A DNA stretch of 64,000 nt. Origin: Terrimonas ginsenosidimutans. GTDB lineage: Bacteria > Bacteroidota > Bacteroidia > Chitinophagales > Chitinophagaceae. The translations under genes were made by a program, and so were the position numbers. This document shows positions 1-64,000 of this stretch, piece after piece. The first letter of the stretch is position 1, and every line of letters starts with the position of its first letter. The notes beneath the pieces were generated by a model. That model ran no database searches. It had not been told where the DNA came from and worked only from the letters and a program-made list of their open reading frames with translations. The stretch is from assembly GCF_022012415.1 (NCBI RefSeq), contig NZ_JAKLTR010000002.1, positions 248,001 through 312,000 of the forward strand. The letters are read 5' to 3'.

Positions 1-2
1 AT

Positions 3-977
3 GTGAAAACCTCTCCTGATTATACAAAACTGGAAGACTATTACTATTCTCTTTCTGAATACTACAGGGATATCGGTGACTTCAGTTCGGCTCTTGCAAT
101 GCATGTGAAGTATGTCGTGTACCGGGATAGCGTCGTTAACCAGGAGAAGAACGGGCAGCTGGCAGAGTTGAATATCCGCTATGAAACGGATAAGAAGCAG
201 CAGATGATCCAGGCGCAGGAGTTTGAGATCGCACGGAAGAATTACTGGCTGACCGGCGGAGCTATCTTTCTTCTGCTGGCTGGCGGTGTGGCCTATCTGC
301 TTTACCGTAACGTTCAGTATCGAAGGGTCAGGAAGTTACAGGAAGAGATTTTCCGGCAAAAAGAGCTTGCCGCGGAAGCATTGTTTGAAGGAGAGCAGAA
401 TGAAAGGATCAGGATTGCGCGTGATCTTCACGATAGTATCGGACAGCAGTTGTCTGCGGTGAAGATGAAACTGAATGCGATGCCTGCCGGCCAGGCCGTG
501 GATGATGCCTCAGGATTTCTTGACGGAGCGATCAAAGAAGTGCGGCATATCTCACATAATCTTCTTCCGGAATCCCTGCAGTTCGGCTGGGTGTCTGCAC
601 TGGAAGAAATGTGTGAAAAGATGACGGTGAAAGGCGGTCCGCAGATCACATTGTCGGTTGATGATTATTCAAGACAGTATATATTCAGTAAGCAGCAGGA
701 ATTGTCCATTTACAGGATCATCCAGGAGATCATCAGCAACACTGTAAAACATGCGGAAGCTTCGAATATCCATATTTCTATCAGTGGTAACGATAATAGT
801 TTTTTTATCAATACCAGTGATGATGGGAAGGGAATGGATACATCACTTGTAGCCAGATCATCCGGCATCGGCTGGAAAAATATTGCAGCGCGTGTGAATA
901 TGCTGCGAGGGAAAATGGATATATCTTCTCAGCAAATGAACGGAACAAAAATCAGTATCGCCATACCATTACAATGA
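3..977 (+). CDS. Sensor histidine kinase, NarL/LiaS type (5' end cut by window)
   Basis: C-terminal part of an inner-membrane sensor kinase; the frame is open to the left edge, so the true start lies outside the window. Visible are the end of a probable TPR-type periplasmic sensor (about residues 1-50), a coiled linker, one membrane segment (about 81-101), a HisKA_3 dimerisation domain with the motif RDLHDSIGQQL (H143, likely phospho-acceptor) and a HATPase_c domain with the N box around N246 and a DDGKGMD motif near 275. It overlaps the following response regulator by four bases (ATGA), so the two are translationally coupled and form a cognate pair. The family phosphorylates LuxR-type regulators. 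The signal sensed cannot be read from this fragment. Confidence 0.93.
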   Translation: MKTSPDYTKLEDYYYSLSEYYRDIGDFSSALAMHVKYVVYRDSVVNQEKNGQLAELNIRYETDKKQQMIQAQEFEIARKNYWLTGGAIFLLLAGGVAYLLYRNVQYRRVRKLQEEIFRQKELAAEALFEGEQNERIRIARDLHDSIGQQLSAVKMKLNAMPAGQAVDDASGFLDGAIKEVRHISHNLLPESLQFGWVSALEEMCEKMTVKGGPQITLSVDDYSRQYIFSKQQELSIYRIIQEIISNTVKHAEASNIHISISGNDNSFFINTSDDGKGMDTSLVARSSGIGWKNIAARVNMLRGKMDISSQQMNGTKISIAIPLQ

Positions 978-1618
978 GTACAATCAATATTCTTATTGCG
1001 GATGATCATCAGATGATGATCGATGGCATCAGGGATATGCTGGACAAAGAACCGGCATATGTAATTAAAGCAGAAGCGAACAATGGTCAGGCTGCGTATG
1101 AACGGATCGCGGAGAATCCTGATCAGTATCATTTGCTGCTGACGGATATCAGTATGCCGCTGTTAAGTGGAACGGAGCTTTGCAAAATGGTAAAGGCGCA
1201 GTTCCCGCATATACAGGTACTGATCCTGTCCATGTATGATAATCCTGCGGCGGTTAAAGAGGCGGTATTTGCGGAAGCAGACGGATATATACTGAAGAAT
1301 GCAGGTCGCGGTGAATTACTGAAAGCATTGCAGAAACTTATGGCGGGAGGTACTTATTTTGCGCAGGATATTGTTCCGATCATCTATCGCCAGTACAATA
1401 AGCAGAAACTGCAGGACGAGCAGCTGAGACAGTTAAGCGCAAGGGAAAAGGAGATCCTTGGCCTGATCGTAAAGGAGTTTACGAGTGAAGAGATCGCTGA
1501 TAAGCTTTGCATCAGTAAGAAGACAGTTGATAATCATCGCGCCAATATCCTGGAGAAAGCGAATTGCAGGAGCACGGTAGGTTTGGTGAAGTTTGCGATC
1601 AAAGCGGGATTGGATTAG
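974..1618 (+). CDS. LuxR/NarL-family response regulator
   Basis: DNA-binding response regulator of 214 residues. The receiver domain (1-125) has the acidic pair after LIAD, phospho-acceptor D58 in LLTDISMP, a conserved Ser in ILSMYD and Lys in YILKNAGRG. A LuxR-type helix-turn-helix lies at about 148-208, with the classic LSAREKEILGLI and SKKTVDNHRANI blocks. Its ATG lies inside the stop region of the upstream kinase, which makes that kinase its partner. Family knowledge: phosphorylation of the receiver releases the HTH for promoter binding. Its targets are not evident here. Confidence 0.95.
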   Translation: MSTINILIADDHQMMIDGIRDMLDKEPAYVIKAEANNGQAAYERIAENPDQYHLLLTDISMPLLSGTELCKMVKAQFPHIQVLILSMYDNPAAVKEAVFAEADGYILKNAGRGELLKALQKLMAGGTYFAQDIVPIIYRQYNKQKLQDEQLRQLSAREKEILGLIVKEFTSEEIADKLCISKKTVDNHRANILEKANCRSTVGLVKFAIKAGLD

Positions 1619-1733
1619 TAAGAATGATAAGCTGTCTGGCCGATCCTACTTAAGAATATCGCAAAAGCGAAGGAGTAAAGGCCGGATGATATTTCAAGCG
1701 GTAGATCTAAGTCGCGGCCGGGTCAGTTAAGCT

Positions 1734-2168
1734 CTACTTCGCTCTGAGTAACCCGATCCCCAAAGTGACTACAGCAAATGCCAGCTCTGCGATTCCCAGG
1801 TAGAGTATAAAGATCAGGTAGGTTGGTTCGGTCACTCCATCTCCGGCGGCAGCTGCGAAGAAACCTCCGCTGATCAGCAAAGCTGCTGCTACAAACGAAA
1901 CCCGTGCAAGCAGGTTGAGTACCTGGGGAAGCCTTGCATGGTCAGCCAGGATCTGTGCGATCAGGCAAAGCAATACCAATACGCCGGCATGAGCATGACC
2001 CGCACGGAACATTGATTGCTGGAAAGGAGTGAAGGTTGCAGGTGACCAGTCCGCCAGCATCGACAAAAGGAAATATCCGCCATAGGCGATCGTGGGAACG
2101 GTAAGCAGCGTAACGCCGCAGAAAATTTTCGTCAGACGACTCATATGATAGGTTGATAAGGTTTGCAT
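1734..2168 (-). CDS. Small four-helix membrane protein, unknown function
   Basis: Predicted inner-membrane protein of 144 residues; an internal ATG at 2144 (136 residues, MSRLTKIF) is an equally good start. Four hydrophobic segments are visible: about 15-35, 58-75, 85-105 and 117-140. A conserved-looking loop RAGHAHAGVL sits before helix 2. I do not recognise a characterised family. The His-rich loop could bind a metal or haem, but that is only a guess. It stands alone, convergent with the regulator at 974-1618 and divergent from the gene at 2367. Confidence 0.7.
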   Translation of the reverse strand: MQTLSTYHMSRLTKIFCGVTLLTVPTIAYGGYFLLSMLADWSPATFTPFQQSMFRAGHAHAGVLVLLCLIAQILADHARLPQVLNLLARVSFVAAALLISGGFFAAAAGDGVTEPTYLIFILYLGIAELAFAVVTLGIGLLRAK

Positions 2169-2366
2169 GTGAAGGTTGCCGGTCTACCATAACAAAATGT
2201 TTGCCGCTGTTCCCTACCGTTTGCCGGGGCTATAGTTCACAGTATAACGAACTAGCACATTCGTGTTTTTCCTGCGTCTTCTTCGCCCGGAATCCGCTGT
2301 GGGAGAAGTTTTCCCTGTAATTTAATAAGGCCAACGAATTGCTTCACTTCCCTCAGCCACCTAACC

Positions 2367-2612
2367 ATGAAAGAAGTCTTTATTAAAAAGTACTGGGCCG
2401 AAGAAAATATACTTTTCTACCTGCATTTTCAGGATGGCAAAGCTGTCCGCCAGATCGAAGTAACTCCCGGCCGTAAAATTTTCCTATCGGCCGATAACCC
2501 ACAACAGGAAGACTGCACGCTTTACGATCAATTACTGGATGACCTGGAAATTGAATTGCGGGATCTTATCTCACAAACGATGTTTGAGAAGGTTTGGAAG
2601 AAGGGGGGATAA
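2367..2612 (+). CDS. Small conserved-looking hypothetical protein
   Basis: Protein of 81 residues, acidic and soluble, beginning MKEVFIKKYW. It has no signal peptide, membrane helix or recognisable motif. The alternating pattern in the first 50 residues (ILFYLHF, RQIEVTPG, KIFLSA) suggests a small beta-sheet, followed by a C-terminal helix (DQLLDDLEIELRDLI). I do not recognise it. The ATG start and an unbroken frame with ordinary codon use support it as a gene; there is no operon context. Confidence 0.55.
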   Translation: MKEVFIKKYWAEENILFYLHFQDGKAVRQIEVTPGRKIFLSADNPQQEDCTLYDQLLDDLEIELRDLISQTMFEKVWKKGG

Positions 2613-2799
2613 AATGATTGTATTCGCTCCTGATCGTTGCATCTTTTCGTTATCCCATCAGCGATGGCTTTTCAGAAGGAAGAATATGAGTCCGATCCTG
2701 CGGCGCGCTGCTGATGTGTGAGGCACGCGGGACAGGAATGAAACTTGTTGATCGCTAAATGGCATTGGAAGGATTCACCGGCCGTGTATGGGTTGTGTT

Positions 2800-3006
2800 T
2801 CAGTGATGTTGAGCTGTGTTTAAAACACGGGTGGCGGTTGCCATCGCGAGTGCTGCATCATCGAAGATCTCGTCTTCATGTATAAGCAGCATTTCAAAGG
2901 CTCTCATGGTGGGTTCATCGCCCAGGAATACTTTCAGCTCACTTTCCTCGGCCTGTGTAAGATCACGGCGGAGATAGCCTGCAAAAAGATAGGTCAGACG
3001 GTTCAT
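2800..3006 (-). CDS. Short protein resembling the N-terminus of FecR-type anti-sigma factors
   Basis: Protein of 68 residues beginning MNRLTYLFAGYL, with a YLRRDLTQAEESELKVFL segment. Many Bacteroidota FecR-like anti-sigma factors open with this style of short helical cytoplasmic domain (a hydrophobic Y-L-F-x-x-Y-L block followed by T-x-x-E-x-x-E-L). Here there is no membrane helix, FecR domain or DUF4974 domain, and no ECF sigma gene nearby. It is either a stand-alone domain of that kind or a remnant. The family assignment is inference from pattern similarity only. Confidence 0.5.
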   Translation of the reverse strand: MNRLTYLFAGYLRRDLTQAEESELKVFLGDEPTMRAFEMLLIHEDEIFDDAALAMATATRVLNTAQHH

Positions 3007-3360
3007 GCTAAAAGTTACGGCAAAATTGGAAGCGAAGAAGCAGGGAACAAAAAAAGAACAGCCATGCTGTCCTTTGTCGCTTTACTTTTCATAGGTTAAT
3101 CAGCTAACCCGCAGCTCGCGGCAGCTGCGCTTCTGAACAGTAACAGTTCCGGAAGCACAAAGCTTATGCCATGAAAGGCTTACTAACAAAGAATTTTAGA
3201 ATTTCGGCAGAATAGGGAGACGGGACAGCCATTACTATTCGATTGATATAAGCCAAGCGGTTGATCGGAAACAGGTCTGCAATGGATGGTCAATCCCGTT
3301 GTTGGATGGAGTTGAAATCAATGCAGAAGGCGATCCGCCATCAGTCCTAAAAGATACAGA
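3007..3360. other. Intergenic region, no feature recognised
   Basis: About 350 bp between two minus-strand genes. The open frames here are antisense to the neighbouring receiver gene and lack family features. A GC-rich stretch near 3113-3130 (CAGCTCGCGGCAGCTGCG) can fold weakly but has no T tract. I see no convincing promoter or RNA. Confidence 0.4.
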
Positions 3361-3747
3361 TCATGCGACGGTCTCTCCGGAAAGCGATCTGATCTCCATC
3401 AGCAGCTCATCCAGGTCGAACGGCTTTGCGATAAAGCTGTCCGCGCCCGCTGTGAGAGCGACCTTCTTACCCGTCTGGGAGGCGGAAATTGCAATAACGC
3501 GTAATTCCTTCAAGTCTTCATCGCGCCGGATGGAACGGATCAGCTGGTCTCCCGAAAGGAAAGGCATCCAGAGATCCACGAGTACTATATCCGGCCTGTT
3601 GGTACGCAGCAGATCCATCACCTTGAGGCTGTCAGCCTCGCAGATCGTATGGAAGTGTGATTTAAATGCGAGCTCCAGAACATCCAGGATATCCTGGTCG
3701 TCATCGCAGATCAACAGGGTCTTTTTGTGCATGTAAATTTCGTTCAA
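3361..3747 (-). CDS. Single-domain response regulator (receiver only)
   Basis: CheY-like protein of 128 residues with no output domain; an ATG at 3732 would give MHKKTLLICD as an alternative start. It has the acidic cluster CDDDQDI, phospho-acceptor D58 in IVLVDLWMPF, a Ser in VIAISAS and a Lys in SFIAKPFDL. It lies 111 bp downstream of, and on the same strand as, the triple-PAS kinase at 3859-5733, so it is the likely partner of that kinase. Family knowledge: receiver-only proteins relay phosphate in a phosphorelay or act through protein contacts. Confidence 0.93.
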   Translation of the reverse strand: MNEIYMHKKTLLICDDDQDILDVLELAFKSHFHTICEADSLKVMDLLRTNRPDIVLVDLWMPFLSGDQLIRSIRRDEDLKELRVIAISASQTGKKVALTAGADSFIAKPFDLDELLMEIRSLSGETVA

Positions 3748-3858
3748 GATGAGTGTTTGGCTTGTATGTGTACGTTAACGATGCCTTTTTGCAGCAAATA
3801 ATCGACCAAACTTTTAAATAAAGGAGATTTTATAGTATCCGGACTACGAATAATATAC

Positions 3859-5733
3859 TCATGAGGATTTTTTTCCGCAAACCGGCAATGTGAACCGGAA
3901 GGTGCTGCCTTTGCCAAGTTCGCTTTCAACCCAGATCTTTCCGCCATGGCGTTTAATGATCTCGGCGCAGAGGTAGAGGCCGATGCCGAAGCCAGAGATG
4001 TTGCGGGTTTCAAAGTCGTGGACGCGGTAAAATCGTTCAAAGACCCTGGTGAGATCTTCCTGCCGGATACCGACGCCTTTGTCCTCCACACTGATCTCGA
4101 CCTCACCGTCTCTGTTAATGACGCTGATCTCGACCGGTGTGTTTTTTGCCGAGTACTTGGTGGCGTTGCTGATCAGGTTTTGTATCACCTGTGCGATCTT
4201 TTCGTGATCGCCGAGTATGCAGGCTGTCTCAAACGGATGAAAGATAACTTTGTGGGAACTGATCGTGGCCATGAATTCCTGCCGGATCTCATTGATCAGC
4301 GCACCCAGATCAAATTCCACGGGTTCTACCTGGATCTTGCCGGATTCGAGGCGGGATAAATTGAGAAAGCTGTTGATCATCCCAGTCATTTTCCTGATCT
4401 GCTTTTCCGTTCGCGTCAGCATGGTATGAGTGAGATCGTCATTACTGGCTGAAACCCTTTCTTTGGATAGCTGTATATAGGCAAGAGTAGAAGTAAGCGG
4501 GGTTTTCAGTTCATGACTTACCATACTGATAAAATCATTTTTTCGCTGCTCATCTTCCTTCAGACCGGTGATGTCTACAGCAGCCCCAATATGTCCGGCG
4601 AAAGAGCCATCTGAGTAGCGGCGGACAGATCCGTCAACCAGCAGCCAGCGGTACTCGCCGTCGCTGGTACGAAGCCTGTAGCTGTCGTGGAATGGTAGCT
4701 CCGCCCTGATCGCGTCCCGGTAGATACTGAGATGCTTTTCGTGATCGTCCGGGTGGAGGAGATCGGTCCAGTTAAAGTTTAACAGTTCCTGTTCCGACTT
4801 ACCTGTGAACTTCAACCAGGCCTGATTGAAGTAAATGATCTTTCCCGTTTCGTCAGACATGGCGATATAAATGTTGGAGCCTTCCGCCATATTGCGGAAG
4901 CGGGCTTCACTTTCTGCCAGGGTGATTTCTGCCTGGCGTATTTCGGTGATATCGCGGGTGGTGCCGGCAACTGCTTCCACAACACCCTGTTCGTTGATCA
5001 CGGGAGTAAAGATGTAGTCGTAGATCCTTCTGCCGAACTGTGCGTGGGGGAACGATACTTCGCCGCGGATAGGCTTTTTTGTTTCAACAACGGTATCGAT
5101 TTCCCGTTCATGCATTTCAGCATGCCAGGGTTCGTACCCGTTTTCCAGCAGCTTACGGCCGATGGCGTTCTCCCAGCTCTTTCCCCACATCGTGAGCAGG
5201 GCTTCATTGGCATAAGTGAATTTATAGTCGAGGTCAAATACGTAGATCAGGTCCGGAGTACCTGAGGTGATGGTCTCATAAAGACGTTTTTGTTGTTCAG
5301 CCAGTTCTTTTGCCGCATTTAATGCAAGCTCGGTCTGTTTCCTTCCACTCACATCATTGGCTGCGCCAAACCATTCTATGATCTCGCCGGCCTCATTCAG
5401 AATGGGGACAGCCCGGGAGAAGGTCCAGCCCATACTTCCGTCTGCCCGTTGTACTCTGTGCTCTAGCGAAAAAATGGTTTTGGTCCGGATCGCTTCGCTG
5501 ATGGCTATATGCACTTTGTCCAGGTCTTCCGGGTGGATATATTTCTCCATCCAGTTGTCAATAGGTTCACCTGTGTCAGAAAGGAATTCTCCACCTGTTA
5601 ATTGCCTCATTATACCCCAGTCGGGACTCATCCGGTAAACTACGTCGGAGGTCGCGTTCACCAACGCACGGAATCGTTCTTCGCTTTGGGTAAGTTTATC
5701 AGTGGACCGGCCTTGTTGCTGTTCAATACTCAT
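3859..5733 (-). CDS. Triple-PAS sensor histidine kinase, cytoplasmic
   Basis: Kinase of 624 residues without membrane segments, so cytoplasmic. It has three PAS/PAC sensor modules (about 18-130, 148-265 and 275-390), then HisKA with SHELKTPLTS (H407) and HATPase_c with N519/N523 (QNLISNATKYS), DKGVGI and GFGIGLYL. The PAC ends are clear (AANDVSGRKQ, GTTRDITEIR, AAVDITGLKE). The protein stops after the ATPase domain, so it has no receiver of its own; the receiver-only protein immediately downstream probably supplies it. PAS domains may sense redox state, light or small ligands, but no cofactor motif is distinctive enough to choose. Confidence 0.95.
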   Translation of the reverse strand: MSIEQQQGRSTDKLTQSEERFRALVNATSDVVYRMSPDWGIMRQLTGGEFLSDTGEPIDNWMEKYIHPEDLDKVHIAISEAIRTKTIFSLEHRVQRADGSMGWTFSRAVPILNEAGEIIEWFGAANDVSGRKQTELALNAAKELAEQQKRLYETITSGTPDLIYVFDLDYKFTYANEALLTMWGKSWENAIGRKLLENGYEPWHAEMHEREIDTVVETKKPIRGEVSFPHAQFGRRIYDYIFTPVINEQGVVEAVAGTTRDITEIRQAEITLAESEARFRNMAEGSNIYIAMSDETGKIIYFNQAWLKFTGKSEQELLNFNWTDLLHPDDHEKHLSIYRDAIRAELPFHDSYRLRTSDGEYRWLLVDGSVRRYSDGSFAGHIGAAVDITGLKEDEQRKNDFISMVSHELKTPLTSTLAYIQLSKERVSASNDDLTHTMLTRTEKQIRKMTGMINSFLNLSRLESGKIQVEPVEFDLGALINEIRQEFMATISSHKVIFHPFETACILGDHEKIAQVIQNLISNATKYSAKNTPVEISVINRDGEVEISVEDKGVGIRQEDLTRVFERFYRVHDFETRNISGFGIGLYLCAEIIKRHGGKIWVESELGKGSTFRFTLPVCGKKSS

Positions 5734-5888
5734 ATAGTCTGCTGCAATACAAATTAAAAGTATTCACCGAAAACATCGTATAACTAATATACGGATCACT
5801 TTTCCCGGGATGCTGTTATTCCTGGTAAAGGTGTCTGTTTCCGGATGTAGGTTTTCTGACCTCAGAATGGTTGGATCAGTAAGTAGCG

Positions 5889-6077
5889 TCAGCCACCTTC
5901 ACCATCCGTTATTTCGCTCCCAACGCCTTCGGTTGCTTTTTTATCCTTACTGTCATTATCCGGAACATTTGCATTTGCCCGCGGATTTGGATTGATCTTG
6001 ATCTCTTCCATTTTATCCTGATCGGACTTTTGAGGAGGATCGTTTTTCTCTTTTTTATGTTGATGGGTTGTACTCAT
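5889..6077 (-). CDS. Small hydrophilic, low-complexity protein
   Basis: Protein of 62 residues, rich in Lys, Asp, Glu, Asn and Pro, with almost no hydrophobic residues; likely disordered. It begins MSTTHQHKKEK and ends in a Gly/Glu-rich tail. I do not recognise a domain. Small disordered proteins of this kind are common in this lineage, sometimes linked to stress, but nothing here proves that. The ATG start and the lack of a competing frame support it moderately. Confidence 0.5.
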   Translation of the reverse strand: MSTTHQHKKEKNDPPQKSDQDKMEEIKINPNPRANANVPDNDSKDKKATEGVGSEITDGEGG

Positions 6078-6223
6078 ACTGATAAATTAAAAAAATATGA
6101 CATCAATAACTATACCGCAGGAAACGCTCAATCAGCGGGCTGTAAGCGAAACCAGCGTAACACAATAACTGCTCCGATCTGTTTCAGGGTATTTGTCCGG
6201 GATTATTTGAAGCGGTTACCAGC

Positions 6224-7222
6224 TTATGAATGCTGCCGGGATCTGGATAACAGCAGTCCGATGAGTAAACCTGCTGCTGCAGCCACTACAATACCTTTTC
6301 GTACTGATGAAGAAGAACTGCCGGTTTTCTTTTGCCATCCACCTTCAGCGCTGGTGCCATAAAGAACCGGCTCCAGGACATTTCCGGAAGTATATTCAAT
6401 TGCTTTTGCCCTCTTCAGGTATCGCCTGATCACGAATACAGTGGCGGTGCGGCTGATCGTGGGAAATACAAGAAAGGCGAGGCGAAGAAGTTTTGCGGTC
6501 AGGCCTACGGTTTTCTGGGGCTGTGGGCAGTCGATCAACTCGGCGACAGCTTCCGCTACTTTTTGTGGTGAATAGACGGGCGGGACAGGTTTTAGTTCTT
6601 TCCCGGTATAATTTGCTGAGTGCTGCATGCCGGGTGTGTCAAGGAAGGCGGGGTAGAGGTCACATACATGAATATTGTCCCACCCATGGAGTTCGCCCTT
6701 TAATGCCTGTGAAAAACCGCAGAGCCCGAATTTGCTGGCGGTATATGCGGCGCTGTAAGGGGTAGGAAACCATCCGCCGACAGAGATATTGTTGATCAGG
6801 ATGCCGTGTTCCTGATTCTTAAAATAAGGGATGATGGTATGGGCGGCGTGAATATAGCCGGTCAGGTTGGTCTTTATTACCTGTTCGTTCACCTCAGCGG
6901 GAACATCTTCCACAGGTCCTGCAGCTAATACGCCTGCATTGTTGATCCAGGCATCAATGGAGCCGCCGAATTCTACGGCTTTCGCGGCAAGTGCCCGGAT
7001 CTCTGTAATGGCGTTCATATCCGTCGGAACGGCGAGCGCTTCGGTTCCAAGCTGTTCGCATTCGAGTGCAAGTTCTTCCAGTGCTTCTTTTCTTCTGGCA
7101 GCCAGGACCAGCCTTGCACCATATCTTGCCAACTCGAGGGCTATAGCTTTGCCAACGCCGCTCGAAGCACCTGTGATTACAACTGTTTTATTGCTGAAGT
7201 CAAAATCGTGTTTCATTTTCAT
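6224..7222 (-). CDS. SDR-family oxidoreductase with C-terminal membrane anchor
   Basis: Short-chain dehydrogenase/reductase of 332 residues. The Rossmann nucleotide-binding motif TGASSGVG is at 17-24, NNAG at 94-97, catalytic Ser near 147, and the Y160-x3-K164 pair in AAYTASKFG. Classical SDRs end near residue 250; this one carries an extra tail of about 80 residues with a hydrophobic segment at about 310-325 (GIVVAAAAGLLIGLLL) and a short basic end, suggesting a tail anchor in the inner membrane. The RR pair in LAARRKEAL after beta-strand 2 suggests NADP(H) preference (inference). The substrate is unknown; it stands alone. Confidence 0.9.
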   Translation of the reverse strand: MKMKHDFDFSNKTVVITGASSGVGKAIALELARYGARLVLAARRKEALEELALECEQLGTEALAVPTDMNAITEIRALAAKAVEFGGSIDAWINNAGVLAAGPVEDVPAEVNEQVIKTNLTGYIHAAHTIIPYFKNQEHGILINNISVGGWFPTPYSAAYTASKFGLCGFSQALKGELHGWDNIHVCDLYPAFLDTPGMQHSANYTGKELKPVPPVYSPQKVAEAVAELIDCPQPQKTVGLTAKLLRLAFLVFPTISRTATVFVIRRYLKRAKAIEYTSGNVLEPVLYGTSAEGGWQKKTGSSSSSVRKGIVVAAAAGLLIGLLLSRSRQHS

Positions 7223-7376
7223 CAGGTTTTAACGGAATAATTTGAGCAGGGTTCTGCTCACCCTACTTCATTAATTACTATGCCAAACCTGATCATACAT
7301 GGTGCGGGCTTTTATGCGGGAACTATGTGGAAATAATATTCCCGTTTGAATTTCATCCGGGGAATGAATTACGGGA

Positions 7377-7655
7377 TCATTCGGTCATGTGCATCGGCAG
7401 GCTTGCAGACTCGTTCATCGGACCTCCGATGAGGTCATATTCCGCCGTTGTCCCAGTCACCGGCTGATTGCCGTGCAGGGGATCGGTTTCTGCGGATGCT
7501 GCAATACAATTATCCGCACTTGTCTTTAATTCATATCCGTGGATCGTACAGGATCTGCCGCTTGTGGTACATCCATAAAACGAGACTGATGTAAAGATCA
7601 CCACCGCCACAGCCGTGCGTTGTCTGAAGGATTGGAGATGTTGAATAAAGCTCAT
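7377..7655 (-). CDS. Small exported hypothetical protein, possible lipoprotein
   Basis: Protein of 92 residues with a basic N-terminus, a hydrophobic stretch (about 14-25) and the sequence SFYGCTTSG, which could be a degenerate lipoprotein box (C28), though it lacks the usual Leu. The mature part is polar with two further Cys residues and no known domain. It has its own upstream promoter-like element at 7683-7717, which supports it as a real gene. Confidence 0.5.
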   Translation of the reverse strand: MSFIQHLQSFRQRTAVAVVIFTSVSFYGCTTSGRSCTIHGYELKTSADNCIAASAETDPLHGNQPVTGTTAEYDLIGGPMNESASLPMHMTE

Positions 7656-7682
7656 AGAATCGGTTAATGGTTAATGATGACA

Positions 7683-7717
7683 CAAAACTATAGCAGCTTT
7701 TCCCGGTTTTCAACAAA
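7683..7717 (-). promoter_or_regulatory. Candidate Bacteroidota-type promoter for the gene at 7377-7655
   Basis: On the minus strand the -7 box reads TAGTTTTG (7690-7683), an exact match to TAnnTTTG. A TTTG lies 23 bases further upstream (7717-7714), at the long end of the accepted spacing. The ATG is 28 bases downstream of the -7 box. Seen by eye only. Confidence 0.45.
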
Positions 7718-7812
7718 TAGTGAACTAACCGGGGCCAGGAAATGATGAAGCGTTGGTTGGACGAGGATAAAGCGTTTTTTTAATGGCTGGAAGATCGGTG
7801 TGGCGCGGGAAA

Positions 7813-7928
7813 ATCGCAGGAAGCGCAAAGGGCAAGGCACGCAATGAGATCCCTTGATAAAGACTTATTCCCCTGGTGGGTATTTAACCCCTTGCGATAC
7901 TCCTGCGCTGCCGCCATTGCTCCTACGC
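7813..7928. repeat. Degenerate copy of the GCAAAG/ACTCCTRCGC intergenic repeat (copy A)
   Basis: The left part carries GCGCAAAGGGCAAGGCACGC (7823-7842) and the right part CCCCTTGCGATACTCCTGCG (7888-7907). The same words occur at 20159-20281 (GGCAAAGCACGCGAAGATC; GCTCCTACGCC) and at 53530-53628 (TTGCGATACTCCTACGCC). The arms pair only imperfectly here. It lies in the 367-bp gap upstream of the propeller kinase at 8023. Confidence 0.5.
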
Positions 7929-8022
7929 TTCCGCAGCCTTTAAGCACGTTTCCCCCAGAAAAACTTTCAAAGGCGCATCCTTTTCCGAAGTTTTACAATA
8001 TTTCAATTTACGAGCTGTCTCT

Positions 8023-11000
8023 ATGCGCGGTATAACTGTCAGGTGGTTTTGGAGTCTGGTCTTCGTGATGTTATTAATAGCATCACATGGGCGGGCCCAA
8101 TCCGGCAAGTGGAGCGAGTCCGCCTATACTGAAGCAGATGGTTTGAGCAGCAACATTATCAGATGCGTATTGCAGGACAGTCGCGGTATGCTATGGGTCG
8201 GCACCGCAGACGGATTGAATCATTATGACGGCTACAGTTTCACGACGTTCAGAAAGAGTGGTTCCAACAGCAACACGATCCGCGGCAACTTCATCACCAA
8301 ACTTGCGGAAGACCAGGTAGGTGATCTTTGGATCGGCTACCTGACAGGCGGCGTTAGCTGTTACAATATTGCAACGGGTGTATTCCGGCATTATTCGCTG
8401 AAAGATCTTAAAGAAGAGAAGAATAACAAAACGCCTGAAGTGACCATGCTGTATGTCGATAAAAGAAATACACTATGGGTGGGAGTAGTGGAAGGAGGAC
8501 TCTACAGCCTGGATAAGGGATCCGGTGCATGGACGCATCATGATCTGGTCAATTCGAAAGGAGTGCCACTTCCTTCCAGCGGGCATAAGGATTATAACAC
8601 AGTATTTGGTGCAAATGAAGATGGAGACAATATGTGGCTGGCAACGGCTGCCGGCCTGTATTATTTTCAGCCGTCTTTGGGTGAGCTGCAACTGATCAAG
8701 GAGAAGGCGCAAAATACTCCGGGGGAGTATCTCGACCTGATGCTTAGTATTTTCAGAGAGGGAAATACGCTTTGGATGGGTACCTGGTCTGGGGGACTGG
8801 CCAGTTATGATGTGCGGAAAAAAGAATGGCATCGCTATAAATATGACAGATACTCGCCTACCACGAATGTGATCAGCGGTTTATTGCCTTCACAAAGTGA
8901 CACTATCGATCTGATCTCAGATGACCGGGGGCTGGGGTATTTTGATAAACGTGCAAAGAAGTTTTCCTTCCCATCAGATGGCAGCAGGCTGAAAGCTGGT
9001 GATTACAAAGCGATCTATACCGACAGAACAGGAAATGTATGGGTGGCGAGTAATAAGGCGCTGTTCAAGCTGTTTAAAGTTTCTCCGAAATTCAACTTTA
9101 CACCGCTGCGTTCAGCCGGGAAAGGGAATGAAAATAACTATACGATCCATGCTGCTTTTGAGAACGACAGTGTTGCGTTATTCGGCTCCTCATACGGTCA
9201 TGGCCTCGCGGTGATGGATAAAAGGACGGGAAGGAAATGGGATGTGTCATTTGATGAATTACCTATGGAAGAACGCAAATTGCAGGTGACAGATATACTG
9301 CAGGATGCCGCGGGGACGATCTGGGTGCTGACGCGTGATCACCTGTTTTACCTGGATAAAAACCGCAGGCAGCTGAAAAAAAGAACGCAACCTCCGATCT
9401 ACTGGAATAAAGAAAGCAATTATTTTTTCAGGATCCGTGAGGATAAATCTGGGCGGCTCTGGATCGCGAGCCTGCGGGGCGGTGTATTCGTTTATGATAG
9501 CCGTATCGATGTATTCATTCATCATTTTTCCATCGAAAGCGAAGGCCGCCAACATATTCCGTCAAACTATGTACATGCGCTTTTTATAGACAAAGGGAAT
9601 AATATATGGATAGGAGGCGCGAAAGGGTTTCTCGGAAAGGTCAACGCAAAGAACGCTTCTGTTGAAGTGTATTCCACTTATTTTCCTGATGTCAATGTAA
9701 ATGCAAATACTGTTTATGATATCATCGGAAGTGACCCGCATGACCTGTGGGTTGGCACAGATGCAGGTTTGATGCGTTATGAGGTTCGGGGAGATCAGCT
9801 TGTTTTTAAAAAGAACTATACTTCAGAGAACGGTATAGGATCGGATATTGTAAAAAGTATCGCCAGATCGAAAGACAACAATATCTGGTGTCTGACAGAA
9901 ACTTCCCTGTGCAGGATCAACCCGGCAACAGAGATCGCAGCAAATTATGGGTTCGCCGATGGGCTGGTGAATTCAGGTATAGGAAACCGGATCGTGCTTT
10001 TGTCAGATAACAGGATGGTGGTCGGAACAGCCGGCGGATATTATCAGTTTGATCCGGTATATCTTGCTTTGTTGAAGCAAACAGCCCAGGTGCTCGTTTC
10101 GGCTTTTAATATTAATGGAGTGCCGCGCTACTACTGGAATGAGCTTGCCGCAAACGGGATCGTTAAATTAAAACCTTCCGATAATCAATTTTCATTTGAG
10201 TTTACAAATATCGATTTCAATCGAACAGAAAAGCAGCAGTATGCATACATGATGGAAGGAATGGATACCGGTTGGATCCGTACATACAACCGGTATGCAG
10301 GTTATGGCAACCTGAAGCCGGGAAAATATATTTTCAAAGTAAGGGCAGTGAGTAGTATGGATAAACAGGACGGAGAGATCATTTCGATCCCTATACTTGT
10401 GTCAGGTTTTTTTTATAAAACAACCTGGTTCTGGCTTATCGTCGCAGGATCAATCTTCGGAGTAATGTATGCTGTATATGCGATCCGGTTGCGTAATCAA
10501 AAGCGGATCTATGCTTTGAACAACCGTGCGGAATTGCTGGAAAAGGAAAAGGCCATGGTGATGTACGAAAGTCTGAAGCAACACCTGAATCCGCACTTTC
10601 TCTTTAATTCCCTTACTTCTCTTGGTAGCCTTATCTACATCGATCAAAAGCTTGCGGCAAATTTCCTGCAGGGATTGAGCCGCATTTACCGGTATATACT
10701 CCTTCATCGCGATAAGGAGCTTGTTGCATTGTCCGACGAGATACGGTTCTGCGAAACCTATATACAGCTGCAGCAAACAAGGTTTGGTGATGCATTCCAG
10801 GTGCACCTGCGTGTTGAAGAAAATTTCCATGATCTCAGGATTGCGCCTGTGACGTTGCAAAATCTCGTGGAGAATGCCATCAAGCATAATATCGTTACGG
10901 AAGAGGAACCTTTGGTGATGGAGATATTTGTGAATGAATTTAATCAACTGATCGTTCAGAATAACCTGAACAAAAAAGAGTTTGTCGAAACAAGTAACGG

Positions 11001-11106
11001 ACAGGGGCTTGAGAGCTTAAATACGCTTTATCAGCATCTTGCCGGAAAGCGGATCGAGATCGTTGAAACTGCCGGACATTTCATTGTGAAAGTACCCTTA
11101 TTATAA
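8023..11106 (+). CDS. Two-component-regulator-propeller sensor with LytS-type histidine kinase domain
   Basis: Sensor of 1027 residues. A signal peptide (1-25, ending SHGRAQ) is followed by a periplasmic beta-propeller made of Reg_prop repeats (typical D-x-x-G-x-x-W-x-G-T blocks, about 35-680), a Y_Y_Y domain (about 710-795), one membrane helix (801-822), a short coiled coil and a His_kinase (PF06580) domain with LNPHFLFNSL (H858 likely phosphorylated) and LQNLVENAIKHN. The propeller resembles that of HTCS regulators, but the output is LytS-like and signals to a separate LytTR regulator encoded 10 bp downstream. Propellers of this class bind oligosaccharides in characterised HTCS proteins; the ligand here is unknown. 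Confidence 0.95.
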   Translation: MRGITVRWFWSLVFVMLLIASHGRAQSGKWSESAYTEADGLSSNIIRCVLQDSRGMLWVGTADGLNHYDGYSFTTFRKSGSNSNTIRGNFITKLAEDQVGDLWIGYLTGGVSCYNIATGVFRHYSLKDLKEEKNNKTPEVTMLYVDKRNTLWVGVVEGGLYSLDKGSGAWTHHDLVNSKGVPLPSSGHKDYNTVFGANEDGDNMWLATAAGLYYFQPSLGELQLIKEKAQNTPGEYLDLMLSIFREGNTLWMGTWSGGLASYDVRKKEWHRYKYDRYSPTTNVISGLLPSQSDTIDLISDDRGLGYFDKRAKKFSFPSDGSRLKAGDYKAIYTDRTGNVWVASNKALFKLFKVSPKFNFTPLRSAGKGNENNYTIHAAFENDSVALFGSSYGHGLAVMDKRTGRKWDVSFDELPMEERKLQVTDILQDAAGTIWVLTRDHLFYLDKNRRQLKKRTQPPIYWNKESNYFFRIREDKSGRLWIASLRGGVFVYDSRIDVFIHHFSIESEGRQHIPSNYVHALFIDKGNNIWIGGAKGFLGKVNAKNASVEVYSTYFPDVNVNANTVYDIIGSDPHDLWVGTDAGLMRYEVRGDQLVFKKNYTSENGIGSDIVKSIARSKDNNIWCLTETSLCRINPATEIAANYGFADGLVNSGIGNRIVLLSDNRMVVGTAGGYYQFDPVYLALLKQTAQVLVSAFNINGVPRYYWNELAANGIVKLKPSDNQFSFEFTNIDFNRTEKQQYAYMMEGMDTGWIRTYNRYAGYGNLKPGKYIFKVRAVSSMDKQDGEIISIPILVSGFFYKTTWFWLIVAGSIFGVMYAVYAIRLRNQKRIYALNNRAELLEKEKAMVMYESLKQHLNPHFLFNSLTSLGSLIYIDQKLAANFLQGLSRIYRYILLHRDKELVALSDEIRFCETYIQLQQTRFGDAFQVHLRVEENFHDLRIAPVTLQNLVENAIKHNIVTEEEPLVMEIFVNEFNQLIVQNNLNKKEFVETSNGQGLESLNTLYQHLAGKRIEIVETAGHFIVKVPLL

Positions 11107-11116
11107 AAATACTGAT

Positions 11117-11884
11117 ATGAAAGCAATTATTATTGAAGATGAACAACTGGTAGCGCGCGCCTTGCAGGCGAAGGTCACGGCAATAGAACCTTCCATAAGG
11201 ATAATGGCGATCCTTCCCAGTCTTAAAACGGCCCGGCGCTGGCTGATGGAAAATGCGGAACCTGATCTTATGTTTATGGATATTCAGCTCGGAGATGGGA
11301 TCAGCTTCAAGCTGTTTGATGAATTCGATCTTAAATGCCCGGTCATTTTTACAACAGCTTATAACGAGTATGCCATTAACGCTTTTAAGGCGAATGGGAT
11401 CGATTACCTGTTAAAGCCTATTGAGGAAAACGAACTCCGCAGGGCGATCGAGAAGAGTATTACACTTAATAACAAATTGAATCTTGCACCTGCCGATATT
11501 CTCCGCCTGATCGAGTCTGTAAGAGCCGGTAATAAAAGCGCCTTGTATAAAGAAAAGTTCCTGGTGAATGTAAAACGTCAGATGGTGCCGGTAAATACGA
11601 CCCATGTCGCTTTTTTTTATAAAGAATCGCTTCATTACCTGCATACATTGTCAGGCGATCAGCATATTCTCGAATTCACATCACTGGAGGAGATAGAAGA
11701 GTTGCTCGATCCTAATCAATACTATCGCGCTAACCGGCAGTATATTGTCAATATCGATGCGATATCGAGTATCGAACTTCATGAGAATCAGAAACTGACC
11801 CTTAAATTGAAGCCTCCATTGAAGGCAACGATCGATGTGAGCCGGGAGAAGGCTCCCGCATTCAAGAAGTGGTTCAACCGGTAG
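11117..11884 (+). CDS. LytTR-family response regulator
   Basis: Regulator of 255 residues: receiver domain (1-120; EDE at 7-9, phospho-acceptor D55 in LMFMDIQLGDG, Lys in DYLLKPIEEN) followed by a LytTR DNA-binding domain (about 145-253; FFYKESLHYLHT, YYRANRQYIVN). It starts 10 bp after the propeller kinase and is almost certainly its partner. LytTR domains bind DNA through beta-strands at direct repeats; the targets are not visible here. It converges with a small lipoprotein gene 24 bp downstream. Confidence 0.95.
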   Translation: MKAIIIEDEQLVARALQAKVTAIEPSIRIMAILPSLKTARRWLMENAEPDLMFMDIQLGDGISFKLFDEFDLKCPVIFTTAYNEYAINAFKANGIDYLLKPIEENELRRAIEKSITLNNKLNLAPADILRLIESVRAGNKSALYKEKFLVNVKRQMVPVNTTHVAFFYKESLHYLHTLSGDQHILEFTSLEEIEELLDPNQYYRANRQYIVNIDAISSIELHENQKLTLKLKPPLKATIDVSREKAPAFKKWFNR

Positions 11885-11908
11885 AATGACTCCCGCGAAT
11901 GAGTGGTA

Positions 11909-12301
11909 CTAATTGACCCTGACGAATCTTTCGAGTTGAAGAGCATAGCTCCGGCGTTCGCATCTGTCATCCACTACGGTGAACTGAATGGTGTCTTTTG
12001 TGATCTGGAATTTATACTTTCCTGTATCAGCTAAGTTGCATACCGGCAATGGATAGTCAATTGAATCCTTGATCATAAGAATACCATCTTCTACATCATA
12101 CCAACCAAGATTTGTATGAACCTGGCCGGTCCGGTTAAGAACAACTTTGAACTGGTTATTTTCTCCCAGGTGAAGTTGAAGATCCATGTCTTTGTCCCAG
12201 AGCGATCTCCAGGTTCCTTTGACGCTGGTCTGATCTTTGGGCTGGCAGGAAAAAAGAAGGAGGGATGCTGAAATGATGGTCAGGATTAAGGTATAGCGCA
12301 T
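11909..12301 (-). CDS. Small lipoprotein, lipocalin-like fold suspected
   Basis: Protein of 130 residues with a lipoprotein signal peptide (ASLLLFSCQ, lipid-bearing C19). The mature part opens VKGTWRSLWDKDMDLQLHL and contains short beta-strands in the style of lipocalin-like or DUF-type small lipoproteins of Bacteroidota (an early G-x-W motif). No catalytic residues are recognised. Location inferred: outer or inner membrane, periplasmic side. It stands alone, convergent with the LytTR regulator. A TATTTTTG box (12381-12374, minus strand) lies 73 bp upstream, without a clear -33 partner. Confidence 0.7.
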   Translation of the reverse strand: MRYTLILTIISASLLLFSCQPKDQTSVKGTWRSLWDKDMDLQLHLGENNQFKVVLNRTGQVHTNLGWYDVEDGILMIKDSIDYPLPVCNLADTGKYKFQITKDTIQFTVVDDRCERRSYALQLERFVRVN

Positions 12302-12884
12302 GTTGAATTGAGTGTGTGTTGAGCCAGATACAGGCTGAATAAAATAGCCAGATTTAGGGATGAATTTTCAGTTCAAAAATAGTTGATTTTAATAAAATAA
12401 AGTTGTTTTATGCCAGTAATGATCGGGATGTTTTATTTATTTTGATGATCGCTTTTATTATGGCCGCTGAATAGTTTACCTGGAGCAGTTGAATGGTTCG
12501 GTCGTGGTGCCATGCTTTTATTTTTAAACTGACAGCTTATTCCAACCTTTAATTTTATCGGCAACTGCCTTGATCTTTCTTTCAAAAACTCTATTAAAAT
12601 TTTACGACGATCGCGTCCCGCCATTCACTCTTATAAATTTGCGGGATCGCTGCAAAGGCTGTGTTGCTGCGGGTACATCTTTGCTGAATGAATTGAAGAT
12701 GAGATAAGCGCAGCATTGCGGGGCAGATCTTCTCCTTGCTTTTTATTGTCTAAGCAATGGATCAGCGGAGCAGTATTGCAAGGCCCGCAATGTATACAAG
12801 CAGACACTCTTCAATCTTATTTCTCCCAACCCTATTTTTCCCTTAACTTTTCCTCCTGTACCGGGCAGCCCGCTCAGAAGGAAA
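12302..12884. other. Intergenic region upstream of the hybrid sensor
   Basis: About 580 bp, AT-rich in its first half, between a minus-strand lipoprotein gene and the plus-strand hybrid sensor. A 63-codon minus frame at 12433-12624 is basic, lacks any motif and is probably not real. A -7-like TAAATTTG lies at 12634-12641 on the plus strand. No RNA gene or terminator was recognised. Confidence 0.4.
12634..12641 (+). promoter_or_regulatory. Candidate -7 box (TAAATTTG) for the hybrid sensor gene
   Basis: Exact match to TAnnTTTG, about 240 bp upstream of the ATG at 12885. No clear TTTG is seen 17-23 bases upstream, so the call is weak. If used, the mRNA has a long 5' leader. Confidence 0.25.
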
Positions 12885-15800
12885 ATGAGAGATATGTTTG
12901 CAAAACGCCATATATTTTTAGTGAGCCTTTTTATCATCCTGTCAAACGGATTGATACAGGGGCAACAGAAATACAGTGTTCAGTATTACTCAACAGAACA
13001 TGGACTGTCCCACCAGGCCGTTACGTGCATGCTGAAAGACAAGGATGGCTTCATGTGGTTTGGTACCTGGGATGGGATCGATCGATTTGACGGCCAGAAA
13101 TTCCTTCCATTTAAATCCTCTCCCGCAGACAGGCTGCCACTGGGCAATGGACGGATCGATCAGATCATCGAAGATCAGTCGGGCCATATCTGGTTGCTGG
13201 CTTACGACAGGCAGATCTATGAGTTCGATAAACGTAACAGGAAGTTTGCGCGTTTGTCGACCCCTGTACCGGGAGTACAGGCCGGGAAGATCGGCTTCAA
13301 AAAGATCCATGCCGCGGCGAATGGATGGGTATGGGTGGAATCTGATGAGCATGGCTTATTCTGCGTCCCGCAAAATAATATGGATGGTGTTTCCTACCGC
13401 TACTACAACAAGGCAAAAAATGGTTTCCGTTTGCCGGGGGACAGCATCCGTTTTTTTCATACTGATAAGAAAAACAGGATCTGGATCGGTGGTAATTCAG
13501 GACTGGCATGCCTGTCACCGGATTCTTCCGGCGAATACAGAACGGATGGCAGAGTGCCGGCTTCGTTTGAGGGAGCGACAGATTTTGTCGCGGTGCAGGA
13601 AGATGAATACTGCCTTTATTTTGCCGCGAAAGACGGTCGCCTGATCACTTACACGAAGGCAACAAAAACTTTTACCACAAGACGTTTGGTGGATGGACAG
13701 ATCACTGCGCTCCTGCGTTCAAAGAATGCCGAGGTGATTTACGCAGCGATCAGCGATGGACGTTTGGTTTGTATGGATATAGCAAGTCAAAGCCCTTTGG
13801 TCATTGCCAGCAGCATGCCGAAGTTCTCTCATTCCCTTTATGAAGATTCAAATGGCTGTTTATGGATCGAACCGGAAGAGTCAGGTGCGATCCGGTTCAA
13901 CCCGCACAACAAACAGTTTGTTTTTTTTCCTGCCAAAGAAAGAACTGTTACCAAATACATCGGTAACCGGTATCGTATCCTGGAAGATAACTCCGGGACG
14001 ATCTGGGTGAACCTGAAAGGAGGAGGATTCGGCTATTACAATACACAAAACGGTACAATAGAAAACCGGGTAAGCACAGTTGATACGAGCATGTACCGCT
14101 TGCCTCCCTTTGTACTGAATACCTACCTTGATAATTCCGGTGTATTGTGGATGACCACGTATGAACGCGAATTGATCAAGATCGTATCACATGGAAATGA
14201 TTTTGTGCAGCGGGGTCTTGTTGCGCAAAAAGCATCGAGATGGGATAATGAAGTGCGCGGGATCTACTTTGATAATAAAGGCAGGTTGTGGACTGGTGTA
14301 AAACATGGAAGTGTTTGTGTTTACTCCGGCGATCGGTTGCTCACCGATATTTTTGTAAATCCTCCACCCAAAGAGATGAGCGGTGTGTACTCGATCCTCC
14401 AGGATAGCCGCGGAAATATCTGGCTGGGCACAAAAGGTGCCGGGCTGTTCATGGCTTCCCCTGTTGATAGCGGTCATACAAAATACTTGTTGCAGGAAGT
14501 TTCGCCCGAACGCAATAACCAATCTGTTTTCTGTAAAGAGATCTATTCGTTAATAGAAGACAGATCCGGCCGCATCTGGATCGGTTCCTTTGACGAAGGA
14601 TTATTCCTTGCAACCTACACGGCCAGCGGATTGAAGTTCACGCCTGCGGGCAAACTGATCAGGAGTTTTCCAAAGGATGGTTTTCAAAAGATCAGGCATC
14701 TTGCGACGGACCATGATGGAAATCTCTGGGCCGGAACGACAAGTGGCCTGGTAGTGATCAATATTACGGGTAACGATATCGCTTCGTATCCTTCCTGGAC
14801 GTATAAGAGTGAGACAACTTTACCGAACAGCCTCGGCAATAACGATATTCAATTCATTCTTCATGATTCGCAGAACAGGATGTGGCTTGGCACTTCCGGC
14901 GGAGGTTTATATAACGCGTCAGGTGCTGATCCTTTGAAAAGTCTTTCTTTCCGTGGTTATACAAGGCAGGAAGGAATGCCGAATGATTATGTGCTGAGCT
15001 TTGCTGAAGATGTTCAGGGGAATCTGTGGCTGGCAACCGCGAATGGTATTGCACGGTTTAATCCGGCAAACGGATCCTTCCGGAACTATAATTCGAATGA
15101 CGGGTTATCAAGAGTTAGTTTTTCTGAAGCATCTGTATGCCAGAAACCGGATGGACAGCTCATCTTTGGGAATACGCGCGGATTATTGTCCTTCTATCCG
15201 GGAAAGATGGATAGTAAATTAATGCGCGGTGAGATCGCGTTGACAAACCTGCAGGTGAATAATAAGGATATCAAGCCGGGTATTGCCGGCGGCGTTCTTG
15301 AAAAAGATATCAATTTTATTGAAAAGCTGACCCTTTCTTATGATCAGAATATTCTGAGCTTTGATTTCGCGTTCCTGGATTATCGTGCAGGCAATCATCA
15401 ATCACTGGATTACCGGCTGATGGGTTTTGATTCCACCTGGTATAAGGATAAGCAACTGCGCCGGGCAACGTATACCAATCTTTCGCCGGGAGAATATAAA
15501 TTTCAATTGCGTGTTCAGGACGCCGATGGATACACAGATCCGCCGTTCAGAAGTCTGACGATCACGATCCTTCCTCCACCGTGGAAGACCTGGTGGGCTT
15601 ATCTGCTGTATGCCGTTGTGTTATGTGCCTTGTTCTTTATCATCCGTAAATATGCTCTCACATTGATCCGTCTGCGGCATAAGATCGTAGTGGAACGAAA
15701 GCTTGCTGCGTTGAAGCTGAATTTCTTTACCAGCCTTTCACATGAATTGCGCACGCCGCTTACATTGATCGTGAACCCGCTTGAGCAGCTGGCCAGGAAG

Positions 15801-17273
15801 GAAAAGCTGTCTCCGGAAGGGGTGGAATATGTTGATGTGGCGCGTAAGAATGCAGACAGAATGGTCCGGTTCATCAATCAGTTGCTGGATCTGCGTAAGA
15901 CGCAAAGCAATAGTGCTGTATTGAATCTGTCACGGATCGGGATAGTATCATTTGCTGAGCGGATCTGCGACCACTTCACCGGGGCGGCGAAGGCAAAGGG
16001 TATTGCAGTCACTATCGAAGCGGATGAAGAAGTGCAGGTTTGGGGTGATGCGGAGAAGCTTGAAGTGGTGATCTACAACCTGCTTGCCAATGCACTTAAA
16101 TTCACGCCTGAGGGACGAACTATACAGCTCTTTATAAAAAGCGAAGAAGAAACGTTCTCTGTCGGTGTTAGCGATGAAGGACCGGGAGTGCCGGCCGACA
16201 AACTGGAAAAGATCTTTGAGTTATTCTATGAAGAGCCTCATAACTCCAGCGACCTGAAAGGCACAGGGATCGGGCTGGCCCTTTGCCGCGAATTTGTGGA
16301 ACTGCACGGCGGAAAGATCTGGGCAGAGAATAACAGCACAGGAGGATTGACTGTATGGTTCCGTCTTACTAAAAGAATACAGCAGGAACAGGCAGAAACG
16401 AACACAGTGTATCCTGATACAACATATATACAACCAGTAATTACCAGTGCCGGGCAGTCAGTGACGCCGGAGTCTGCTTTTGGAAGGGCAACACCTGCTT
16501 CAGATGCGCCACTTGTATTGCTGGTGGAGGATAATAACGATCTGCGGTCTTTCATTTCAGCGCAGCTAAAAGAACGATACCGGGTTGAAACGGCGCAGAA
16601 CGGCCGTGAAGGTCTTGAAAAGATAAAAGTATTAATGCCTGATCTCGTTGTGTCAGATATTATGATGCCGGAAATGGATGGGATCCGGATGTTGGATAAG
16701 ATCAAGAACGATATTACGGTGAGCCATATACCGGTTGTATTGCTTTCTGCAAAATCATCGATAGAGAGCCAGGTGGAAGGACTCAGGTTCGGAGCGGATT
16801 TTTACATCACCAAGCCGTTCAATACGGAGATGCTGTTTACGGCGATCGACAACCTGATCACGCGCAGGAAACGACTTTTCGAATCGCTTGTGAAAAACCA
16901 TGGGACCATTTCTGTGGAACCGAAGCCGCTGCTGATGACGCCGAAGGATGAAGTGTTCCTTAAAACAGTGATCCAGCTGGTGGAAGAACGGATGGTGGAA
17001 CCTGATTTCAATATTGAGCTGGTAGCGGAAGGGATGAGCATGAGCCGCACGACTTTCTATAAAAAATTCAAGAGCCTGACTGCGATGACACCGGTTGAGT
17101 TTGTGCGGGATTTCCGGTTGGAAAAAGCAAAGCAATACCTGGAGGCCGGGGACAACAATGTTTCGGAAGTGGCATATATGACAGGATTCAGCAATCCGAA
17201 TTATTTCAGCACTTGCTTTAAGGAGAAATATGGCAGATCCCCGTCGGAGTTTATCAGGCCGAAATCTTCGTGA
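12885..17273 (+). CDS. Hybrid two-component system sensor/regulator (HTCS) of the polysaccharide locus
   Basis: One-protein signalling system of 1462 residues. A signal peptide (1-26) is followed by a 14-repeat-style periplasmic propeller (about 30-775), a Y_Y_Y domain (about 810-898), a membrane helix (903-920), HisKA with FTSLSHELRTPLT (H953), HATPase_c (N1065/N1069, DEGPGVP, GTGIGLAL), a receiver (1208-1325; D1258 in VVSDIMMPEMDG) and a C-terminal AraC-type HTH (1360-1458). Family knowledge: HTCS proteins bind an oligosaccharide in the periplasm and activate adjacent utilisation genes. Here the neighbours are GH3, GH95 and a SusC/D pair. A purine-rich AGAAGGA sits just before the ATG; ATG 12894 is an alternative start. 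Confidence 0.96.
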   Translation: MRDMFAKRHIFLVSLFIILSNGLIQGQQKYSVQYYSTEHGLSHQAVTCMLKDKDGFMWFGTWDGIDRFDGQKFLPFKSSPADRLPLGNGRIDQIIEDQSGHIWLLAYDRQIYEFDKRNRKFARLSTPVPGVQAGKIGFKKIHAAANGWVWVESDEHGLFCVPQNNMDGVSYRYYNKAKNGFRLPGDSIRFFHTDKKNRIWIGGNSGLACLSPDSSGEYRTDGRVPASFEGATDFVAVQEDEYCLYFAAKDGRLITYTKATKTFTTRRLVDGQITALLRSKNAEVIYAAISDGRLVCMDIASQSPLVIASSMPKFSHSLYEDSNGCLWIEPEESGAIRFNPHNKQFVFFPAKERTVTKYIGNRYRILEDNSGTIWVNLKGGGFGYYNTQNGTIENRVSTVDTSMYRLPPFVLNTYLDNSGVLWMTTYERELIKIVSHGNDFVQRGLVAQKASRWDNEVRGIYFDNKGRLWTGVKHGSVCVYSGDRLLTDIFVNPPPKEMSGVYSILQDSRGNIWLGTKGAGLFMASPVDSGHTKYLLQEVSPERNNQSVFCKEIYSLIEDRSGRIWIGSFDEGLFLATYTASGLKFTPAGKLIRSFPKDGFQKIRHLATDHDGNLWAGTTSGLVVINITGNDIASYPSWTYKSETTLPNSLGNNDIQFILHDSQNRMWLGTSGGGLYNASGADPLKSLSFRGYTRQEGMPNDYVLSFAEDVQGNLWLATANGIARFNPANGSFRNYNSNDGLSRVSFSEASVCQKPDGQLIFGNTRGLLSFYPGKMDSKLMRGEIALTNLQVNNKDIKPGIAGGVLEKDINFIEKLTLSYDQNILSFDFAFLDYRAGNHQSLDYRLMGFDSTWYKDKQLRRATYTNLSPGEYKFQLRVQDADGYTDPPFRSLTITILPPPWKTWWAYLLYAVVLCALFFIIRKYALTLIRLRHKIVVERKLAALKLNFFTSLSHELRTPLTLIVNPLEQLARKEKLSPEGVEYVDVARKNADRMVRFINQLLDLRKTQSNSAVLNLSRIGIVSFAERICDHFTGAAKAKGIAVTIEADEEVQVWGDAEKLEVVIYNLLANALKFTPEGRTIQLFIKSEEETFSVGVSDEGPGVPADKLEKIFELFYEEPHNSSDLKGTGIGLALCREFVELHGGKIWAENNSTGGLTVWFRLTKRIQQEQAETNTVYPDTTYIQPVITSAGQSVTPESAFGRATPASDAPLVLLVEDNNDLRSFISAQLKERYRVETAQNGREGLEKIKVLMPDLVVSDIMMPEMDGIRMLDKIKNDITVSHIPVVLLSAKSSIESQVEGLRFGADFYITKPFNTEMLFTAIDNLITRRKRLFESLVKNHGTISVEPKPLLMTPKDEVFLKTVIQLVEERMVEPDFNIELVAEGMSMSRTTFYKKFKSLTAMTPVEFVRDFRLEKAKQYLEAGDNNVSEVAYMTGFSNPNYFSTCFKEKYGRSPSEFIRPKSS

Positions 17274-17438
17274 TCTCTTCCGGATCGGCCGGCATATTAA
17301 GTCAATCGAGAATGCAGTGGACGGTAAAGTGCGCAAAGAGATCCAGCGTTCTGTGGGTCCACAGCGTTCTTGCTTCGTTACGGAACAAAATCAAACAAAT
17401 CCCACCAAAAAATGAAGGTGTTCTGCATTCCGCTTTTT

Positions 17439-17446
17439 TAGATTTG
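17439..17446 (+). promoter_or_regulatory. Candidate -7 box (TAGATTTG) for the GH3 gene
   Basis: Exact match to TAnnTTTG. Transcription would begin at about 17450-17455, which is at or past the upstream ATG at 17452 and leaves about 65 bases of leader before the ATG at 17518. This supports the downstream start. No good -33 TTTG at standard spacing. Confidence 0.4.
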
Positions 17447-17517
17447 CCCGAATGAAAAAGAATTCACGGCCGTTTTATCCTGTGAAGCGGTTTATTACTG
17501 AAAACAGATTGTTGCTT

Positions 17518-20139
17518 ATGAAGTATAATCGTCATCTTTTGCTGGGCCTAATATTATTTCAATCCGGCGTCAGTTTTGCACAGCCTTCCGGAGATTCATC
17601 CTCAGCAGTCATTGAGGTGTACAAAAATCCGGCGCTTTCCGCGGATGAGCGGGCCTGGGACCTGGTGCGCCGGTTGACCACGGAAGAAAAGATCAGCCTG
17701 ACGCTGAACAGTTCGCCGGCTATTCCGCGACTGGGTATTCCCGCTACAGATTGGTGGAATGAGGCGCTGCATGGCGTTGCACGTTCAGGGCAGGCGACGG
17801 TATTTCCGCAGGCGATCGGCATGGCTGCGACGTTCAATACGGAAGGCGTGTTAAGGTCATTCAGTATGATCTCCGACGAAGCGAGGGCGAAGCATCATCT
17901 TGCCAAAAGTCAGAACTCATTCAAGCGTTACCAGGGTTTGACTTTCTGGACGCCTAATATCAATATTTTCCGGGATCCCAGATGGGGAAGAGGGCAGGAA
18001 ACCTATGGGGAAGATCCGCATTTGACCACGCAAATGGGAATGGCGGTTGTCCGGGGGCTACAGGGAGACGGCACACAGAAGTATGATAAACTGCATGCCT
18101 GTGCGAAGCACTACGCTGTTCATAGTGGCCCGGAATGGAACCGGCATAGCTTTGATCCGGGAAAGATGTCTCCGCGAAATCTTTGGGAAACCTATCTGCC
18201 TGCATTTAAAGCACTGGTTACTGAAGCAAAGGTGAAGGAAGTGATGTGTGCCTACAATCGTTATGACGGAGAACCCTGTTGTTCGAACAAAGAGTTGCTG
18301 ATGAATATTCTTCGAAACGACTGGAAGTTTGACGATGTGATCGTTTCAGACTGCGGAGCTATTGATGATTTCTATCGGGCGAAAGCGCACGAAACACATC
18401 CAACGGCGGCAGCTGCATCTGCGGATGCTGTATACTCCGGTACGGATATTTGTTGCGGCAGCACTTATAAGTCGCTCGGAGAAGCTGTTCAGAAAGGATT
18501 AATCAGGGAATCTGCTATTGATACCGCTGTATTCCGTGCACTTCGGGCACGCTTTCAATTGGGCGTGTTTGATGATGATTCACTGGTTTCATGGTCAGCT
18601 ATACCTTACGCTGTTGTGGAAAGCAAGGCTCATATTGCACAGACATTGCAGATGGCAAGAGAGAGTATGGTGTTACTGAAAAATAAAAATAATACGCTGC
18701 CGCTTTCCACCACATCCACGATTGCCGTGCTGGGTCCCAATGCAGCGGATTCTGTTACGCTTTGGGGGAATTATAATGGATTTCCTACAAAAACAATGAC
18801 CATCCTTGAAGGCATTCAGTCAAGACTTGGCGCCGGTAAAGTTCTATATGAAAAAGCAAGTGATTATGTTGGTGACGATGTGGTCGTAAGCAGGATGAAC
18901 GAATGCCGCATCGATGGTAAGCCTGGTTTTAAAGTGACGGTCTGGAATACGAAAGATTTTACAGGTCCGGTGGTTTCGACAAGTCAGCTGACAACAGGTT
19001 TGAATTATGATTCGGGAGGGAACACTGTTTTCGCGCCGGGTGTTAACCTGAAGAACTTTTCCGTCAGGCTTGAGTCTGTGCTGACGCCTGCTACTTCGGG
19101 ACCGGTTACCTTTCGGATCAAAGCAGATGATGGATTCCGTTTGGTGTTGGGTGGAAAAGAAGTTCTTTCTTATCTCCGTACAGGTACATTGAAGGACCAG
19201 GAATATGTATTACAGGCAGAGAAAGGTAAACCTGTTTCTGTGATGGTTGAGTATTACCAGTTAGAGCGTGATGCAGCTTTCAACTTTGATCTGGGTGATG
19301 CACGCAAACTCGATTACAAAGGTCTTGCTGAAAAATACAGGTCTGTGGACGCATTTGTATTTGTAGGTGGAATATCTCCAAGAATTGAAGGAGAGCAGAT
19401 GTCTGTTGACCTGGAAGGTTTCAGGGGTGGCGACAGAACACGGATCGAGTTACCGGCAGTACAATTGAACGTGCTGAAAGCGCTGAAGGCGACAGGTAAG
19501 CCGGTGATACTGGTCAACTGTTCCGGCAGCTCCATGGCATTTCCCTGGGAGAGTGAAAACCTTGACGGGATTATTCAAGCCTGGTATCCGGGGCAGGAGG
19601 GAGGAACGGCTGTTGCAGACGTGTTATTCGGTGCTTATAATCCCGCAGGAAGATTACCAATGACATTTTACCGTTCGACGGATGACCTTCCTGATTATGA
19701 GAATTACGAAATGAAAGGACGAACCTATCGTTACTTCAAAGGTGAACCTGTATATCCGTTTGGATTCGGATTGAGCTATACAAGTTTTCAATATGGGAAA
19801 GCGACAATAACGAAAACAGTGCTTTCGGCAGATGACTCAACGACTTTGCGTTTGTCATTGAAGAATACGGGAAAGATGGCGGGCGATGAAGTGGTGCAGG
19901 TTTATATTGTCAATAAGCAGGATCCTGATGGGCCGGCGAGATCGTTGAGGGCATACAGACGCGTGAGTGTAAAGGCAGGTGAGACCGTTAATGTGGCGAT
20001 CCCTTTGAATAATAAAGCCTTTGAATTCTTTAATCCGAAAACAGAGAAGCTGGAAGTGGTGCCTGGAAAATATGAAGTGTTGTATGGGAGTTCGTCGGAC
20101 AGGAAGGATCTGAAGATGTTGATGGTAACGGTACGATAG
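17518..20139 (+). CDS. Glycoside hydrolase family 3 with inserted PA14-like domain (beta-xylosidase/beta-glucosidase type)
   Basis: Secreted enzyme of 873 residues from this start; the open frame reaches back to 17452, but the 22 extra residues precede a good signal peptide (KYNRHLLLGLILFQSGVSFAQ) and sit at the promoter box. The GH3 TIM barrel carries the catalytic nucleophile Asp in DDVIVSDCGAIDD (D278) and substrate-binding blocks (RDPRWGRGQETYGEDP, KHYAVHSGPE). A PA14-like beta-barrel is inserted at about 465-605, before the end of the second GH3 domain (EGEQMSVDLEGF), and a fibronectin-III-like domain closes the protein (YRYFKGEPVYPFGFGLSYT onward). The architecture matches bacterial Xyl3A-like beta-xylosidases; glucosidase activity is not excluded. 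It follows the HTCS gene and probably belongs to the same regulon. Confidence 0.94.
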   Translation: MKYNRHLLLGLILFQSGVSFAQPSGDSSSAVIEVYKNPALSADERAWDLVRRLTTEEKISLTLNSSPAIPRLGIPATDWWNEALHGVARSGQATVFPQAIGMAATFNTEGVLRSFSMISDEARAKHHLAKSQNSFKRYQGLTFWTPNINIFRDPRWGRGQETYGEDPHLTTQMGMAVVRGLQGDGTQKYDKLHACAKHYAVHSGPEWNRHSFDPGKMSPRNLWETYLPAFKALVTEAKVKEVMCAYNRYDGEPCCSNKELLMNILRNDWKFDDVIVSDCGAIDDFYRAKAHETHPTAAAASADAVYSGTDICCGSTYKSLGEAVQKGLIRESAIDTAVFRALRARFQLGVFDDDSLVSWSAIPYAVVESKAHIAQTLQMARESMVLLKNKNNTLPLSTTSTIAVLGPNAADSVTLWGNYNGFPTKTMTILEGIQSRLGAGKVLYEKASDYVGDDVVVSRMNECRIDGKPGFKVTVWNTKDFTGPVVSTSQLTTGLNYDSGGNTVFAPGVNLKNFSVRLESVLTPATSGPVTFRIKADDGFRLVLGGKEVLSYLRTGTLKDQEYVLQAEKGKPVSVMVEYYQLERDAAFNFDLGDARKLDYKGLAEKYRSVDAFVFVGGISPRIEGEQMSVDLEGFRGGDRTRIELPAVQLNVLKALKATGKPVILVNCSGSSMAFPWESENLDGIIQAWYPGQEGGTAVADVLFGAYNPAGRLPMTFYRSTDDLPDYENYEMKGRTYRYFKGEPVYPFGFGLSYTSFQYGKATITKTVLSADDSTTLRLSLKNTGKMAGDEVVQVYIVNKQDPDGPARSLRAYRRVSVKAGETVNVAIPLNNKAFEFFNPKTEKLEVVPGKYEVLYGSSSDRKDLKMLMVTVR

Positions 20140-20158
20140 AGCTTGAGATTTTACTTGA

Positions 20159-20281
20159 TTAACTGGCGTAGGAGCAACGCAAAGGCTGCAAAGGAAGGCA
20201 AAGCACGCGAAGATCTCATGGCCGGAGCTTTGCGCACTCCGCGGTTCTTTGCACCCTTTGCGTTGCTCCTACGCCAGTTAA
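20159..20281. repeat. Perfect 27-bp inverted repeat (copy B), possible bidirectional terminator
   Basis: The left arm at 20159-20185 and right arm at 20255-20281 are perfect reverse complements over 27 bases (core GGCGTAGGAGCAACGCAAAGG), with 69 bases between them. The spacer has further nested pairing (GCAAAGC with GCTTTGC). It sits exactly between two convergent genes, GH3 and GH95, where it could end transcription from both sides. Related sequences occur at 7813-7928 and 53530-53628. Confidence 0.85.
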
Positions 20282-20301
20282 ATAATGTGAAACGCCATCT
20301 C

Positions 20302-22785
20302 TTATTTTTGTAATGGAGCCAGCGCAAGAATATAAACACCGCCCGGTTTTGTCGGCAGGTCGTATTCAATCACTTTCTTCACTGCTATATTTCCTGATTT
20401 TGCTTTTGGTGAAACAAGCGGTTCCTTTATGTCTGCAATCTCCATCAGCTTGTTTGGATTGATACCTGTCGCGATCTTCAGTTTCCCATCTTTCAACATC
20501 AACTCATCAAAACTTCTGATCCTGCAATTACCACCCAATCCGGAGACGATCTTAACGGCGGCCGGTTTGTGATCCTTCCAGGTAATGTCAATGGTGAATC
20601 CGCCTCTTGTTACCAATCCTGTTACTGTACCGTTCGGCCATGCATCCGGCAGGGCAGGTAAAAAATGAAGGGCTCCGTCATGAGATTGCACCAGCATTTC
20701 TGCAATGCCGGAGGCGCAACCAAAATTTCCATCGATCTGGAAAGGTGGGTGCGCATCAAAAAGGTTGGGATAAGTGCCACCGTTCTGGCCTTTTTCTTCC
20801 ATTGGCGCGGGCGTCAATTGGTCGGCGATCAGTTTATACGCGCGGTTACCATCCTGCAATCTTGCCCACCAGTTCACTTTCCATCCCATTGACCAGCCTG
20901 TTGATTTATCGCCGCGATTGATCAATGAGGTTCTGGCCGCATCAAATAATGCCGGACTGCGATAAGGTGAAACCTGGTTTCCCGGGAACAGGCCGTACAA
21001 ATGAGAGATATGCCTGTGGCGGTCATTCTGTTTGTCCCAATCCTGCAGCCACTCCTGCAATTGCCCATACTGACCAACCTGCATTGGGGGTAGGCGCTGC
21101 AATTTTATTTTAACCGTATCTGCAAATGTTTTATCGAGGCTCAGTACCGCAGCTGCTTTGATATAGTTGGAGAATACGTCAAACACCAGCTGGTTATCCA
21201 TCGTTGTTCCTGCGGAGATGCCGACACCGGCCTGGTAAGAATTTTCCGGCGACATCGACGGTGCAACAACCAGCCATTTGTTTGCGGGTTCTTCCTGCAA
21301 TACATCCACGTAGAACATGGCGCAGGATCTCAATATGGGATAAACCTTTTGGAGAAATTGTTTATCGCCAGTATGCAGATAGTGATACCACAAGTGTTGG
21401 GTCAGCCATGCGCCACCCATTGGCCACATGCCATAGAAGCCACCATCCACCGGACCGGTGATCCGCCAGAGATCGGTGTTGTGGTGCACATTCCATCCGC
21501 GGGCATGATACATTTTTGAGGCGCTTTCCTGGCCGGTAACGGAAAGGTCTCTGATCATATCGAACAGCGGTTCATGCAGCTCACTGAGATTGGTCACCTC
21601 GGCGGGCCAGTAATTCATTTCAGTATTTATATTGATGGTATACTTACTGTCCCAGGGCGGGCTCAGTTTTTCATTCCATTTACCCTGCAGATTGGTGGGT
21701 TGTCCGCCGGGTTGTGAGCCGGAGATCATGAGGTATCTCCCGAATTGGAAATAGAGGGAAACAAGTTGCGGATCCGGAGCCGAACTGAATTCAGCCACCC
21801 GTGTATTCGTTGGTTTCTCTGCCTGCGCTGTTGATCCGAGGTTGAGCGAAACTCTGTCGAAATACTTCCTGTATAGTTTAATATGCGCTGCTTTATCGGC
21901 TTCGTATTTTTTTTGCAATGCAGCTGAAAGATATCTGGCTGCAACCGCAGATGGATTGCCGCTGATATCCTCGTAGTTTTTGTAGTTGGTCCCAATGCTG
22001 ATATAAAGAGTAGCCGTGTTCGCTCCGCTGATGATCAGTGCAGAGTCTTTTGTTTCCAGTTTACCGCCTTCGAGGATCGGGTGAACAATGGCTTCAAAGC
22101 GAACCCTGCCTGTCTTGTTATCCGAACTTCCTGAAGTGCCGGTCAGTGTAAGTTTTTTGTCTTTTGCGGCTACGTGGTGAATGCGTTGTGGTGTATTGAT
22201 GCCCAATTCAAATGAAACGCTGCCGGGTTTGCTGGCGGTGATCCGTACGATGATCACACCACTGTTCAACGATGCGAACATTTCCCGCTTATAAGAAACA
22301 TTGTTCAGTTTATAAGATACAGTCGAGATAGCGTCTGCAATATTCAGATCCCGTGTGTATGCGGAAACGTTGTCATGTCCCGGAAAAGAGATCGTAAGAT
22401 TTCCGACGGGCTGATACTGCATTCCATAGTTGACCCCTTTTGGCGATTGTCGCGGGAACGTGCTGTTGGATAGGTCTTGTGCTTCTTTATATTTCCCCTT
22501 GAAAAGTAACTGGCGGATCTGTTGAATGCTGTCATACACGTGCTCTATGATATTATTGCCGGGTTCACCAGACCAGACAGTTTCTTCATTTAACTGAATT
22601 CTTTCCCTGTCAGTTCCGCCGAAGATCATTGCCGCAAGTCTTCCATTTCCTATTGGCAATGCTTCATTCCAATTCGCAGCGGGTCGATCGTACCACAACT
22701 TCAACGGCTGTGCCTGCTGTGTCCACGCCTGCATACTTATTGATATGATCAGGGAAGAAAAAAACAATAATCGTTTCAAATTCAT
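20302..22785 (-). CDS. Glycoside hydrolase family 95, alpha-L-fucosidase (or alpha-L-galactosidase)
   Basis: Secreted enzyme of 827 residues; signal peptide 1-23 (ISMQAWTQQ). The GH95 N-terminal domain opens with LWYDRPAANWNEALPIGNG and MIFGG, the family signature. The (alpha/alpha)6 catalytic part has TEMNYWPAEVTNLSELHEP (N387-W393 region) and FQIDGNFGCASGIAEML (D685), corresponding to the Asn and Asp of the inverting family mechanism. Family knowledge: GH95 removes terminal alpha-1,2-L-fucose or L-galactose from glycans such as xyloglucan or host glycans. It is the third gene of the SusC-SusD-GH95 unit, 164 bp after SusD, with a strong stem-loop in that gap. Confidence 0.95.
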   Translation of the reverse strand: MNLKRLLFFSSLIISISMQAWTQQAQPLKLWYDRPAANWNEALPIGNGRLAAMIFGGTDRERIQLNEETVWSGEPGNNIIEHVYDSIQQIRQLLFKGKYKEAQDLSNSTFPRQSPKGVNYGMQYQPVGNLTISFPGHDNVSAYTRDLNIADAISTVSYKLNNVSYKREMFASLNSGVIIVRITASKPGSVSFELGINTPQRIHHVAAKDKKLTLTGTSGSSDNKTGRVRFEAIVHPILEGGKLETKDSALIISGANTATLYISIGTNYKNYEDISGNPSAVAARYLSAALQKKYEADKAAHIKLYRKYFDRVSLNLGSTAQAEKPTNTRVAEFSSAPDPQLVSLYFQFGRYLMISGSQPGGQPTNLQGKWNEKLSPPWDSKYTININTEMNYWPAEVTNLSELHEPLFDMIRDLSVTGQESASKMYHARGWNVHHNTDLWRITGPVDGGFYGMWPMGGAWLTQHLWYHYLHTGDKQFLQKVYPILRSCAMFYVDVLQEEPANKWLVVAPSMSPENSYQAGVGISAGTTMDNQLVFDVFSNYIKAAAVLSLDKTFADTVKIKLQRLPPMQVGQYGQLQEWLQDWDKQNDRHRHISHLYGLFPGNQVSPYRSPALFDAARTSLINRGDKSTGWSMGWKVNWWARLQDGNRAYKLIADQLTPAPMEEKGQNGGTYPNLFDAHPPFQIDGNFGCASGIAEMLVQSHDGALHFLPALPDAWPNGTVTGLVTRGGFTIDITWKDHKPAAVKIVSGLGGNCRIRSFDELMLKDGKLKIATGINPNKLMEIADIKEPLVSPKAKSGNIAVKKVIEYDLPTKPGGVYILALAPLQK

Positions 22786-22849
22786 TTTATCTGTTTATAC
22801 GATCCAATAATAAAAATACATGATGTTCAATGATCATTCGCATAATAGG

Positions 22850-22877
22850 GAGTTCCCCCTGGGAACAGGGGGAACTC
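22850..22877 (-). promoter_or_regulatory. Strong intergenic stem-loop between susD-like and GH95 genes
   Basis: Perfect 11-bp arms (GAGTTCCCCCT / AGGGGGAACTC) enclose a 6-base loop. No T tract follows on the minus strand, so it is not a classical terminator. It lies about 65 bases before the GH95 ATG and 73 bases after the SusD stop. An mRNA-processing, stabilising or attenuating role is inference. Confidence 0.6.
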
Positions 22878-22949
22878 GGATTGCTTGTATACTAAAAGAC
22901 TGCTTGGTTAAGGCATTTCCTCTGCCCGAACTAGCGAGTTTCAAGACGC

Positions 22950-24587
22950 TTATTGATAGCCTGCATTTTGTTTGAACTCATCTTTATTCAGTACGGCATC
23001 GATCTGCTGTTGCGGGATCGGACGAAGTACGTGGTGCGGCAGGATGTTAACAGCATTATCAGGGCTGTATGCTTTTACACGATCGAGGAGTTTACCGGTC
23101 CTTTTCAGGTCAAACCAGCGGATCTGTTCGCCGGCAAGTTCTCTTGCTCTTTCATCAAGAATGAAGTCGAGTGTAATTGCTGCAGGATCGATCTGCATTT
23201 CAGCTGCGCGGCCCGGTTTTGCTGCGCGGGTACGAAGAACGTTGATTAATTCGGCGGCTTTGTCCAGCGCGCCGAGGTTCATCTGTGCTTCAGCGGCGAT
23301 CAGGTACATTTCCGCAAGGCGGATAACGAATACATCTCTCGCGCTTTGAGCTTCGCCTACGCTTGGACGGGTGCCGTCCATGAATTTCGACAGCTGCTCG
23401 TACCGGTTATTATCTTTTACGCTGCCATTCGCATTATAGGTAATACTTCTGTCGTAGATCTGATATTTTCTTGTTGCCTGGAATGCGTCAGGGATCTCTT
23501 TGTTAGTGCACAGAACAGCAGTATCTCCTACATTGAGTGTAGCTGTCCTGGTGTTGGCAAACCAGTACTGCCAGAAAGAGCCTTCATGTCTTGCGTCTGC
23601 GTCGCTGTAAAGATCCAGCAGGTAACGTGTCGGCATATAACGTACGAATGGACGGCCGTTGTAGATGTCGCGGATCAGACCCGGCAGGTTGTCATATTTC
23701 ATCAGGAACAGCATGTGTCCGCTGTTGCTACCCCTTCCATGTCCGTAAGGGTTGGTATTCGAATTAGAGAGATCATTCAGCGCGAGATCTTCGTTATAGT
23801 TCACTGCGTAGATGACTTCTTTGTTCTTCAGATTATTCATTTTCCAGAGGTCTGCATAAACAGGTTGCAATTGAAAAGCGGTGTTGGCGATCACGGCATT
23901 TGCCATATTCAAAGCGTCCTGATTACGACCGCGCGTGAGATACATGCGGGCAAGAAAAGCCTGTGCGGCAGGTTTTGTTGCCCGGCCCCACTGCGGTTGT
24001 GTGTTTGGGAGGTTGGCTACGGCGAAGTCAAGGTCACGGAAGATCTGCGCATAGAAAGTGTCAACCGGTGTACGGTTCGCTGTGGACACGATCCCGCTTG
24101 TTTGCTCCAGGGTAAAGTGAACGCCACCCCAGGTCTCAACGATATGCCAGTAATAGAATGCGCGCAAAAATCGCAGTTCACCTTCCCGTACATTCCTTAT
24201 GGTTGGCGCAAGGCCAGCTTTGCTGATGTTGTTCACTCCACCATTGATGAGGTTGATGGCGGCATAGAACTCTCTCCATTCAGCAGCCAGCGCGCTATTA
24301 CCTGCCTGGAGATTGAGATAGCGTGTGAGGTCAGGAAATACATCACCACTTCCGCTTGTCCAGATATCTGTACCCGTTTCCGCCAGGTTGTATCCTTCTT
24401 CTTTTCCATACCACCAGCGCTGGTAGGTATATGCGGCATTGACGAGTGTTTCGAAGCCTTCCGGGGTGGTGAATACAGATTCGGCAGTCAGGCCACCCGG
24501 GTTAAATTCTTCCAGTCTTTTTTTGCAGGAGGTCAGCGAGGCAAGAAGCATCAGCAGGCCTGCAAGTGCATATATAATACGTTTCAT
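22950..24587 (-). CDS. RagB/SusD-family glycan-binding lipoprotein
   Basis: Outer-membrane lipoprotein of 545 residues. The lipoprotein signal is MLLASLTSCKKRLEEF (C21). SusD-type helical (TPR) core: ESVFTTPEGFETLVNAAYTY, LRFLRAFYYWHIVETWGGV, FVIRLAEMYLIAAEAQMN and the C-terminal FILDERARELAGEQIRWFDLKRTGKL block all match the family. SusD proteins cap the SusC porin and bind oligosaccharides at the cell surface. It starts 16 bp after the SusC stop, so the two are co-transcribed. The ligand cannot be told from sequence; the locus enzymes suggest fucosylated glycans. Confidence 0.96.
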   Translation of the reverse strand: MKRIIYALAGLLMLLASLTSCKKRLEEFNPGGLTAESVFTTPEGFETLVNAAYTYQRWWYGKEEGYNLAETGTDIWTSGSGDVFPDLTRYLNLQAGNSALAAEWREFYAAINLINGGVNNISKAGLAPTIRNVREGELRFLRAFYYWHIVETWGGVHFTLEQTSGIVSTANRTPVDTFYAQIFRDLDFAVANLPNTQPQWGRATKPAAQAFLARMYLTRGRNQDALNMANAVIANTAFQLQPVYADLWKMNNLKNKEVIYAVNYNEDLALNDLSNSNTNPYGHGRGSNSGHMLFLMKYDNLPGLIRDIYNGRPFVRYMPTRYLLDLYSDADARHEGSFWQYWFANTRTATLNVGDTAVLCTNKEIPDAFQATRKYQIYDRSITYNANGSVKDNNRYEQLSKFMDGTRPSVGEAQSARDVFVIRLAEMYLIAAEAQMNLGALDKAAELINVLRTRAAKPGRAAEMQIDPAAITLDFILDERARELAGEQIRWFDLKRTGKLLDRVKAYSPDNAVNILPHHVLRPIPQQQIDAVLNKDEFKQNAGYQ

Positions 24588-24603
24588 CTTTTCAGGTTTG
24601 TTG

Positions 24604-27600
24604 TTAGAAATTCACGTTTAATCCGAATACGAATAATTTGGTCATCGGGAAATTCTCAGACCCGCCTCTTTCCGGATCATATTCCAATCCGTTTTTGGTG
24701 TAGGTGTACAGGTTCTTTGCTGTCGCATACACTCTGAGGCTGCTGATGAATGTGCCTTGTAAAACTTTATCAGGAACATTGTAGCCCAATGACACGTTGC
24801 GGATCCTGAAGTAAGAGCCATCCTGGTATGGAAGCGTTGAAAGATAGAGTGCGCCGCCGTTCCTGTTGGGCCTGGGATAATCATTCGTTGGGTTTTCCGG
24901 GGTCCAGTAGCTTAGTCCGGATGTGGCCGGAGCGATGCCCTGCGGATTGAATCCATAACGATCAGCTCTGATCATTTGTCCGAATCTTGCAAAAAGGAAT
25001 ATGCTGAAATCGAAGTTTTTAAAACGAACGGTGTTATCAAAACCTCCGCTCCATTTTGGTCTTGGAGTACCGAGGATGATCCGGTCATTCTGTGAATCGA
25101 TCTTGCCATCTCCATTCTGATCTTTTACACGGATCTCCCCTGGTTTCTGTCCGTAAGTTGCTGCTTCTGCAAGGTCTTTCGTTTGCCAGATCCCTACTTT
25201 TTCATAATCATAATAAACACTTGTCGGATAGCCGATGAACCAGCCATTGCCGATATCATTGCCGCCTGTTACCAGTTCAACAAATTCTTCTTTGTTTTTG
25301 GTGAATGTGAAGTTGGATGACCAGGAGAAATTGTTTGTTTTAACGTTCAGTGTCTGAAGCGTCACTTCAAAACCATGGTTTCTGGTTTTGCCGATGTTCT
25401 GTACCACCGTTGTTACGCCTGTTGTTGGCGGAAGCCCGCGTGATAATAACAGGTCTGATGTCCTGGCGTCATAGTAATCGAATGTACCTGTAATGCGGTT
25501 TTTAAGGATGCCGAAATCAAGCCCGATGTTTGCGGTGGATGTCAATTCCCATCCAAGTTCCTGGTTACCGACATTTCTTGAATATGTGTAAGCTGGTGCG
25601 TTCACATTATCCCATCCGAAGGCAAGACGCTGTAGCTGGCTTTGTGTTGAATAGATAAATGAGTTGCCAGGATCATTACCCGCAATACCGTAGCTCACTC
25701 TTACTTTAAGATCACTGAATGCATTTACGTTACGCATGAATTTTTCATCCAGTATCCGCCATGCGAATGCTGCAGAAGGGAAGAAGGTCCATTTATGACC
25801 TTGTGCAAGTTTTGACGAGCCATCTGAACGTGCTGTCAGTGTCAGTAAATATTTCCCCCTGTATCCGTAGTTGATCCGCCCTGCAAAAGACACGAGATCT
25901 GATTGAAGATAATCGGAACTCACTTTTACTTCTTCCGTATTATTCTCCATTGCGTAGAACAACTGGGAAGGGAGAAGCTGGTTCACGGCAGATGCATTCA
26001 GTTCTTCGTATTTAAAGCCAACATAGCTGGCGATACCTGTTACGGTCACCGAGTGGTCTCCCAGTGTTTTCTGGTACGTTGCTACGTTCTCCCAGTTCAG
26101 GTTCTGGCTTTTGCTGGTGTTGTATTGTGACTGTGATTTGCCCTGCAGGCCGCGATCCAGGGATTTCGGGGAGGCATAGATCCCGTTCCTGCTGGAGCCA
26201 AGCGATGCGCCGAAGGTGCTGCGAAAAGAAAATCCTGCGAAAGGTTTAACATCTACATATACGTTGGTGAGCAGGCGTGTGTTGGAAACATCATTCATGT
26301 ATACATTGGGTTGCTCATCGGCGAGCGGGTTTCCTGTCTGTCCGTCGATCAACAGGAAATTGAAGTTGCCCGCAGAGTCGTACATCGATCCCAGGCCGCT
26401 TACTTTATTAGCCTGGTTCAAGGGGTCTCGTCTCACGCTTTGATCATAATATGTAAGCTGGCTTTGCATGCCTACGGTCACTTTTTTGTTTACGATATAA
26501 TCAAGGTTCATGCGGCCGGTGTAGCGTTTAACGCCATCAAGTTTCAGCAGGCCTTTTTCATTGAAGTAGTCGAGTGACATATACGCTTTCAGTTTATCAG
26601 TGCCGGCTCTGAAGCCGAGCTGGTAATCCTGCTGAAGGCCTTTATGGAAGAGTTCTTTCAGGTAGTCTGTGAATATGCGGTTCTGCACAGCGTTCAATTC
26701 ACCATTCCCTGCGAATGCGACGGGATCATCGGCGGGAGTGTTCCATTGTCCGGCTGCGCGAAATGATTCACGGCGGAATGCAACATATTCGTCGAAGCCC
26801 ATTGGGCGTGCGTACATGGTCACGTCGGAAAGGCCGGCGTATGTATTAAAGCTGACTTCCGTCTTTCCGCTGCCGCCTTTTTTGGTGGTGATCAGGATCA
26901 CGCCATTTGCGGCGCGTGAACCATATATCGCGGTGGAAGAGGCATCTTTGAGGATCTCCATCGATTGGATATCGTTGGGGTTGATATCCTGGATGCTCTG
27001 GTACTGGATACCGTCTACAACGATCAGGGGCGAGCTGCTGCCTGCAACCGAGCGGACGCCGCGGATGGTGATGGATACGCCGGCGCCGGCCTGGCCGCTG
27101 CTGCGTGTAATATCTGCTCCCGCGATCTTACCCTGGGCAGCTTCAAGTACGTTGGTAGAAGGGACTTCCCGGAGTTCCTCACCTTTAAGGGAGACAACGG
27201 AACCCGTGAGGTCCCGCTTTTTCACGGCACCGTAGCCGATCACGACTACCTCGTCCAGGCTGCCTGTGCCTGGCTGAAGTATAACTGGTATGGTCGATTT
27301 GCCGGCGACACTTACCTCGAGATTCTGGTAGCCGACATAGGAAACTACCAGCGTTGCATTCTTGCCGGATACATTGATACTAAAACTACCGTCGTCTTTT
27401 GTTAAAGTACTGTTTGAAGTACCTTTTTCGGTAATGGTTGCCCCGGATAAAGGCTCACCAACCGCGTTTTTGACGGTACCGGTAATCGTTTCGGCTTTGA
27501 TACTACCAGCAGGCAACCACGCAGGAGTGCCGGCCGGGTGACCTGTATTACCGGAATGAGGATCTGCATTCGCCATCGCTTCAGCAGAAAAGATGAGTAA

Positions 27601-27699
27601 AAAGGAAAAGCCAAGGATCCTCGACGCAGCTTCGGTGATGGATCGCCGGGAGGATGGGCGCAAAGGATGCGCGAGTGGCTGACAAGCAATCAGTCGCAT
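24604..27699 (-). CDS. SusC/RagA-family TonB-dependent outer-membrane transporter
   Basis: Receptor of 1031 residues from the ATG chosen here; a start 16 codons upstream (27747) is possible but precedes the signal region. Order: a long N-terminus with a hydrophobic segment (ILGFSFLLIFSAEAMA), a carboxypeptidase-like regulatory domain (TGTVKNAVGEPLSGATI to YQNLEVSVAG), a TonB box region (DEVVVIGYGAVKKRDLTGSV), plug (IRGVRSV, MEILKDASSTAIYGSRAANGVILITTKKG) and a beta-barrel ending FGLNVNF. There is no STN domain, so anti-sigma/ECF signalling is unlikely; control by the nearby HTCS is more plausible. It imports oligosaccharides with energy from TonB. Confidence 0.96.
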   Translation of the reverse strand: MRLIACQPLAHPLRPSSRRSITEAASRILGFSFLLIFSAEAMANADPHSGNTGHPAGTPAWLPAGSIKAETITGTVKNAVGEPLSGATITEKGTSNSTLTKDDGSFSINVSGKNATLVVSYVGYQNLEVSVAGKSTIPVILQPGTGSLDEVVVIGYGAVKKRDLTGSVVSLKGEELREVPSTNVLEAAQGKIAGADITRSSGQAGAGVSITIRGVRSVAGSSSPLIVVDGIQYQSIQDINPNDIQSMEILKDASSTAIYGSRAANGVILITTKKGGSGKTEVSFNTYAGLSDVTMYARPMGFDEYVAFRRESFRAAGQWNTPADDPVAFAGNGELNAVQNRIFTDYLKELFHKGLQQDYQLGFRAGTDKLKAYMSLDYFNEKGLLKLDGVKRYTGRMNLDYIVNKKVTVGMQSQLTYYDQSVRRDPLNQANKVSGLGSMYDSAGNFNFLLIDGQTGNPLADEQPNVYMNDVSNTRLLTNVYVDVKPFAGFSFRSTFGASLGSSRNGIYASPKSLDRGLQGKSQSQYNTSKSQNLNWENVATYQKTLGDHSVTVTGIASYVGFKYEELNASAVNQLLPSQLFYAMENNTEEVKVSSDYLQSDLVSFAGRINYGYRGKYLLTLTARSDGSSKLAQGHKWTFFPSAAFAWRILDEKFMRNVNAFSDLKVRVSYGIAGNDPGNSFIYSTQSQLQRLAFGWDNVNAPAYTYSRNVGNQELGWELTSTANIGLDFGILKNRITGTFDYYDARTSDLLLSRGLPPTTGVTTVVQNIGKTRNHGFEVTLQTLNVKTNNFSWSSNFTFTKNKEEFVELVTGGNDIGNGWFIGYPTSVYYDYEKVGIWQTKDLAEAATYGQKPGEIRVKDQNGDGKIDSQNDRIILGTPRPKWSGGFDNTVRFKNFDFSIFLFARFGQMIRADRYGFNPQGIAPATSGLSYWTPENPTNDYPRPNRNGGALYLSTLPYQDGSYFRIRNVSLGYNVPDKVLQGTFISSLRVYATAKNLYTYTKNGLEYDPERGGSENFPMTKLFVFGLNVNF

Positions 27700-28402
27700 A
27701 GATTGGGGGTTTAAATATTTAAGGCAATGTGTAACCTGATCCTGCAATAATCGGATCAGCAGTCTTTAAGTATTTGCGGTATTGAACCGCCATTAATGGA
27801 AATTGATCTGTGTTAGTCGGGATCCATTTTGGATAGAACGGACAGATCGCGAATAAGGGAAGGCATTGATTTTTTCATACGCAGCAGTATTAAGTGAATA
27901 ATCTGGGCGGCAGAAATTAAGTGAGGAGCCGCCGGCATCGTTATATATAAACTTACCCTGCTGCACGGGAGATGGTCTCCGATTTCTGGTTGAATACCTT
28001 CAAAAATTGGTGAACAGTTTTTTGAAGATTGATAATCAATGTAATTACTGGGAGGTGACCTGCATTTTCTGTGCTGAAGGCAACAGTGGCCGCTGCCATT
28101 CTCGCCTTATGCCGCGGCGGAGAAGGAATCTTCCCGCGTTTAAGATCGCTTAAAGGAAGCCGCAAGACAGCTTTGACAACGAAGAGACATGGTAGAGAGT
28201 ATGCAGAGAAGATGGTTGGACTGTAGGTGCCGGGTAAAAGGTTTGTACAGTATTGGTACACTTACCGGCCGTTTTACCGGGGAAATTGTAGCGTATCGGT
28301 ACACTATTTTTCAAAGTGACTCGTCCAAAATAGCTATACAGGTTAATTGTTAGCCATGCTTGTGGTTGTACAGAATTGCCCGGAGTGATCCGGGCAATTC
28401 TG
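27700..28402. other. 703-bp intergenic leader region upstream of the SusC gene
   Basis: No convincing gene. A 102-codon minus frame (27953-28261) has no family features. The region should hold the promoter of the SusC-SusD-GH95 unit, but I find no clear minus-strand TAnnTTTG. It contains a direct repeat with internal symmetry at 28245-28304, annotated separately, and AT-rich sequence near 27700-27950. Confidence 0.45.
28245..28304. repeat. Operator-like direct repeat, period 43 bp
   Basis: GTACAGTATTGGTACAC (28245-28261) and GTAGCGTATCGGTACAC (28288-28304) match at 14 of 17 positions. Each has GTA...GGTAC character, and the period is close to four helical turns. TTACCGG also repeats between them (28262-28268 and 28274-28280). 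This could be a binding site for a dimeric regulator such as the HTCS, about 550 bp before the SusC start. Confidence 0.3.
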
Positions 28403-30772
28403 CTATTTTCCTGTGTTAATAAACAATACGGCTCTATCGAGAAGTTCATCTTTCCCTGCCATCAAACCACCAATTGTTGGTTGCGCCTGTATGTCGATTT
28501 TAATACCTCTTCGCTGTGTGGGCGTTCCGTCAGGGTAGTAAATGCCCAATCCGCTGAATGAGATGGAATAACCGCCGGGCAGGGTGACCTCCGTTACGTT
28601 GCCATCGGCGCCGGCTGTTTGATTACCGATCACGGTGGATTTTATGGCTCCCTGGAACATCATGATAGAATATTCCGCCTGGCTCTGCGTGGTGCGGTCA
28701 CAGAGGATGATCAGTTTTCCTTTGTATGGCGTTTTGCCGGAAGGCATTACAGTGAAGGCTGACTTGAGTGTTGACTTATCCTCCCCGCCACGTAAATAGT
28801 TATAGTCAACAAATGGCTTGTCGAATATTACGGCAGTCCTGACGGAGTCCGTTAATCCAGGCGCTATTGACCAGGCTGTTCCCTGCGGGTAGTTGCGGAT
28901 ATCCATGATCATAGCGCGGGTACCGGCGAATGCGCGCATTGCGCTGTCTACAGTTGCCGGGCGCAGATTACCCATATTAATGTATCCGATATTACCGGGA
29001 AGGAGTTCTGTTGTGCTGTGCTTTTTATTGAAGTCGGCAAATCCCCGTCCCAATGGCCAGCGGCCGTTCCTGTTCAGTTTTACGGTGAAGTTCCGTTGTC
29101 CGCGACGAAGGGAGATGGTCGTGGCAGAGTTCAGCGGACCGACGGTCAGGTAATTGGCAACATCGCGCTGATAGGTATTTTCATTGCTGGTGGGAATATA
29201 CGCGCGCCATTGAGCTTCCTGTTCTTTGATCGACAGTCCGTCTATGCTGATCACTTCGTCACCTGGTTGGATCTGGCTGAGGTCCTGCGAACTGTCTTTC
29301 ACCATTTCAGTGATATACACTTTGCCACGAACATATCCCATCTGGATGGGTGGCCAGGCGCCATAAAATTTACGTGCGGGCGTTGCAGCGCGTATCGTTC
29401 CAATAAAGCCATGGCAGTCCTGTGTTTCGCTGGCAAGCGCGCGGATGGCAAGCATATAGGAAAGCGAGTCGTTAGCGTTCAGGAAGACGGGAATGTACCT
29501 GTGGAGTACAGAATCCCATGAATGATCCAGTTCGTGTTTATAGGGAGAGAAATACTGGATGGCATTCCAGAAGTTATATAAACCGAATAAGCGTAGTTCG
29601 GCTGAGGGCACCAGCGTGTCAGCATAGCGGGCCGGTTTTGGAGCTATAAAATCAGCTGCTGCTGCCGGTGCTTTCAGCGTTTGTTCCTTTTTGTCAGTGA
29701 GCAGTGTGATGGCCTGTTGTACAAAACTTCCTTTCATCGATGTATCGGTAATGCGATCGATGAACAGATCGGGTGAGGGCAGGGCTTGATTTCCGGATAA
29801 TTGAAATTCATTGATCCGAACCTGAACGGCAAGGTCATCTGTCAGCATCAGTCGCTCGGTACTGCCGCGGGGCTCTGATCCCGCGGCTCCTTCGAAGATG
29901 AGCTTGCAAAGTCCGGCAGACCTGAGCACCCAAAGTTGTTTCAATATTTCGATGTCTGTATATCGATTATAAATGATCGCGACAGGTTTGCCGATTGGCG
30001 CGTTATTACCTTTCCCGGAATAGTTCCCGGCGGCGGTGGTTTGAAAGCCGCTGTTATAAATGTTGGGAGCGTTGGACGATTGCGATACAAATCCGTTGTG
30101 AATGATCCGTTTTTCAAAAACAGCGGGAAGTTGTTTGTTGCCCGCGAGTGCGCCGAGGAGCTGTGGCATTACATCATAGATAAAACCAGCTTCCGAATAA
30201 GGTTCAGCCGTTTTTGAGCTGCGGATATCGATCACGATCCCTTTGGCGTTCGTCCACTGTGCAGGCATCAGGCCGTGGATGGAGGAGGGGTCTTCCAGCT
30301 GATTTGCGGACAAAGGAGGGAAGGAGATAAAAAGAATATCGCTTGCGGGAGTAAACACTTTTGGAGCGGCGTTTTCGGGAGAGAACAACAGCGAGGGTGA
30401 GGTTGTATGTTCAACAAGTCGTGAGTCAGGGTCTCCAGCTGTTGTAAGCATCTGCGCAACCGCATTCCTGAACCCTTTTGCAGATGCATCAGTCAGCATG
30501 AGCCGCAATGCCTGAAGGGCAATGCTGTCTGTAACAACGGTTCCACTATTTACTTTCGGGTTGAAATAATGGAGAACTCCCCATAGCCTACCGAGATCAG
30601 TAAACCGGCGGACCTCCGCGGCAGAACGCTGCTGGCCGGCAGACACCTTCTTCTGCAGGTATTTTTTTGGATACAGGACAGGAGATTGAGCGGAAACGAT
30701 GGTTGATGTTGACAGCAGGATCGCAATGGCTGCAGTGTTGATCGTGGACCTGAAAAGAGATACATGGTTCAT
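28403..30772 (-). CDS. S41-family (C-terminal-processing/tricorn-like) peptidase
   Basis: Secreted or periplasmic protease of 789 residues; signal peptide 1-28 (STSTIVSAQ). The N-terminal half (about 45-470) includes LGRLWGVLHYFNP, repeated in variant form as RLFGLYNFWNAIQYFSP, typical of S41 proteins of this lineage. A PDZ-like domain (about 478-560; IQPGDEVISIDG) and the S41 core with TTQSQAEYSIM (S697, likely nucleophile) and TAGADGNVTEVTLPGGYSISFSG follow. The substrate is unknown. It precedes the SusC unit on the same strand but with a 703-bp gap, so it is probably separately transcribed. Confidence 0.92.
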   Translation of the reverse strand: MNHVSLFRSTINTAAIAILLSTSTIVSAQSPVLYPKKYLQKKVSAGQQRSAAEVRRFTDLGRLWGVLHYFNPKVNSGTVVTDSIALQALRLMLTDASAKGFRNAVAQMLTTAGDPDSRLVEHTTSPSLLFSPENAAPKVFTPASDILFISFPPLSANQLEDPSSIHGLMPAQWTNAKGIVIDIRSSKTAEPYSEAGFIYDVMPQLLGALAGNKQLPAVFEKRIIHNGFVSQSSNAPNIYNSGFQTTAAGNYSGKGNNAPIGKPVAIIYNRYTDIEILKQLWVLRSAGLCKLIFEGAAGSEPRGSTERLMLTDDLAVQVRINEFQLSGNQALPSPDLFIDRITDTSMKGSFVQQAITLLTDKKEQTLKAPAAAADFIAPKPARYADTLVPSAELRLFGLYNFWNAIQYFSPYKHELDHSWDSVLHRYIPVFLNANDSLSYMLAIRALASETQDCHGFIGTIRAATPARKFYGAWPPIQMGYVRGKVYITEMVKDSSQDLSQIQPGDEVISIDGLSIKEQEAQWRAYIPTSNENTYQRDVANYLTVGPLNSATTISLRRGQRNFTVKLNRNGRWPLGRGFADFNKKHSTTELLPGNIGYINMGNLRPATVDSAMRAFAGTRAMIMDIRNYPQGTAWSIAPGLTDSVRTAVIFDKPFVDYNYLRGGEDKSTLKSAFTVMPSGKTPYKGKLIILCDRTTQSQAEYSIMMFQGAIKSTVIGNQTAGADGNVTEVTLPGGYSISFSGLGIYYPDGTPTQRRGIKIDIQAQPTIGGLMAGKDELLDRAVLFINTGK

Positions 30773-30949
30773 GAATCTAAACTACGTTTTCCTTTGGAGA
30801 AAACATTATCGTCTTGTAAAGGAATTGGTGAAGCCGCAGCCTGGTACCTGGCTGCCCTGGGTTTTACCAGTGCTGAAATCCTGCGTGGAAGGCTTGCGAT
30901 CAGTAGCCTGGTGATGCCTGATCGGGCGGTAAAAAGTGAGATCGTTCTA

Positions 30950-31855
30950 TTAATTCCCTGTCAGTTTAAATTCCCTGAAGAAACGCCATATCTCCAACCG
31001 GGCATCAAAATCCTGACACACTTTACCCAGCAGACCTCCCTGTTTATCGGATCCGGGCCAGGTATGCCCTCCGCCTGTGATTTTGATAAGCTCTACACGG
31101 TGTCCATTGATGCCGCCTGAATAAACAATTCTTTCGGCCGTGCATTTATCGAGGGGCGTTGCATCTTCAATAGCGGTGACCTCCGGTTTGGTACTACAAT
31201 GGTTCTTATCCCGCCAGAATTGTAATATCGCTTCAATGCCGATAGCGGATGAGCTGCCTTTATATTTATTGATCGGATCTTTTGTACCATGGATGTGAAT
31301 GATGGGAATGGGGTTAACCGGTTCGCAATCTTTATACATACTGACAGACATACCACCAGCTACACCACCGACCGCAGCAAAGCGTTTGCTTTTGCATCCA
31401 AGATAATAAGCCATGAATGTTCCGTTCGACATACCCGTACAATAGACCCGCTGCTGATCAATGCTGAACCGTTTGGCCAGGGTGTCGATCAGCGCTTCCA
31501 GGAACCCCTGATCGTCTACAGTCGAACCCATTACGCTTCCAAAGTTCCAGAAACGCTGTTTGGTGAGTCGCTCTTTTGTTCCATCGGGGTGAACAACCAG
31601 GAAGCGTGCGGTATCTGCCACGGGTCTGAAATCGCGGTTTGATTCCTGGTATTCTTTATCTTTCCCATATCCATGCAGGTTGAAAAGTAAGGGCACAGGC
31701 TGCCCTGGAATATAGGAGGCCGGAACATAAACAGCGTAAGACCGGTTGATGCCGCCATGAACAAAGGAGCCTTCAACCGTTTGCTGCGCCGGAACTTCGC
31801 TTGATCTTACGAGGTATGCAATGATCAGCAACAGTTTGGAAATTCCATTCTTCAT
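30950..31855 (-). CDS. PHB-depolymerase/feruloyl-esterase-like alpha/beta hydrolase (LpqC type)
   Basis: Secreted esterase of 301 residues. The frame is open for 64 more codons upstream, but ATG 31855 opens a clear signal peptide (KNGISKLLLIIAYLVRSSEVPAQQ). Esterase_PHB fold: PLLFNLHGYGKD, the nucleophile elbow CTGMSNGTFMAYYLGC (S143), the acid IHIHGTKDPINKYKG and the base His in GGGHTWPG. Family members hydrolyse polyhydroxybutyrate, feruloyl or acetyl esters; near polysaccharide loci an acetyl- or feruloyl-esterase role on plant xylan is most plausible (inference). It sits 177 bp upstream of the S41 peptidase start on the same strand. Confidence 0.9.
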   Translation of the reverse strand: MKNGISKLLLIIAYLVRSSEVPAQQTVEGSFVHGGINRSYAVYVPASYIPGQPVPLLFNLHGYGKDKEYQESNRDFRPVADTARFLVVHPDGTKERLTKQRFWNFGSVMGSTVDDQGFLEALIDTLAKRFSIDQQRVYCTGMSNGTFMAYYLGCKSKRFAAVGGVAGGMSVSMYKDCEPVNPIPIIHIHGTKDPINKYKGSSSAIGIEAILQFWRDKNHCSTKPEVTAIEDATPLDKCTAERIVYSGGINGHRVELIKITGGGHTWPGSDKQGGLLGKVCQDFDARLEIWRFFREFKLTGN

Positions 31856-32008
31856 AGACCTAAAATACGATTTCAGAAGATTTATCGGAGGTATTGTTTC
31901 GGCATATTGTTGCTGTCGCTGCGGGGAGTGGAGTCGCGGATTTGGTGTAGTAGTTTTTCTACAAAAAAAATAGGGTGATAAACTACGGGCAATACAGACG
32001 TATCCCCT

Positions 32009-32016
32009 TAAATTTG
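32009..32016 (+). promoter_or_regulatory. Candidate -7 box (TAAATTTG) for the small gene at 32065
   Basis: Exact TAnnTTTG match 48 bases before the ATG at 32065, giving a leader of about 45 bases. No obvious -33 TTTG. It lies in the divergent gap between the esterase and the small gene, and supports the choice of ATG 32065 over the in-frame start at 31975. Confidence 0.35.
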
Positions 32017-32064
32017 ATATATGCATTTGCCGTAATTCATTTTTCACCGTTCAACATTTGCCGT

Positions 32065-32373
32065 ATGAAAAATTGGCGTCGTTTTTTTCAGTGGATCTTT
32101 ATTCGTCACCTGGCCGCGTTTGAGGAGGAACTTTATCCGCAGGCCGTCCATCAGCCAGGTCCGTACCGCGAAGTGTTACGTTGTTCATTGAACCGGCACT
32201 TCAGGGTAGCACTTCCTTCACAGCCATACTTACTGGCATTCGATCCCGGCTATGAGTTGATCCTGGAAGATCTTTGTTCCGAAGGATGGATCGTTGATCT
32301 GAAGGCGGATGCCAGTGGCGATCTTACTTATGAAATCGCTCCCGGTCAGGACGCCATTGTTGCCCGTGCATAA
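32065..32373 (+). CDS. Small hypothetical protein
   Basis: Protein of 102 residues beginning MKNWRRFFQWIFIRHLAAFEEEL. The frame extends upstream to 31975, but that segment has unusual composition and a promoter-like box lies inside it. There is no signal peptide or known domain; the middle (EVLRCSLNRHFRVALPSQPYL) and end look like a small alpha/beta domain. It is followed about 100 bp later by a strong terminator, which supports it as a transcribed gene. I do not recognise it. Confidence 0.6.
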   Translation: MKNWRRFFQWIFIRHLAAFEEELYPQAVHQPGPYREVLRCSLNRHFRVALPSQPYLLAFDPGYELILEDLCSEGWIVDLKADASGDLTYEIAPGQDAIVARA

Positions 32374-32470
32374 GGATCTGCGATGATCGATCTGTCAGGC
32401 AGATCAGTTAAATGAAAATGCCCTGGTATCCTGCAAATGGAATTTTGTTATTTACAGATATTTTCCTGAT

Positions 32471-32504
32471 AAAAGAGGCCGCATCAACCGATGCGGCCTC
32501 TTTT
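32471..32504 (+). terminator. Rho-independent terminator, bidirectional
   Basis: Arms AAAAGAGGCCGCATC / GATGCGGCCTCTTTT with a 4-base loop (AACC), flanked by A-rich and T-rich ends, so it can work in both directions. It lies 98 bp after the stop of the small gene at 32065-32373. Confidence 0.9.
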
Positions 32505-32987
32505 ATTGGCGAACCGCTTCATTTGTTTCCTGGATCTTGATGGAGCAGGAGCAAAAGTGGGCGATGAGTTCTTCAGCTTATGTTAGCGATCGTCTATTCA
32601 TCGCTATAGTTCCGTTATTTTCCCCGGAGATGTTGTGTTTTTCCCATGGATTCTCTTTTGCCTAAAGCGATATTTACCACAGAGAAATTTCTTAGTCACC
32701 GTCATTTTCAGGACTGGTGGAGGAGGGCAGTCCTGAAAAGGGCGGTGCGTTTTTTTATTGCATCTATGATCAAAAAAAGGAAGAATGAGATAGGAAATGT
32801 GGAATTATACAATTGAAAAGTGGGCGACGACAGTCAAACGCAGCAATGCGGTTGCTGTCGTATGCCCATTTCTGCCCAGCGCGCGCGGCGGTGCATGAAT
32901 CAGCGTGCGCGATCGCGAATGGATCGTAGCGCGCGGCGGGAATAGAAGCCCGGTCCCCGGGACTTGCCAAGCCTATGGTGAGATATC

Positions 32988-33046
32988 AACCTTTGAAACC
33001 TTTGCAAACTATAGAACCTGTGAAACTTTCAAAACCTCAAACCTCA
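32988..33046. repeat. Degenerate tandem array of a 9-10-bp unit (AACCTTTGA-like)
   Basis: Successive units AACCTTTGA, AACCTTTGCA, AACTATAGA, ACCTGTGAA, ACTTTCAAA and ACCTCAAACCTC. The first two are near-identical and the rest increasingly diverged. No inverted partner was found within 100 bp, unlike the arrays at 33751 and 54864. Confidence 0.4.
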
Positions 33047-33211
33047 CTCCTCCAACTTTTTCTCCTGATTGAATGAGTCAGTGTAGCTATGTACCTCGTT
33101 GGAAGAAAATACATGTATGACGAAAATCATAGCTGGTGATGATCGTTATCCGGAATTGACCACGGGGCCATTCGTAACATTGCTGTCAGAAAGAACAGGT
33201 TTGATCAGCAG

Positions 33212-33622
33212 ATGCTAAAGCCCATCATTATGCATGTAAAAAAGGATATTTCGCAAATAGAAGACATAAAGTTACTGGTAGATAGTTTTTACTCGGCTAT
33301 CAGGCAGCATGAATTACTTGGACCTGTTTTCAACCGTATCATCCAGGAGCGCTGGTCAGCGCATCTTGAAAAGATGTACCGGTTCTGGCAAACCGTTTTA
33401 CTGGAGGAGCATACGTATTATGGCAGTCCGTTTCCCCCACATGCTAAACTGCCTTTGACGCGCGAGCATTTTGATACATGGCTAACGATATGGCGCAGCA
33501 CTATTGACCGGTTCTTTGCCGGCCGTATTGCGGAGGAGGCTAAATGGCGTGGAGATAAAATGGCCGCCATGTTTCTTTCAAAGATCGAATATTTCAAAAG
33601 CCGTCCGCTGAACATTCTATGA
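33212..33622 (+). CDS. Group III truncated hemoglobin
   Basis: Globin of 136 residues; ATG 33230 (MHVKKD) is an alternative start. It follows the group III pattern: LVDSFYSAI near the start, LGPVFNRII, WSAHLEKMYRFWQTVLL, YYGSPFPPHAKLPL and the F-helix REHFDTWLTIW with H86 as likely proximal haem ligand. Family members bind oxygen or nitric oxide; several Bacteroidota and Epsilonproteobacteria homologues act in nitrosative stress. The RIC-type repair protein 540 bp downstream on the same strand fits that role (inference). Confidence 0.92.
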   Translation: MLKPIIMHVKKDISQIEDIKLLVDSFYSAIRQHELLGPVFNRIIQERWSAHLEKMYRFWQTVLLEEHTYYGSPFPPHAKLPLTREHFDTWLTIWRSTIDRFFAGRIAEEAKWRGDKMAAMFLSKIEYFKSRPLNIL

Positions 33623-34159
33623 ATGGAACGCCGATCCCCAATTGCCGTTGCCTGCCGTTACGAGTATCGGCGTTGTAGCCGCGATCAACTTTATGGAAGC
33701 CTGACTGAAAATCAATGTCGTTTAGTCTAAGAGATTTTCCTACACTAGCTCGATGACCGATGACCGATGGCCGAGTGCCACATTTGGATGGAAGCTATTT
33801 CCTGCTAATTGGTATAGGGTATTGACACTAGTAGGTAGATGTATTTTCGGCCAACGGTCATCGGCCATCGGCCATCGAATGACCTTTCGGGAAAATCTTT
33901 AACTAATCATGCTTTAGCATTCTGTTTCCAGGATAAATGTTCAAAAGAAGTTGCTGATCATTTTTGGAATAGCTGTACTGCTGCTGGTCGTTCAAACAGC
34001 CTGCTTATTGCCGGAATCTCATGCCCGTGCTGACGTAGATGTGAATAGTGGTATACCAAAACCTTCAGATCTGCACTTCTGTAATGCAGGTATGGAAGCT
34101 ATTGAACTTATTTATTTTTTTATTACAGGAATTATGTTTTTTAATCCAATCATGAAGAT
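33623..34159. other. 537-bp intergenic region between hemoglobin and RIC genes
   Basis: It contains the inverted CGATGRC array at 33751-33877. A 78-codon frame with a TTG start (33951-34187) has a signal-like hydrophobic stretch but overlaps the RIC gene by 28 bases; it was not accepted as a gene. No clear TAnnTTTG promoter was seen in front of either stress gene. Confidence 0.4.
33751..33877. repeat. Inverted pair of short tandem arrays (CGATGAC / GGCCATC units)
   Basis: The left array at 33751-33774 repeats a 7-bp unit (CGATGAC, CGATGAC, CGATGGC, CGA). The right array at 33847-33877 holds the reverse-complement units (CGGTCAT, CGGCCAT, CGGCCAT, CG). The spacer is 72 bp. The arms can pair imperfectly. 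The same design and spacer length recur at 20159-20281 and 54864-55022. Confidence 0.7.
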
Positions 34160-34876
34160 ATGTATATCCATCCCCAAACGATCGTAGGCGAACTGGTTGC
34201 GAATGATTATCGCACAGCCTCTGTCTTTAAGCGTTATGATATTGATTATTGTTGCAACGGCAACCGGAGCCTGGAACAGGCTTGCGAGAAAGGTGGCATT
34301 GATGTAGATGTGTTGATCAGATCTCTGCAGAATATACCGGCTGACATGCTGAGCTCCGTCGCAGATTTTAATAGCTGGCCGGCGGACCTGCTGGCAGATT
34401 ATATAGAGAAAAAGCATCATCGGTATGTCAGGGCGAAACTGAAGGAGATCGCCCCTTTGTTGAACCACGTCGCGAAAGTACATGGTGATCTGCATCCTGA
34501 ATTATGGGAAGTGGAGGGCTTGTTGAGCGAAGCGGCATTTGATCTGGTGGATCATCTTGAAAAAGAAGAGCGCGTATTGTTTCCGTTTGTACGTAGAATG
34601 GTTGAAGCGGGAACGGAGGAAGTGCATGCGCCATTTGGCCGGGTAGAGAACCCGGTGAGTATTATGATGCATGAGCATGATCATGAAGGAGAGCGATTTC
34701 GCCGGATCTCTGTACTTACCAATAATTATACGCCGCCCGGGGATGCATGTAATTCGTATAGAGTCATCTTAAGGATGCTGAAAGAATTTGAAGAAGACCT
34801 GCATCATCACATCCATCTTGAAAATAATATTCTCTTCCCCAAGGCTATTGCCATGCAGGAGCAGGCGAAGAAATAA
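34160..34876 (+). CDS. Iron-sulfur cluster repair di-iron protein (RIC/ScdA/YtfE family)
   Basis: Cytoplasmic protein of 238 residues. The N-terminal ScdA_N (DUF542) domain has IDYCCNGNRSLEQAC (C31, C32). The C-terminal hemerythrin-like domain has metal-ligand histidines and acids in KKHHRYVR, LNHVAKVHGDLHPE, HLEKEERVLFPF, MMHEHDHEG and HHHIHLENNILFP. Family knowledge: RIC proteins repair iron-sulfur clusters damaged by nitric oxide or peroxide. The length matches complete family members. Together with the truncated hemoglobin it suggests a nitrosative-stress island. A terminator follows at 34906-34969. Confidence 0.95.
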   Translation: MYIHPQTIVGELVANDYRTASVFKRYDIDYCCNGNRSLEQACEKGGIDVDVLIRSLQNIPADMLSSVADFNSWPADLLADYIEKKHHRYVRAKLKEIAPLLNHVAKVHGDLHPELWEVEGLLSEAAFDLVDHLEKEERVLFPFVRRMVEAGTEEVHAPFGRVENPVSIMMHEHDHEGERFRRISVLTNNYTPPGDACNSYRVILRMLKEFEEDLHHHIHLENNILFPKAIAMQEQAKK

Positions 34877-34905
34877 AGCGGTCCGGTATTCTGCGACAAG
34901 CATCT

Positions 34906-34969
34906 GTCCGGGTCTTGCGAATACGCTTCTTGCAGGGAGGCTTATTGGCCTGACCCGGACTTTGTTTTT
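34906..34969 (+). terminator. Probable terminator after the RIC gene
   Basis: Perfect 9-bp arms GTCCGGGTC (34906-34914) and GACCCGGAC (34952-34960), followed directly by TTTGTTTTT. The 37-base loop is long but may fold further. Confidence 0.65.
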
Positions 34970-34997
34970 AACAGTGTTAAGGTGCTACACCGGATCG

Positions 34998-35351
34998 TTA
35001 TTGGAAATAAAGTATTAATGCTTTGGAGGATGTACCATTGCTCAGGGTTACATTGGAAATGTTATACGAAACCAGGTACGCGAGATTATAGCTGGGCATG
35101 GAGGAGTAATTTGGGTTGAAAAAACCGTTTGAAATGGTCCAGGTTGTTGTGGCCTCTGCAGGGAACTGTCCCGGAAACTGGCCAATTCTTGTTGCGAAAA
35201 CTCCGGAAATATTATTCTTTTCCGCAACAGACCTGATCTCGTTTGCGGTTTGTTCGGCAGGTGAGACTATAATGGTTTCTTTTTTGCAACCGGAGAATGA
35301 TAGCAGGATCGTAAGCGACAATAGAACGGGGTAGAGTACATTTCTGAGCAT
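34998..35351 (-). CDS. Small lipoprotein of unknown function
   Basis: Protein of 117 residues with a clear lipoprotein signal (LTILLSFSGCKKETIIV; Cys at about 22). The mature part is polar and Ser/Thr/Asn-rich with repeated short beta-like segments (TTWTISNGFF, LAYLVSYNISNVTLSNG). I do not recognise a family. A small palindrome CGCAAA-TG-TTTGCG (35379-35392) lies 28 bp upstream of the start. The gene faces the RIC terminator and follows the fucosidase gene on the same strand after a 344-bp gap. Confidence 0.7.
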   Translation of the reverse strand: MLRNVLYPVLLSLTILLSFSGCKKETIIVSPAEQTANEIRSVAEKNNISGVFATRIGQFPGQFPAEATTTWTISNGFFNPNYSSMPSYNLAYLVSYNISNVTLSNGTSSKALILYFQ

Positions 35352-35695
35352 AGGTGAGGTTTGGGTTGAGACAAACCTCGCAAATGTTTGCGAAAAAAAA
35401 TATTGGCACTGCCTGTTTTAACAATAAATAATGCTGACCTAAGAGTATACTCTGGTATTTTGATTTTAAGATTGCTGTAAAACGGGTTCTTCAGGTAAAC
35501 TATATCGCAATTGACGCTCCATGAAATGATATTCCTGGCAGGTGATAGTGGAACACACAGCAGTTCCTGTGCCTTTATTTTCTACAGGCCGAGCACAGAT
35601 CTGTTCAATGGGGCGACAAATAATACGGTGATCTTCTGCAGCTTTCCCGCTGAACAGACCTGTAAGCTGGTCAGAATTGTATCGATGTGTTGTCT
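35352..35695. other. 344-bp intergenic region at the 3' end of locus 2
   Basis: Apart from the small palindrome CGCAAATGTTTGCG at 35379-35392, which could be an operator for the lipoprotein gene, nothing was recognised. Open frames on both strands (for example 35466-35780, minus) overlap the fucosidase in another frame and lack protein-like character. No clear terminator was found after the fucosidase. Confidence 0.4.
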
Positions 35696-37099
35696 TCAGT
35701 AAACACCTTCTAATTTCAGCACCCACGCATATCCTCCTGAAGGGAGGCTCGGGTGCAGGTTCAATCCTTCGATCGTGCACTTGCCGCCTTTGTATGAGTA
35801 ACTGATCTTCTTATTGCTGCCCAACAGGCTTACGCGTGAAGGAGACTTAGGAAGATCAAATTTAATAGCCTGTGCTTGTGCTGCGGTCAGGAACACGTAC
35901 AGGTCTTTTCCTTTCTGTGTGTAGGAGATTCCGTTGGATGCGGTCAACGAAGCAGCTGTTGTGCTGAAAATAGCCTCTCCGTTAATGTTCAGCCAGGCGC
36001 CTATATCTGCAAGCCGTTGCTGCATGATCACGGGAATGGTTCCGTCGGCAGCTGGTCCGATATCGAGCAGGAGATTTCCTCCCCGGGATACTTTCTGGAT
36101 CAGCATATGAATGAGCGCATCTGATGTTTCATAATCCCCGAGGTTTTCATTTCTATTGAAGCCAAATGATCCGCCAATGCCGCGGCATTCTTCCCAGGGA
36201 TGGTCAAACTTCTTTTTGGTAGCATCTTCGTTGTGAACGATATCGTACTCTGTAGTATAGTAGTCGCCGTGTTTGCCGCGCGTTTCCTTTCCCCAGCGGT
36301 CATTTACCACTACGGAATTTTTAACCGGGCTTTCGTTGTAAAGCCATGCAAGGAATTCAGGGCTTTTCCAGGTGGCGCTTGGATGTTCCCATTCGCCATC
36401 AGGCCATACTATATCAGGTTTGTACCGCGTTACCAGATCTTTTAACTGTGGCATCATATGTTCATCTACGTATTTGTTCACGTCGCTTTTGTACAGTGGA
36501 TTAAACCATTCATACAGGGAAAAGTAAAATCCCATGTGCAACCCTTTTTCTTTCACTGCGGTGGTAAGATCGCCGGCAAGATCACGATGCGGACCTACAT
36601 CTACCGAATTCCAGTTCCATGATTGATCGCTTGGCCATAGCGAAAACCCGTCATGGTGTTTGGAGGTCAGCACCACATACCTTGCTCCTGAATTCTTAAA
36701 GATCTCAGCCCATTGCTGCGGATCAAATAACTCCGCTTTGAACTGCGGTGCGAAATCCTGATACTTTGTATTGGGGCCGTATGCATTATTGTGATACTGG
36801 CGAAACGCCTTACCCACTTTTGAACTGTCCGTTACCAGGCGGTTCCAGTACCATTCGGAATACTTGGCATAGGTAGCATAATCTTTTCCGACAGGAGCCC
36901 ATGCGGGAACCGAATAAACGCCCCAGTGAATAAATATGCCGAATTTGGCATCATTGAACCATGCCGGAATGGGTCTTGTATCCAGCGATTTCCAATCGGC
37001 CGAATATTTCTGCTGTGCGGTTGCTTTCAGATGGCTTATTGCAAGCACGATGAAGATGATAAGGGTGGACCTTATTCCTGGATTTGTAGTACGTTTCAT
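35696..37099 (-). CDS. Alpha-L-fucosidase, glycoside hydrolase family 29
   Basis: Secreted enzyme of 467 residues from the ATG chosen; a TTG six codons upstream (37117) is unlikely. Signal peptide IFIVLAISHLKATAQQ. GH29 hallmarks: PAWFNDAKFGIFIHWGVYSVPAW, YVVLTSKHHDGFSLWPS, DLAGDLTTAVKEKGLHMGFYFS and the nucleophile Asp in DIVWPDGEW (D234). NVGPxxDG-like LLLDIGPAADGTIP follows, then a C-terminal beta-sandwich. It is a retaining exo-alpha-L-fucosidase; linkage is not predictable. It is the last gene of locus 2, starting 14 bp after the SGNH hydrolase stop, and gives the best clue that locus 2 handles fucosylated glycans. Confidence 0.95.
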   Translation of the reverse strand: MKRTTNPGIRSTLIIFIVLAISHLKATAQQKYSADWKSLDTRPIPAWFNDAKFGIFIHWGVYSVPAWAPVGKDYATYAKYSEWYWNRLVTDSSKVGKAFRQYHNNAYGPNTKYQDFAPQFKAELFDPQQWAEIFKNSGARYVVLTSKHHDGFSLWPSDQSWNWNSVDVGPHRDLAGDLTTAVKEKGLHMGFYFSLYEWFNPLYKSDVNKYVDEHMMPQLKDLVTRYKPDIVWPDGEWEHPSATWKSPEFLAWLYNESPVKNSVVVNDRWGKETRGKHGDYYTTEYDIVHNEDATKKKFDHPWEECRGIGGSFGFNRNENLGDYETSDALIHMLIQKVSRGGNLLLDIGPAADGTIPVIMQQRLADIGAWLNINGEAIFSTTAASLTASNGISYTQKGKDLYVFLTAAQAQAIKFDLPKSPSRVSLLGSNKKISYSYKGGKCTIEGLNLHPSLPSGGYAWVLKLEGVY

Positions 37100-37113
37100 A
37101 TGTGAATTGTTGT

Positions 37114-38385
37114 TCAATATAAGATAGCGCCAATATACATGGCTTTTCCTTCGTAGAGGCTCCAGTCTTTTACCACGGTGTTCCGTGTTTTCAGAATTGC
37201 AGCTTTGTCCACAGGTGTTGATGATAGTTTTACAGTTGCCGTATGTTTGCCCTTATGCAGACCGGAGATCAGGAAGTAGTTCAACCTGTAGTAAGTGCTG
37301 AAAGCATCGAACCTGGTGATGATGCGCGGTGGCTGATCGTCGATAGTGATTTCAATGGCAGAGGTTCCCGGCCCCATTATATCGGCCATTCCGAAGCGAC
37401 TCCCTTTAAAGCTGACTGTTAAGCTTGCGTCCGGGGATGCTGTCGACTGAACTTCTGGAAGCAGCGGAAAGTATTCCTTTCCTTTGGTCACAGAATCTGT
37501 GAATTGCCAGTTACCGTTGAATTTTATCTTTTTTGAAAGGTCATACATTCCGGCATTGCTCCAGTTGTTTGCCTCCATTGCAGCGGGCATTGAGTGCTTC
37601 TTCCGGGTGGAGTTGGTGTTCAATGCGGGAAGATTTTTTGCAAGTACTTCGGTATAGATCTTATGTCCGGTTTCGGGCAAGGGATGAACGCCGTCGATCG
37701 AAAACAGAGGGGCTGCATAGGTGGAGTCTCTTTTGCCAAGCATCAGCATTTTCCCTTTATTGATCTGGTCGATCACCGCCAGTCCCATGTGTATGCTGGG
37801 AATGGAGTAGTGGTCGGCTATTGCCTCCATGGCAGACACAGAGGAGGGGAACAGGCCTTTTTGTAAGGCTGGAAGATTTTCGTTTGAGAAGGTATAAATG
37901 AAACAGATATCTGTTTTGGGTTTTGCCTTCCTGATCTTACGTACGATTCCTTCCATTGTTTCCCTGACAAACTGCATGAGCATGCGGTTATCATTCACAG
38001 CAAACTCTACAAATACCAGATCGGGGTTATGGTCGATAACGTGTTGCTGAACGCGGCATGCACCAAAGTCCGAACCGGTACCACTAACTGCCGCCATGAT
38101 CTCTTCAAAGCCGGCGGATGGGTATTGTTTTTTCAGCCATGTCATTACCTGGTCGCGGTAACCATTTCCTGCCCTTGTAATGCTTCCTCCGAGGAATGCA
38201 ACCTTCACTGCTTTGCCTGTGTTTACCCGGGCAAAGAAATGAGGCAGCCCGTTTCTTATGGTCAGCTCTTTTGCTGCAAGCAGGGAATCTGCCTGTGCGT
38301 TTGCCACGATGGTCATACCGGTAAAAAGGATGACCAACAGGAGTGATAGTGGGAGTAGTTTTTTTATTGGTCTTGTTAAAAACAT
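37114..38385 (-). CDS. Secreted SGNH/GDSL hydrolase with C-terminal beta domain (putative carbohydrate esterase)
   Basis: Protein of 423 residues with signal peptide (LLVILFTGMTIVANAQA). The SGNH fold has block I VAFLGGSIT (S68, likely nucleophile), SGTGSDFGAC, FAVNDNRM (N131) and the catalytic dyad DGVHP (D231, H234). About 150 further residues (270-423) form a beta-rich domain (LTVSFKGSRFGMADIM, IEITIDDQPPRIITRF) resembling the accessory domain of some carbohydrate esterases. Probable role: removing acetyl groups from the target glycan (inference). Only two bases separate it from the other SGNH hydrolase upstream. Confidence 0.88.
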   Translation of the reverse strand: MFLTRPIKKLLPLSLLLVILFTGMTIVANAQADSLLAAKELTIRNGLPHFFARVNTGKAVKVAFLGGSITRAGNGYRDQVMTWLKKQYPSAGFEEIMAAVSGTGSDFGACRVQQHVIDHNPDLVFVEFAVNDNRMLMQFVRETMEGIVRKIRKAKPKTDICFIYTFSNENLPALQKGLFPSSVSAMEAIADHYSIPSIHMGLAVIDQINKGKMLMLGKRDSTYAAPLFSIDGVHPLPETGHKIYTEVLAKNLPALNTNSTRKKHSMPAAMEANNWSNAGMYDLSKKIKFNGNWQFTDSVTKGKEYFPLLPEVQSTASPDASLTVSFKGSRFGMADIMGPGTSAIEITIDDQPPRIITRFDAFSTYYRLNYFLISGLHKGKHTATVKLSSTPVDKAAILKTRNTVVKDWSLYEGKAMYIGAILY

Positions 38386-38387
38386 GC

Positions 38388-39101
38388 TCAGGGTTTAGTC
38401 TTTAAGAATTTGTTGATTGCGGCATACCATTTTGCGGCGATCATATTTGCTCCGGCGCGATTTGGGTGCACTTTGTCATGAATGGTATACGTGTTCCAAT
38501 CCCATTGATCCTGCTGATCAACGAATATTACTGAAGGGTCATTCATTTCTTTTACCATGGAATGAATGGCGGTGTTCAGAGCCGGGATGTATTCATACTT
38601 GGGTAGTTTGCCGGCCGTGATCACTGCGGCAACAAAAATGACTGCGGCCGGTTTTTTTTCTTTGATGGTTTGAATGATCTTTTTCTGCGCATTGATGATT
38701 CCATTGACCGGTGCTTCTTCTATGAAATGATTATGCCCCGAATGAAGCAATATGAGATCGGCAGGGAAAGAAGTGTATACACTGTCGATGATCTTTGCGA
38801 GATACTCTGCTGTTTTTCCACTGAAGCCTGAGTGATACAGCGTGTCTCCTTGTTGTACAGACCTGCGTGGTCCAATGAAGCGGATTTTATGATCCGATCG
38901 GGAAAGCATTGAATCAAGCGGAAACAGATAGGAAAAGAATTCCGGGCCTCCTTCTGTGATGGAGTCCCCAAGACCCAGCAGGGTGAGCTCTTTATCTTTG
39001 GAAAGCTTTTTTCCCGGGGAACATGCCTGCAGGGTGAGTGCGATCAAAACGATGCAGCAGGTTCTTATTGATATAGTCAAAATGGTTCTGTTCATTTGCA
39101 T
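38388..39101 (-). CDS. SGNH/GDSL hydrolase lipoprotein
   Basis: Lipoprotein of 237 residues; signal with LIALTLQACSPG (C27). Block I LGLGDSITEGG (S47), block III LLHSGHNHF (N124), and the dyad IHDKVHPNRAG (D209, H212). It is shorter than the neighbouring esterase and lacks an accessory domain. The start ATG overlaps the upstream stop as TGATG, so it is translationally coupled to the 981-residue protein. Family members are lipases or acetylesterases; in this setting a glycan acetylesterase is likely (inference). Confidence 0.9.
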   Translation of the reverse strand: MQMNRTILTISIRTCCIVLIALTLQACSPGKKLSKDKELTLLGLGDSITEGGPEFFSYLFPLDSMLSRSDHKIRFIGPRRSVQQGDTLYHSGFSGKTAEYLAKIIDSVYTSFPADLILLHSGHNHFIEEAPVNGIINAQKKIIQTIKEKKPAAVIFVAAVITAGKLPKYEYIPALNTAIHSMVKEMNDPSVIFVDQQDQWDWNTYTIHDKVHPNRAGANMIAAKWYAAINKFLKTKP

Positions 39102-42046
39102 CAGTCGTTGATCGTTTGTACTGGAAAACTGATCCTGCTGCCATCTGTTCTAACGGCATTTATTTCAAAGGAAATTTTGTCTTTAACAGCCGGTAAGATC
39201 AGGTCAAACTCAAAAGGGTAGGTATTGTCTTCTATTGTCAGCCATTCCTTGCTGTCGTTTAGCCTATATCTCAGGTTGCATTTTGTCCATTCCTTCTCCG
39301 TTTTATTGCAATAAGCATAAAACTTAGCCAGTCGATCGGTGGGTTGAATGATCATCGCTGTGGTTGCTGCTGTACTGTCTTCGTTTGCTTTGATACGCAC
39401 AAAACGGTTGCTGTTTGATCCGGTGATCCGTTGTGTTTGTTTTACGTCTTTTCGCTCCTGATAAATGTCTTTGATCCTGATACAGGTAAACCCTCCGGCA
39501 GGTAATGTTATGGATAGTTCTCCGTTTTTTAATATAGCCTTTCTGCTTGTGCCGTTTTCTTTGTACTCTATAATACTGTAGGGGCGTCCTGCAGACCAGC
39601 CAATGACATCCCTGTTCAGCCTGATTTTTTCTGTGGTAATCTTCTTTGCAGTATTGGTAAAGGCAATAAATATGTCTTTGTCACTATGGCCCATTATGTG
39701 ATTGAAGGCTGTTCCGTCTGATTGCAATGCATGAGTGGGCATCCAGAGTTGAATGCTGTCGTTACCCATCATGCTTCCTTTTTTTGCACCGTATACATTG
39801 CTGGTGAGAAAGGCATATCCGGGGGCATAGGTGGCCGGGAAGTTGATCTTTCCTTTCGAGCGGAAAAAGAAATCGGATACAAGAAAGTCCATCAGCAGCG
39901 TAAGATGTGGCCACAGGTGGTTATAGAAGATGGCATTATATTTCACGTCATGGAAAGGGTGCAATGGATAGTCGAAGCGTTGATACACGTCTGTATGAAG
40001 GGAGGTGAAATAGTAACCAGGGAAATTTGCATACCGGCCGACGATCGCATTATAGGCAGCGTTACGCAATAATGTATCATTGGAATGATAGGCAAGACGC
40101 AGCAGCCAGGCTGCGTGATGTGCGAGCATGACAGGTCCGAATGCGTAGGTATTGGGTGCTTCCGGTACGAGACCGTTCAGGGAGGTCTGCCAGGCTGGGA
40201 CAGTCATTTCGGGTACATAGCTTGTTTCATTCATTGGTGCGAATGGAGAACCTTCAATAGCGCTCACTCGTCGTCCCGGGAAGATCCCCTTTACTTCACC
40301 GTCTTTGTTGATGGTGATGTTGCCGGGTGGGGGAGACGGATTGCTTCTTGTCCAAAGCAACAATTGTTTGGCTCCCGTTAGGGCAGCCTTCAGAAATGTT
40401 TCATTATTGGTCTCCTGGTAAAGTTCATACAGATCGTAGATGCGATATCCGTAATCCGTAGTGAAGCCAGCTCCTTTGTCCCTTAATCCCGGAGAATCGA
40501 AAAATGTGGACGAATAACGCTGGTAAACCTGCTTCAGATAGTCGTTAGCTCCATCTATCGCTTTCCGCAGATCGTCTTTTCTTTTGTACATCCTGTATCG
40601 CGCCAGATAGTCCTGCCAGCTTCCTCCGCCGGTTTCAGTATTCATGTTCAGTTGCCTGCTTTTCCCGAAGAGCCTGTCGGCTTCAATGGAAAATGCAGGA
40701 GTCTGTCCTTTGGTCAGTTCATTCAGGCCAACCAGTTCTCCTATATCCACGCAGGGGCCGTTCAGCAAGTGTGAAGGCACCTGTGCCTGGTGCGCAGAGT
40801 CGCTGGTTGAATAAAGAAACTTTTCCCTGCTCATCACATATTCGATCATCGGCAAGGCTCTTCTCTGCATGATCTCATCACTGCCGGTGATCATTGCGAT
40901 ACTAAGCGGATGCAAGGCGGAAACGTTTTTTACCGTGCCCGGAACATCAAACTGATAATCGGATGCTTTCAGCTCTTTATTCCAGCCACTGTAAACGTCA
41001 TTCATTGCAAAGTCCAGCATATTGTCCAGCGTTCCGTTCAATGAAACTTTATTATTCTCACGTTCATTTCTGTATCTGAATATAGAAGACAACAGGAAGG
41101 AAGTGCCTTGTTCCCAATTGCCGGGATACAGCAAATAAACGAGAGAGAGCTTGTAATGATCGCCGGGACGCATCATCGATTTCTCCGTACCGGGTAAAGG
41201 GGAGAAAACGGTTGCCTGTGCTTTGCCCTGCGGGTTCCTGATCGCCATTCCGAACAGGCTGTTCCCTTTCGGGCCGTCTGCGGGGAATACGGACCAGAAC
41301 TTATTATCAGCCTTGCCTGCATTATTCCATTGTGCGGCGAGTGCGTAGCGGTAGGGTATATCATCAATTGAAACAGCAAGCCCTTCGCTATAGCCATGAT
41401 GGTTGGTAAATACGGCAGCGGTGTTGGCATACGCTTCTTCCGTTAAACCAAAGCGACTGGGGAATCTTTTCCAGCTCCATGTCAATGGCTGGTATACAAA
41501 GTCAAGCGCTGAAGAGTCTACTGATGGCATACCTGTAAATCCAATGGAATAATGTCCCTGCCGGGCGGCAGTCAAACCCATTTCAAATAATGGTGCCTGT
41601 TGCGATGGATCGAATTTTACGGTCAGGGATACTTCTCCTTCCGGTTGCTTGCCAAAGCTGAATAAAAGCTCGTTGTTCTTTTGTTGAACGGCAGTCGCCT
41701 TTAATGTGGTACTGCCCAGTTCACCGATGTCCTGAATCAATCCTTTGGAGGTGTTCCAGGCAACTACGCCGGGCTGGCCGTCCATGGCCACTCCACGCAA
41801 AGCCGGATGATCTGTTGTAAAAACAAGTTGCAATTGCGGTACTATTTTCCTGCTAATACCACTTGCTTTATGCGTGATGTTAAAGGAAAAGTCTTTTTGC
41901 CCGCCGGCGCTGATGGATACGGTATAATAGCTGTTCCGGATCATTTGCGCCCCACCATTAACACTGAAAATGGTCAGTATTATCCAGCAGGATATTCCTT
42001 TTATAATATTTTCCCTTTTACCCTTAGAGAGTACTGAATACTTCAT
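39101..42046 (-). CDS. Large secreted protein of unknown function, possible (alpha/alpha)-barrel glycan-active enzyme
   Basis: Protein of 981 residues with signal peptide (IILTIFSVNGGAQ, cleaved near 34). The order by eye is a beta-sandwich-like N-terminal part (about 35-320), a helix-rich middle (about 330-740) with repeated aromatic/acidic helices (SWQDYLARYRMYKRKDDL, YGYRIYDLYELYQETNN, MLAHHAAWLLRLAYHSND), and beta-rich C-terminal domains. This layout resembles six-hairpin glycosidases or polysaccharide lyases, but I do not recognise a family signature or certain catalytic residues. It sits between a glycosidase and two esterases in one transcription unit, so a role in glycan breakdown is a reasonable inference. 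Confidence 0.75.
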   Translation of the reverse strand: MKYSVLSKGKRENIIKGISCWIILTIFSVNGGAQMIRNSYYTVSISAGGQKDFSFNITHKASGISRKIVPQLQLVFTTDHPALRGVAMDGQPGVVAWNTSKGLIQDIGELGSTTLKATAVQQKNNELLFSFGKQPEGEVSLTVKFDPSQQAPLFEMGLTAARQGHYSIGFTGMPSVDSSALDFVYQPLTWSWKRFPSRFGLTEEAYANTAAVFTNHHGYSEGLAVSIDDIPYRYALAAQWNNAGKADNKFWSVFPADGPKGNSLFGMAIRNPQGKAQATVFSPLPGTEKSMMRPGDHYKLSLVYLLYPGNWEQGTSFLLSSIFRYRNERENNKVSLNGTLDNMLDFAMNDVYSGWNKELKASDYQFDVPGTVKNVSALHPLSIAMITGSDEIMQRRALPMIEYVMSREKFLYSTSDSAHQAQVPSHLLNGPCVDIGELVGLNELTKGQTPAFSIEADRLFGKSRQLNMNTETGGGSWQDYLARYRMYKRKDDLRKAIDGANDYLKQVYQRYSSTFFDSPGLRDKGAGFTTDYGYRIYDLYELYQETNNETFLKAALTGAKQLLLWTRSNPSPPPGNITINKDGEVKGIFPGRRVSAIEGSPFAPMNETSYVPEMTVPAWQTSLNGLVPEAPNTYAFGPVMLAHHAAWLLRLAYHSNDTLLRNAAYNAIVGRYANFPGYYFTSLHTDVYQRFDYPLHPFHDVKYNAIFYNHLWPHLTLLMDFLVSDFFFRSKGKINFPATYAPGYAFLTSNVYGAKKGSMMGNDSIQLWMPTHALQSDGTAFNHIMGHSDKDIFIAFTNTAKKITTEKIRLNRDVIGWSAGRPYSIIEYKENGTSRKAILKNGELSITLPAGGFTCIRIKDIYQERKDVKQTQRITGSNSNRFVRIKANEDSTAATTAMIIQPTDRLAKFYAYCNKTEKEWTKCNLRYRLNDSKEWLTIEDNTYPFEFDLILPAVKDKISFEINAVRTDGSRISFPVQTIND

Positions 42047-42115
42047 GTGTTTTCAAGTTGTTCGCAGGTTAAGGTTTAATGGGTAGATGCTGATCTGTTT
42101 ATTTTGCTGAGTCTA

Positions 42116-44503
42116 TTATTCAACGGGTTCTATTTCTATCAGGCGCATTCCGTAGGCGTCAAGATCAGCCCTGAAGTTGAAACTGCTTTTCCCTGAAGCT
42201 GCGATGGTTGTTTGCCTGCCGATCGTGTTCAGTATATTGATCTCTTCTTTTGTAAAGTTCTTTTCATACCTGTCAGCGCCACGGGTCAGCGGAAGGGTCT
42301 GGTATTTATCCTGCGAGAGGATCCTGGCGACAGCGGAATCTTCCGGCGTGCTGTACCATTGCGTGATCTTCAGTTTTGTATTTCTGAATGATGACGGAAG
42401 ATCTTTCAGGATGATATCTATATCGCGGTAGTTCAATGGCCTTGCTGCGCTATAGAAGATCGAAGGAGAAGTGCAGTAGATCAGTATGCTGATCTTTTTA
42501 TCTTCTTTTGTAACGATGGAATGCAATCCGTAGCCATGGTTGTCAACTGGTGTTGCCGATGACGGGATCTTCCGATCGCCCAGTTTATTCCGGAGCAATA
42601 ATCCTTTTGCATATGTTGACAACACATTCTGCTTCCCATAAGTTAACAAGGCAAAATGCCATCCGGCACCGCTTACCGGGAGATATTGTCCATGTTCGCG
42701 CTCGTAGTATTCATGAAGGGCGGTCGTGAAAGAAGCCATTGCGGCTTCCTTTTTCATGGCGCCCTGCAGGTCGCTCAGGTCTTCTATGGTGGAAGGCTCC
42801 GCGAGACCCATTTCATCAACCAGTACGGGGATATCGGGATCAAGTCCGTTCTTTTTTAAGATAGTTTGCAGGCTGTCAGTGAATCCTTTTACCATAGATG
42901 GATAATTTCCTGGAAAAAGATAAGTGTGCCACGCAATATAATCGAGGCGTTTTAATGGTGATGCATCTTTGCTGTATCTTGAAAGAAAGCCATTGATAAA
43001 TTCCCAGCGGCTGTTAGGATTATTACTGCCAAGACCGGCTACTTTGAGCTTTTCCGTGGAAGGCTGCGTTTTGTTGAACTCACCCACTGCTTCGTACAAA
43101 CATTTAAAGAAACTGTAGTGCGCATCTGCATGTACGGAAGTGTTGGTAATATTGTCCAGCTCATAAGGCATTTGAACGATCTTAAGCGACGGGCAGATCT
43201 TTTTGGCAAATCGAAGTGTTGTCAGGTATCCCTGCCTGATGCGATCCCATTCCGCGCCCGGTGTGCCGGTTGGAGGTAATGCCAGTTGGCCCATCCTGCT
43301 GTATTGCTTATACATCTTTACAATGGGAGTGATCTGCAGGTCGAGCACAACAGTGTCTGCATACATGCCGGCAGCTTCGAGCCATTGTGTCAGGTAAGGA
43401 AGTTGGGTTGAGTCGAGCTCTGCGGGGTTGTCTATTTTCCAGGGAAGGTAGTGGTGTTGATAGCGGAATAAGGAGAATTTCTTTCCCAGGGCATTCGTTA
43501 CCGATTGTGCCATCTCTTTGATCTGTGATGTGGGCTTTCCATATTGAAAGTCTTTCACGGGGTTGCCGGAATAAGCCATCACGCGAAGTTCACCTCTGTC
43601 CCGCTTTTCTGGTTTGCCGGAGAGCGATACTTCTATCGTTCCTTTCGTCATTAATTTATTGGCGATCTGTGCTGTATTCAGATTCCACTGGCGAAGCCGG
43701 TCATCGTGCTGCGCCATGATCGCGGAAGCAGAATCTGCGGGTATATTGAATTGTGCGGCCAGTAGATAGGGGTCTTCTTTTGAAAGGTCTTTGTATACAG
43801 AACCGATCAGCATGCCTGACTCAACATCCATGTGTTTGGTATTGGAGCTGAATACAAACGATTGCCGGGCTCCATAGGACAGCATTTGGGGGTATACGCG
43901 GATATGCATCAGTCCTGACACAGATACAATTGGTTTTTTTCCTGCGGGACTTGTGATCTTCAGTGCAATGAAATTGACCTTGAATAAACCACCGGTAAAG
44001 GTAGTTTGTTGTTGAGGCCGGAGTTTGCACACGATCGTTTCTTCTTCTTTTCCTTTTACTCCCAAAGAGAAAGCGAGGCTTTCTTCCGAACCGATCGTAT
44101 ACATAAATGGAATGATGAACGAAACCGGCGTTCCGGCAGCAGAATAGGGAATGAGCTCACTGGTGCATTTGATCTCGCGGGCATAAGGTGAACCTCCTCT
44201 GAAAAGCAATTGAACGCCGTGTATGGTGGTATTATCCCAGGTTTTGTAACCATGCGACCATAAGGTTCCGTCATACCAGCCAAATGTTCCGCGTGCAGCA
44301 TCTTCCTGAGCGGTGGGAGAGTCTTGCGGGAAGGGATATTCGCTATAACCGAAACGCCATTTGAAAGTGATCTCCTGGTCGCCGCGGAGGTAGACAGGTG
44401 CTGGACCCTGCGCTGCTCCTTCTATCGTGAATAAAAGCAAAAGGAGGCCGGATATATACCGGAATAAAAGGAAACAGTTCTTATGATTGCTCATGCTCAT
44501 CAT
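42116..44503 (-). CDS. Secreted glycoside hydrolase-like protein, clan GH-A barrel (family unassigned)
   Basis: Protein of 795 residues; signal peptide LLLLFTIEGAAQ. About 35-300 look beta-rich (accessory domain). About 310-640 look like a TIM barrel: acid/base candidate E448 in KIVQMPYELDN at the end of a strand, RLDYIAWHTYLFPGN, and nucleophile candidate E564 in VLVDEMGLAEPS, a spacing typical of clan GH-A (GH39- or GH30-like). A beta-sandwich (about 650-795) ends the protein, as in GH39/GH51-like enzymes. The exact family and sugar are not clear. It starts 4 bp after the symporter stop. Confidence 0.7.
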   Translation of the reverse strand: MMSMSNHKNCFLLFRYISGLLLLLFTIEGAAQGPAPVYLRGDQEITFKWRFGYSEYPFPQDSPTAQEDAARGTFGWYDGTLWSHGYKTWDNTTIHGVQLLFRGGSPYAREIKCTSELIPYSAAGTPVSFIIPFMYTIGSEESLAFSLGVKGKEEETIVCKLRPQQQTTFTGGLFKVNFIALKITSPAGKKPIVSVSGLMHIRVYPQMLSYGARQSFVFSSNTKHMDVESGMLIGSVYKDLSKEDPYLLAAQFNIPADSASAIMAQHDDRLRQWNLNTAQIANKLMTKGTIEVSLSGKPEKRDRGELRVMAYSGNPVKDFQYGKPTSQIKEMAQSVTNALGKKFSLFRYQHHYLPWKIDNPAELDSTQLPYLTQWLEAAGMYADTVVLDLQITPIVKMYKQYSRMGQLALPPTGTPGAEWDRIRQGYLTTLRFAKKICPSLKIVQMPYELDNITNTSVHADAHYSFFKCLYEAVGEFNKTQPSTEKLKVAGLGSNNPNSRWEFINGFLSRYSKDASPLKRLDYIAWHTYLFPGNYPSMVKGFTDSLQTILKKNGLDPDIPVLVDEMGLAEPSTIEDLSDLQGAMKKEAAMASFTTALHEYYEREHGQYLPVSGAGWHFALLTYGKQNVLSTYAKGLLLRNKLGDRKIPSSATPVDNHGYGLHSIVTKEDKKISILIYCTSPSIFYSAARPLNYRDIDIILKDLPSSFRNTKLKITQWYSTPEDSAVARILSQDKYQTLPLTRGADRYEKNFTKEEINILNTIGRQTTIAASGKSSFNFRADLDAYGMRLIEIEPVE

Positions 44504-44507
44504 TCAC

Positions 44508-46193
44508 TTAAAGATGGTTGTTTTCCGGCAGTGTTTGTACGCTCACCGATGCTTCGGTATATTTTTTTACCAGCACAATGGCAGCGATCAGTGTGATCAG
44601 AAGGCCGATGGTTACCGCTACTGCCCCGTTATCCGCGATGAAGCCGAGGATGGAGATCCCTAACCCGACAGCAAGTGTGCTCCATGCGATCACCTGGATG
44701 CCAAAGCGGTTTTGCCTGATCGCTTCGGGATCGCGGCTCACCAGCAATTGTTCGCCACTTGCCTGCATGAACGGAATGTCTTTCTTTTGGAAAAATGCAT
44801 ACACTTCGTATGCTATCAGCAGCAATAACGGAAAGCCGACACCAACAACCGTTTCCATTGTTCTCGATAAGGTAATGCCTAATGCTGCTTTTCCAAATAC
44901 TTTAAAGAACAGGCTAACGATCAAAGAGACAGCGGAGATCGTAATAAGCGAGGTAGCTGTTTGCCTTCGGGAAAATAAGGAATAGATCACCGGGGCGAAT
45001 AAGCTTCCGCCGGCAATTGCGGCCGTGCTTAATACTACTTCTACAATTCCGCCTGCGGCAGGAACAAGAATCGCCAGGTAGACCGTACCGGCGCCAAAGA
45101 GCACGGTGAACAATCTTGCTACCAGGATCATCCGTTTGTCAGATGTGTTTTTGAAAAATACGTCTTTATAGATATCCTGTGCAAAAATGATCGCTGCTGT
45201 ATTGATGGTAGTATTTGCTTTGCTTGCGGTAGCTGCGATCATACCGGAAAGTACAATGCCGATCAATCCTGCAGGTAATACTTTCTGGCAAAGCATCATG
45301 TAAGCACCTTCTGCACTCGCTCCGTCCAAACCGGGATTGATCACGCGGTAGATCATCGGAGGCAGCATCCAGATGATGGGTGCAATCAGATAAAGTCCGG
45401 CAAAAAGATAGGCGACCTTCTTTGCGTTCCGTGTAGAAGAAACGGATGTATAACGCTGCACATAGCTCCAGTTCCCCGCGATGTATACCACCTGGTACAC
45501 AAAGAAAGAGATCATAAAACCGATGCTGTATTCACTGTTCACAGGCTCAAAGAAACGTGGAGGTGCTTTTTCAAGAAAGCTTGACATGCCGCCAACTTCT
45601 GCCAGTGAAAGTGGGATAATGATGATCACGGCTGCAGACAGGATCACGAACTGTACCACGTCTGTTGCCAGCACGCCCCAGAGGCCACCGCCGGTTGTGT
45701 AAATGATGATGGTGATACCTATGACGATGATGCATGCTTCCAGTGAAAATGGCGTGGCGACATAGACGATCTTCCCGACGGCGTATAATACGGCGGCGGT
45801 GCTGACAAGGCTGTACAGCAGGATCATGTAGCTATAGTATTGTTTCGCGGTCCTGCCGAATCGTTTGCCCAGGTATTCTGCGGCTGTAGTGGCTCCGGTT
45901 TTCTTCCATCTTGCGGCGATGAAGAGTGCGGTGACGAGTCCGCTCAGGCACATCGTGAACTGTATCGCGTTTGCTACCAGTCCATATCTGTAAGCGATCG
46001 ATCCCCAGACGACAAAGGTGGCTGCGGAGAAATAGGAAATGAAAAGTGAAAGACCATTGATCCACCAGGGAGTGGCGCCGCCTGCTTCAAAGAACGACTT
46101 GGAGCTTTTACTGCTTTGTACAGTAAACACCAGCCCGATGACGACCATCAGGATGGCAAATACACTCATTACGACAAAATCGAGGTTGCTCAT
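44508..46193 (-). CDS. Sodium:solute symporter (SSS family), likely sugar uptake
   Basis: Inner-membrane transporter of 561 residues; a GTG five codons upstream (46208) is less likely than the ATG used here. About 13-14 hydrophobic helices. SSS-type features include a short periplasmic N-terminus, FFEAGGATPWWINGLSLFISYFSAATFVVWG in helices 1-2, TTAAEYLGKRFG and SGMIAATASKANTTINTAAIIFAQDIYK. Family knowledge: it couples sodium entry to uptake of sugars, sialic acid or similar solutes. In locus 2 it is the only inner-membrane importer and should carry the released mono- or disaccharide. Confidence 0.93.
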   Translation of the reverse strand: MSNLDFVVMSVFAILMVVIGLVFTVQSSKSSKSFFEAGGATPWWINGLSLFISYFSAATFVVWGSIAYRYGLVANAIQFTMCLSGLVTALFIAARWKKTGATTAAEYLGKRFGRTAKQYYSYMILLYSLVSTAAVLYAVGKIVYVATPFSLEACIIVIGITIIIYTTGGGLWGVLATDVVQFVILSAAVIIIIPLSLAEVGGMSSFLEKAPPRFFEPVNSEYSIGFMISFFVYQVVYIAGNWSYVQRYTSVSSTRNAKKVAYLFAGLYLIAPIIWMLPPMIYRVINPGLDGASAEGAYMMLCQKVLPAGLIGIVLSGMIAATASKANTTINTAAIIFAQDIYKDVFFKNTSDKRMILVARLFTVLFGAGTVYLAILVPAAGGIVEVVLSTAAIAGGSLFAPVIYSLFSRRQTATSLITISAVSLIVSLFFKVFGKAALGITLSRTMETVVGVGFPLLLLIAYEVYAFFQKKDIPFMQASGEQLLVSRDPEAIRQNRFGIQVIAWSTLAVGLGISILGFIADNGAVAVTIGLLITLIAAIVLVKKYTEASVSVQTLPENNHL

Positions 46194-46226
46194 AGTTTTA
46201 ACAGGCACGCCGGTTGGTTAGCGGAG

Positions 46227-46262
46227 TAAGTTTTAAAGTTTAATAGTTTAACGTTAAGTTTT
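46227..46262. repeat. Short GTTTAATAGTTTAA-type repeat
   Basis: TAAGTTTTAAAGTTTAATAG followed by TTTAACGTTAAGTTTT; it shares the GTTTAATAGTTTAA word with the arrays at 54864-55022. It lies in the 114-bp gap between the FAD oxidoreductase and symporter genes. No inverted partner nearby. Confidence 0.4.
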
Positions 46263-46307
46263 CCAGCATGGTCGGTTATGTCACCGCAATTGCAGGAAAT
46301 CTTCCCT

Positions 46308-48578
46308 TCAGTAACATCTGACTTCAAAAACAGCGGCAGGAATGTTATCTGCCGGGTGCTCACATTTTATCAATAGTGTGTCCGTAACCAACGGTGTTCG
46401 CAGTGTAATGGTGTTCCGGGATTGGTAGTTACCCGTAACACTTTCCACAAGGTTTCCCTGACCATCATAAATGTAATAATTCCTGATGCAAAAGGGCATT
46501 ACACTTTCAGGATGATGCATTAGCACCGATTCCATCGGATGATCAAAGTCCGTATCAAAACTGAGTTGAATGGATCGAATAGTGATCGCCTGATCCCACT
46601 TAATAATAAGTGAAGGGTGCGGGTCAGCAAGACTGCCCGCCCACGCGTTGGGTGACAGGTAAGGGCGTGCATATCCATTGTTGACATTTGAGGCGGAATA
46701 GATATGCAAAGGCCTGGAAAAACTCATTGCGAGATTTTGTCCTTCAGGGCGACGCTTTGGCGTCCAGAATTCGAAGGTATCAATGCCGATATCTTCCGGC
46801 GGTGTTTGTACACCTGTATTGGAAACAGCTTTGTTTTCCGCCTGGAATAAGGAAAGCAGGCCTGTCAACCTGGCGTTGGAGAGATAGGCTGCTACTGCCG
46901 GGTTCTTTCTTAATACCACAAATACATACTGCTGTTCGGGGATCTCTGTGTCAAAATGTAATTCGACGCAGTTCCTCCCTTTTTCCAGTTTGATCTTTTT
47001 TTCTTCAAGGATCTGGTCCGGAGTGAAGCTGGAGGTACGGCTTGAAATTGCGAGATGGATAGTGACGGTTGTTTCTTCTTCCGCCTGCAAATGGAAGCGG
47101 ATCGCGGGTAATTTCCCGGCATCTGCGGGCAGGAGCTGAGCGATACCGGTTTCCATCGGGTAGATTTCTCCGTTTTCGGGAAGCGACAGTAAGGAGAATT
47201 CGCTTGTTGCTTTTGCTTTTCCGTTGCGGGCGAGATCAGCTTCATCGCCATTGGTAATACCTGGAATGAACTGCCCGCTTTTCAGCAGGCGTTGCTGCAG
47301 TTCCCGGATATGATCAAGCACGTTGGCGGGAAGGATCTTCCGTTCATGGGCGATCACCGCTGCCATCGCAACCGCCTGCGCGCTATTGGCAGAAGTGCCC
47401 ATGACCCGGGTGGAACCGTAGGCAACGTGCGTGGCGCTGATCGTTCGCCCTGCAAGGAAAAGGTTGGAAATATTCCTGCTATATAAACTACGATAAGGTA
47501 TATGGTAAATCCCTTTGCTGTGCCATTGATTGCAGCCCGGTAGTTCGCTGAATACGCCGTCGGCAGGGTGAAGGTCTATAGACCAGCCTCCGAAGGAAAC
47601 TGCATCATCATATTGTACCTGTTCTACGATGTCCTGTTGCCTGAGCATGTAATCACCTTCAAAGCGGCGGCTTTCGCGTTTGCCGGGAATGGTGCCAACC
47701 CATTCAAGCGTGTAAGTTTCTGCTTCGGGAAAATTGCCGGAGTTCTTGATATAATTCCAAACGCCATATACCACTTTCCACAGTTCCCATTTGATCTGCT
47801 CCGTTGCTTTAATTGTGTCCAGCCGGCCTCCATACTCGATCCACCAAAGCTTACAACCCTGGTCTTTCAGGCTGAAGGTTTTGTAGCGGGGAACTTTCCT
47901 GATATCATCCAGCGCGTAAGCGGGAGGAATGAACCGCACCGGCTTACCCGTATCTTTCGAATAAAAATAAATACTGTGTCCAAGCAATTCACCGTATTCT
48001 TTTGAAGGAGCGAATTTTTCGCCGAATTCATCCCTTGATTCAGCGCCCATTCTGAATGCAGCGCCGGCCAGAAATGCGACCACTCCATCGCCGGACGCAT
48101 CGCAGAAATAAGGAGCTTCAAAAATGTATGTTGTCTGATTCTGACTGCAAAAGCCGGTGGCAGCAGATATTGTATCGTCGTCTTTTTTTGATACTTCATA
48201 CACTGCTGTATTCAGGAACAGCCGGATGTTTTCTTCCTTTATTACTTTTTCCAGCATAATGGTGTCAAAGATCACCGGGTTTCCTTCTGGATTGCGGTAG
48301 GTATTTTCCACAAGCAATTCATCGATCAGTCCGCCCTCGCGTGACCAACGATTATTATTGCCCATATGAGAAGTGGCGCCGAGTATCCAAAGGCGTACTT
48401 CGCTTGATGCATTGCCGCCGAGCACGGGCCTGTCCTGCACCAATACCACGTTCAGACCTTCTCTTGCGGCTGTGATGGCGCTGCATACGCCACTAACGCC
48501 TCCTCCAACAATAACAAGGTCTGCATTTACTTTTTCACTGAAAAGACTCCTGGCATTTCCGCCTTCATTCACTATCAT
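46308..48578 (-). CDS. FAD-dependent oxidoreductase with discoidin-like C-terminal domain
   Basis: Protein of 756 residues without signal peptide or membrane helix, so apparently cytoplasmic. The N-terminal FAD-binding Rossmann motif VIVGGGVSGVCSAITAAREG (GGGVSG 25-30) and VLGGNASSEVRLWILGATS mark the FAD_oxidored (PF12831) family; FCDASGDGVVAFLAGA and NLFLAGRTISATHVAYGSTRVMGT complete the FAD fold by about residue 415. The second half is beta-rich, ending in a domain (about 620-756) that looks like a discoidin/F5-8-type-C fold (LIIKWDQAITIRSIQLSFDTD, IRNYYIYDGQGNLVES). It probably oxidises an imported sugar or sugar acid (inference); the substrate is unknown. Confidence 0.88.
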   Translation of the reverse strand: MIVNEGGNARSLFSEKVNADLVIVGGGVSGVCSAITAAREGLNVVLVQDRPVLGGNASSEVRLWILGATSHMGNNNRWSREGGLIDELLVENTYRNPEGNPVIFDTIMLEKVIKEENIRLFLNTAVYEVSKKDDDTISAATGFCSQNQTTYIFEAPYFCDASGDGVVAFLAGAAFRMGAESRDEFGEKFAPSKEYGELLGHSIYFYSKDTGKPVRFIPPAYALDDIRKVPRYKTFSLKDQGCKLWWIEYGGRLDTIKATEQIKWELWKVVYGVWNYIKNSGNFPEAETYTLEWVGTIPGKRESRRFEGDYMLRQQDIVEQVQYDDAVSFGGWSIDLHPADGVFSELPGCNQWHSKGIYHIPYRSLYSRNISNLFLAGRTISATHVAYGSTRVMGTSANSAQAVAMAAVIAHERKILPANVLDHIRELQQRLLKSGQFIPGITNGDEADLARNGKAKATSEFSLLSLPENGEIYPMETGIAQLLPADAGKLPAIRFHLQAEEETTVTIHLAISSRTSSFTPDQILEEKKIKLEKGRNCVELHFDTEIPEQQYVFVVLRKNPAVAAYLSNARLTGLLSLFQAENKAVSNTGVQTPPEDIGIDTFEFWTPKRRPEGQNLAMSFSRPLHIYSASNVNNGYARPYLSPNAWAGSLADPHPSLIIKWDQAITIRSIQLSFDTDFDHPMESVLMHHPESVMPFCIRNYYIYDGQGNLVESVTGNYQSRNTITLRTPLVTDTLLIKCEHPADNIPAAVFEVRCY

Positions 48579-48596
48579 GTCTTCCTGGGTTGCGCT

Positions 48597-48716
48597 CGTT
48601 TAGTAAGATCGATGGTCGATGCCAGATATTTGGTCGGCTAATACAGATCTTTATAACTGGTTTATCTTATAACCAGACAGTCATAGTTACGCCGACGCAG
48701 CCTATTTTACTAAACG
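48597..48716. repeat. Widely spaced 10-bp inverted repeat between SusD and FAD oxidoreductase genes
   Basis: CGTTTAGTAA (48597-48606) and TTACTAAACG (48707-48716) are perfect reverse complements 100 bp apart, filling most of the 162-bp gap. Inside is a second small pair CTGGTT...AACCAG (about 48658-48677). The gap may form a large mRNA stem-loop that sets expression of the downstream genes relative to SusC/D (inference). Confidence 0.4.
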
Positions 48717-48740
48717 ATGCTATTTGTCAATAGGATTAAA

Positions 48741-50228
48741 TTATTTCCAGTCAGGGTTCTGTTCGATCATCGGGTTTGCAATGATCTCGATCTGTGGAAT
48801 AGGGTAATATTTATGTTTGGGTTGTGGTGTTCTGACAGGATAATCTGCGTTTATCGCAGTAGGGATCACCGTCATGAATGTGTTTGTCCTCGTCAGATCA
48901 TACCAGCGGTCGCCTTCTCCATAGAATTCCCAAGAGCGTTCCCTTAATACTGAATCGATAAAAGCTGGTTGGGAGAGACCGGCAGTGAGGTCAGGGATCT
49001 CTGCACGTCTTCTTACAGCATTGATATAACCGTATGCGGCAGTCGTGGCACCACTTTTACGAGCTTCGGCTTCTGCGGCAATCAGGTATGCATCTGCGTA
49101 GCGGAGCAGGTAAAGATTGTTGCTTGCATACGCACCAACAGAATTGGGGTCTTTTAGTTTAGCCATGATCACGAGGTCTTTTGTAGCCAAACGTGTATCA
49201 ATGTTCGCCTGTGTCACTGTTGCACCAGACCCATTGATATAGCTTGTTTGCATCAATGCTTTTCTTTTATCCTGGTTGAAGAACGAGTTATAGAATTTGC
49301 TGAAAACATACATCCCGCCAGCGCCGCCCTTATTCAGATCGGAAATGCCGAGTGGTGCGTAGAAATAGTGAACCTGTGACTGACGGATCGGGTTAGAGGT
49401 ATTGTTCAGTTCAACGGCAAACATTACTTCCGTACGCGCGAGGTCTTTTTTTGCCACGGTAAACAGGTCTATCGCCGAAGGAACAAGTGTACATTTTCCG
49501 GAACTGATCACCGCCTGCGCTGTGGCTAATGCTTCGTCCCATCTTTCATTATACAGTGCTGCCTTTGCATGCAGGATTTGTGCGCTTTGCTTGCATACAC
49601 GGCCCTTGACCAGCGATGATGAATAGTCGGGAAGCATTTTTTCTGCTTCACGGAGATCGGTCAGGATCTGATCATATACTTCATTGATCGGTTTTTTGCC
49701 AACGAATGCGGCGTCGATGGAATTGGTCGCCGTTGTTTTAACAACGATGCTTCCAAAGTTCTTGGCGAGCATCCAGTGAAAGAATGCCCGGAGAAAGAGT
49801 GCTTCGCCAACGATCGCGTTACGTCTTTCAGTATCCATGTTCACACCTGGAACCTTTTGGATCACCCAGTTTGCGCTTTCGATTCCCTGGTAAGCGCGCT
49901 TCCAGATCTCCAGGGGGGATTCATTTGCGCGGCTGAAACTTGTTTGTACGGAATAGGGAGGATCATAAGTATAAGTGGTGATCGAGTTTCTTCCTACCAC
50001 GTTCCTTGGAAAGATCTGATCGGCTGCCCAGTCTGACGCGAAGAGTGGCGCAGCACTGCTGTACATTACATACAGGTTACCATAGACCGCAGTGATCGCT
50101 GCTTCAGCTTCTGCTGCGCTTGAATAAAAGTCCTGCGTATAGATGGACGAATAGGCCGTTTCTTTCAATGCCTTTTTACAGCTGGTGAAAGCGACCAGGA
50201 ATATGCTGATATATATAAGCCTTTTCAT
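48741..50228 (-). CDS. RagB/SusD-family glycan-binding lipoprotein (locus 2)
   Basis: Outer-membrane lipoprotein of 495 residues. The frame is open 40 codons further upstream into the SusC gene, but the ATG at 50228 starts the lipoprotein signal IYISIFLVAFTSCKKAL (C17). SusD features: FYSSAAEAEAAITAVYGNLY, ALFLRAFFHWMLAKNFGSI, RYADAYLIAAEAEARKSG and the C-terminal SVLRERSWEFYGEGDRWYDLTR block. It starts 10 bp after the SusC stop. Partner of that porin in surface glycan binding; the ligand is unknown. Confidence 0.96.
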   Translation of the reverse strand: MKRLIYISIFLVAFTSCKKALKETAYSSIYTQDFYSSAAEAEAAITAVYGNLYVMYSSAAPLFASDWAADQIFPRNVVGRNSITTYTYDPPYSVQTSFSRANESPLEIWKRAYQGIESANWVIQKVPGVNMDTERRNAIVGEALFLRAFFHWMLAKNFGSIVVKTTATNSIDAAFVGKKPINEVYDQILTDLREAEKMLPDYSSSLVKGRVCKQSAQILHAKAALYNERWDEALATAQAVISSGKCTLVPSAIDLFTVAKKDLARTEVMFAVELNNTSNPIRQSQVHYFYAPLGISDLNKGGAGGMYVFSKFYNSFFNQDKRKALMQTSYINGSGATVTQANIDTRLATKDLVIMAKLKDPNSVGAYASNNLYLLRYADAYLIAAEAEARKSGATTAAYGYINAVRRRAEIPDLTAGLSQPAFIDSVLRERSWEFYGEGDRWYDLTRTNTFMTVIPTAINADYPVRTPQPKHKYYPIPQIEIIANPMIEQNPDWK

Positions 50229-50238
50229 AAAATGCATT

Positions 50239-53200
50239 TTAAAAAGTGATTTGCAAACCGACAAGGAATGAACGGGAGAGTGGGTAAACGATGTTATCAA
50301 CACCAAACTGCGTGTTTGAATTACCAAATGAGCCGACTTCAGGATCAAACCCTGTGTAGTCTGTAATGGTGAACAGGTTGTTTGCGCTTACATAAGCTCT
50401 TGCTGAGCCGATGCGTTTTGCTGTAAAAGAGTACCCAAACGAAATGTTCTTGCAACGGAGGAAAGATCCGTCTTCCAGGTAACGGTCAGATAAAGGCAGT
50501 CGTCCGCCCTGGCTTCCGATCGATGTCTGGTACTGGCCTCCGGTATTTGTTGCTGACCAGCGATCTGCCAGGCCTGCCAGAACGTTACGTCCACCCAGTG
50601 GATTTTCCAGTGTCCAGCGCGCAAGGTTAAAGATCTGGTTGCCCTGTACTCCTGAGAAGAATGCGGAGAAGTCGAATTGTTTGTATTTAAGGTTCGTGGA
50701 GAATCCGTATACGAATTTCGGATTTGCATTGCCGGTAATGATCCTGTCAGCATCGGTGATGCGGCCATCAGGTTTTCCGTCAGGACCACCTGCAATATCT
50801 TTTACGCGTTGTGTTCCGGGGCGGGGATTGGTTACCGGCTGCCCTGGAATGATCGGATCGCCGGTCTGGAATAAACCATCGTACACATAGGTTTTGAACA
50901 GACCTAATGGCTGACCGACGACCAGTACGTTATAGTTGTTAATAGCCGTTTCTCTTGTTGAATCATCTGCCAGCTGCAGCAGTTTGTTGCGGTTGATCGT
51001 AACGTTTGCACTCATACTCCATCTCCAGTCGCTATTGCGGATGATATCGCCACCAAGCGAAAGCTCGATGCCTTTATTCTCCAGTGAAGCAAAGTTGCCT
51101 GCAACTGTTTCGTATCCGGAGGACAGGGGAAGATTCTTTTTGAAGATCAGGTCGTTTGTCCTTTTCAGGTAAACGTCTGCAACAAAGTTCAGGCGGTTGT
51201 CAAAGAAATCTGCTTCGATGCCGATATCTGATTGAACGGATGTTTCCCATTTAAGATCCGGGTTAGGTACTCCGGTTGGCAATACTGCTTTTGTAAGCGC
51301 GTTGTTGAAGATATAATCATTACCAGCGGAAACGATCGCGAGTGACTGATAAGGATCCACAGCGGCCTGGTTACCGGTTTTCCCGATGCTTGCCCGTAAT
51401 TTTAAATTAGTGATCGCGCGGATGTCAGACAGGAAGTTCTCGCGTTTCATATTCCATGCAGCCGATACCGCGGGGAAGAAGCCCCATTTGTTATTGTCGC
51501 CGAACTTGCTGCTTCCGTCTGCCCGGGCAGTGACGTCAACGAAATATTTTCCCTGGAAGTTGTAGTTGATCCTTCCGAGGTAAGATACGAGGTTGTCTTT
51601 TGTTCTGCCTGTATTGACTGAGAAGTTCCTGGCAAGCTGCAAGGCTTCGTTGGTGGTGGCGTCATTCACAAAACCATAACCGATCATGTAGTTATAGTTA
51701 CTGTTATTTTCCAGCGTGCTGAATACTCCGGTTACTTTGAAATTATGGTCAGTTCCGATTGACTTGTCGTAAGTCAGAATACTCTCGTGCATCAGGCGAA
51801 TGAAGTTGTTATTCATCTTCATGCCGTAACCGCCTAATCCGCCAGCGATGGTGATCTCCCCTGCAGTAAAAGCGGAAGCGGGGAAGTAATAATCCGTCAG
51901 CGCGTTGTTGGTATAGGCGCTGAGGTTGGCGCGGTATTTCAGTCCTTTGAGAATGCTGAAATCGAGGTACACATTACTTAGTACCGTATTGGTGCGGGTG
52001 ATATCCATTGTTTGTCCACCCTGTACCGGATTCCGCAATTCGGTATAGAACGAGCCATAAGGCTGATCCCGCCAGGCGAGTACATTCCCGTTCGCGTCAT
52101 ACGGTTTCAGATGTGGCGGAGCACTGAGTGCAGCGCCAATGAGCGATTGCGTCAGACCGCCGCCATCATTATTTACAGATCCTGTTTGGATCCTGTTATT
52201 GACAGAACGGGTGAAGGTGGTAGTGGTGCCAACTTTCAGCCAGCTTTTTACAGCATGATCCAGGTTAAAGCGAACTGCATAACGGTCGAACTTTGATTTC
52301 AGCACGATACCTTCCTGTCCGAAATAGTTCAGCGACATCAGCACTTGTGTTTTATCATTACCACCGGAAAACCCAACCTGGTGATTCTGGATAGGAGCTC
52401 TGCGAAATAGCACATCCTGCCAGTCTGTACCCACCCCAAAGGAGTCAGGCTGCGGGAAGCGGTTATTGTTATAGATCTCATTTTCTATTCGGGCGAACTG
52501 AGATGCGTTCAGTACAGGGATCGTTTTAGTGATCTCCTGCATGCCGTAGTAACCATCATAGGTAATATTGGAGAAACCTGCTTTACCTCTTTTCGTAGTG
52601 ATGATGATCACGCCATTTGCTGCCTGTGAACCGTAGATGGCAGCGGCAGATGCGTCTTTCAGCACTTCGATCGACTCGATATCGTTTGGGTTAAGGAAAG
52701 AAAGAGAGCTTACCTGGTTGGCAAAGCCGCCAACGCCACTGATGTTTCCCAGTGTAGACGGGCCGGAAACGCCACTAGCGGTGGAGTTCTGAAGTTGTAC
52801 TCCATCTATAATATATAGTGGTTCGGAAGAGCCATTGATCGAGTTGGTTCCGCGCAAACGAACACTGATGCTTCCACCGGGAGCGGCATTGTTCTGGGTG
52901 ATCTGGAGACCGGCAACCCTTCCCTGTAACCCCTGTGCGAGGTTGGCAACAGGGGTTTGAAGGAGGTCTGCGGCCTTTACAGAAGTGATGGCTCCGGTCA
53001 CTTCAGATTTCTTTCTTGAACCATACCCTACAACAATTACATCATCGAGGCTGATGTCTTTCCTTTTCATTTGTACACGGCCGGGGCCACCGGCACTTAG
53101 GGAAAGCTCTTGCTCTTCGAAGCCTGTGTAACTGATAATAATAACTGCGTTGGATTTAACACCGGCAAGAGTGTAAGACCCATCTTCGCCGGAGGTGGTA

Positions 53201-53385
53201 GCCAGTTTTTCGCCTTTGACGCGGATGGTTGCCCCGGCGACGGGTGAACCGGCATCGTCAACAACTGTTCCTTTTACTGTCTGGGTTTGTGCCTGCACCG
53301 TTATCATAAGGAGCAGGGCGATCAGGGAAGTCAGAGCCGGGCGGAGTAAGCCCGGTGGGAATAGATTTCTCTTTTTCATAAGCAT
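50239..53385 (-). CDS. SusC/RagA-family TonB-dependent outer-membrane transporter (locus 2)
   Basis: Receptor of about 1048 residues; the codon before this ATG is a TTG, and ATG 53379 (MKKRNLF) is an equally plausible start. Signal peptide with LLRPALTSLIALLLMITVQAQTQ. The carboxypeptidase-like domain (VKGTVVDDAGSPVAGATI) is followed by the TonB box region (LDDVIVVGYGSRKKSEVTGAI), plug (RLRGTNSINGSSEPLYIIDG, IEVLKDASAAAIYGSQAANGVIIITTKRG) and a barrel ending FLVGLQITF. It lacks an STN domain, so it is not an ECF-type signalling receptor. First gene of the nine-gene minus-strand unit; a LacI-type regulator is divergent to it, 300 bp away. Confidence 0.96.
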   Translation of the reverse strand: MLMKKRNLFPPGLLRPALTSLIALLLMITVQAQTQTVKGTVVDDAGSPVAGATIRVKGEKLATTSGEDGSYTLAGVKSNAVIIISYTGFEEQELSLSAGGPGRVQMKRKDISLDDVIVVGYGSRKKSEVTGAITSVKAADLLQTPVANLAQGLQGRVAGLQITQNNAAPGGSISVRLRGTNSINGSSEPLYIIDGVQLQNSTASGVSGPSTLGNISGVGGFANQVSSLSFLNPNDIESIEVLKDASAAAIYGSQAANGVIIITTKRGKAGFSNITYDGYYGMQEITKTIPVLNASQFARIENEIYNNNRFPQPDSFGVGTDWQDVLFRRAPIQNHQVGFSGGNDKTQVLMSLNYFGQEGIVLKSKFDRYAVRFNLDHAVKSWLKVGTTTTFTRSVNNRIQTGSVNNDGGGLTQSLIGAALSAPPHLKPYDANGNVLAWRDQPYGSFYTELRNPVQGGQTMDITRTNTVLSNVYLDFSILKGLKYRANLSAYTNNALTDYYFPASAFTAGEITIAGGLGGYGMKMNNNFIRLMHESILTYDKSIGTDHNFKVTGVFSTLENNSNYNYMIGYGFVNDATTNEALQLARNFSVNTGRTKDNLVSYLGRINYNFQGKYFVDVTARADGSSKFGDNNKWGFFPAVSAAWNMKRENFLSDIRAITNLKLRASIGKTGNQAAVDPYQSLAIVSAGNDYIFNNALTKAVLPTGVPNPDLKWETSVQSDIGIEADFFDNRLNFVADVYLKRTNDLIFKKNLPLSSGYETVAGNFASLENKGIELSLGGDIIRNSDWRWSMSANVTINRNKLLQLADDSTRETAINNYNVLVVGQPLGLFKTYVYDGLFQTGDPIIPGQPVTNPRPGTQRVKDIAGGPDGKPDGRITDADRIITGNANPKFVYGFSTNLKYKQFDFSAFFSGVQGNQIFNLARWTLENPLGGRNVLAGLADRWSATNTGGQYQTSIGSQGGRLPLSDRYLEDGSFLRCKNISFGYSFTAKRIGSARAYVSANNLFTITDYTGFDPEVGSFGNSNTQFGVDNIVYPLSRSFLVGLQITF

Positions 53386-53688
53386 CAATCGTTAAACTAA
53401 TAGAGTTTGGCTGCGGTGAACTTTTATGCAAGCAGGTGTAATTTACAGTGGATAATCATTCCGGGTACGTGCCTCGGAAAGAGGAAGTATCGGGAACGAT
53501 TTCGGGACCGTTCCCGATAGAGAGGGAGGATCGCAAAGAACGCAAGGAGGCGGGAAAGGCGCAAAGAATTTCAGTCCCTCGCGTCCGTGGCAGTGCTTTG
53601 CGTTCTTTGCGATACTCCTACGCCAGTCGCTCAGAAATTTTCATTATTTTCCGCGTGGATTATGCAACTCCGGATCCGATAAAACGTA
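53386..53688. promoter_or_regulatory. Divergent intergenic region, SusC operon / LacI regulator
   Basis: About 300 bp that should hold both divergent promoters and the operator of the LacI-type regulator. The only clear structure is repeat copy C. No perfect TAnnTTTG was seen on either strand. A palindrome-like word ATCGGGAACG...CGTTCCCGAT is visible (about 53488-53518: CGGGAACGATTTCGGGACCGTTCCCG), an attractive operator candidate for a dimeric LacI protein. Confidence 0.45.
53530..53628. repeat. Inverted repeat of the GCAAAG/ACTCCTACGC family (copy C)
   Basis: The 16-bp arms ATCGCAAAGAACGCAA (53530-53545) and TTGCGTTCTTTGCGAT (53598-53613) are perfect reverse complements with a 52-bp spacer, followed by ACTCCTACGCCAG as in copy B at 20159-20281. 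It lies in the divergent gap between the SusC and LacI genes and could interfere with or mark their promoters. Confidence 0.8.
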
Positions 53689-54885
53689 TTGCCAGTGATA
53701 AAATGCACGAAATGTAATGAGGTAAGTGGGATCGCCAGGGCTGGACAGGTCAGAGGGAAGCAGCGATATCATTGCAAACACTGCAATTATTATTTCACTT
53801 TTCAATCTCCTCCACCAGGTAAAAAGAGCTCTCCGGCGCATCATGCCACCATTCTCGATATCGCGCATAAGCTTAAGATCTCCAAGTCTACCGTTTCCCG
53901 CGCGTTACGGAACAGCGCCGATATCAACCAGGAAACACGTGATGCTGTGTTGAAAATGGCGCAGGAGCTGAATTATGTTCCCAATTACTTTGCATCGAGC
54001 CTGGTCAGAAGAAAAAGTTATTCAATAGGGATCGTTGTGCCCGAGCTGATCACTAATTTCTTTTCACAGTTCATCATCATTGCGCAGAAAGCCGCCTCAC
54101 TGGCTGGTTATGAAGTGGTGATCTGTCACTCGAACGAAAGCTTCAGTAATGAAGTGGATGTGCTGAAACGGCTCTTTGCCTACCAGGTGGATGGGGTATT
54201 GCTATCGTTAAGCAGTGAAACCAAATCGCTCGACCATTTACAGGTTTATAGTGATGCCGGTGTGCCGGTGGTATTGTTTAACCGGGTGAAGAATAAGCCG
54301 GGATTTCCAACTGTCCTGGCAGATGACTACCACGGCGCTTTTATCGGTACCGAACACCTGGTGAAGAATGGGTATAGAAATATCGGTCATATAGGCGGGC
54401 CCGGCAATCTGCAGATCAGCAAGAACCGCTTTCGTGGTTACAGGGATGCGCTTACAAAACACGGATTGGAATACAATCCCAACTGGACGATCTATCATGA
54501 TCTTAGCCAGGCAGATGCCTGTAAGTGTGCAAAGACCCTGCTCGATAAATCATCCAGGCCGGATGCTGTATTCGCCGTAAATGATCCCGCAGCGATCTAT
54601 CTCATCATTGAAGCGAAAAAACGTGGTCTTCATGTCGGGCCGGATCTTGGGATCGTTGGCTTCAGTAATGATTCGCGCTCCGAAGTGATCGAACCATCGC
54701 TTACCACGCTTCAGCAGCCTATTGAACAAATGGCAGAGACATGTATCCATTTACTGCTGAACAAGATCAAAGACGATCGGTTCGCCATACCTCCGACAAC
54801 CGTTCTGAAGACAACGCTGATAGAGAGGTGTTCGTCGAAGAAGGAAGGCGCAAGGGGGAAAGAGTTTAAAAGTTTAATAGTTTAA
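53689..54885 (+). CDS. LacI-family transcriptional regulator with N-terminal InsA-like zinc ribbon
   Basis: Regulator of 398 residues. The frame begins with TTG (53689) or GTG (53695); the first ATG lies well inside the LacI part, so a non-ATG start or an upstream extension is implied. Residues 1-40 hold a zinc-ribbon with C6-x2-C9 and C29-x2-C32 and the core VRGKQRYHCKHCNYYFT, close to the IS1 InsA N-terminal domain. The LacI HTH (ATILDIAHKLKISKSTVSRALR, 54-100) and a periplasmic-binding-protein-like effector domain (110-385; YSIGIVVPELITNFFSQ, GIVGFSNDSRSEVIEPSLTTL) follow. It probably represses or activates locus 2. The last residues (EFKSLIV) and stop are encoded by the GTTTAATAG repeat array. 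Confidence 0.9.
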   Translation: MPVIKCTKCNEVSGIARAGQVRGKQRYHCKHCNYYFTFQSPPPGKKSSPAHHATILDIAHKLKISKSTVSRALRNSADINQETRDAVLKMAQELNYVPNYFASSLVRRKSYSIGIVVPELITNFFSQFIIIAQKAASLAGYEVVICHSNESFSNEVDVLKRLFAYQVDGVLLSLSSETKSLDHLQVYSDAGVPVVLFNRVKNKPGFPTVLADDYHGAFIGTEHLVKNGYRNIGHIGGPGNLQISKNRFRGYRDALTKHGLEYNPNWTIYHDLSQADACKCAKTLLDKSSRPDAVFAVNDPAAIYLIIEAKKRGLHVGPDLGIVGFSNDSRSEVIEPSLTTLQQPIEQMAETCIHLLLNKIKDDRFAIPPTTVLKTTLIERCSSKKEGARGKEFKSLIV

Positions 54886-55022
54886 TAGTTTAATAGTTTA
54901 AAAGCCTGGGATGCTTTATCAGGCGAATGTTGAACCCTTTTGGTAAACTCAGTGGAGTCTGTCAGTTGTAAAAATCTTTAACTATTAAACTATTAAACTA
55001 TTAAACTCTTAAACTTTTAAAC
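54864..55022. repeat. Inverted pair of GTTTAATA tandem arrays between convergent genes
   Basis: The left array at 54864-54904 repeats TTTAATAG-type units four times; the right array at 54976-55022 holds the reverse complement (ACTATTAA units). The arms of about 40 bp pair nearly perfectly around a 71-bp spacer. The left arm overlaps the end of the LacI gene and the right arm ends 13 bp before the reductase stop. It may act as a two-way terminator. Confidence 0.85.
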
Positions 55023-55035
55023 CTTCCTCCCTTCC

Positions 55036-57231
55036 TCAATAACAATCCATCAGGATCTTATTATGCGACTGATAGTAGCTTACTTCTTTATGGTTGATCC
55101 GTTTAAATGCTTCATCGAGGATCTCCAGAACATCTTTCTGCATGGCCAGTGATCCGCAGATCATGATCACGGCGCCTTCCTGCATTTTTTGTGCAATAGT
55201 TTCCTGGTCGCGGCGGATCAGGTCATTTACATACTGCTTATCCGCTTCGCGGGAATAAGCCAGGTGAAGTGTTTTCAGATTGCCTGCCTGAAGTTCCTTA
55301 CCGATCGGATCCTGGTAGAGTTCAAAAGAAGCGCTGGCGCGGAAGCCGCAATAAAGATGGGTTTCCGTTTTCTTCTGATTGTTATGGATCATTCCCAGGA
55401 ATGGTGCGATGCCCGTGCCATTACAGATCATGAAGACCGCAGGGACTTTTGACGGGAAATGGAAATGAGGATTTCTGTCGACGGCAGCTTTTAATGCCTG
55501 GCCTTCCTGAAGGTTATACAGGAACCCGGAACCCAAGCCATGCTGATGAAGTTTTATGCTCAGCTGGATATGATTGTTGACCTTTGCAATAGAATATAAT
55601 CTTTCCCGATAATCATTTGCGGGATAGATTGCCAGCAGGTCACCGGAAGTGAACCGTAGCCTTTTATCCGGTTTCATAGAAATAAGGAATGAGCCATCTT
55701 CCGTTTTGACAAGCGTTTTCTTTACTACGGTCAGATCGTGCAGGCGTTTGGGTTTACCCGCGAGCGAATCGACGGAGAAATTCAGCGGAAGCTCAATTTT
55801 TGCGGAAAGCAATTCCATCCATTCGCCAAATGCAACCGGAGATTTATCATTGATCGTATGGATCTCCAGCAAAGGCGTAGCCCAGGGTTGCATCGAAAGC
55901 GACTGGTGTACATCGAAAGCGAACTTGCAGAAATCAGGATATGATTTTGAACCGAAGCCCAGCACAGAAAAATGAACAGGATGAGGTTGTGGAGTTTTCT
56001 CCAGGATCTGCAGAAACTTTTTTGAGTTGGCGGGTGGATCTCCCAGACCATAGGTTGCCGTCAACACAAGAATCTGTTTTGCTTTTGCAAACGTGGTGTA
56101 ATTATTCAGTTCTGTAACAAAGCACTTCTGGCCATTCTTCAGTAAAGCCTGGTAAAGTGCTTTTGCGAATTTATAGGTAGTCCCATTCTCTGAGCCGACA
56201 AGAATGATATACTCGCAATCATCTTTCTTGTATTTGTTTTTCGTGCGCCCGCCGAGACGTTTGAAGGTGATCGCAAATCCTGAATAGATAAAGAACAGGA
56301 TATTGGCGGAAGCAAGGGCCAGCACGATCGCCCAGATGGCGCTTGTCCGTCCCGTATGCAGGTTAAGACTTAGTTCGGTCATTAATACAGAGACGGGGTA
56401 CACAGATTCACTCAGCAGGTCCCCCGTGATCTGGTTCACCGTCACTTCCCTGTCTTTCAGTTTAAGCGTGAAGTAATCTTCCACATCTTCCGAGAAAGGG
56501 AATTCGATCTCTCTTACCTGTGAAAGAGGTGTATTTGCAAAGATCGCGAATTGCGAAAGGTCTTTTTGCGGGTCAGATTCGATCTTGTCAAAGTCTATGT
56601 TCTGGGTTACTTTATGATCCGGGATGATCTTGAATCTTACAAGGGAAAGATATGTACCGGTCAGTGCGATCAGCAAGACCGGGATCAGCAATAAACGTCC
56701 AAGCTGAACGTGGTAATACTGGAAGAAATTCTCCCTGACGATCTTCGTGAAGAATCTTTTGATCCCTCTTTGCCGCTGGATAATGAGTGCGATGCCTGAG
56801 ATCGTGATCAGTAAAAGCAGGAAGGCTGTCAGCCCGATAAAGAACCTACCGAGTTCATTTAAGAACAAAGAGCGGTGAAAAGATGTAACCCATTGAAAGA
56901 ATTCACTTTTTTTCTGTGGCGTGCCAAGGGTTTCACCGGTACGCGCATTTACGTATACGGTAACACTTTCGCCGTTATCGTCTATTCCATTGACGGTAAC
57001 AAAGTCGTTTGCATCTATTGTAACGGTTGTTACTTCCGCAAATTTCTTCTTAAGGACCGGAATGGTTTGGGCAATAGTAAGCTTGTCGAGATCTTCGACA
57101 TTATATGGCTGGGTTTTGGCGGCAACCGGTTCAAATGCGAGAATGATCCCGGTTACTGAGGCCAGCACTAAAAGCAAAAAAGAAGATACAGCCAATGCCA
57201 GGTGGCTGTATCTCCAAACAGATATGGTCAT
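55036..57231 (-). CDS. PepSY-transmembrane / flavodoxin / FAD-NAD(P)H reductase, probable ferric or siderophore reductase
   Basis: Inner-membrane reductase of 731 residues. The N-terminal PepSY_TM module has four helices (12-34, 130-151, 178-199, 297-319) with histidines (for example H119, H174, H292) that may bind haem. A flavodoxin domain (341-475; ILVGSENGTTYKFAKAL, LTATYGLGDPPANS), FAD-binding domain (RLYSIAK at 544-550) and NAD(P)H-binding domain (MICNGTGIAPFLGMI; C-terminus ILMDCY) follow, as in cytochrome P450/sulfite reductase flavoproteins. Electrons would pass from NAD(P)H through FAD and FMN to periplasmic or membrane acceptors. Similar proteins in Bacteroidota lie in iron-uptake loci. 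Last gene of a three-gene unit, 16 bp after the DUF2271 gene. Confidence 0.93.
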   Translation of the reverse strand: MTISVWRYSHLALAVSSFLLLVLASVTGIILAFEPVAAKTQPYNVEDLDKLTIAQTIPVLKKKFAEVTTVTIDANDFVTVNGIDDNGESVTVYVNARTGETLGTPQKKSEFFQWVTSFHRSLFLNELGRFFIGLTAFLLLLITISGIALIIQRQRGIKRFFTKIVRENFFQYYHVQLGRLLLIPVLLIALTGTYLSLVRFKIIPDHKVTQNIDFDKIESDPQKDLSQFAIFANTPLSQVREIEFPFSEDVEDYFTLKLKDREVTVNQITGDLLSESVYPVSVLMTELSLNLHTGRTSAIWAIVLALASANILFFIYSGFAITFKRLGGRTKNKYKKDDCEYIILVGSENGTTYKFAKALYQALLKNGQKCFVTELNNYTTFAKAKQILVLTATYGLGDPPANSKKFLQILEKTPQPHPVHFSVLGFGSKSYPDFCKFAFDVHQSLSMQPWATPLLEIHTINDKSPVAFGEWMELLSAKIELPLNFSVDSLAGKPKRLHDLTVVKKTLVKTEDGSFLISMKPDKRLRFTSGDLLAIYPANDYRERLYSIAKVNNHIQLSIKLHQHGLGSGFLYNLQEGQALKAAVDRNPHFHFPSKVPAVFMICNGTGIAPFLGMIHNNQKKTETHLYCGFRASASFELYQDPIGKELQAGNLKTLHLAYSREADKQYVNDLIRRDQETIAQKMQEGAVIMICGSLAMQKDVLEILDEAFKRINHKEVSYYQSHNKILMDCY

Positions 57232-57247
57232 TGTGTGATAGAAATAA

Positions 57248-57745
57248 TTAGTTCAGACTGAAACGCACATAGCGAATGTAATTCGGGCCTTCTGTTTTTT
57301 TAGATAAATTTTCTTTGGTTAAGGGGATTTCAATGTCTTTTTCATGGTATTTCTGGTCTTCAACGGCAGTTTCGAACCGGAGTTTATACCCGGCATCTAC
57401 CTTAACATCTTCAATTTCAAACATGGTCATACTGCGGTCACCACCTGCAACGGAGGCGCCGGTGATCGCACTGATGTTGGACGGCTTCTTCGTATTAAAC
57501 TTGTGCCATGCTTTGATATGGTCATACCATTTTTTATCAGGGCCCATTACGTACAGGGTTTTCTCATACTCGTCCTGAGGGTTGATCAATGACACTACAA
57601 TGTAGGCAGCTTCGCCAACATAATTGGTCATCTGCACCATGCATTTGTATTTTGTAAAGCCGGGTTTCTGCGCGATAACAGCTGTTGAAAAAGCCGCAAA
57701 TGCGAAAAGGAATAGAACGGTTCTGGTGATGTTTATCTTTCTCAT
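57248..57745 (-). CDS. DUF2271 domain protein, periplasmic
   Basis: Protein of 165 residues with signal peptide (FLFAFAAFSTAVIAQ, cleaved near 26). The domain includes YVGEAAYIVVSLINPQ, EKTLYVMGPDKKWYDHIKAWH, ISAITGASVAGGDRSM and YKLRFETAVEDQ, which fit DUF2271; these proteins regularly neighbour PepSY membrane reductases. Function unknown; a redox or haem/flavin-linked role is suspected from context. It starts 3 bp after the ankyrin gene stop. Confidence 0.85.
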   Translation of the reverse strand: MRKINITRTVLFLFAFAAFSTAVIAQKPGFTKYKCMVQMTNYVGEAAYIVVSLINPQDEYEKTLYVMGPDKKWYDHIKAWHKFNTKKPSNISAITGASVAGGDRSMTMFEIEDVKVDAGYKLRFETAVEDQKYHEKDIEIPLTKENLSKKTEGPNYIRYVRFSLN

Positions 57746-57748
57746 AAC

Positions 57749-59224
57749 TTATTTTAAGAAATCAATGGAGACTTTGTTTTTGGTGAGGAATTCATTTTCT
57801 TTTGCCAGGTCAAACGCTGTTTCGCTGAAATCAGTCTGAACTTCTTTTTTTGCACCAATTGATAAAAGATATTTCAGGATATTATCGTCTTTGGCGGTTA
57901 AAGCAGCTTTGTGCAGAGCTGTCAGTCCTTCGGCATTTTTTAAGTTTACGTCTACTTTAAATGCTTCGATCCTTTTCAGCAGGGGAAGGCCGTTCCTGTA
58001 AAGCACCATATGGTAAAGCGTGTTTCCGTTCTTTTGCGGAACAGTTACATCAAGCCCTTTTGCCTGAAGTAGTTTAAGTTTTCCTTCAAAGGCTTCCGGG
58101 CGTTGTACGTTGTATGAATGGACAAGGTAGAAGGTCAGGTTATATCCTTCTGCATCCACCACTTTGGTATCTGCGCCTTTGTTTAACAGCATGGTCACTA
58201 TATCAGGAGAGTTTCTCCGTACGGCCATTGATAAGGCCGAATTTCCTTTTTTGTTCACCTGGTTGATATCTGTTACATAAGGCATGAGGAAAGCAAGCGT
58301 TGCGGTGTCTGCGTTGAGGTAAGCGGCGTTCATAAAGGGAGTGGTGCCGTCAGCATTTGCCTGGTTGATATCCACGCCTTTTGAGATAAAGTATTTGATG
58401 ATCTCTTCCTGTTTTGCTCTGCGCACAACGATATGAAGAGCATTGTCCCCGTTGGCGGACACACCCCTGGGGTCTGCTTTCAATGATTCGAGATACTGGA
58501 ACAGTTCCAGTGTTGGAGTGGTAGTGCCGCGCCCGCCCACGCTTGCCGTATACATGATATTCGGACTGAACGTAACGCCTTTTTCCACGAGTTTTTTCAG
58601 CACGTCGATGCTTCCGGATCTTACGGCATAATCAAAGGCAGTGCTTCCCACGGAGTCTTTGCTTTTGATGTCGATGCCTTTTGAGATGAAGTATTCGATC
58701 AGTTTGAAGTCTTTATCATATGGAGCGATCAGCAGCAGTGCATTAGTGCCGCCGCGTGCGATCTCTTTTTTGGGGACGATGCCGCCGCTGATGCAGAGAT
58801 CATATACTTTGGTATTGGCCTGGCCGGTAGCAGCGGCCAGAGTAAAGGGGGAGTATCCGAATTCATCATAAACTGTTACTTTGGCGCCTTTGGAAATCAG
58901 GTATTCCATGATGTCCGTATTGCCGCGGTTGGCAGCCCAGAACATATAGGTCCTTCCAGCTGAAAAAGGTTTGTTTACGTCGATACCCTGTTGTGATAAG
59001 AGGAATTTGATCACTTCGTTATCGGCAGAGGCGTTGATGGCGAGTGCTGCGGCGTCGAGGCCATTCGCGGAGACGGTAGTGGGATTGATCCCTTTTGCGA
59101 TCTCTGCCTTTACTTTTTCGATACCGGGTTTCTCCCGCCAGAAGGCAGATTCTGTCAGGCTGCCGGATTGAGCGTATAATAATGCCGGAAAACCTGCAAG
59201 AATTACCAGGATAGTTTTTCTCAT
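57749..59224 (-). CDS. Periplasmic ankyrin-repeat protein
   Basis: Protein of 491 residues from ATG 59224; the TTG two codons upstream is unlikely. Signal peptide RKTILVILAGFPALLYAQ. About 11-12 ankyrin repeats of 33 residues fill the protein, with clear units such as GNTDIMEYLISKGAKVTVYD, GYSPFTLAAATG and GLTALHKAALTAKDDNILKYLL. Ankyrin repeats bind proteins. In Bacteroidota, exported ankyrin proteins occur with DUF2271/PepSY genes and catalases, where a role in iron or oxidative-stress handling is proposed; this is inference here. First recognised gene of the unit. Confidence 0.92.
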   Translation of the reverse strand: MRKTILVILAGFPALLYAQSGSLTESAFWREKPGIEKVKAEIAKGINPTTVSANGLDAAALAINASADNEVIKFLLSQQGIDVNKPFSAGRTYMFWAANRGNTDIMEYLISKGAKVTVYDEFGYSPFTLAAATGQANTKVYDLCISGGIVPKKEIARGGTNALLLIAPYDKDFKLIEYFISKGIDIKSKDSVGSTAFDYAVRSGSIDVLKKLVEKGVTFSPNIMYTASVGGRGTTTPTLELFQYLESLKADPRGVSANGDNALHIVVRRAKQEEIIKYFISKGVDINQANADGTTPFMNAAYLNADTATLAFLMPYVTDINQVNKKGNSALSMAVRRNSPDIVTMLLNKGADTKVVDAEGYNLTFYLVHSYNVQRPEAFEGKLKLLQAKGLDVTVPQKNGNTLYHMVLYRNGLPLLKRIEAFKVDVNLKNAEGLTALHKAALTAKDDNILKYLLSIGAKKEVQTDFSETAFDLAKENEFLTKNKVSIDFLK

Positions 59225-59941
59225 ACTCAATTTATATAATGGTCTGTTTTAAATAATAAGGCTGGCATCGTTAGTACGATCGTATCCGGATGTGGCGGCT
59301 TTAGAAAAGCGGCGCTGAACAAACAGATCATGATCCAGAAATGAAACGAAGTGCAGTGAAGTAACCTGGGTGCCGCGACCGTCTGTTATCCGTATGCCGG
59401 AAGGCAGGGCAGTTATTAAGGGATCATCCCGGGAACTTTTGTTGGAACATTCGCTACAATGCTCAAATTTCCGCATGCAACATGTTTCTTGTTTTCGCGA
59501 TCAGGAAAAAGAGGAGTATGATCCGGGAAAATGTATTCATTTTACAGTGTATTGACAATCCGGACCGGGATGGAGGGGATTTTTTGAATTAATGGGATGG
59601 CGGCTGATAAGATCAGGAGTTCATTTTGATCTTGTTTATAGTATTGATCGCTTCCTGGTATACAATTTCAGCGGTAGTTGTGGCGTAGTAGTGTTACAGT
59701 GATCTGATCCATGTTTTGTGTTTAATAAGATTGAAGCCGGGTGAAATGAAATTTTCGGCTTTCAGAAGAAGATCTGCGTAACCTACGCCGGCAAAAGCTG
59801 AAGAATATCCCGCATCAACAGCGCGGCCCCTTTCTTATTAGGGTTAGAGTTGGGTAATCACGCAGGGTCATGTTTTGATTACTCCGTATGTGGTATTGCC
59901 CCGAGCTGAAGATGTCGTATTTTCAAGCATAAATAATCTCA
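59225..59941. other. 717-bp intergenic region, possible small ORF
   Basis: A 75-codon minus frame at 59249-59476 (begins MRKFEHCSECSNKSS) ends 24 bp before the ankyrin gene. It has an ATG start and mixed composition but no signal peptide or known domain, so I leave it unassigned. The rest, up to the gene at 59942, shows no recognisable element. I found no clear promoter for the ankyrin unit. Confidence 0.3.
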
Positions 59942-60604
59942 ATGAACAAAGCCATTATCATAGCGGTAACGGTTGTTATCTGCGCAGGTCTCGCATTCTG
60001 GTTGTTGCGGGATACATTCAGGAAGCAGGAAGAAACGGAGACGATGTATTGCGGGCCGGACAAGACCTTGCCGGTTAAGGTGTTTATTAATCCGTCTCAG
60101 GCTTATCCGGTATTTGCGCAGGATTATACGTCGCGGGTGGAGGCGAACCTCACGGTCATGGATTCTATTCAGCGAATGACCTCTCCGACAGTAGGCGGGG
60201 CGCTCGGGTTGGAGAGTGATGTGGTCACGCTCCGGCAGGATCTCTCGCAGGAGAGCATCCGCATGGAGATCCTGATGAAAAGTAATTTTTATGCGTATAA
60301 TACGCGTCCCTGCGATAGCGCGGTGAGCCGTCATTACTTTGAATTCCTGGCATTGATGGCGCAGAAAACGGGCGAGCTTGATAAGCTGAGCTCGAGTCTG
60401 ACAGAAAAACCAGCAGAAAGCACGGTAGGTACGGATTCTGTGCAAACGCTTACGATTGTCAGAGATACGGCGAAAATCAGGCAATCGCTTCAGTACTTCA
60501 AAAAGTCATATCACTTCATTAAAGAAGATAATGATCCAACCCTGACTCCTGATATGCGGTCAAAGCTTTCGAAAAAGGATGTACTGCTGGTAAGGCCACG
60601 CTGA
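59942..60604 (+). CDS. Membrane-anchored hypothetical protein
   Basis: Protein of 220 residues with one N-terminal hydrophobic segment (about 5-21, IIIAVTVVICAGLAFWLL), either an uncleaved anchor or a signal peptide. The remainder is polar and mostly helical (VEANLTVMDSIQRMTSP, HYFEFLALMAQKTGELDKLSSSL, IRQSLQYFKKSYHFIKED) with no catalytic motif. I do not recognise a family. It is 99 bp upstream of a small membrane protein on the same strand. Confidence 0.7.
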   Translation: MNKAIIIAVTVVICAGLAFWLLRDTFRKQEETETMYCGPDKTLPVKVFINPSQAYPVFAQDYTSRVEANLTVMDSIQRMTSPTVGGALGLESDVVTLRQDLSQESIRMEILMKSNFYAYNTRPCDSAVSRHYFEFLALMAQKTGELDKLSSSLTEKPAESTVGTDSVQTLTIVRDTAKIRQSLQYFKKSYHFIKEDNDPTLTPDMRSKLSKKDVLLVRPR

Positions 60605-60703
60605 TATTGATTGTTATTTACAAATCAGTTCCTTCCTTCTACTCAATAGCGGGCGGTGGCAAATGGAGAGCGTGCTTTCTTTGCGCTGTAATAATTTCAA
60701 CAC

Positions 60704-60976
60704 ATGATCCTCTTTATAGCCGGACAGATCGCCATTGGTATCCAGGTCATTTTGCTATTGGTTTGGGCATACAGTATGTTCGGCTCGACTAATGGCACGG
60801 ATCCGGCAGGGCAAGGCACCGCTTTTACCCTTTTGATCGGGTTCGCTTCTTATATAGCGATCGCAATTTTTCTGTTGCTTACAAAGAAAACCGGACCAAT
60901 GGTCGGCGCGCTGGCCATGTCAGCGCTGCCTATTACCATCGTGATCGTCATGTGGCTGAAAGAAATCAAACAATAG
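60704..60976 (+). CDS. Small three-helix membrane protein
   Basis: Protein of 90 residues with three hydrophobic segments (about 3-25, 38-58 and 65-84) and short polar loops; a C-terminal MWLKEIKQ faces one side. No known family recognised. Located after the hypothetical at 59942, same strand. Confidence 0.65.
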   Translation: MILFIAGQIAIGIQVILLLVWAYSMFGSTNGTDPAGQGTAFTLLIGFASYIAIAIFLLLTKKTGPMVGALAMSALPITIVIVMWLKEIKQ

Positions 60977-61342
60977 GATTTGCGATCTTACCTGAATGTT
61001 TGATCAGATTATGTCTAAGATGTGATCATAAACGGCTATATACACGCTGTATAAATCAGGTGTTTTTACGATGATGTCAGTCGCGGAAATCTATATACAT
61101 TCGCTTTATCTTCTCGCCCTATTATAACCCGCTAATTCGGATCCGGTTGAACGTTCTATTGTCCCGGTCTTCTCTGTGCGTTAATGGTCATTGTCTCAAA
61201 GTATTTATTCCTTAACAAATGTGTGGGGCCGGTGCGTATCAAGTATCCTGAGACCGTTTGTCTGTTGACAAATCCCAGGTAGCTGTGATCATCCTTTTCC
61301 CTCTTGTATTCTACCATATTTATTAAACCTTAATCACTTTTT
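60977..61342. other. 366-bp intergenic region, nothing recognised
   Basis: AT-rich spacer before the phospholipase D-like gene. No plausible small gene, terminator or exact TAnnTTTG box was found; the promoter of the following gene should lie here. Confidence 0.4.
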
Positions 61343-63064
61343 ATGAGCCAAAAAGACTTTCAGGTTGTGGGTACAAATTCACAAGCCTTATTTACATTAA
61401 AGATCCATCGCGGGGACGGAATGGCATTAATTGCCATGAACTGGAAGAATAGCAAAAAGCCACCAAAAGACTTTGTAGGTTTTGCAATAGAGTACAAAGA
61501 ACCGGGCGGTGATAAATATTTTGCGTTATCTAACAGGATCTCCTTCAAAGATAGTGGAGTGGTGTCTGCTTCCCGGAAATCGTCACTCTTATCTCCGTTT
61601 CAGAAATTCCGGTGGGTTCATTTTCCTATGAATCCGGAAAAGAAAGGCCTGTATACGTATAAAGTTACACCAGTGTTTATGGATAAAGATGATCAACTCA
61701 CTTATGGAAAGTCACAGCAGGCTAAGCTACAGCTTCGAAGGGAAACGTATCCTAAGCAACTCAATATCGCATATACGCGTGGGTTTGTTTCATCTCAGGC
61801 TTTTGCAGAAAGATATTGCTCAACCAATGAGGAGGTCAATACGCTTATTCCGGGTAGTTCCAAAGAGGGAATAAGGTTTCAGCCAACGCATCCTAAATCC
61901 GGGGAAGCGTTAGCCTGGATGGGGTTCGAAGCCCGCCAGGTGATCAATGATCTGCTTGATCAGGCAATTGCAGATCAGACAGCACAGGTAAAGGTGATTG
62001 CATATGATCTGAGCGAGGGGAGCATTGTGCGTAAGCTAGAAAAGCTTGGCAACAGGCTTAAGATCATTATTGACAATGATGGCGATCATGGCGAAACCGG
62101 CTCCGGCGAAAATCAGGCTGAGAAGATCCTGAAGCTGTCTGCCGGAAATGAAAATGTGATCCGTCAGCATGCAGGTGGGCTGCAGCATAATAAGATGATC
62201 ATTGTTGACGGTAAAAAGATCAGGGCGGCGCTCGGCGGCTCTACCAATTACTCATGGCGCGGGTTATTTGTTCAAAGTAATAATGCCGTGGTGGTTCATG
62301 GGGAGAAAGCGATCAAACCATTTGCTGTTGCATTTGAGAACTACTGGCTTCAGGGAGACGGGGTGTCTGTTTTTGCAAAATCCAGCTCTGCGGAGTGGTC
62401 TGATCTGGGATTGACCGGAATAAAAGCGAAGGTTTGTTTCTCACCGCACAATACTGCTAATTCTGTACTGGATAAAATAGCACAGGACATCAATGCTGTA
62501 AACTCCAGTCTTTTCTTTTCGCTTGCATTTCTTAATCAAACGCCAGGAACGATCAAAGAGGCGATCAAACAGATAAAGGACGACGATCAGATCTTTTGTT
62601 ACGGCCTGGCGGATAAAAAGGTCGGCGGGCTGGAGTTGACCAGGCCGGATGGGAAAACATCGGTTGTGAGTCCAACTGCTTTGAAGAAAAATCTTCCCAC
62701 CGCGTTTAAGCGGGAGGTAGACGGCGGCAGTGGGGTGCGTATGCATCATAAGTTCCTTGTGCTTGACTTTAACAAGCCTTCAGCCCGGGTTTACACAGGC
62801 TCGTATAATTTTTCAAAAGCTGCTGACGGGAAGAATGGTGAAAACCTTTGGCTCATAGAAGATCGACGTATAGCCACTTCTTATGCCATTGCATCACTGG
62901 CCATGTTCGATCATTATCACTTTCGTGTAATACAGGAACAGGCAGCGAAAGCAAGAATGGAGATCGTGTTGTCAAAACCTCCGCGGACAGCAGCGGAAAA
63001 AGCGTGGTGGGAGGAAGATTATACGAATACAAGAAAGATCATGGACAGGAAATTGTTTGCATGA
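61343..63064 (+). CDS. Phospholipase D-superfamily protein with two HKD motifs
   Basis: Protein of 573 residues, no signal peptide or membrane helix, so probably cytoplasmic or exported by another route. The N-terminal part (about 10-135) looks like an Ig/fibronectin-type beta domain (GFAIEYKEPGGDKYF, KGLYTYKVTPVFMD). Two PLD lobes follow: HKD1 QHNKMIIVDG (H282, K284, D289) with GGSTNYSWRG, and HKD2 MHHKFLVLD (H468, K470, D475) with YTGSYNFSKAADGKNGENLW. Both motifs look intact, so activity is expected. PLD enzymes cut phosphodiesters, in lipids or nucleic acids; which one cannot be decided here. A strong terminator follows. Confidence 0.9.
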   Translation: MSQKDFQVVGTNSQALFTLKIHRGDGMALIAMNWKNSKKPPKDFVGFAIEYKEPGGDKYFALSNRISFKDSGVVSASRKSSLLSPFQKFRWVHFPMNPEKKGLYTYKVTPVFMDKDDQLTYGKSQQAKLQLRRETYPKQLNIAYTRGFVSSQAFAERYCSTNEEVNTLIPGSSKEGIRFQPTHPKSGEALAWMGFEARQVINDLLDQAIADQTAQVKVIAYDLSEGSIVRKLEKLGNRLKIIIDNDGDHGETGSGENQAEKILKLSAGNENVIRQHAGGLQHNKMIIVDGKKIRAALGGSTNYSWRGLFVQSNNAVVVHGEKAIKPFAVAFENYWLQGDGVSVFAKSSSAEWSDLGLTGIKAKVCFSPHNTANSVLDKIAQDINAVNSSLFFSLAFLNQTPGTIKEAIKQIKDDDQIFCYGLADKKVGGLELTRPDGKTSVVSPTALKKNLPTAFKREVDGGSGVRMHHKFLVLDFNKPSARVYTGSYNFSKAADGKNGENLWLIEDRRIATSYAIASLAMFDHYHFRVIQEQAAKARMEIVLSKPPRTAAEKAWWEEDYTNTRKIMDRKLFA

Positions 63065-63113
63065 CCGGTTGGTGCTGCAATGGTATCGTGGATAATCCTT
63101 TTACCTGGTAAAT

Positions 63114-63150
63114 AATAATAACGCCCGCATAGCCTGCGGGCGTTATTATT
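63114..63150 (+). terminator. Strong bidirectional terminator
   Basis: Perfect 16-bp arms AATAATAACGCCCGCA / TGCGGGCGTTATTATT with a 5-base loop (TAGCC). It lies between the PLD gene and the convergent permease gene and can serve both. Confidence 0.9.
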
Positions 63151-63198
63151 GAATGATGTGTGCGATCTTCCTTCCGTTTGAGTGTTTGCCTTAACAGT

Positions 63199-64000
63199 TT
63201 ATTCTGTTTTCAGGCTTTTTACCGGGTTCACCAGTGCACCCTTCAGTGCTTTATAGCTGACCGTCAGCCATGCGATGACTATGCTTGATAGTATTGTCAG
63301 TATGAAAACGCCAGCGCCGATACTAATGTGATAATGAAACCCGGCAAGCCAGTTATTCATGAAATAGTAGGCAATCGGCGCTGCAACTATAAAGGCAATG
63401 ATCACGAGGAAGGTGAATTCTTTGGAGAACATGTACACGATGTTCGTCAGCGAGGCTCCCAGGACTTTCCTGATGCCGACCTCTTTTGTTTTTTGAACTG
63501 CCATAAATGATACGAGTCCATACAGCCCAAAGCAGGAGATCAGGATGGCTAAAAAGGAAAAGATCTTGAACAGTTGAGCGGTGAGCGCTTCATTATGATA
63601 GAATCTTTCCACGCGTTCATCTAAAAATACGGGATCATATAAATAGGTAGGATAGAAGCTGGTGAAGAGTTTGCTGACGCCTTCCATTGTCGCATTCATT
63701 CCATCAGTTCTCATGCGGACAGCGATCCACTCGTAGGTATTGTATTCCGTCGTGATCATGAGTGGAGTCAGCTCGTCGCGGAAAGGTTTGTTATTATAGT
63801 CTTTGATCACCCCGACGATCGGGATCTTTCTGTTCCAGTTACTCAGCGCAATCATTTTGCCGATCACGTCCTGTGGTGATTTGAATCCCAGTTTTTTGAC
63901 GAACAGCTCATTTACGAGCGCTTCTTTCAGGGTGTCGCTTTGGAACAAAGTGCGGCCTGCGATCAGCTGGATGCCAAATGTCGAGAGGTAGCTCGTGTCT
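63199..64000 (-). CDS. ABC transporter permease, FtsX/MacB type (5' end cut by window)
   Basis: C-terminal 267 residues of a permease; the frame is open to the right edge, so the start lies outside. The visible part has the end of a MacB-like periplasmic core domain (YLSTFGIQLIAGRTLF, ALVNELFVKKLGF) and the FtsX domain with three helices (LFKIFSFLAILISCFGLYGL, LVIIAFIVAAPIAYYFM, GVFILTILSSIVIAWLTV) and the hallmark TKEVGIRKVLGAS loop. Family members work with an ATPase in efflux or lipoprotein handling. Four-helix, two-core versions are common in Bacteroidota. Confidence 0.93.
   Translation of the reverse strand, partial: DTSYLSTFGIQLIAGRTLFQSDTLKEALVNELFVKKLGFKSPQDVIGKMIALSNWNRKIPIVGVIKDYNNKPFRDELTPLMITTEYNTYEWIAVRMRTDGMNATMEGVSKLFTSFYPTYLYDPVFLDERVERFYHNEALTAQLFKIFSFLAILISCFGLYGLVSFMAVQKTKEVGIRKVLGASLTNIVYMFSKEFTFLVIIAFIVAAPIAYYFMNNWLAGFHYHISIGAGVFILTILSSIVIAWLTVSYKALKGALVNPVKSLKTE

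Follow-up and report, generated by a model that had tools for sequence, protein, structure and literature searches.

What does a 981-residue protein that belongs to no recognisable family do inside a polysaccharide utilization locus of Terrimonas ginsenosidimutans? The gene lies in a window of 64,000 nt, the whole stretch of DNA that was analysed, and all coordinates given here are positions within it. An adjoining SusC/SusD pair, a regulator and carbohydrate enzymes in an operon-like run identify the region as a SusC/SusD polysaccharide utilization locus. Two enzymes of the operon (981 and 795 aa) have no family, and the substrate therefore cannot be read from the annotation. The genes and elements concerned are as follows.

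35696..37117, minus strand: GH29 alpha-L-fucosidase-like protein
37114..38385, minus strand: second GDSL protein, 423 aa, recognised by Pfam
38388..39101, minus strand: GDSL esterase, 237 aa, its start overlapping the stop of the 981-aa gene (TGATG)
39101..42046, minus strand: 981-aa secreted protein (P0001, "F981"), the subject of this work
42116..44503, minus strand: 795-aa protein P0002, without a Pfam or NCBIfam family
44508..46208, minus strand: SSF sodium:solute symporter
46308..48578, minus strand: FAD oxidoreductase (PF12831)
48741..50348, minus strand: SusD-like protein (mechanical ORF start)
50239..53388, minus strand: SusC-like TonB-dependent transporter
53488..53519, no strand assigned: inverted repeat between the LacI and SusC genes
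53689..54885, plus strand: LacI-family regulator, divergent

The open reading frame that an earlier note had placed at 39101-42046 is exact. The minus strand translates to 981 residues; the plus strand has many stops across the same interval. The TGATG overlap described there is also real, with the stop TGA (39103-39101) having one base in common with the ATG of the GDSL gene (39101-39099), an arrangement that suggests translational coupling. P0001 has no recognisable family, as had been claimed, matching neither a Pfam nor an NCBIfam family at E ≤ 0.1, and phmmer against the PDB returned one chance-level match (E 0.17). Titles and abstract openings among the literature matches listed held nothing on the protein or the gene set.

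P0001 is nevertheless a member of a family with relatives in other genomes, not an orphan. Near full-length orthologs occur in two further genomes (69% and 65% identity) and on one metagenome-assembled genome (MAG) contig (67%), and these orthologs of 65-69% identity retain the adjoining esterases. All four F981 loci hold SusC, SusD, the FAD enzyme, the SSF symporter and both GDSL genes. The two GDSL proteins are one reading frame in two genomes (G077 and G039), and we observed a further fusion on the MAG contig L002, where a 981-like protein and both GDSL domains form a single ORF of 1584 aa. The other protein without a family, P0002, has two glutamates, E448 (YELDN) and E564 (VDEMG), that are invariant in four sequences, a pattern that we take to be clan GH-A-like; a profile search of the PDB for this protein gave a chance match alone.

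A further 21 of the 294 genomes searched carry more distant relatives, 27-34% identical to the 981-aa protein, that in G006 being a partial match. Together with P0001 and its orthologs these relatives belong to a superfamily that includes three more distant groups of about 950, 1150 and 870 aa, the other groups being 17-30% identical to the 981-aa protein. We aligned the 981/950 sequences (A1, 19 rows), the 870 group (A4, 8 rows), the 1150 group (A5, 8 rows) and the superfamily (A7, 34 rows), and merged the four groups into an alignment of 35 rows. The 981/950 alignment matched the 1150 group with an hhalign probability of 100 (E 9e-81) and the 870 group with 99.9 (E 3e-36), and at this level of profile similarity (99.9-100%) the four groups form one superfamily. 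A tree, used solely for the distinctness of the groups, kept all four apart (support for the 950 group, 92/96), with a warning from the tool that long branches meet. One locus carries three superfamily paralogs, with GH97, GH2 and GH3 as neighbours. A plasmid search with P0001 and with one 870-group protein found no relatives, and viral contigs held pattern matches and no relative.

The fold of the superfamily is suggested by its profile. Searched against the PDB, the 34-row profile matched 19 distinct sequences at E ≤ 1, the best being 4mu9 (E 6.8e-6). The matches were GH76 mannanases, unsaturated glucuronyl hydrolases, YteR-like and six-hairpin glycosidases, LanC-like proteins and Lin0763, and we take all 19 to be (alpha/alpha) toroid proteins. 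Because the profile matches PDB toroids, the (alpha/alpha)-barrel that the earlier note had guessed gains support from sequence, and weak Pfam matches join the profile in pointing to a new or poorly described family. The matching stretch lies near residues 475-585, and the toroid match spans just ~60-200 columns of generic helical hairpins. Used alone, the A4 profile matched nine PDB sequences, all GH88-type or LanC-like (best 0.0051), the A1 profile gave matches with noise mixed in (including a glutathione transferase at E 0.037 and a lectin at E 2), and the A5 profile matched none. Weak Pfam matches to PF07944 (GH127) occurred in 15/19 of the 981/950 set, 4/8 of the 1150 group and 6/8 of the 870 group; those to PF07470 (GH88) occurred in 7/8 of the 870 group (best 4.3e-5), where the one match displayed was below the cut-off. 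By hhalign, the three alignments matched the GH127 and GH88 sets at 30-95%. The remaining control comparisons gave 0.1-5.3%, apart from a single outlier: the 1150 group matched the FAD set at 98.5%, a set that includes a protein with the N-terminal module of the 1150 group. The GH127 set kept 17 of 20 sequences for this comparison and the GH88 set 18 of 20, L076, L081 and L086 being dropped from the former and L095 and L107 from the latter because their matches were weak or foreign; L081 is a member of the 981-aa protein's own family. We conclude that the presence of an (alpha/alpha) toroid in the 981-aa protein is supported by these comparisons.

The toroid would occupy the centre of a three-part layout.

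41945..42046, minus strand: putative signal peptide, residues 1-34, ending GGAQ, identified by eye
41102..41944, minus strand: N-terminal beta-rich region, residues ~35-315, by DSSP of a low-confidence model
39692..41101, minus strand: helix-rich, probable toroid region, residues ~316-785, from the model and profile matches, boundaries approximate
39104..39691, minus strand: C-terminal beta-rich region, residues ~786-981, by DSSP of a low-confidence model

The signal peptide that had been proposed can be read by eye (a basic start, a hydrophobic stretch at ~17-30 and ...GGAQ) but was missed by a simple hydropathy scan with a mean of 1.6 over 19 residues; Q34 is conserved in all 19 rows of A1. 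The proposed beta/helix/beta order agrees with an AlphaFold model of poor confidence, which places strands at residues 35-170, 265-303 and 792-979 and helices at 315-784. Each AlphaFold run used an alignment with one relative, giving pLDDT 38 and pTM 0.28 for the full protein and pLDDT 34 and pTM 0.35 for residues 316-790, and both models were set aside as too low in confidence for use. Four Foldseek matches of the full-length model at E ≤ 0.001 (a GH2 protein, two PTPRK chains and one Tie2 chain) went unused, with query TM-scores of 0.07-0.08. The same search returned single FN3 and CBM56 domains (E 0.001-0.008, target TM-scores 0.5-0.7, query range not given), which probably stem from a beta region of the model. 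With the core model, the top three Foldseek matches were designed helical-repeat proteins at E > 0.1.

Toroids include non-hydrolases such as LanC, epimerases and lyases. An epimerase, or another sugar-modifying enzyme that is neither hydrolase nor lyase, would be consistent with an epimerase and a mannose isomerase among the non-significant Foldseek matches of the core model, and with a weak match to the C5-epimerase C-terminal domain in 6/8 of the 870 group (best E 4.9e-4). That domain is absent from the matches of A1 and A5 members, however, and three paralogs beside GH97, GH2 and GH3 suit successive cleavages better, so that we regard this reading as improbable.

Could the superfamily instead belong with the GH127/GH88-type glycosidases, as a new subfamily using their known mechanisms? 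Beside the 15/19 PF07944 matches (best E 1.2e-5, falling among the hairpins wherever the stretch was displayed) stands one ~950-aa relative that exceeds the GH127 cut-off, at 25.7 against 24.9 bits, in a group without a conserved cysteine; P0001 itself has no clear match to an established family. GH127 beta-L-arabinofuranosidases catalyse with a glutamate and three cysteines at a Zn site, and our GH127 control set had the three cysteines in 17/17 sequences and, in at least 90% of them, a glutamate two columns ahead of the first cysteine. These cysteines have no counterpart in the superfamily: no cysteine column is conserved to 90% in A1, in A5 or in the merged alignment, and A4 has a single one (8/8). 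Membership of P0001 in GH127 was rejected, there being no PF07944 match at 0.1 and no catalytic cysteines. The GH88/GH105 unsaturated uronyl hydrolases resemble the 870 group (Pfam matches in 7/8, hhalign 60-91%), whereas the superfamily proteins are larger and have beta-rich regions at both ends; P0001 has no PF07470 match. In the GH88 controls (n = 18), three Asp columns and one Glu column reached ≥ 90%; the hhalign overlap was too short to place these columns, and the GH88-like stretch holds no acidic residue kept in all 35 merged rows. A subfamily with either known mechanism thus seems a poor bet.

Two further families share features with P0001. The best profile match, BT_3782 (PDB 4mu9, titled "Glycoside hydrolase family 73" in its record), is presumably GH76-like, and the helical hairpins that it and the GH76 alpha-1,6-mannanases have in common with the superfamily presumably belong to an (alpha/alpha)6 toroid; the match is confined to ~100 residues. 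The catalytic residues of GH76 are an adjacent Asp-Asp pair, which has no invariant counterpart in A1 or A7. GH95 has a beta/(alpha/alpha)6/beta layout and is likewise associated with a fucose-type locus, but P0001 has no Pfam match to it. A GH95 protein (PF22124) is present elsewhere in the window.

The merged alignment supplies candidate catalytic residues.

40160..40162, minus strand: codon of E629, the sole Glu kept in 35/35 merged rows, also invariant in A7
39917..39919, minus strand: codon of H710, invariant in 35/35 merged rows and in A7
39887..39889, minus strand: codon of D720, the sole Asp kept in 35/35 merged rows, also invariant in A7

R650 and Y678 are invariant in the same 35 rows. 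We infer that the acid and base are most likely E629 and D720, and glycosidase or lyase activity would fit both the locus and the invariant E629, D720 and H710. A non-catalytic glycan-binding or scaffold protein would accord with the long beta regions of the model and with an active site that is a candidate only, but Glu, Asp, His and Arg invariant across groups of 17-30% identity, and a single ORF with two GDSL domains in L002, make a scaffold very improbable.

Invariant His, Tyr and Arg beside the Glu and Asp would also suit a polysaccharide lyase performing beta-elimination on a uronic-acid-containing glycan, with H710 and Y678 as base and acid. A toroid followed by a beta-sandwich is known from lyases of the heparinase/PL8 kind, and two other FAD-enzyme loci (L113 and L116) carry, by Pfam, an MFS transporter that we take to resemble hexuronate transporters. 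Yet no lyase family appears among the Pfam matches of A1 (19) or A5 (8), the one Pec_lyase match (0.0022) being in 1/8 of the 870 group, and GH88/GH105, the usual partner of such lyases, is missing among the operon ORFs run through Pfam. A lyase is therefore unlikely, though it deserves some weight.

With a probable helical barrel of the kind found in sugar-cutting enzymes, and gene clusters for sugar degradation around it, the 981-aa protein probably cleaves glycans as an enzyme of a new kind. Our preferred reading, to which we give a probability of about 0.52, makes it a member of a new (alpha/alpha)6 family of glycoside hydrolases, located in the periplasm and working with the esterases on an O-acylated, probably fucose-containing glycan. 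The protein, with its N-terminal beta region, six-hairpin toroid and C-terminal beta region, would be exported to the periplasm or cell surface. Oligosaccharides would enter via SusC/SusD and lose their acyl groups to the neighbouring GDSL esterases; the toroid would then cut a glycosidic bond, E629 and D720 serving as acid and base with H710, R650 and Y678 in the pocket. GH29 would remove an L-fucose-like residue, the symporter would take up the product, and the FAD enzyme would act on it in the cytosol. For the FAD enzyme, the same hydropathy scan that missed the putative signal peptide of the 981-aa protein flagged no transmembrane or signal segment.

The locus resembles other SusC/SusD polysaccharide utilization loci in its SusC, SusD, glycoside hydrolases, esterases and LacI regulator. 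Unlike typical ones, it belongs to a set in which a PF12831 FAD oxidoreductase gene lies near every superfamily gene counted and an SSF symporter is found in most loci read. A broader and decidedly speculative proposal would unite the four groups in a new clan of glycan-cleaving (alpha/alpha)6 enzymes, whose active site, built on Glu629 and Asp720, would be peculiar to them and which would all serve a single undescribed catabolic route assisted by redox chemistry. In that route an esterase, the toroid enzymes and a sodium symporter would be joined by a PF12831 FAD oxidoreductase, which would oxidise the imported sugar or glycoside before the last bond breaks. If the preferred reading is true, a superfamily that lacks annotation, has conserved candidate catalytic residues and fixed partner genes, and places three paralogs in one recurring locus becomes directly testable. 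It would also indicate that glycans are broken down by a route involving a flavin step, one without a name in the libraries searched.

The co-occurrence is complete among the genes counted: in 294 genomes, 42/42 superfamily gene matches lie within 12 kb of a PF12831 FAD oxidoreductase gene, genome kinship being ignored. Three of 45 rows were left out as N-terminal pieces of genes already counted, and the match in G006, a partial one to an 870-group gene, was kept. At most two superfamily candidates (three for the FAD search) were scored per genome, so further copies may exist and the count is at least 42. Upstream of the SusC gene, the inverted repeat at 53488..53519 is possibly a LacI-family operator.

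The open reading frame at 39101–42046 encodes 981 amino acids on the minus strand (P0001), and its stop has one base in common with the start of a 237-residue GDSL esterase gene (TGATG, 39103–39099). The earlier note had given P0001 a signal peptide, which is plausible by eye but was unflagged by a hydropathy scan, and had found no recognisable family; we agree on the latter, with zero Pfam or NCBIfam matches at E ≤ 0.1. The gene belongs to an operon-like minus-strand run comprising SusC, SusD, a PF12831 FAD oxidoreductase, an SSF symporter, a 795-residue protein, P0001, two GDSL proteins and GH29; a LacI regulator is encoded divergently from it. Between the symporter and GH29, neighbouring genes are separated by 69 bases at most. 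Features with coordinates are as follows.

8023–17273: GH3 and two Reg_prop sensor kinases, adjoining the second SusC/SusD locus
20302–32047: second SusC/SusD locus, with GH95, an S41 peptidase and an esterase
39101–42046, minus: P0001
42116–44503, minus: 795-residue protein
53488–53519: inverted repeat TATCGGGAACG...CGTTCCCGATA, between the LacI and SusC genes

The core of the repeat recurs in two of 133 loci (L055, 6089–6114; L115, 16865–16890), with 0 expected from window shuffles. It is a possible LacI-family operator.

P0001 is a member of a superfamily of four groups. Matches at E ≤ 1e-5 were found in 24 of 294 genomes of the taxonomic family to which the window belongs, its own genome included, with up to two candidates scored per genome. 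Two other genomes hold orthologs (69% and 65%), as does the MAG contig L002 (67%); the remaining 21 hold proteins of ~950 residues (30–34%) or ~1150 residues (27–30%), or a partial match (G006). Within a phylum sample of 395 genomes, family members among them, four matched, two of these outside the family and partial. Proteins of ~870 residues form a third distant group in the same loci, and their profile matched 10 of the 395 genomes, three over most of its length and the others weakly or partially. Profile comparison unites the groups (probability 100, E 9e-81; probability 99.9, E 3e-36), which stay separate in a tree of 35 rows. Sixteen loci (L034–L037, L054, L121–L123, L126–L133) each carry the 870, 1150 and 950 paralogs together, with SusC/SusD, DUF5017, SSF, GDSL, GH97 and/or GH3, GH2 and FAD oxidoreductase in varying completeness.

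The (alpha/alpha) barrel proposed in the earlier note appears to be borne out by weak signals that concur. AlphaFold models of P0001 were too poor to use, and the assignment therefore rests on sequence. P0001 alone matches neither PF07944 (GH127) nor PF07470 (GH88) at E ≤ 0.1. No one protein of the superfamily is decisive. At that threshold there are weak PF07944 matches for 15 of 19 proteins in the 981/950 alignment, for four of eight in the 1150 group and for six of eight in the 870 group; the 870 group also has weak PF07470 matches, in seven of its eight proteins. Comparison by hhalign with the GH127 set and the GH88 set gave, respectively, 64 and 60 (981/950), 30 and 66 (1150), 95 and 89 (870), and 85 and 91 for the merged alignment. 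Eight control families scored at most 5.3 against the group alignments, save the FAD enzyme set against the first 160 residues of the 1150 group (98.5); that set includes a probably secreted PF12831 enzyme (L052, 4231–6033) with the same N-terminal module. Against the merged alignment, the GDSL set scored 14, at the N-terminus, and other controls at most 2.2. With a 34-row superfamily profile, the PDB matches at E ≤ 1 comprised 19 distinct sequences (best 4mu9, 6.8e-6): GH76 mannanases, unsaturated glucuronyl hydrolases, YteR-like and six-hairpin glycosidases, LanC-like proteins and Lin0763, which we take to share this toroid fold. The 870-group profile matched only GH88-type and LanC-like sequences, the matches of the 981/950 profile included a glutathione transferase and a lectin, both at noise level, and the 1150-group profile matched nothing in PDB.

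E629, D720, H710, R650 and Y678 (P0001 numbering) are invariant across 35 sequences drawn from the four groups, E629 being the sole invariant Glu and D720 the sole invariant Asp; the first four of these residues are likewise invariant in the 34-row set, whose membership partly differs. These are candidate active-site residues. Three Cys are kept in 17 of 17 GH127 controls and the superfamily groups have no corresponding set, which rules out a GH127 enzyme by mechanism. The fold is known and the family is absent from the Pfam and NCBIfam copies searched, although it may belong to a CAZy family outside these libraries; literature searches, covering titles and opening lines of abstracts, gave nothing on it.

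All four loci with a 981-residue gene (window, G077, G039, L002) have both GDSLs, SSF, the FAD enzyme, SusC and SusD; the 795-residue gene and GH29 each occur in three. The two GDSLs are a single ORF in G077 and G039, and in L002 both are fused to the 981-like protein. The L002 fusion is the strongest indication that the esterases and the toroid protein act on a common substrate. The 795-residue protein has no Pfam or NCBIfam match beyond one sub-threshold PylD_N line (0.085), and matches 3 of 294 family genomes (its own included, one weakly) and L002. Its E448 (YELDN) and E564 (VDEMG), presumably a clan GH-A-like acid/nucleophile pattern, are retained in a 25% relative (L057). In some loci an SSF symporter shares its ORF with a secreted enzyme, which is a member of the 870 group in L034 (1528–5886), L035 (14503–18795) and L123 (1032–5321), all three from a single genus, and a homolog of the 795-residue protein in L002 (6028–9975); the junctions read (L002, L034, L035) retain the enzyme's signal-peptide-like segment.

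P0001 would be a periplasmic hydrolase, working after or together with deacylation. The best PDB match of the GH29 is a tissue alpha-L-fucosidase (E 2e-113), which points to a glycan with a fucose-like residue. The locus further suggests that the symporter would take up the product and the FAD enzyme oxidise it; a hydropathy scan found no export segment in the latter, a weak test that also missed the putative one of P0001.

The FAD oxidoreductase was found at E ≤ 1e-100 in 35 of 294 family genomes, including all 24 with a P0001 match (hypergeometric 4e-27, overstated because the genomes are related). Superfamily matches lie 61–11,335 bases from the FAD gene in 42 of 42 cases counted (at least 42 genes). 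Eleven genomes have the FAD gene and no P0001 match. An 870-group gene adjoins it in four of them; the other seven have none in the stretch read (one contig only 5 kb), so the superfamily does not always accompany the FAD enzyme. The flavoenzyme's role in sugar uptake pathways is perhaps wider than the superfamily loci. It adjoins MFS transporters in L113 and L116 (Pfam) and L111 (by eye), a DHDPS-family aldolase and a sub-threshold BNR_2 protein in L110, and SASA esterases in L111 and L117.
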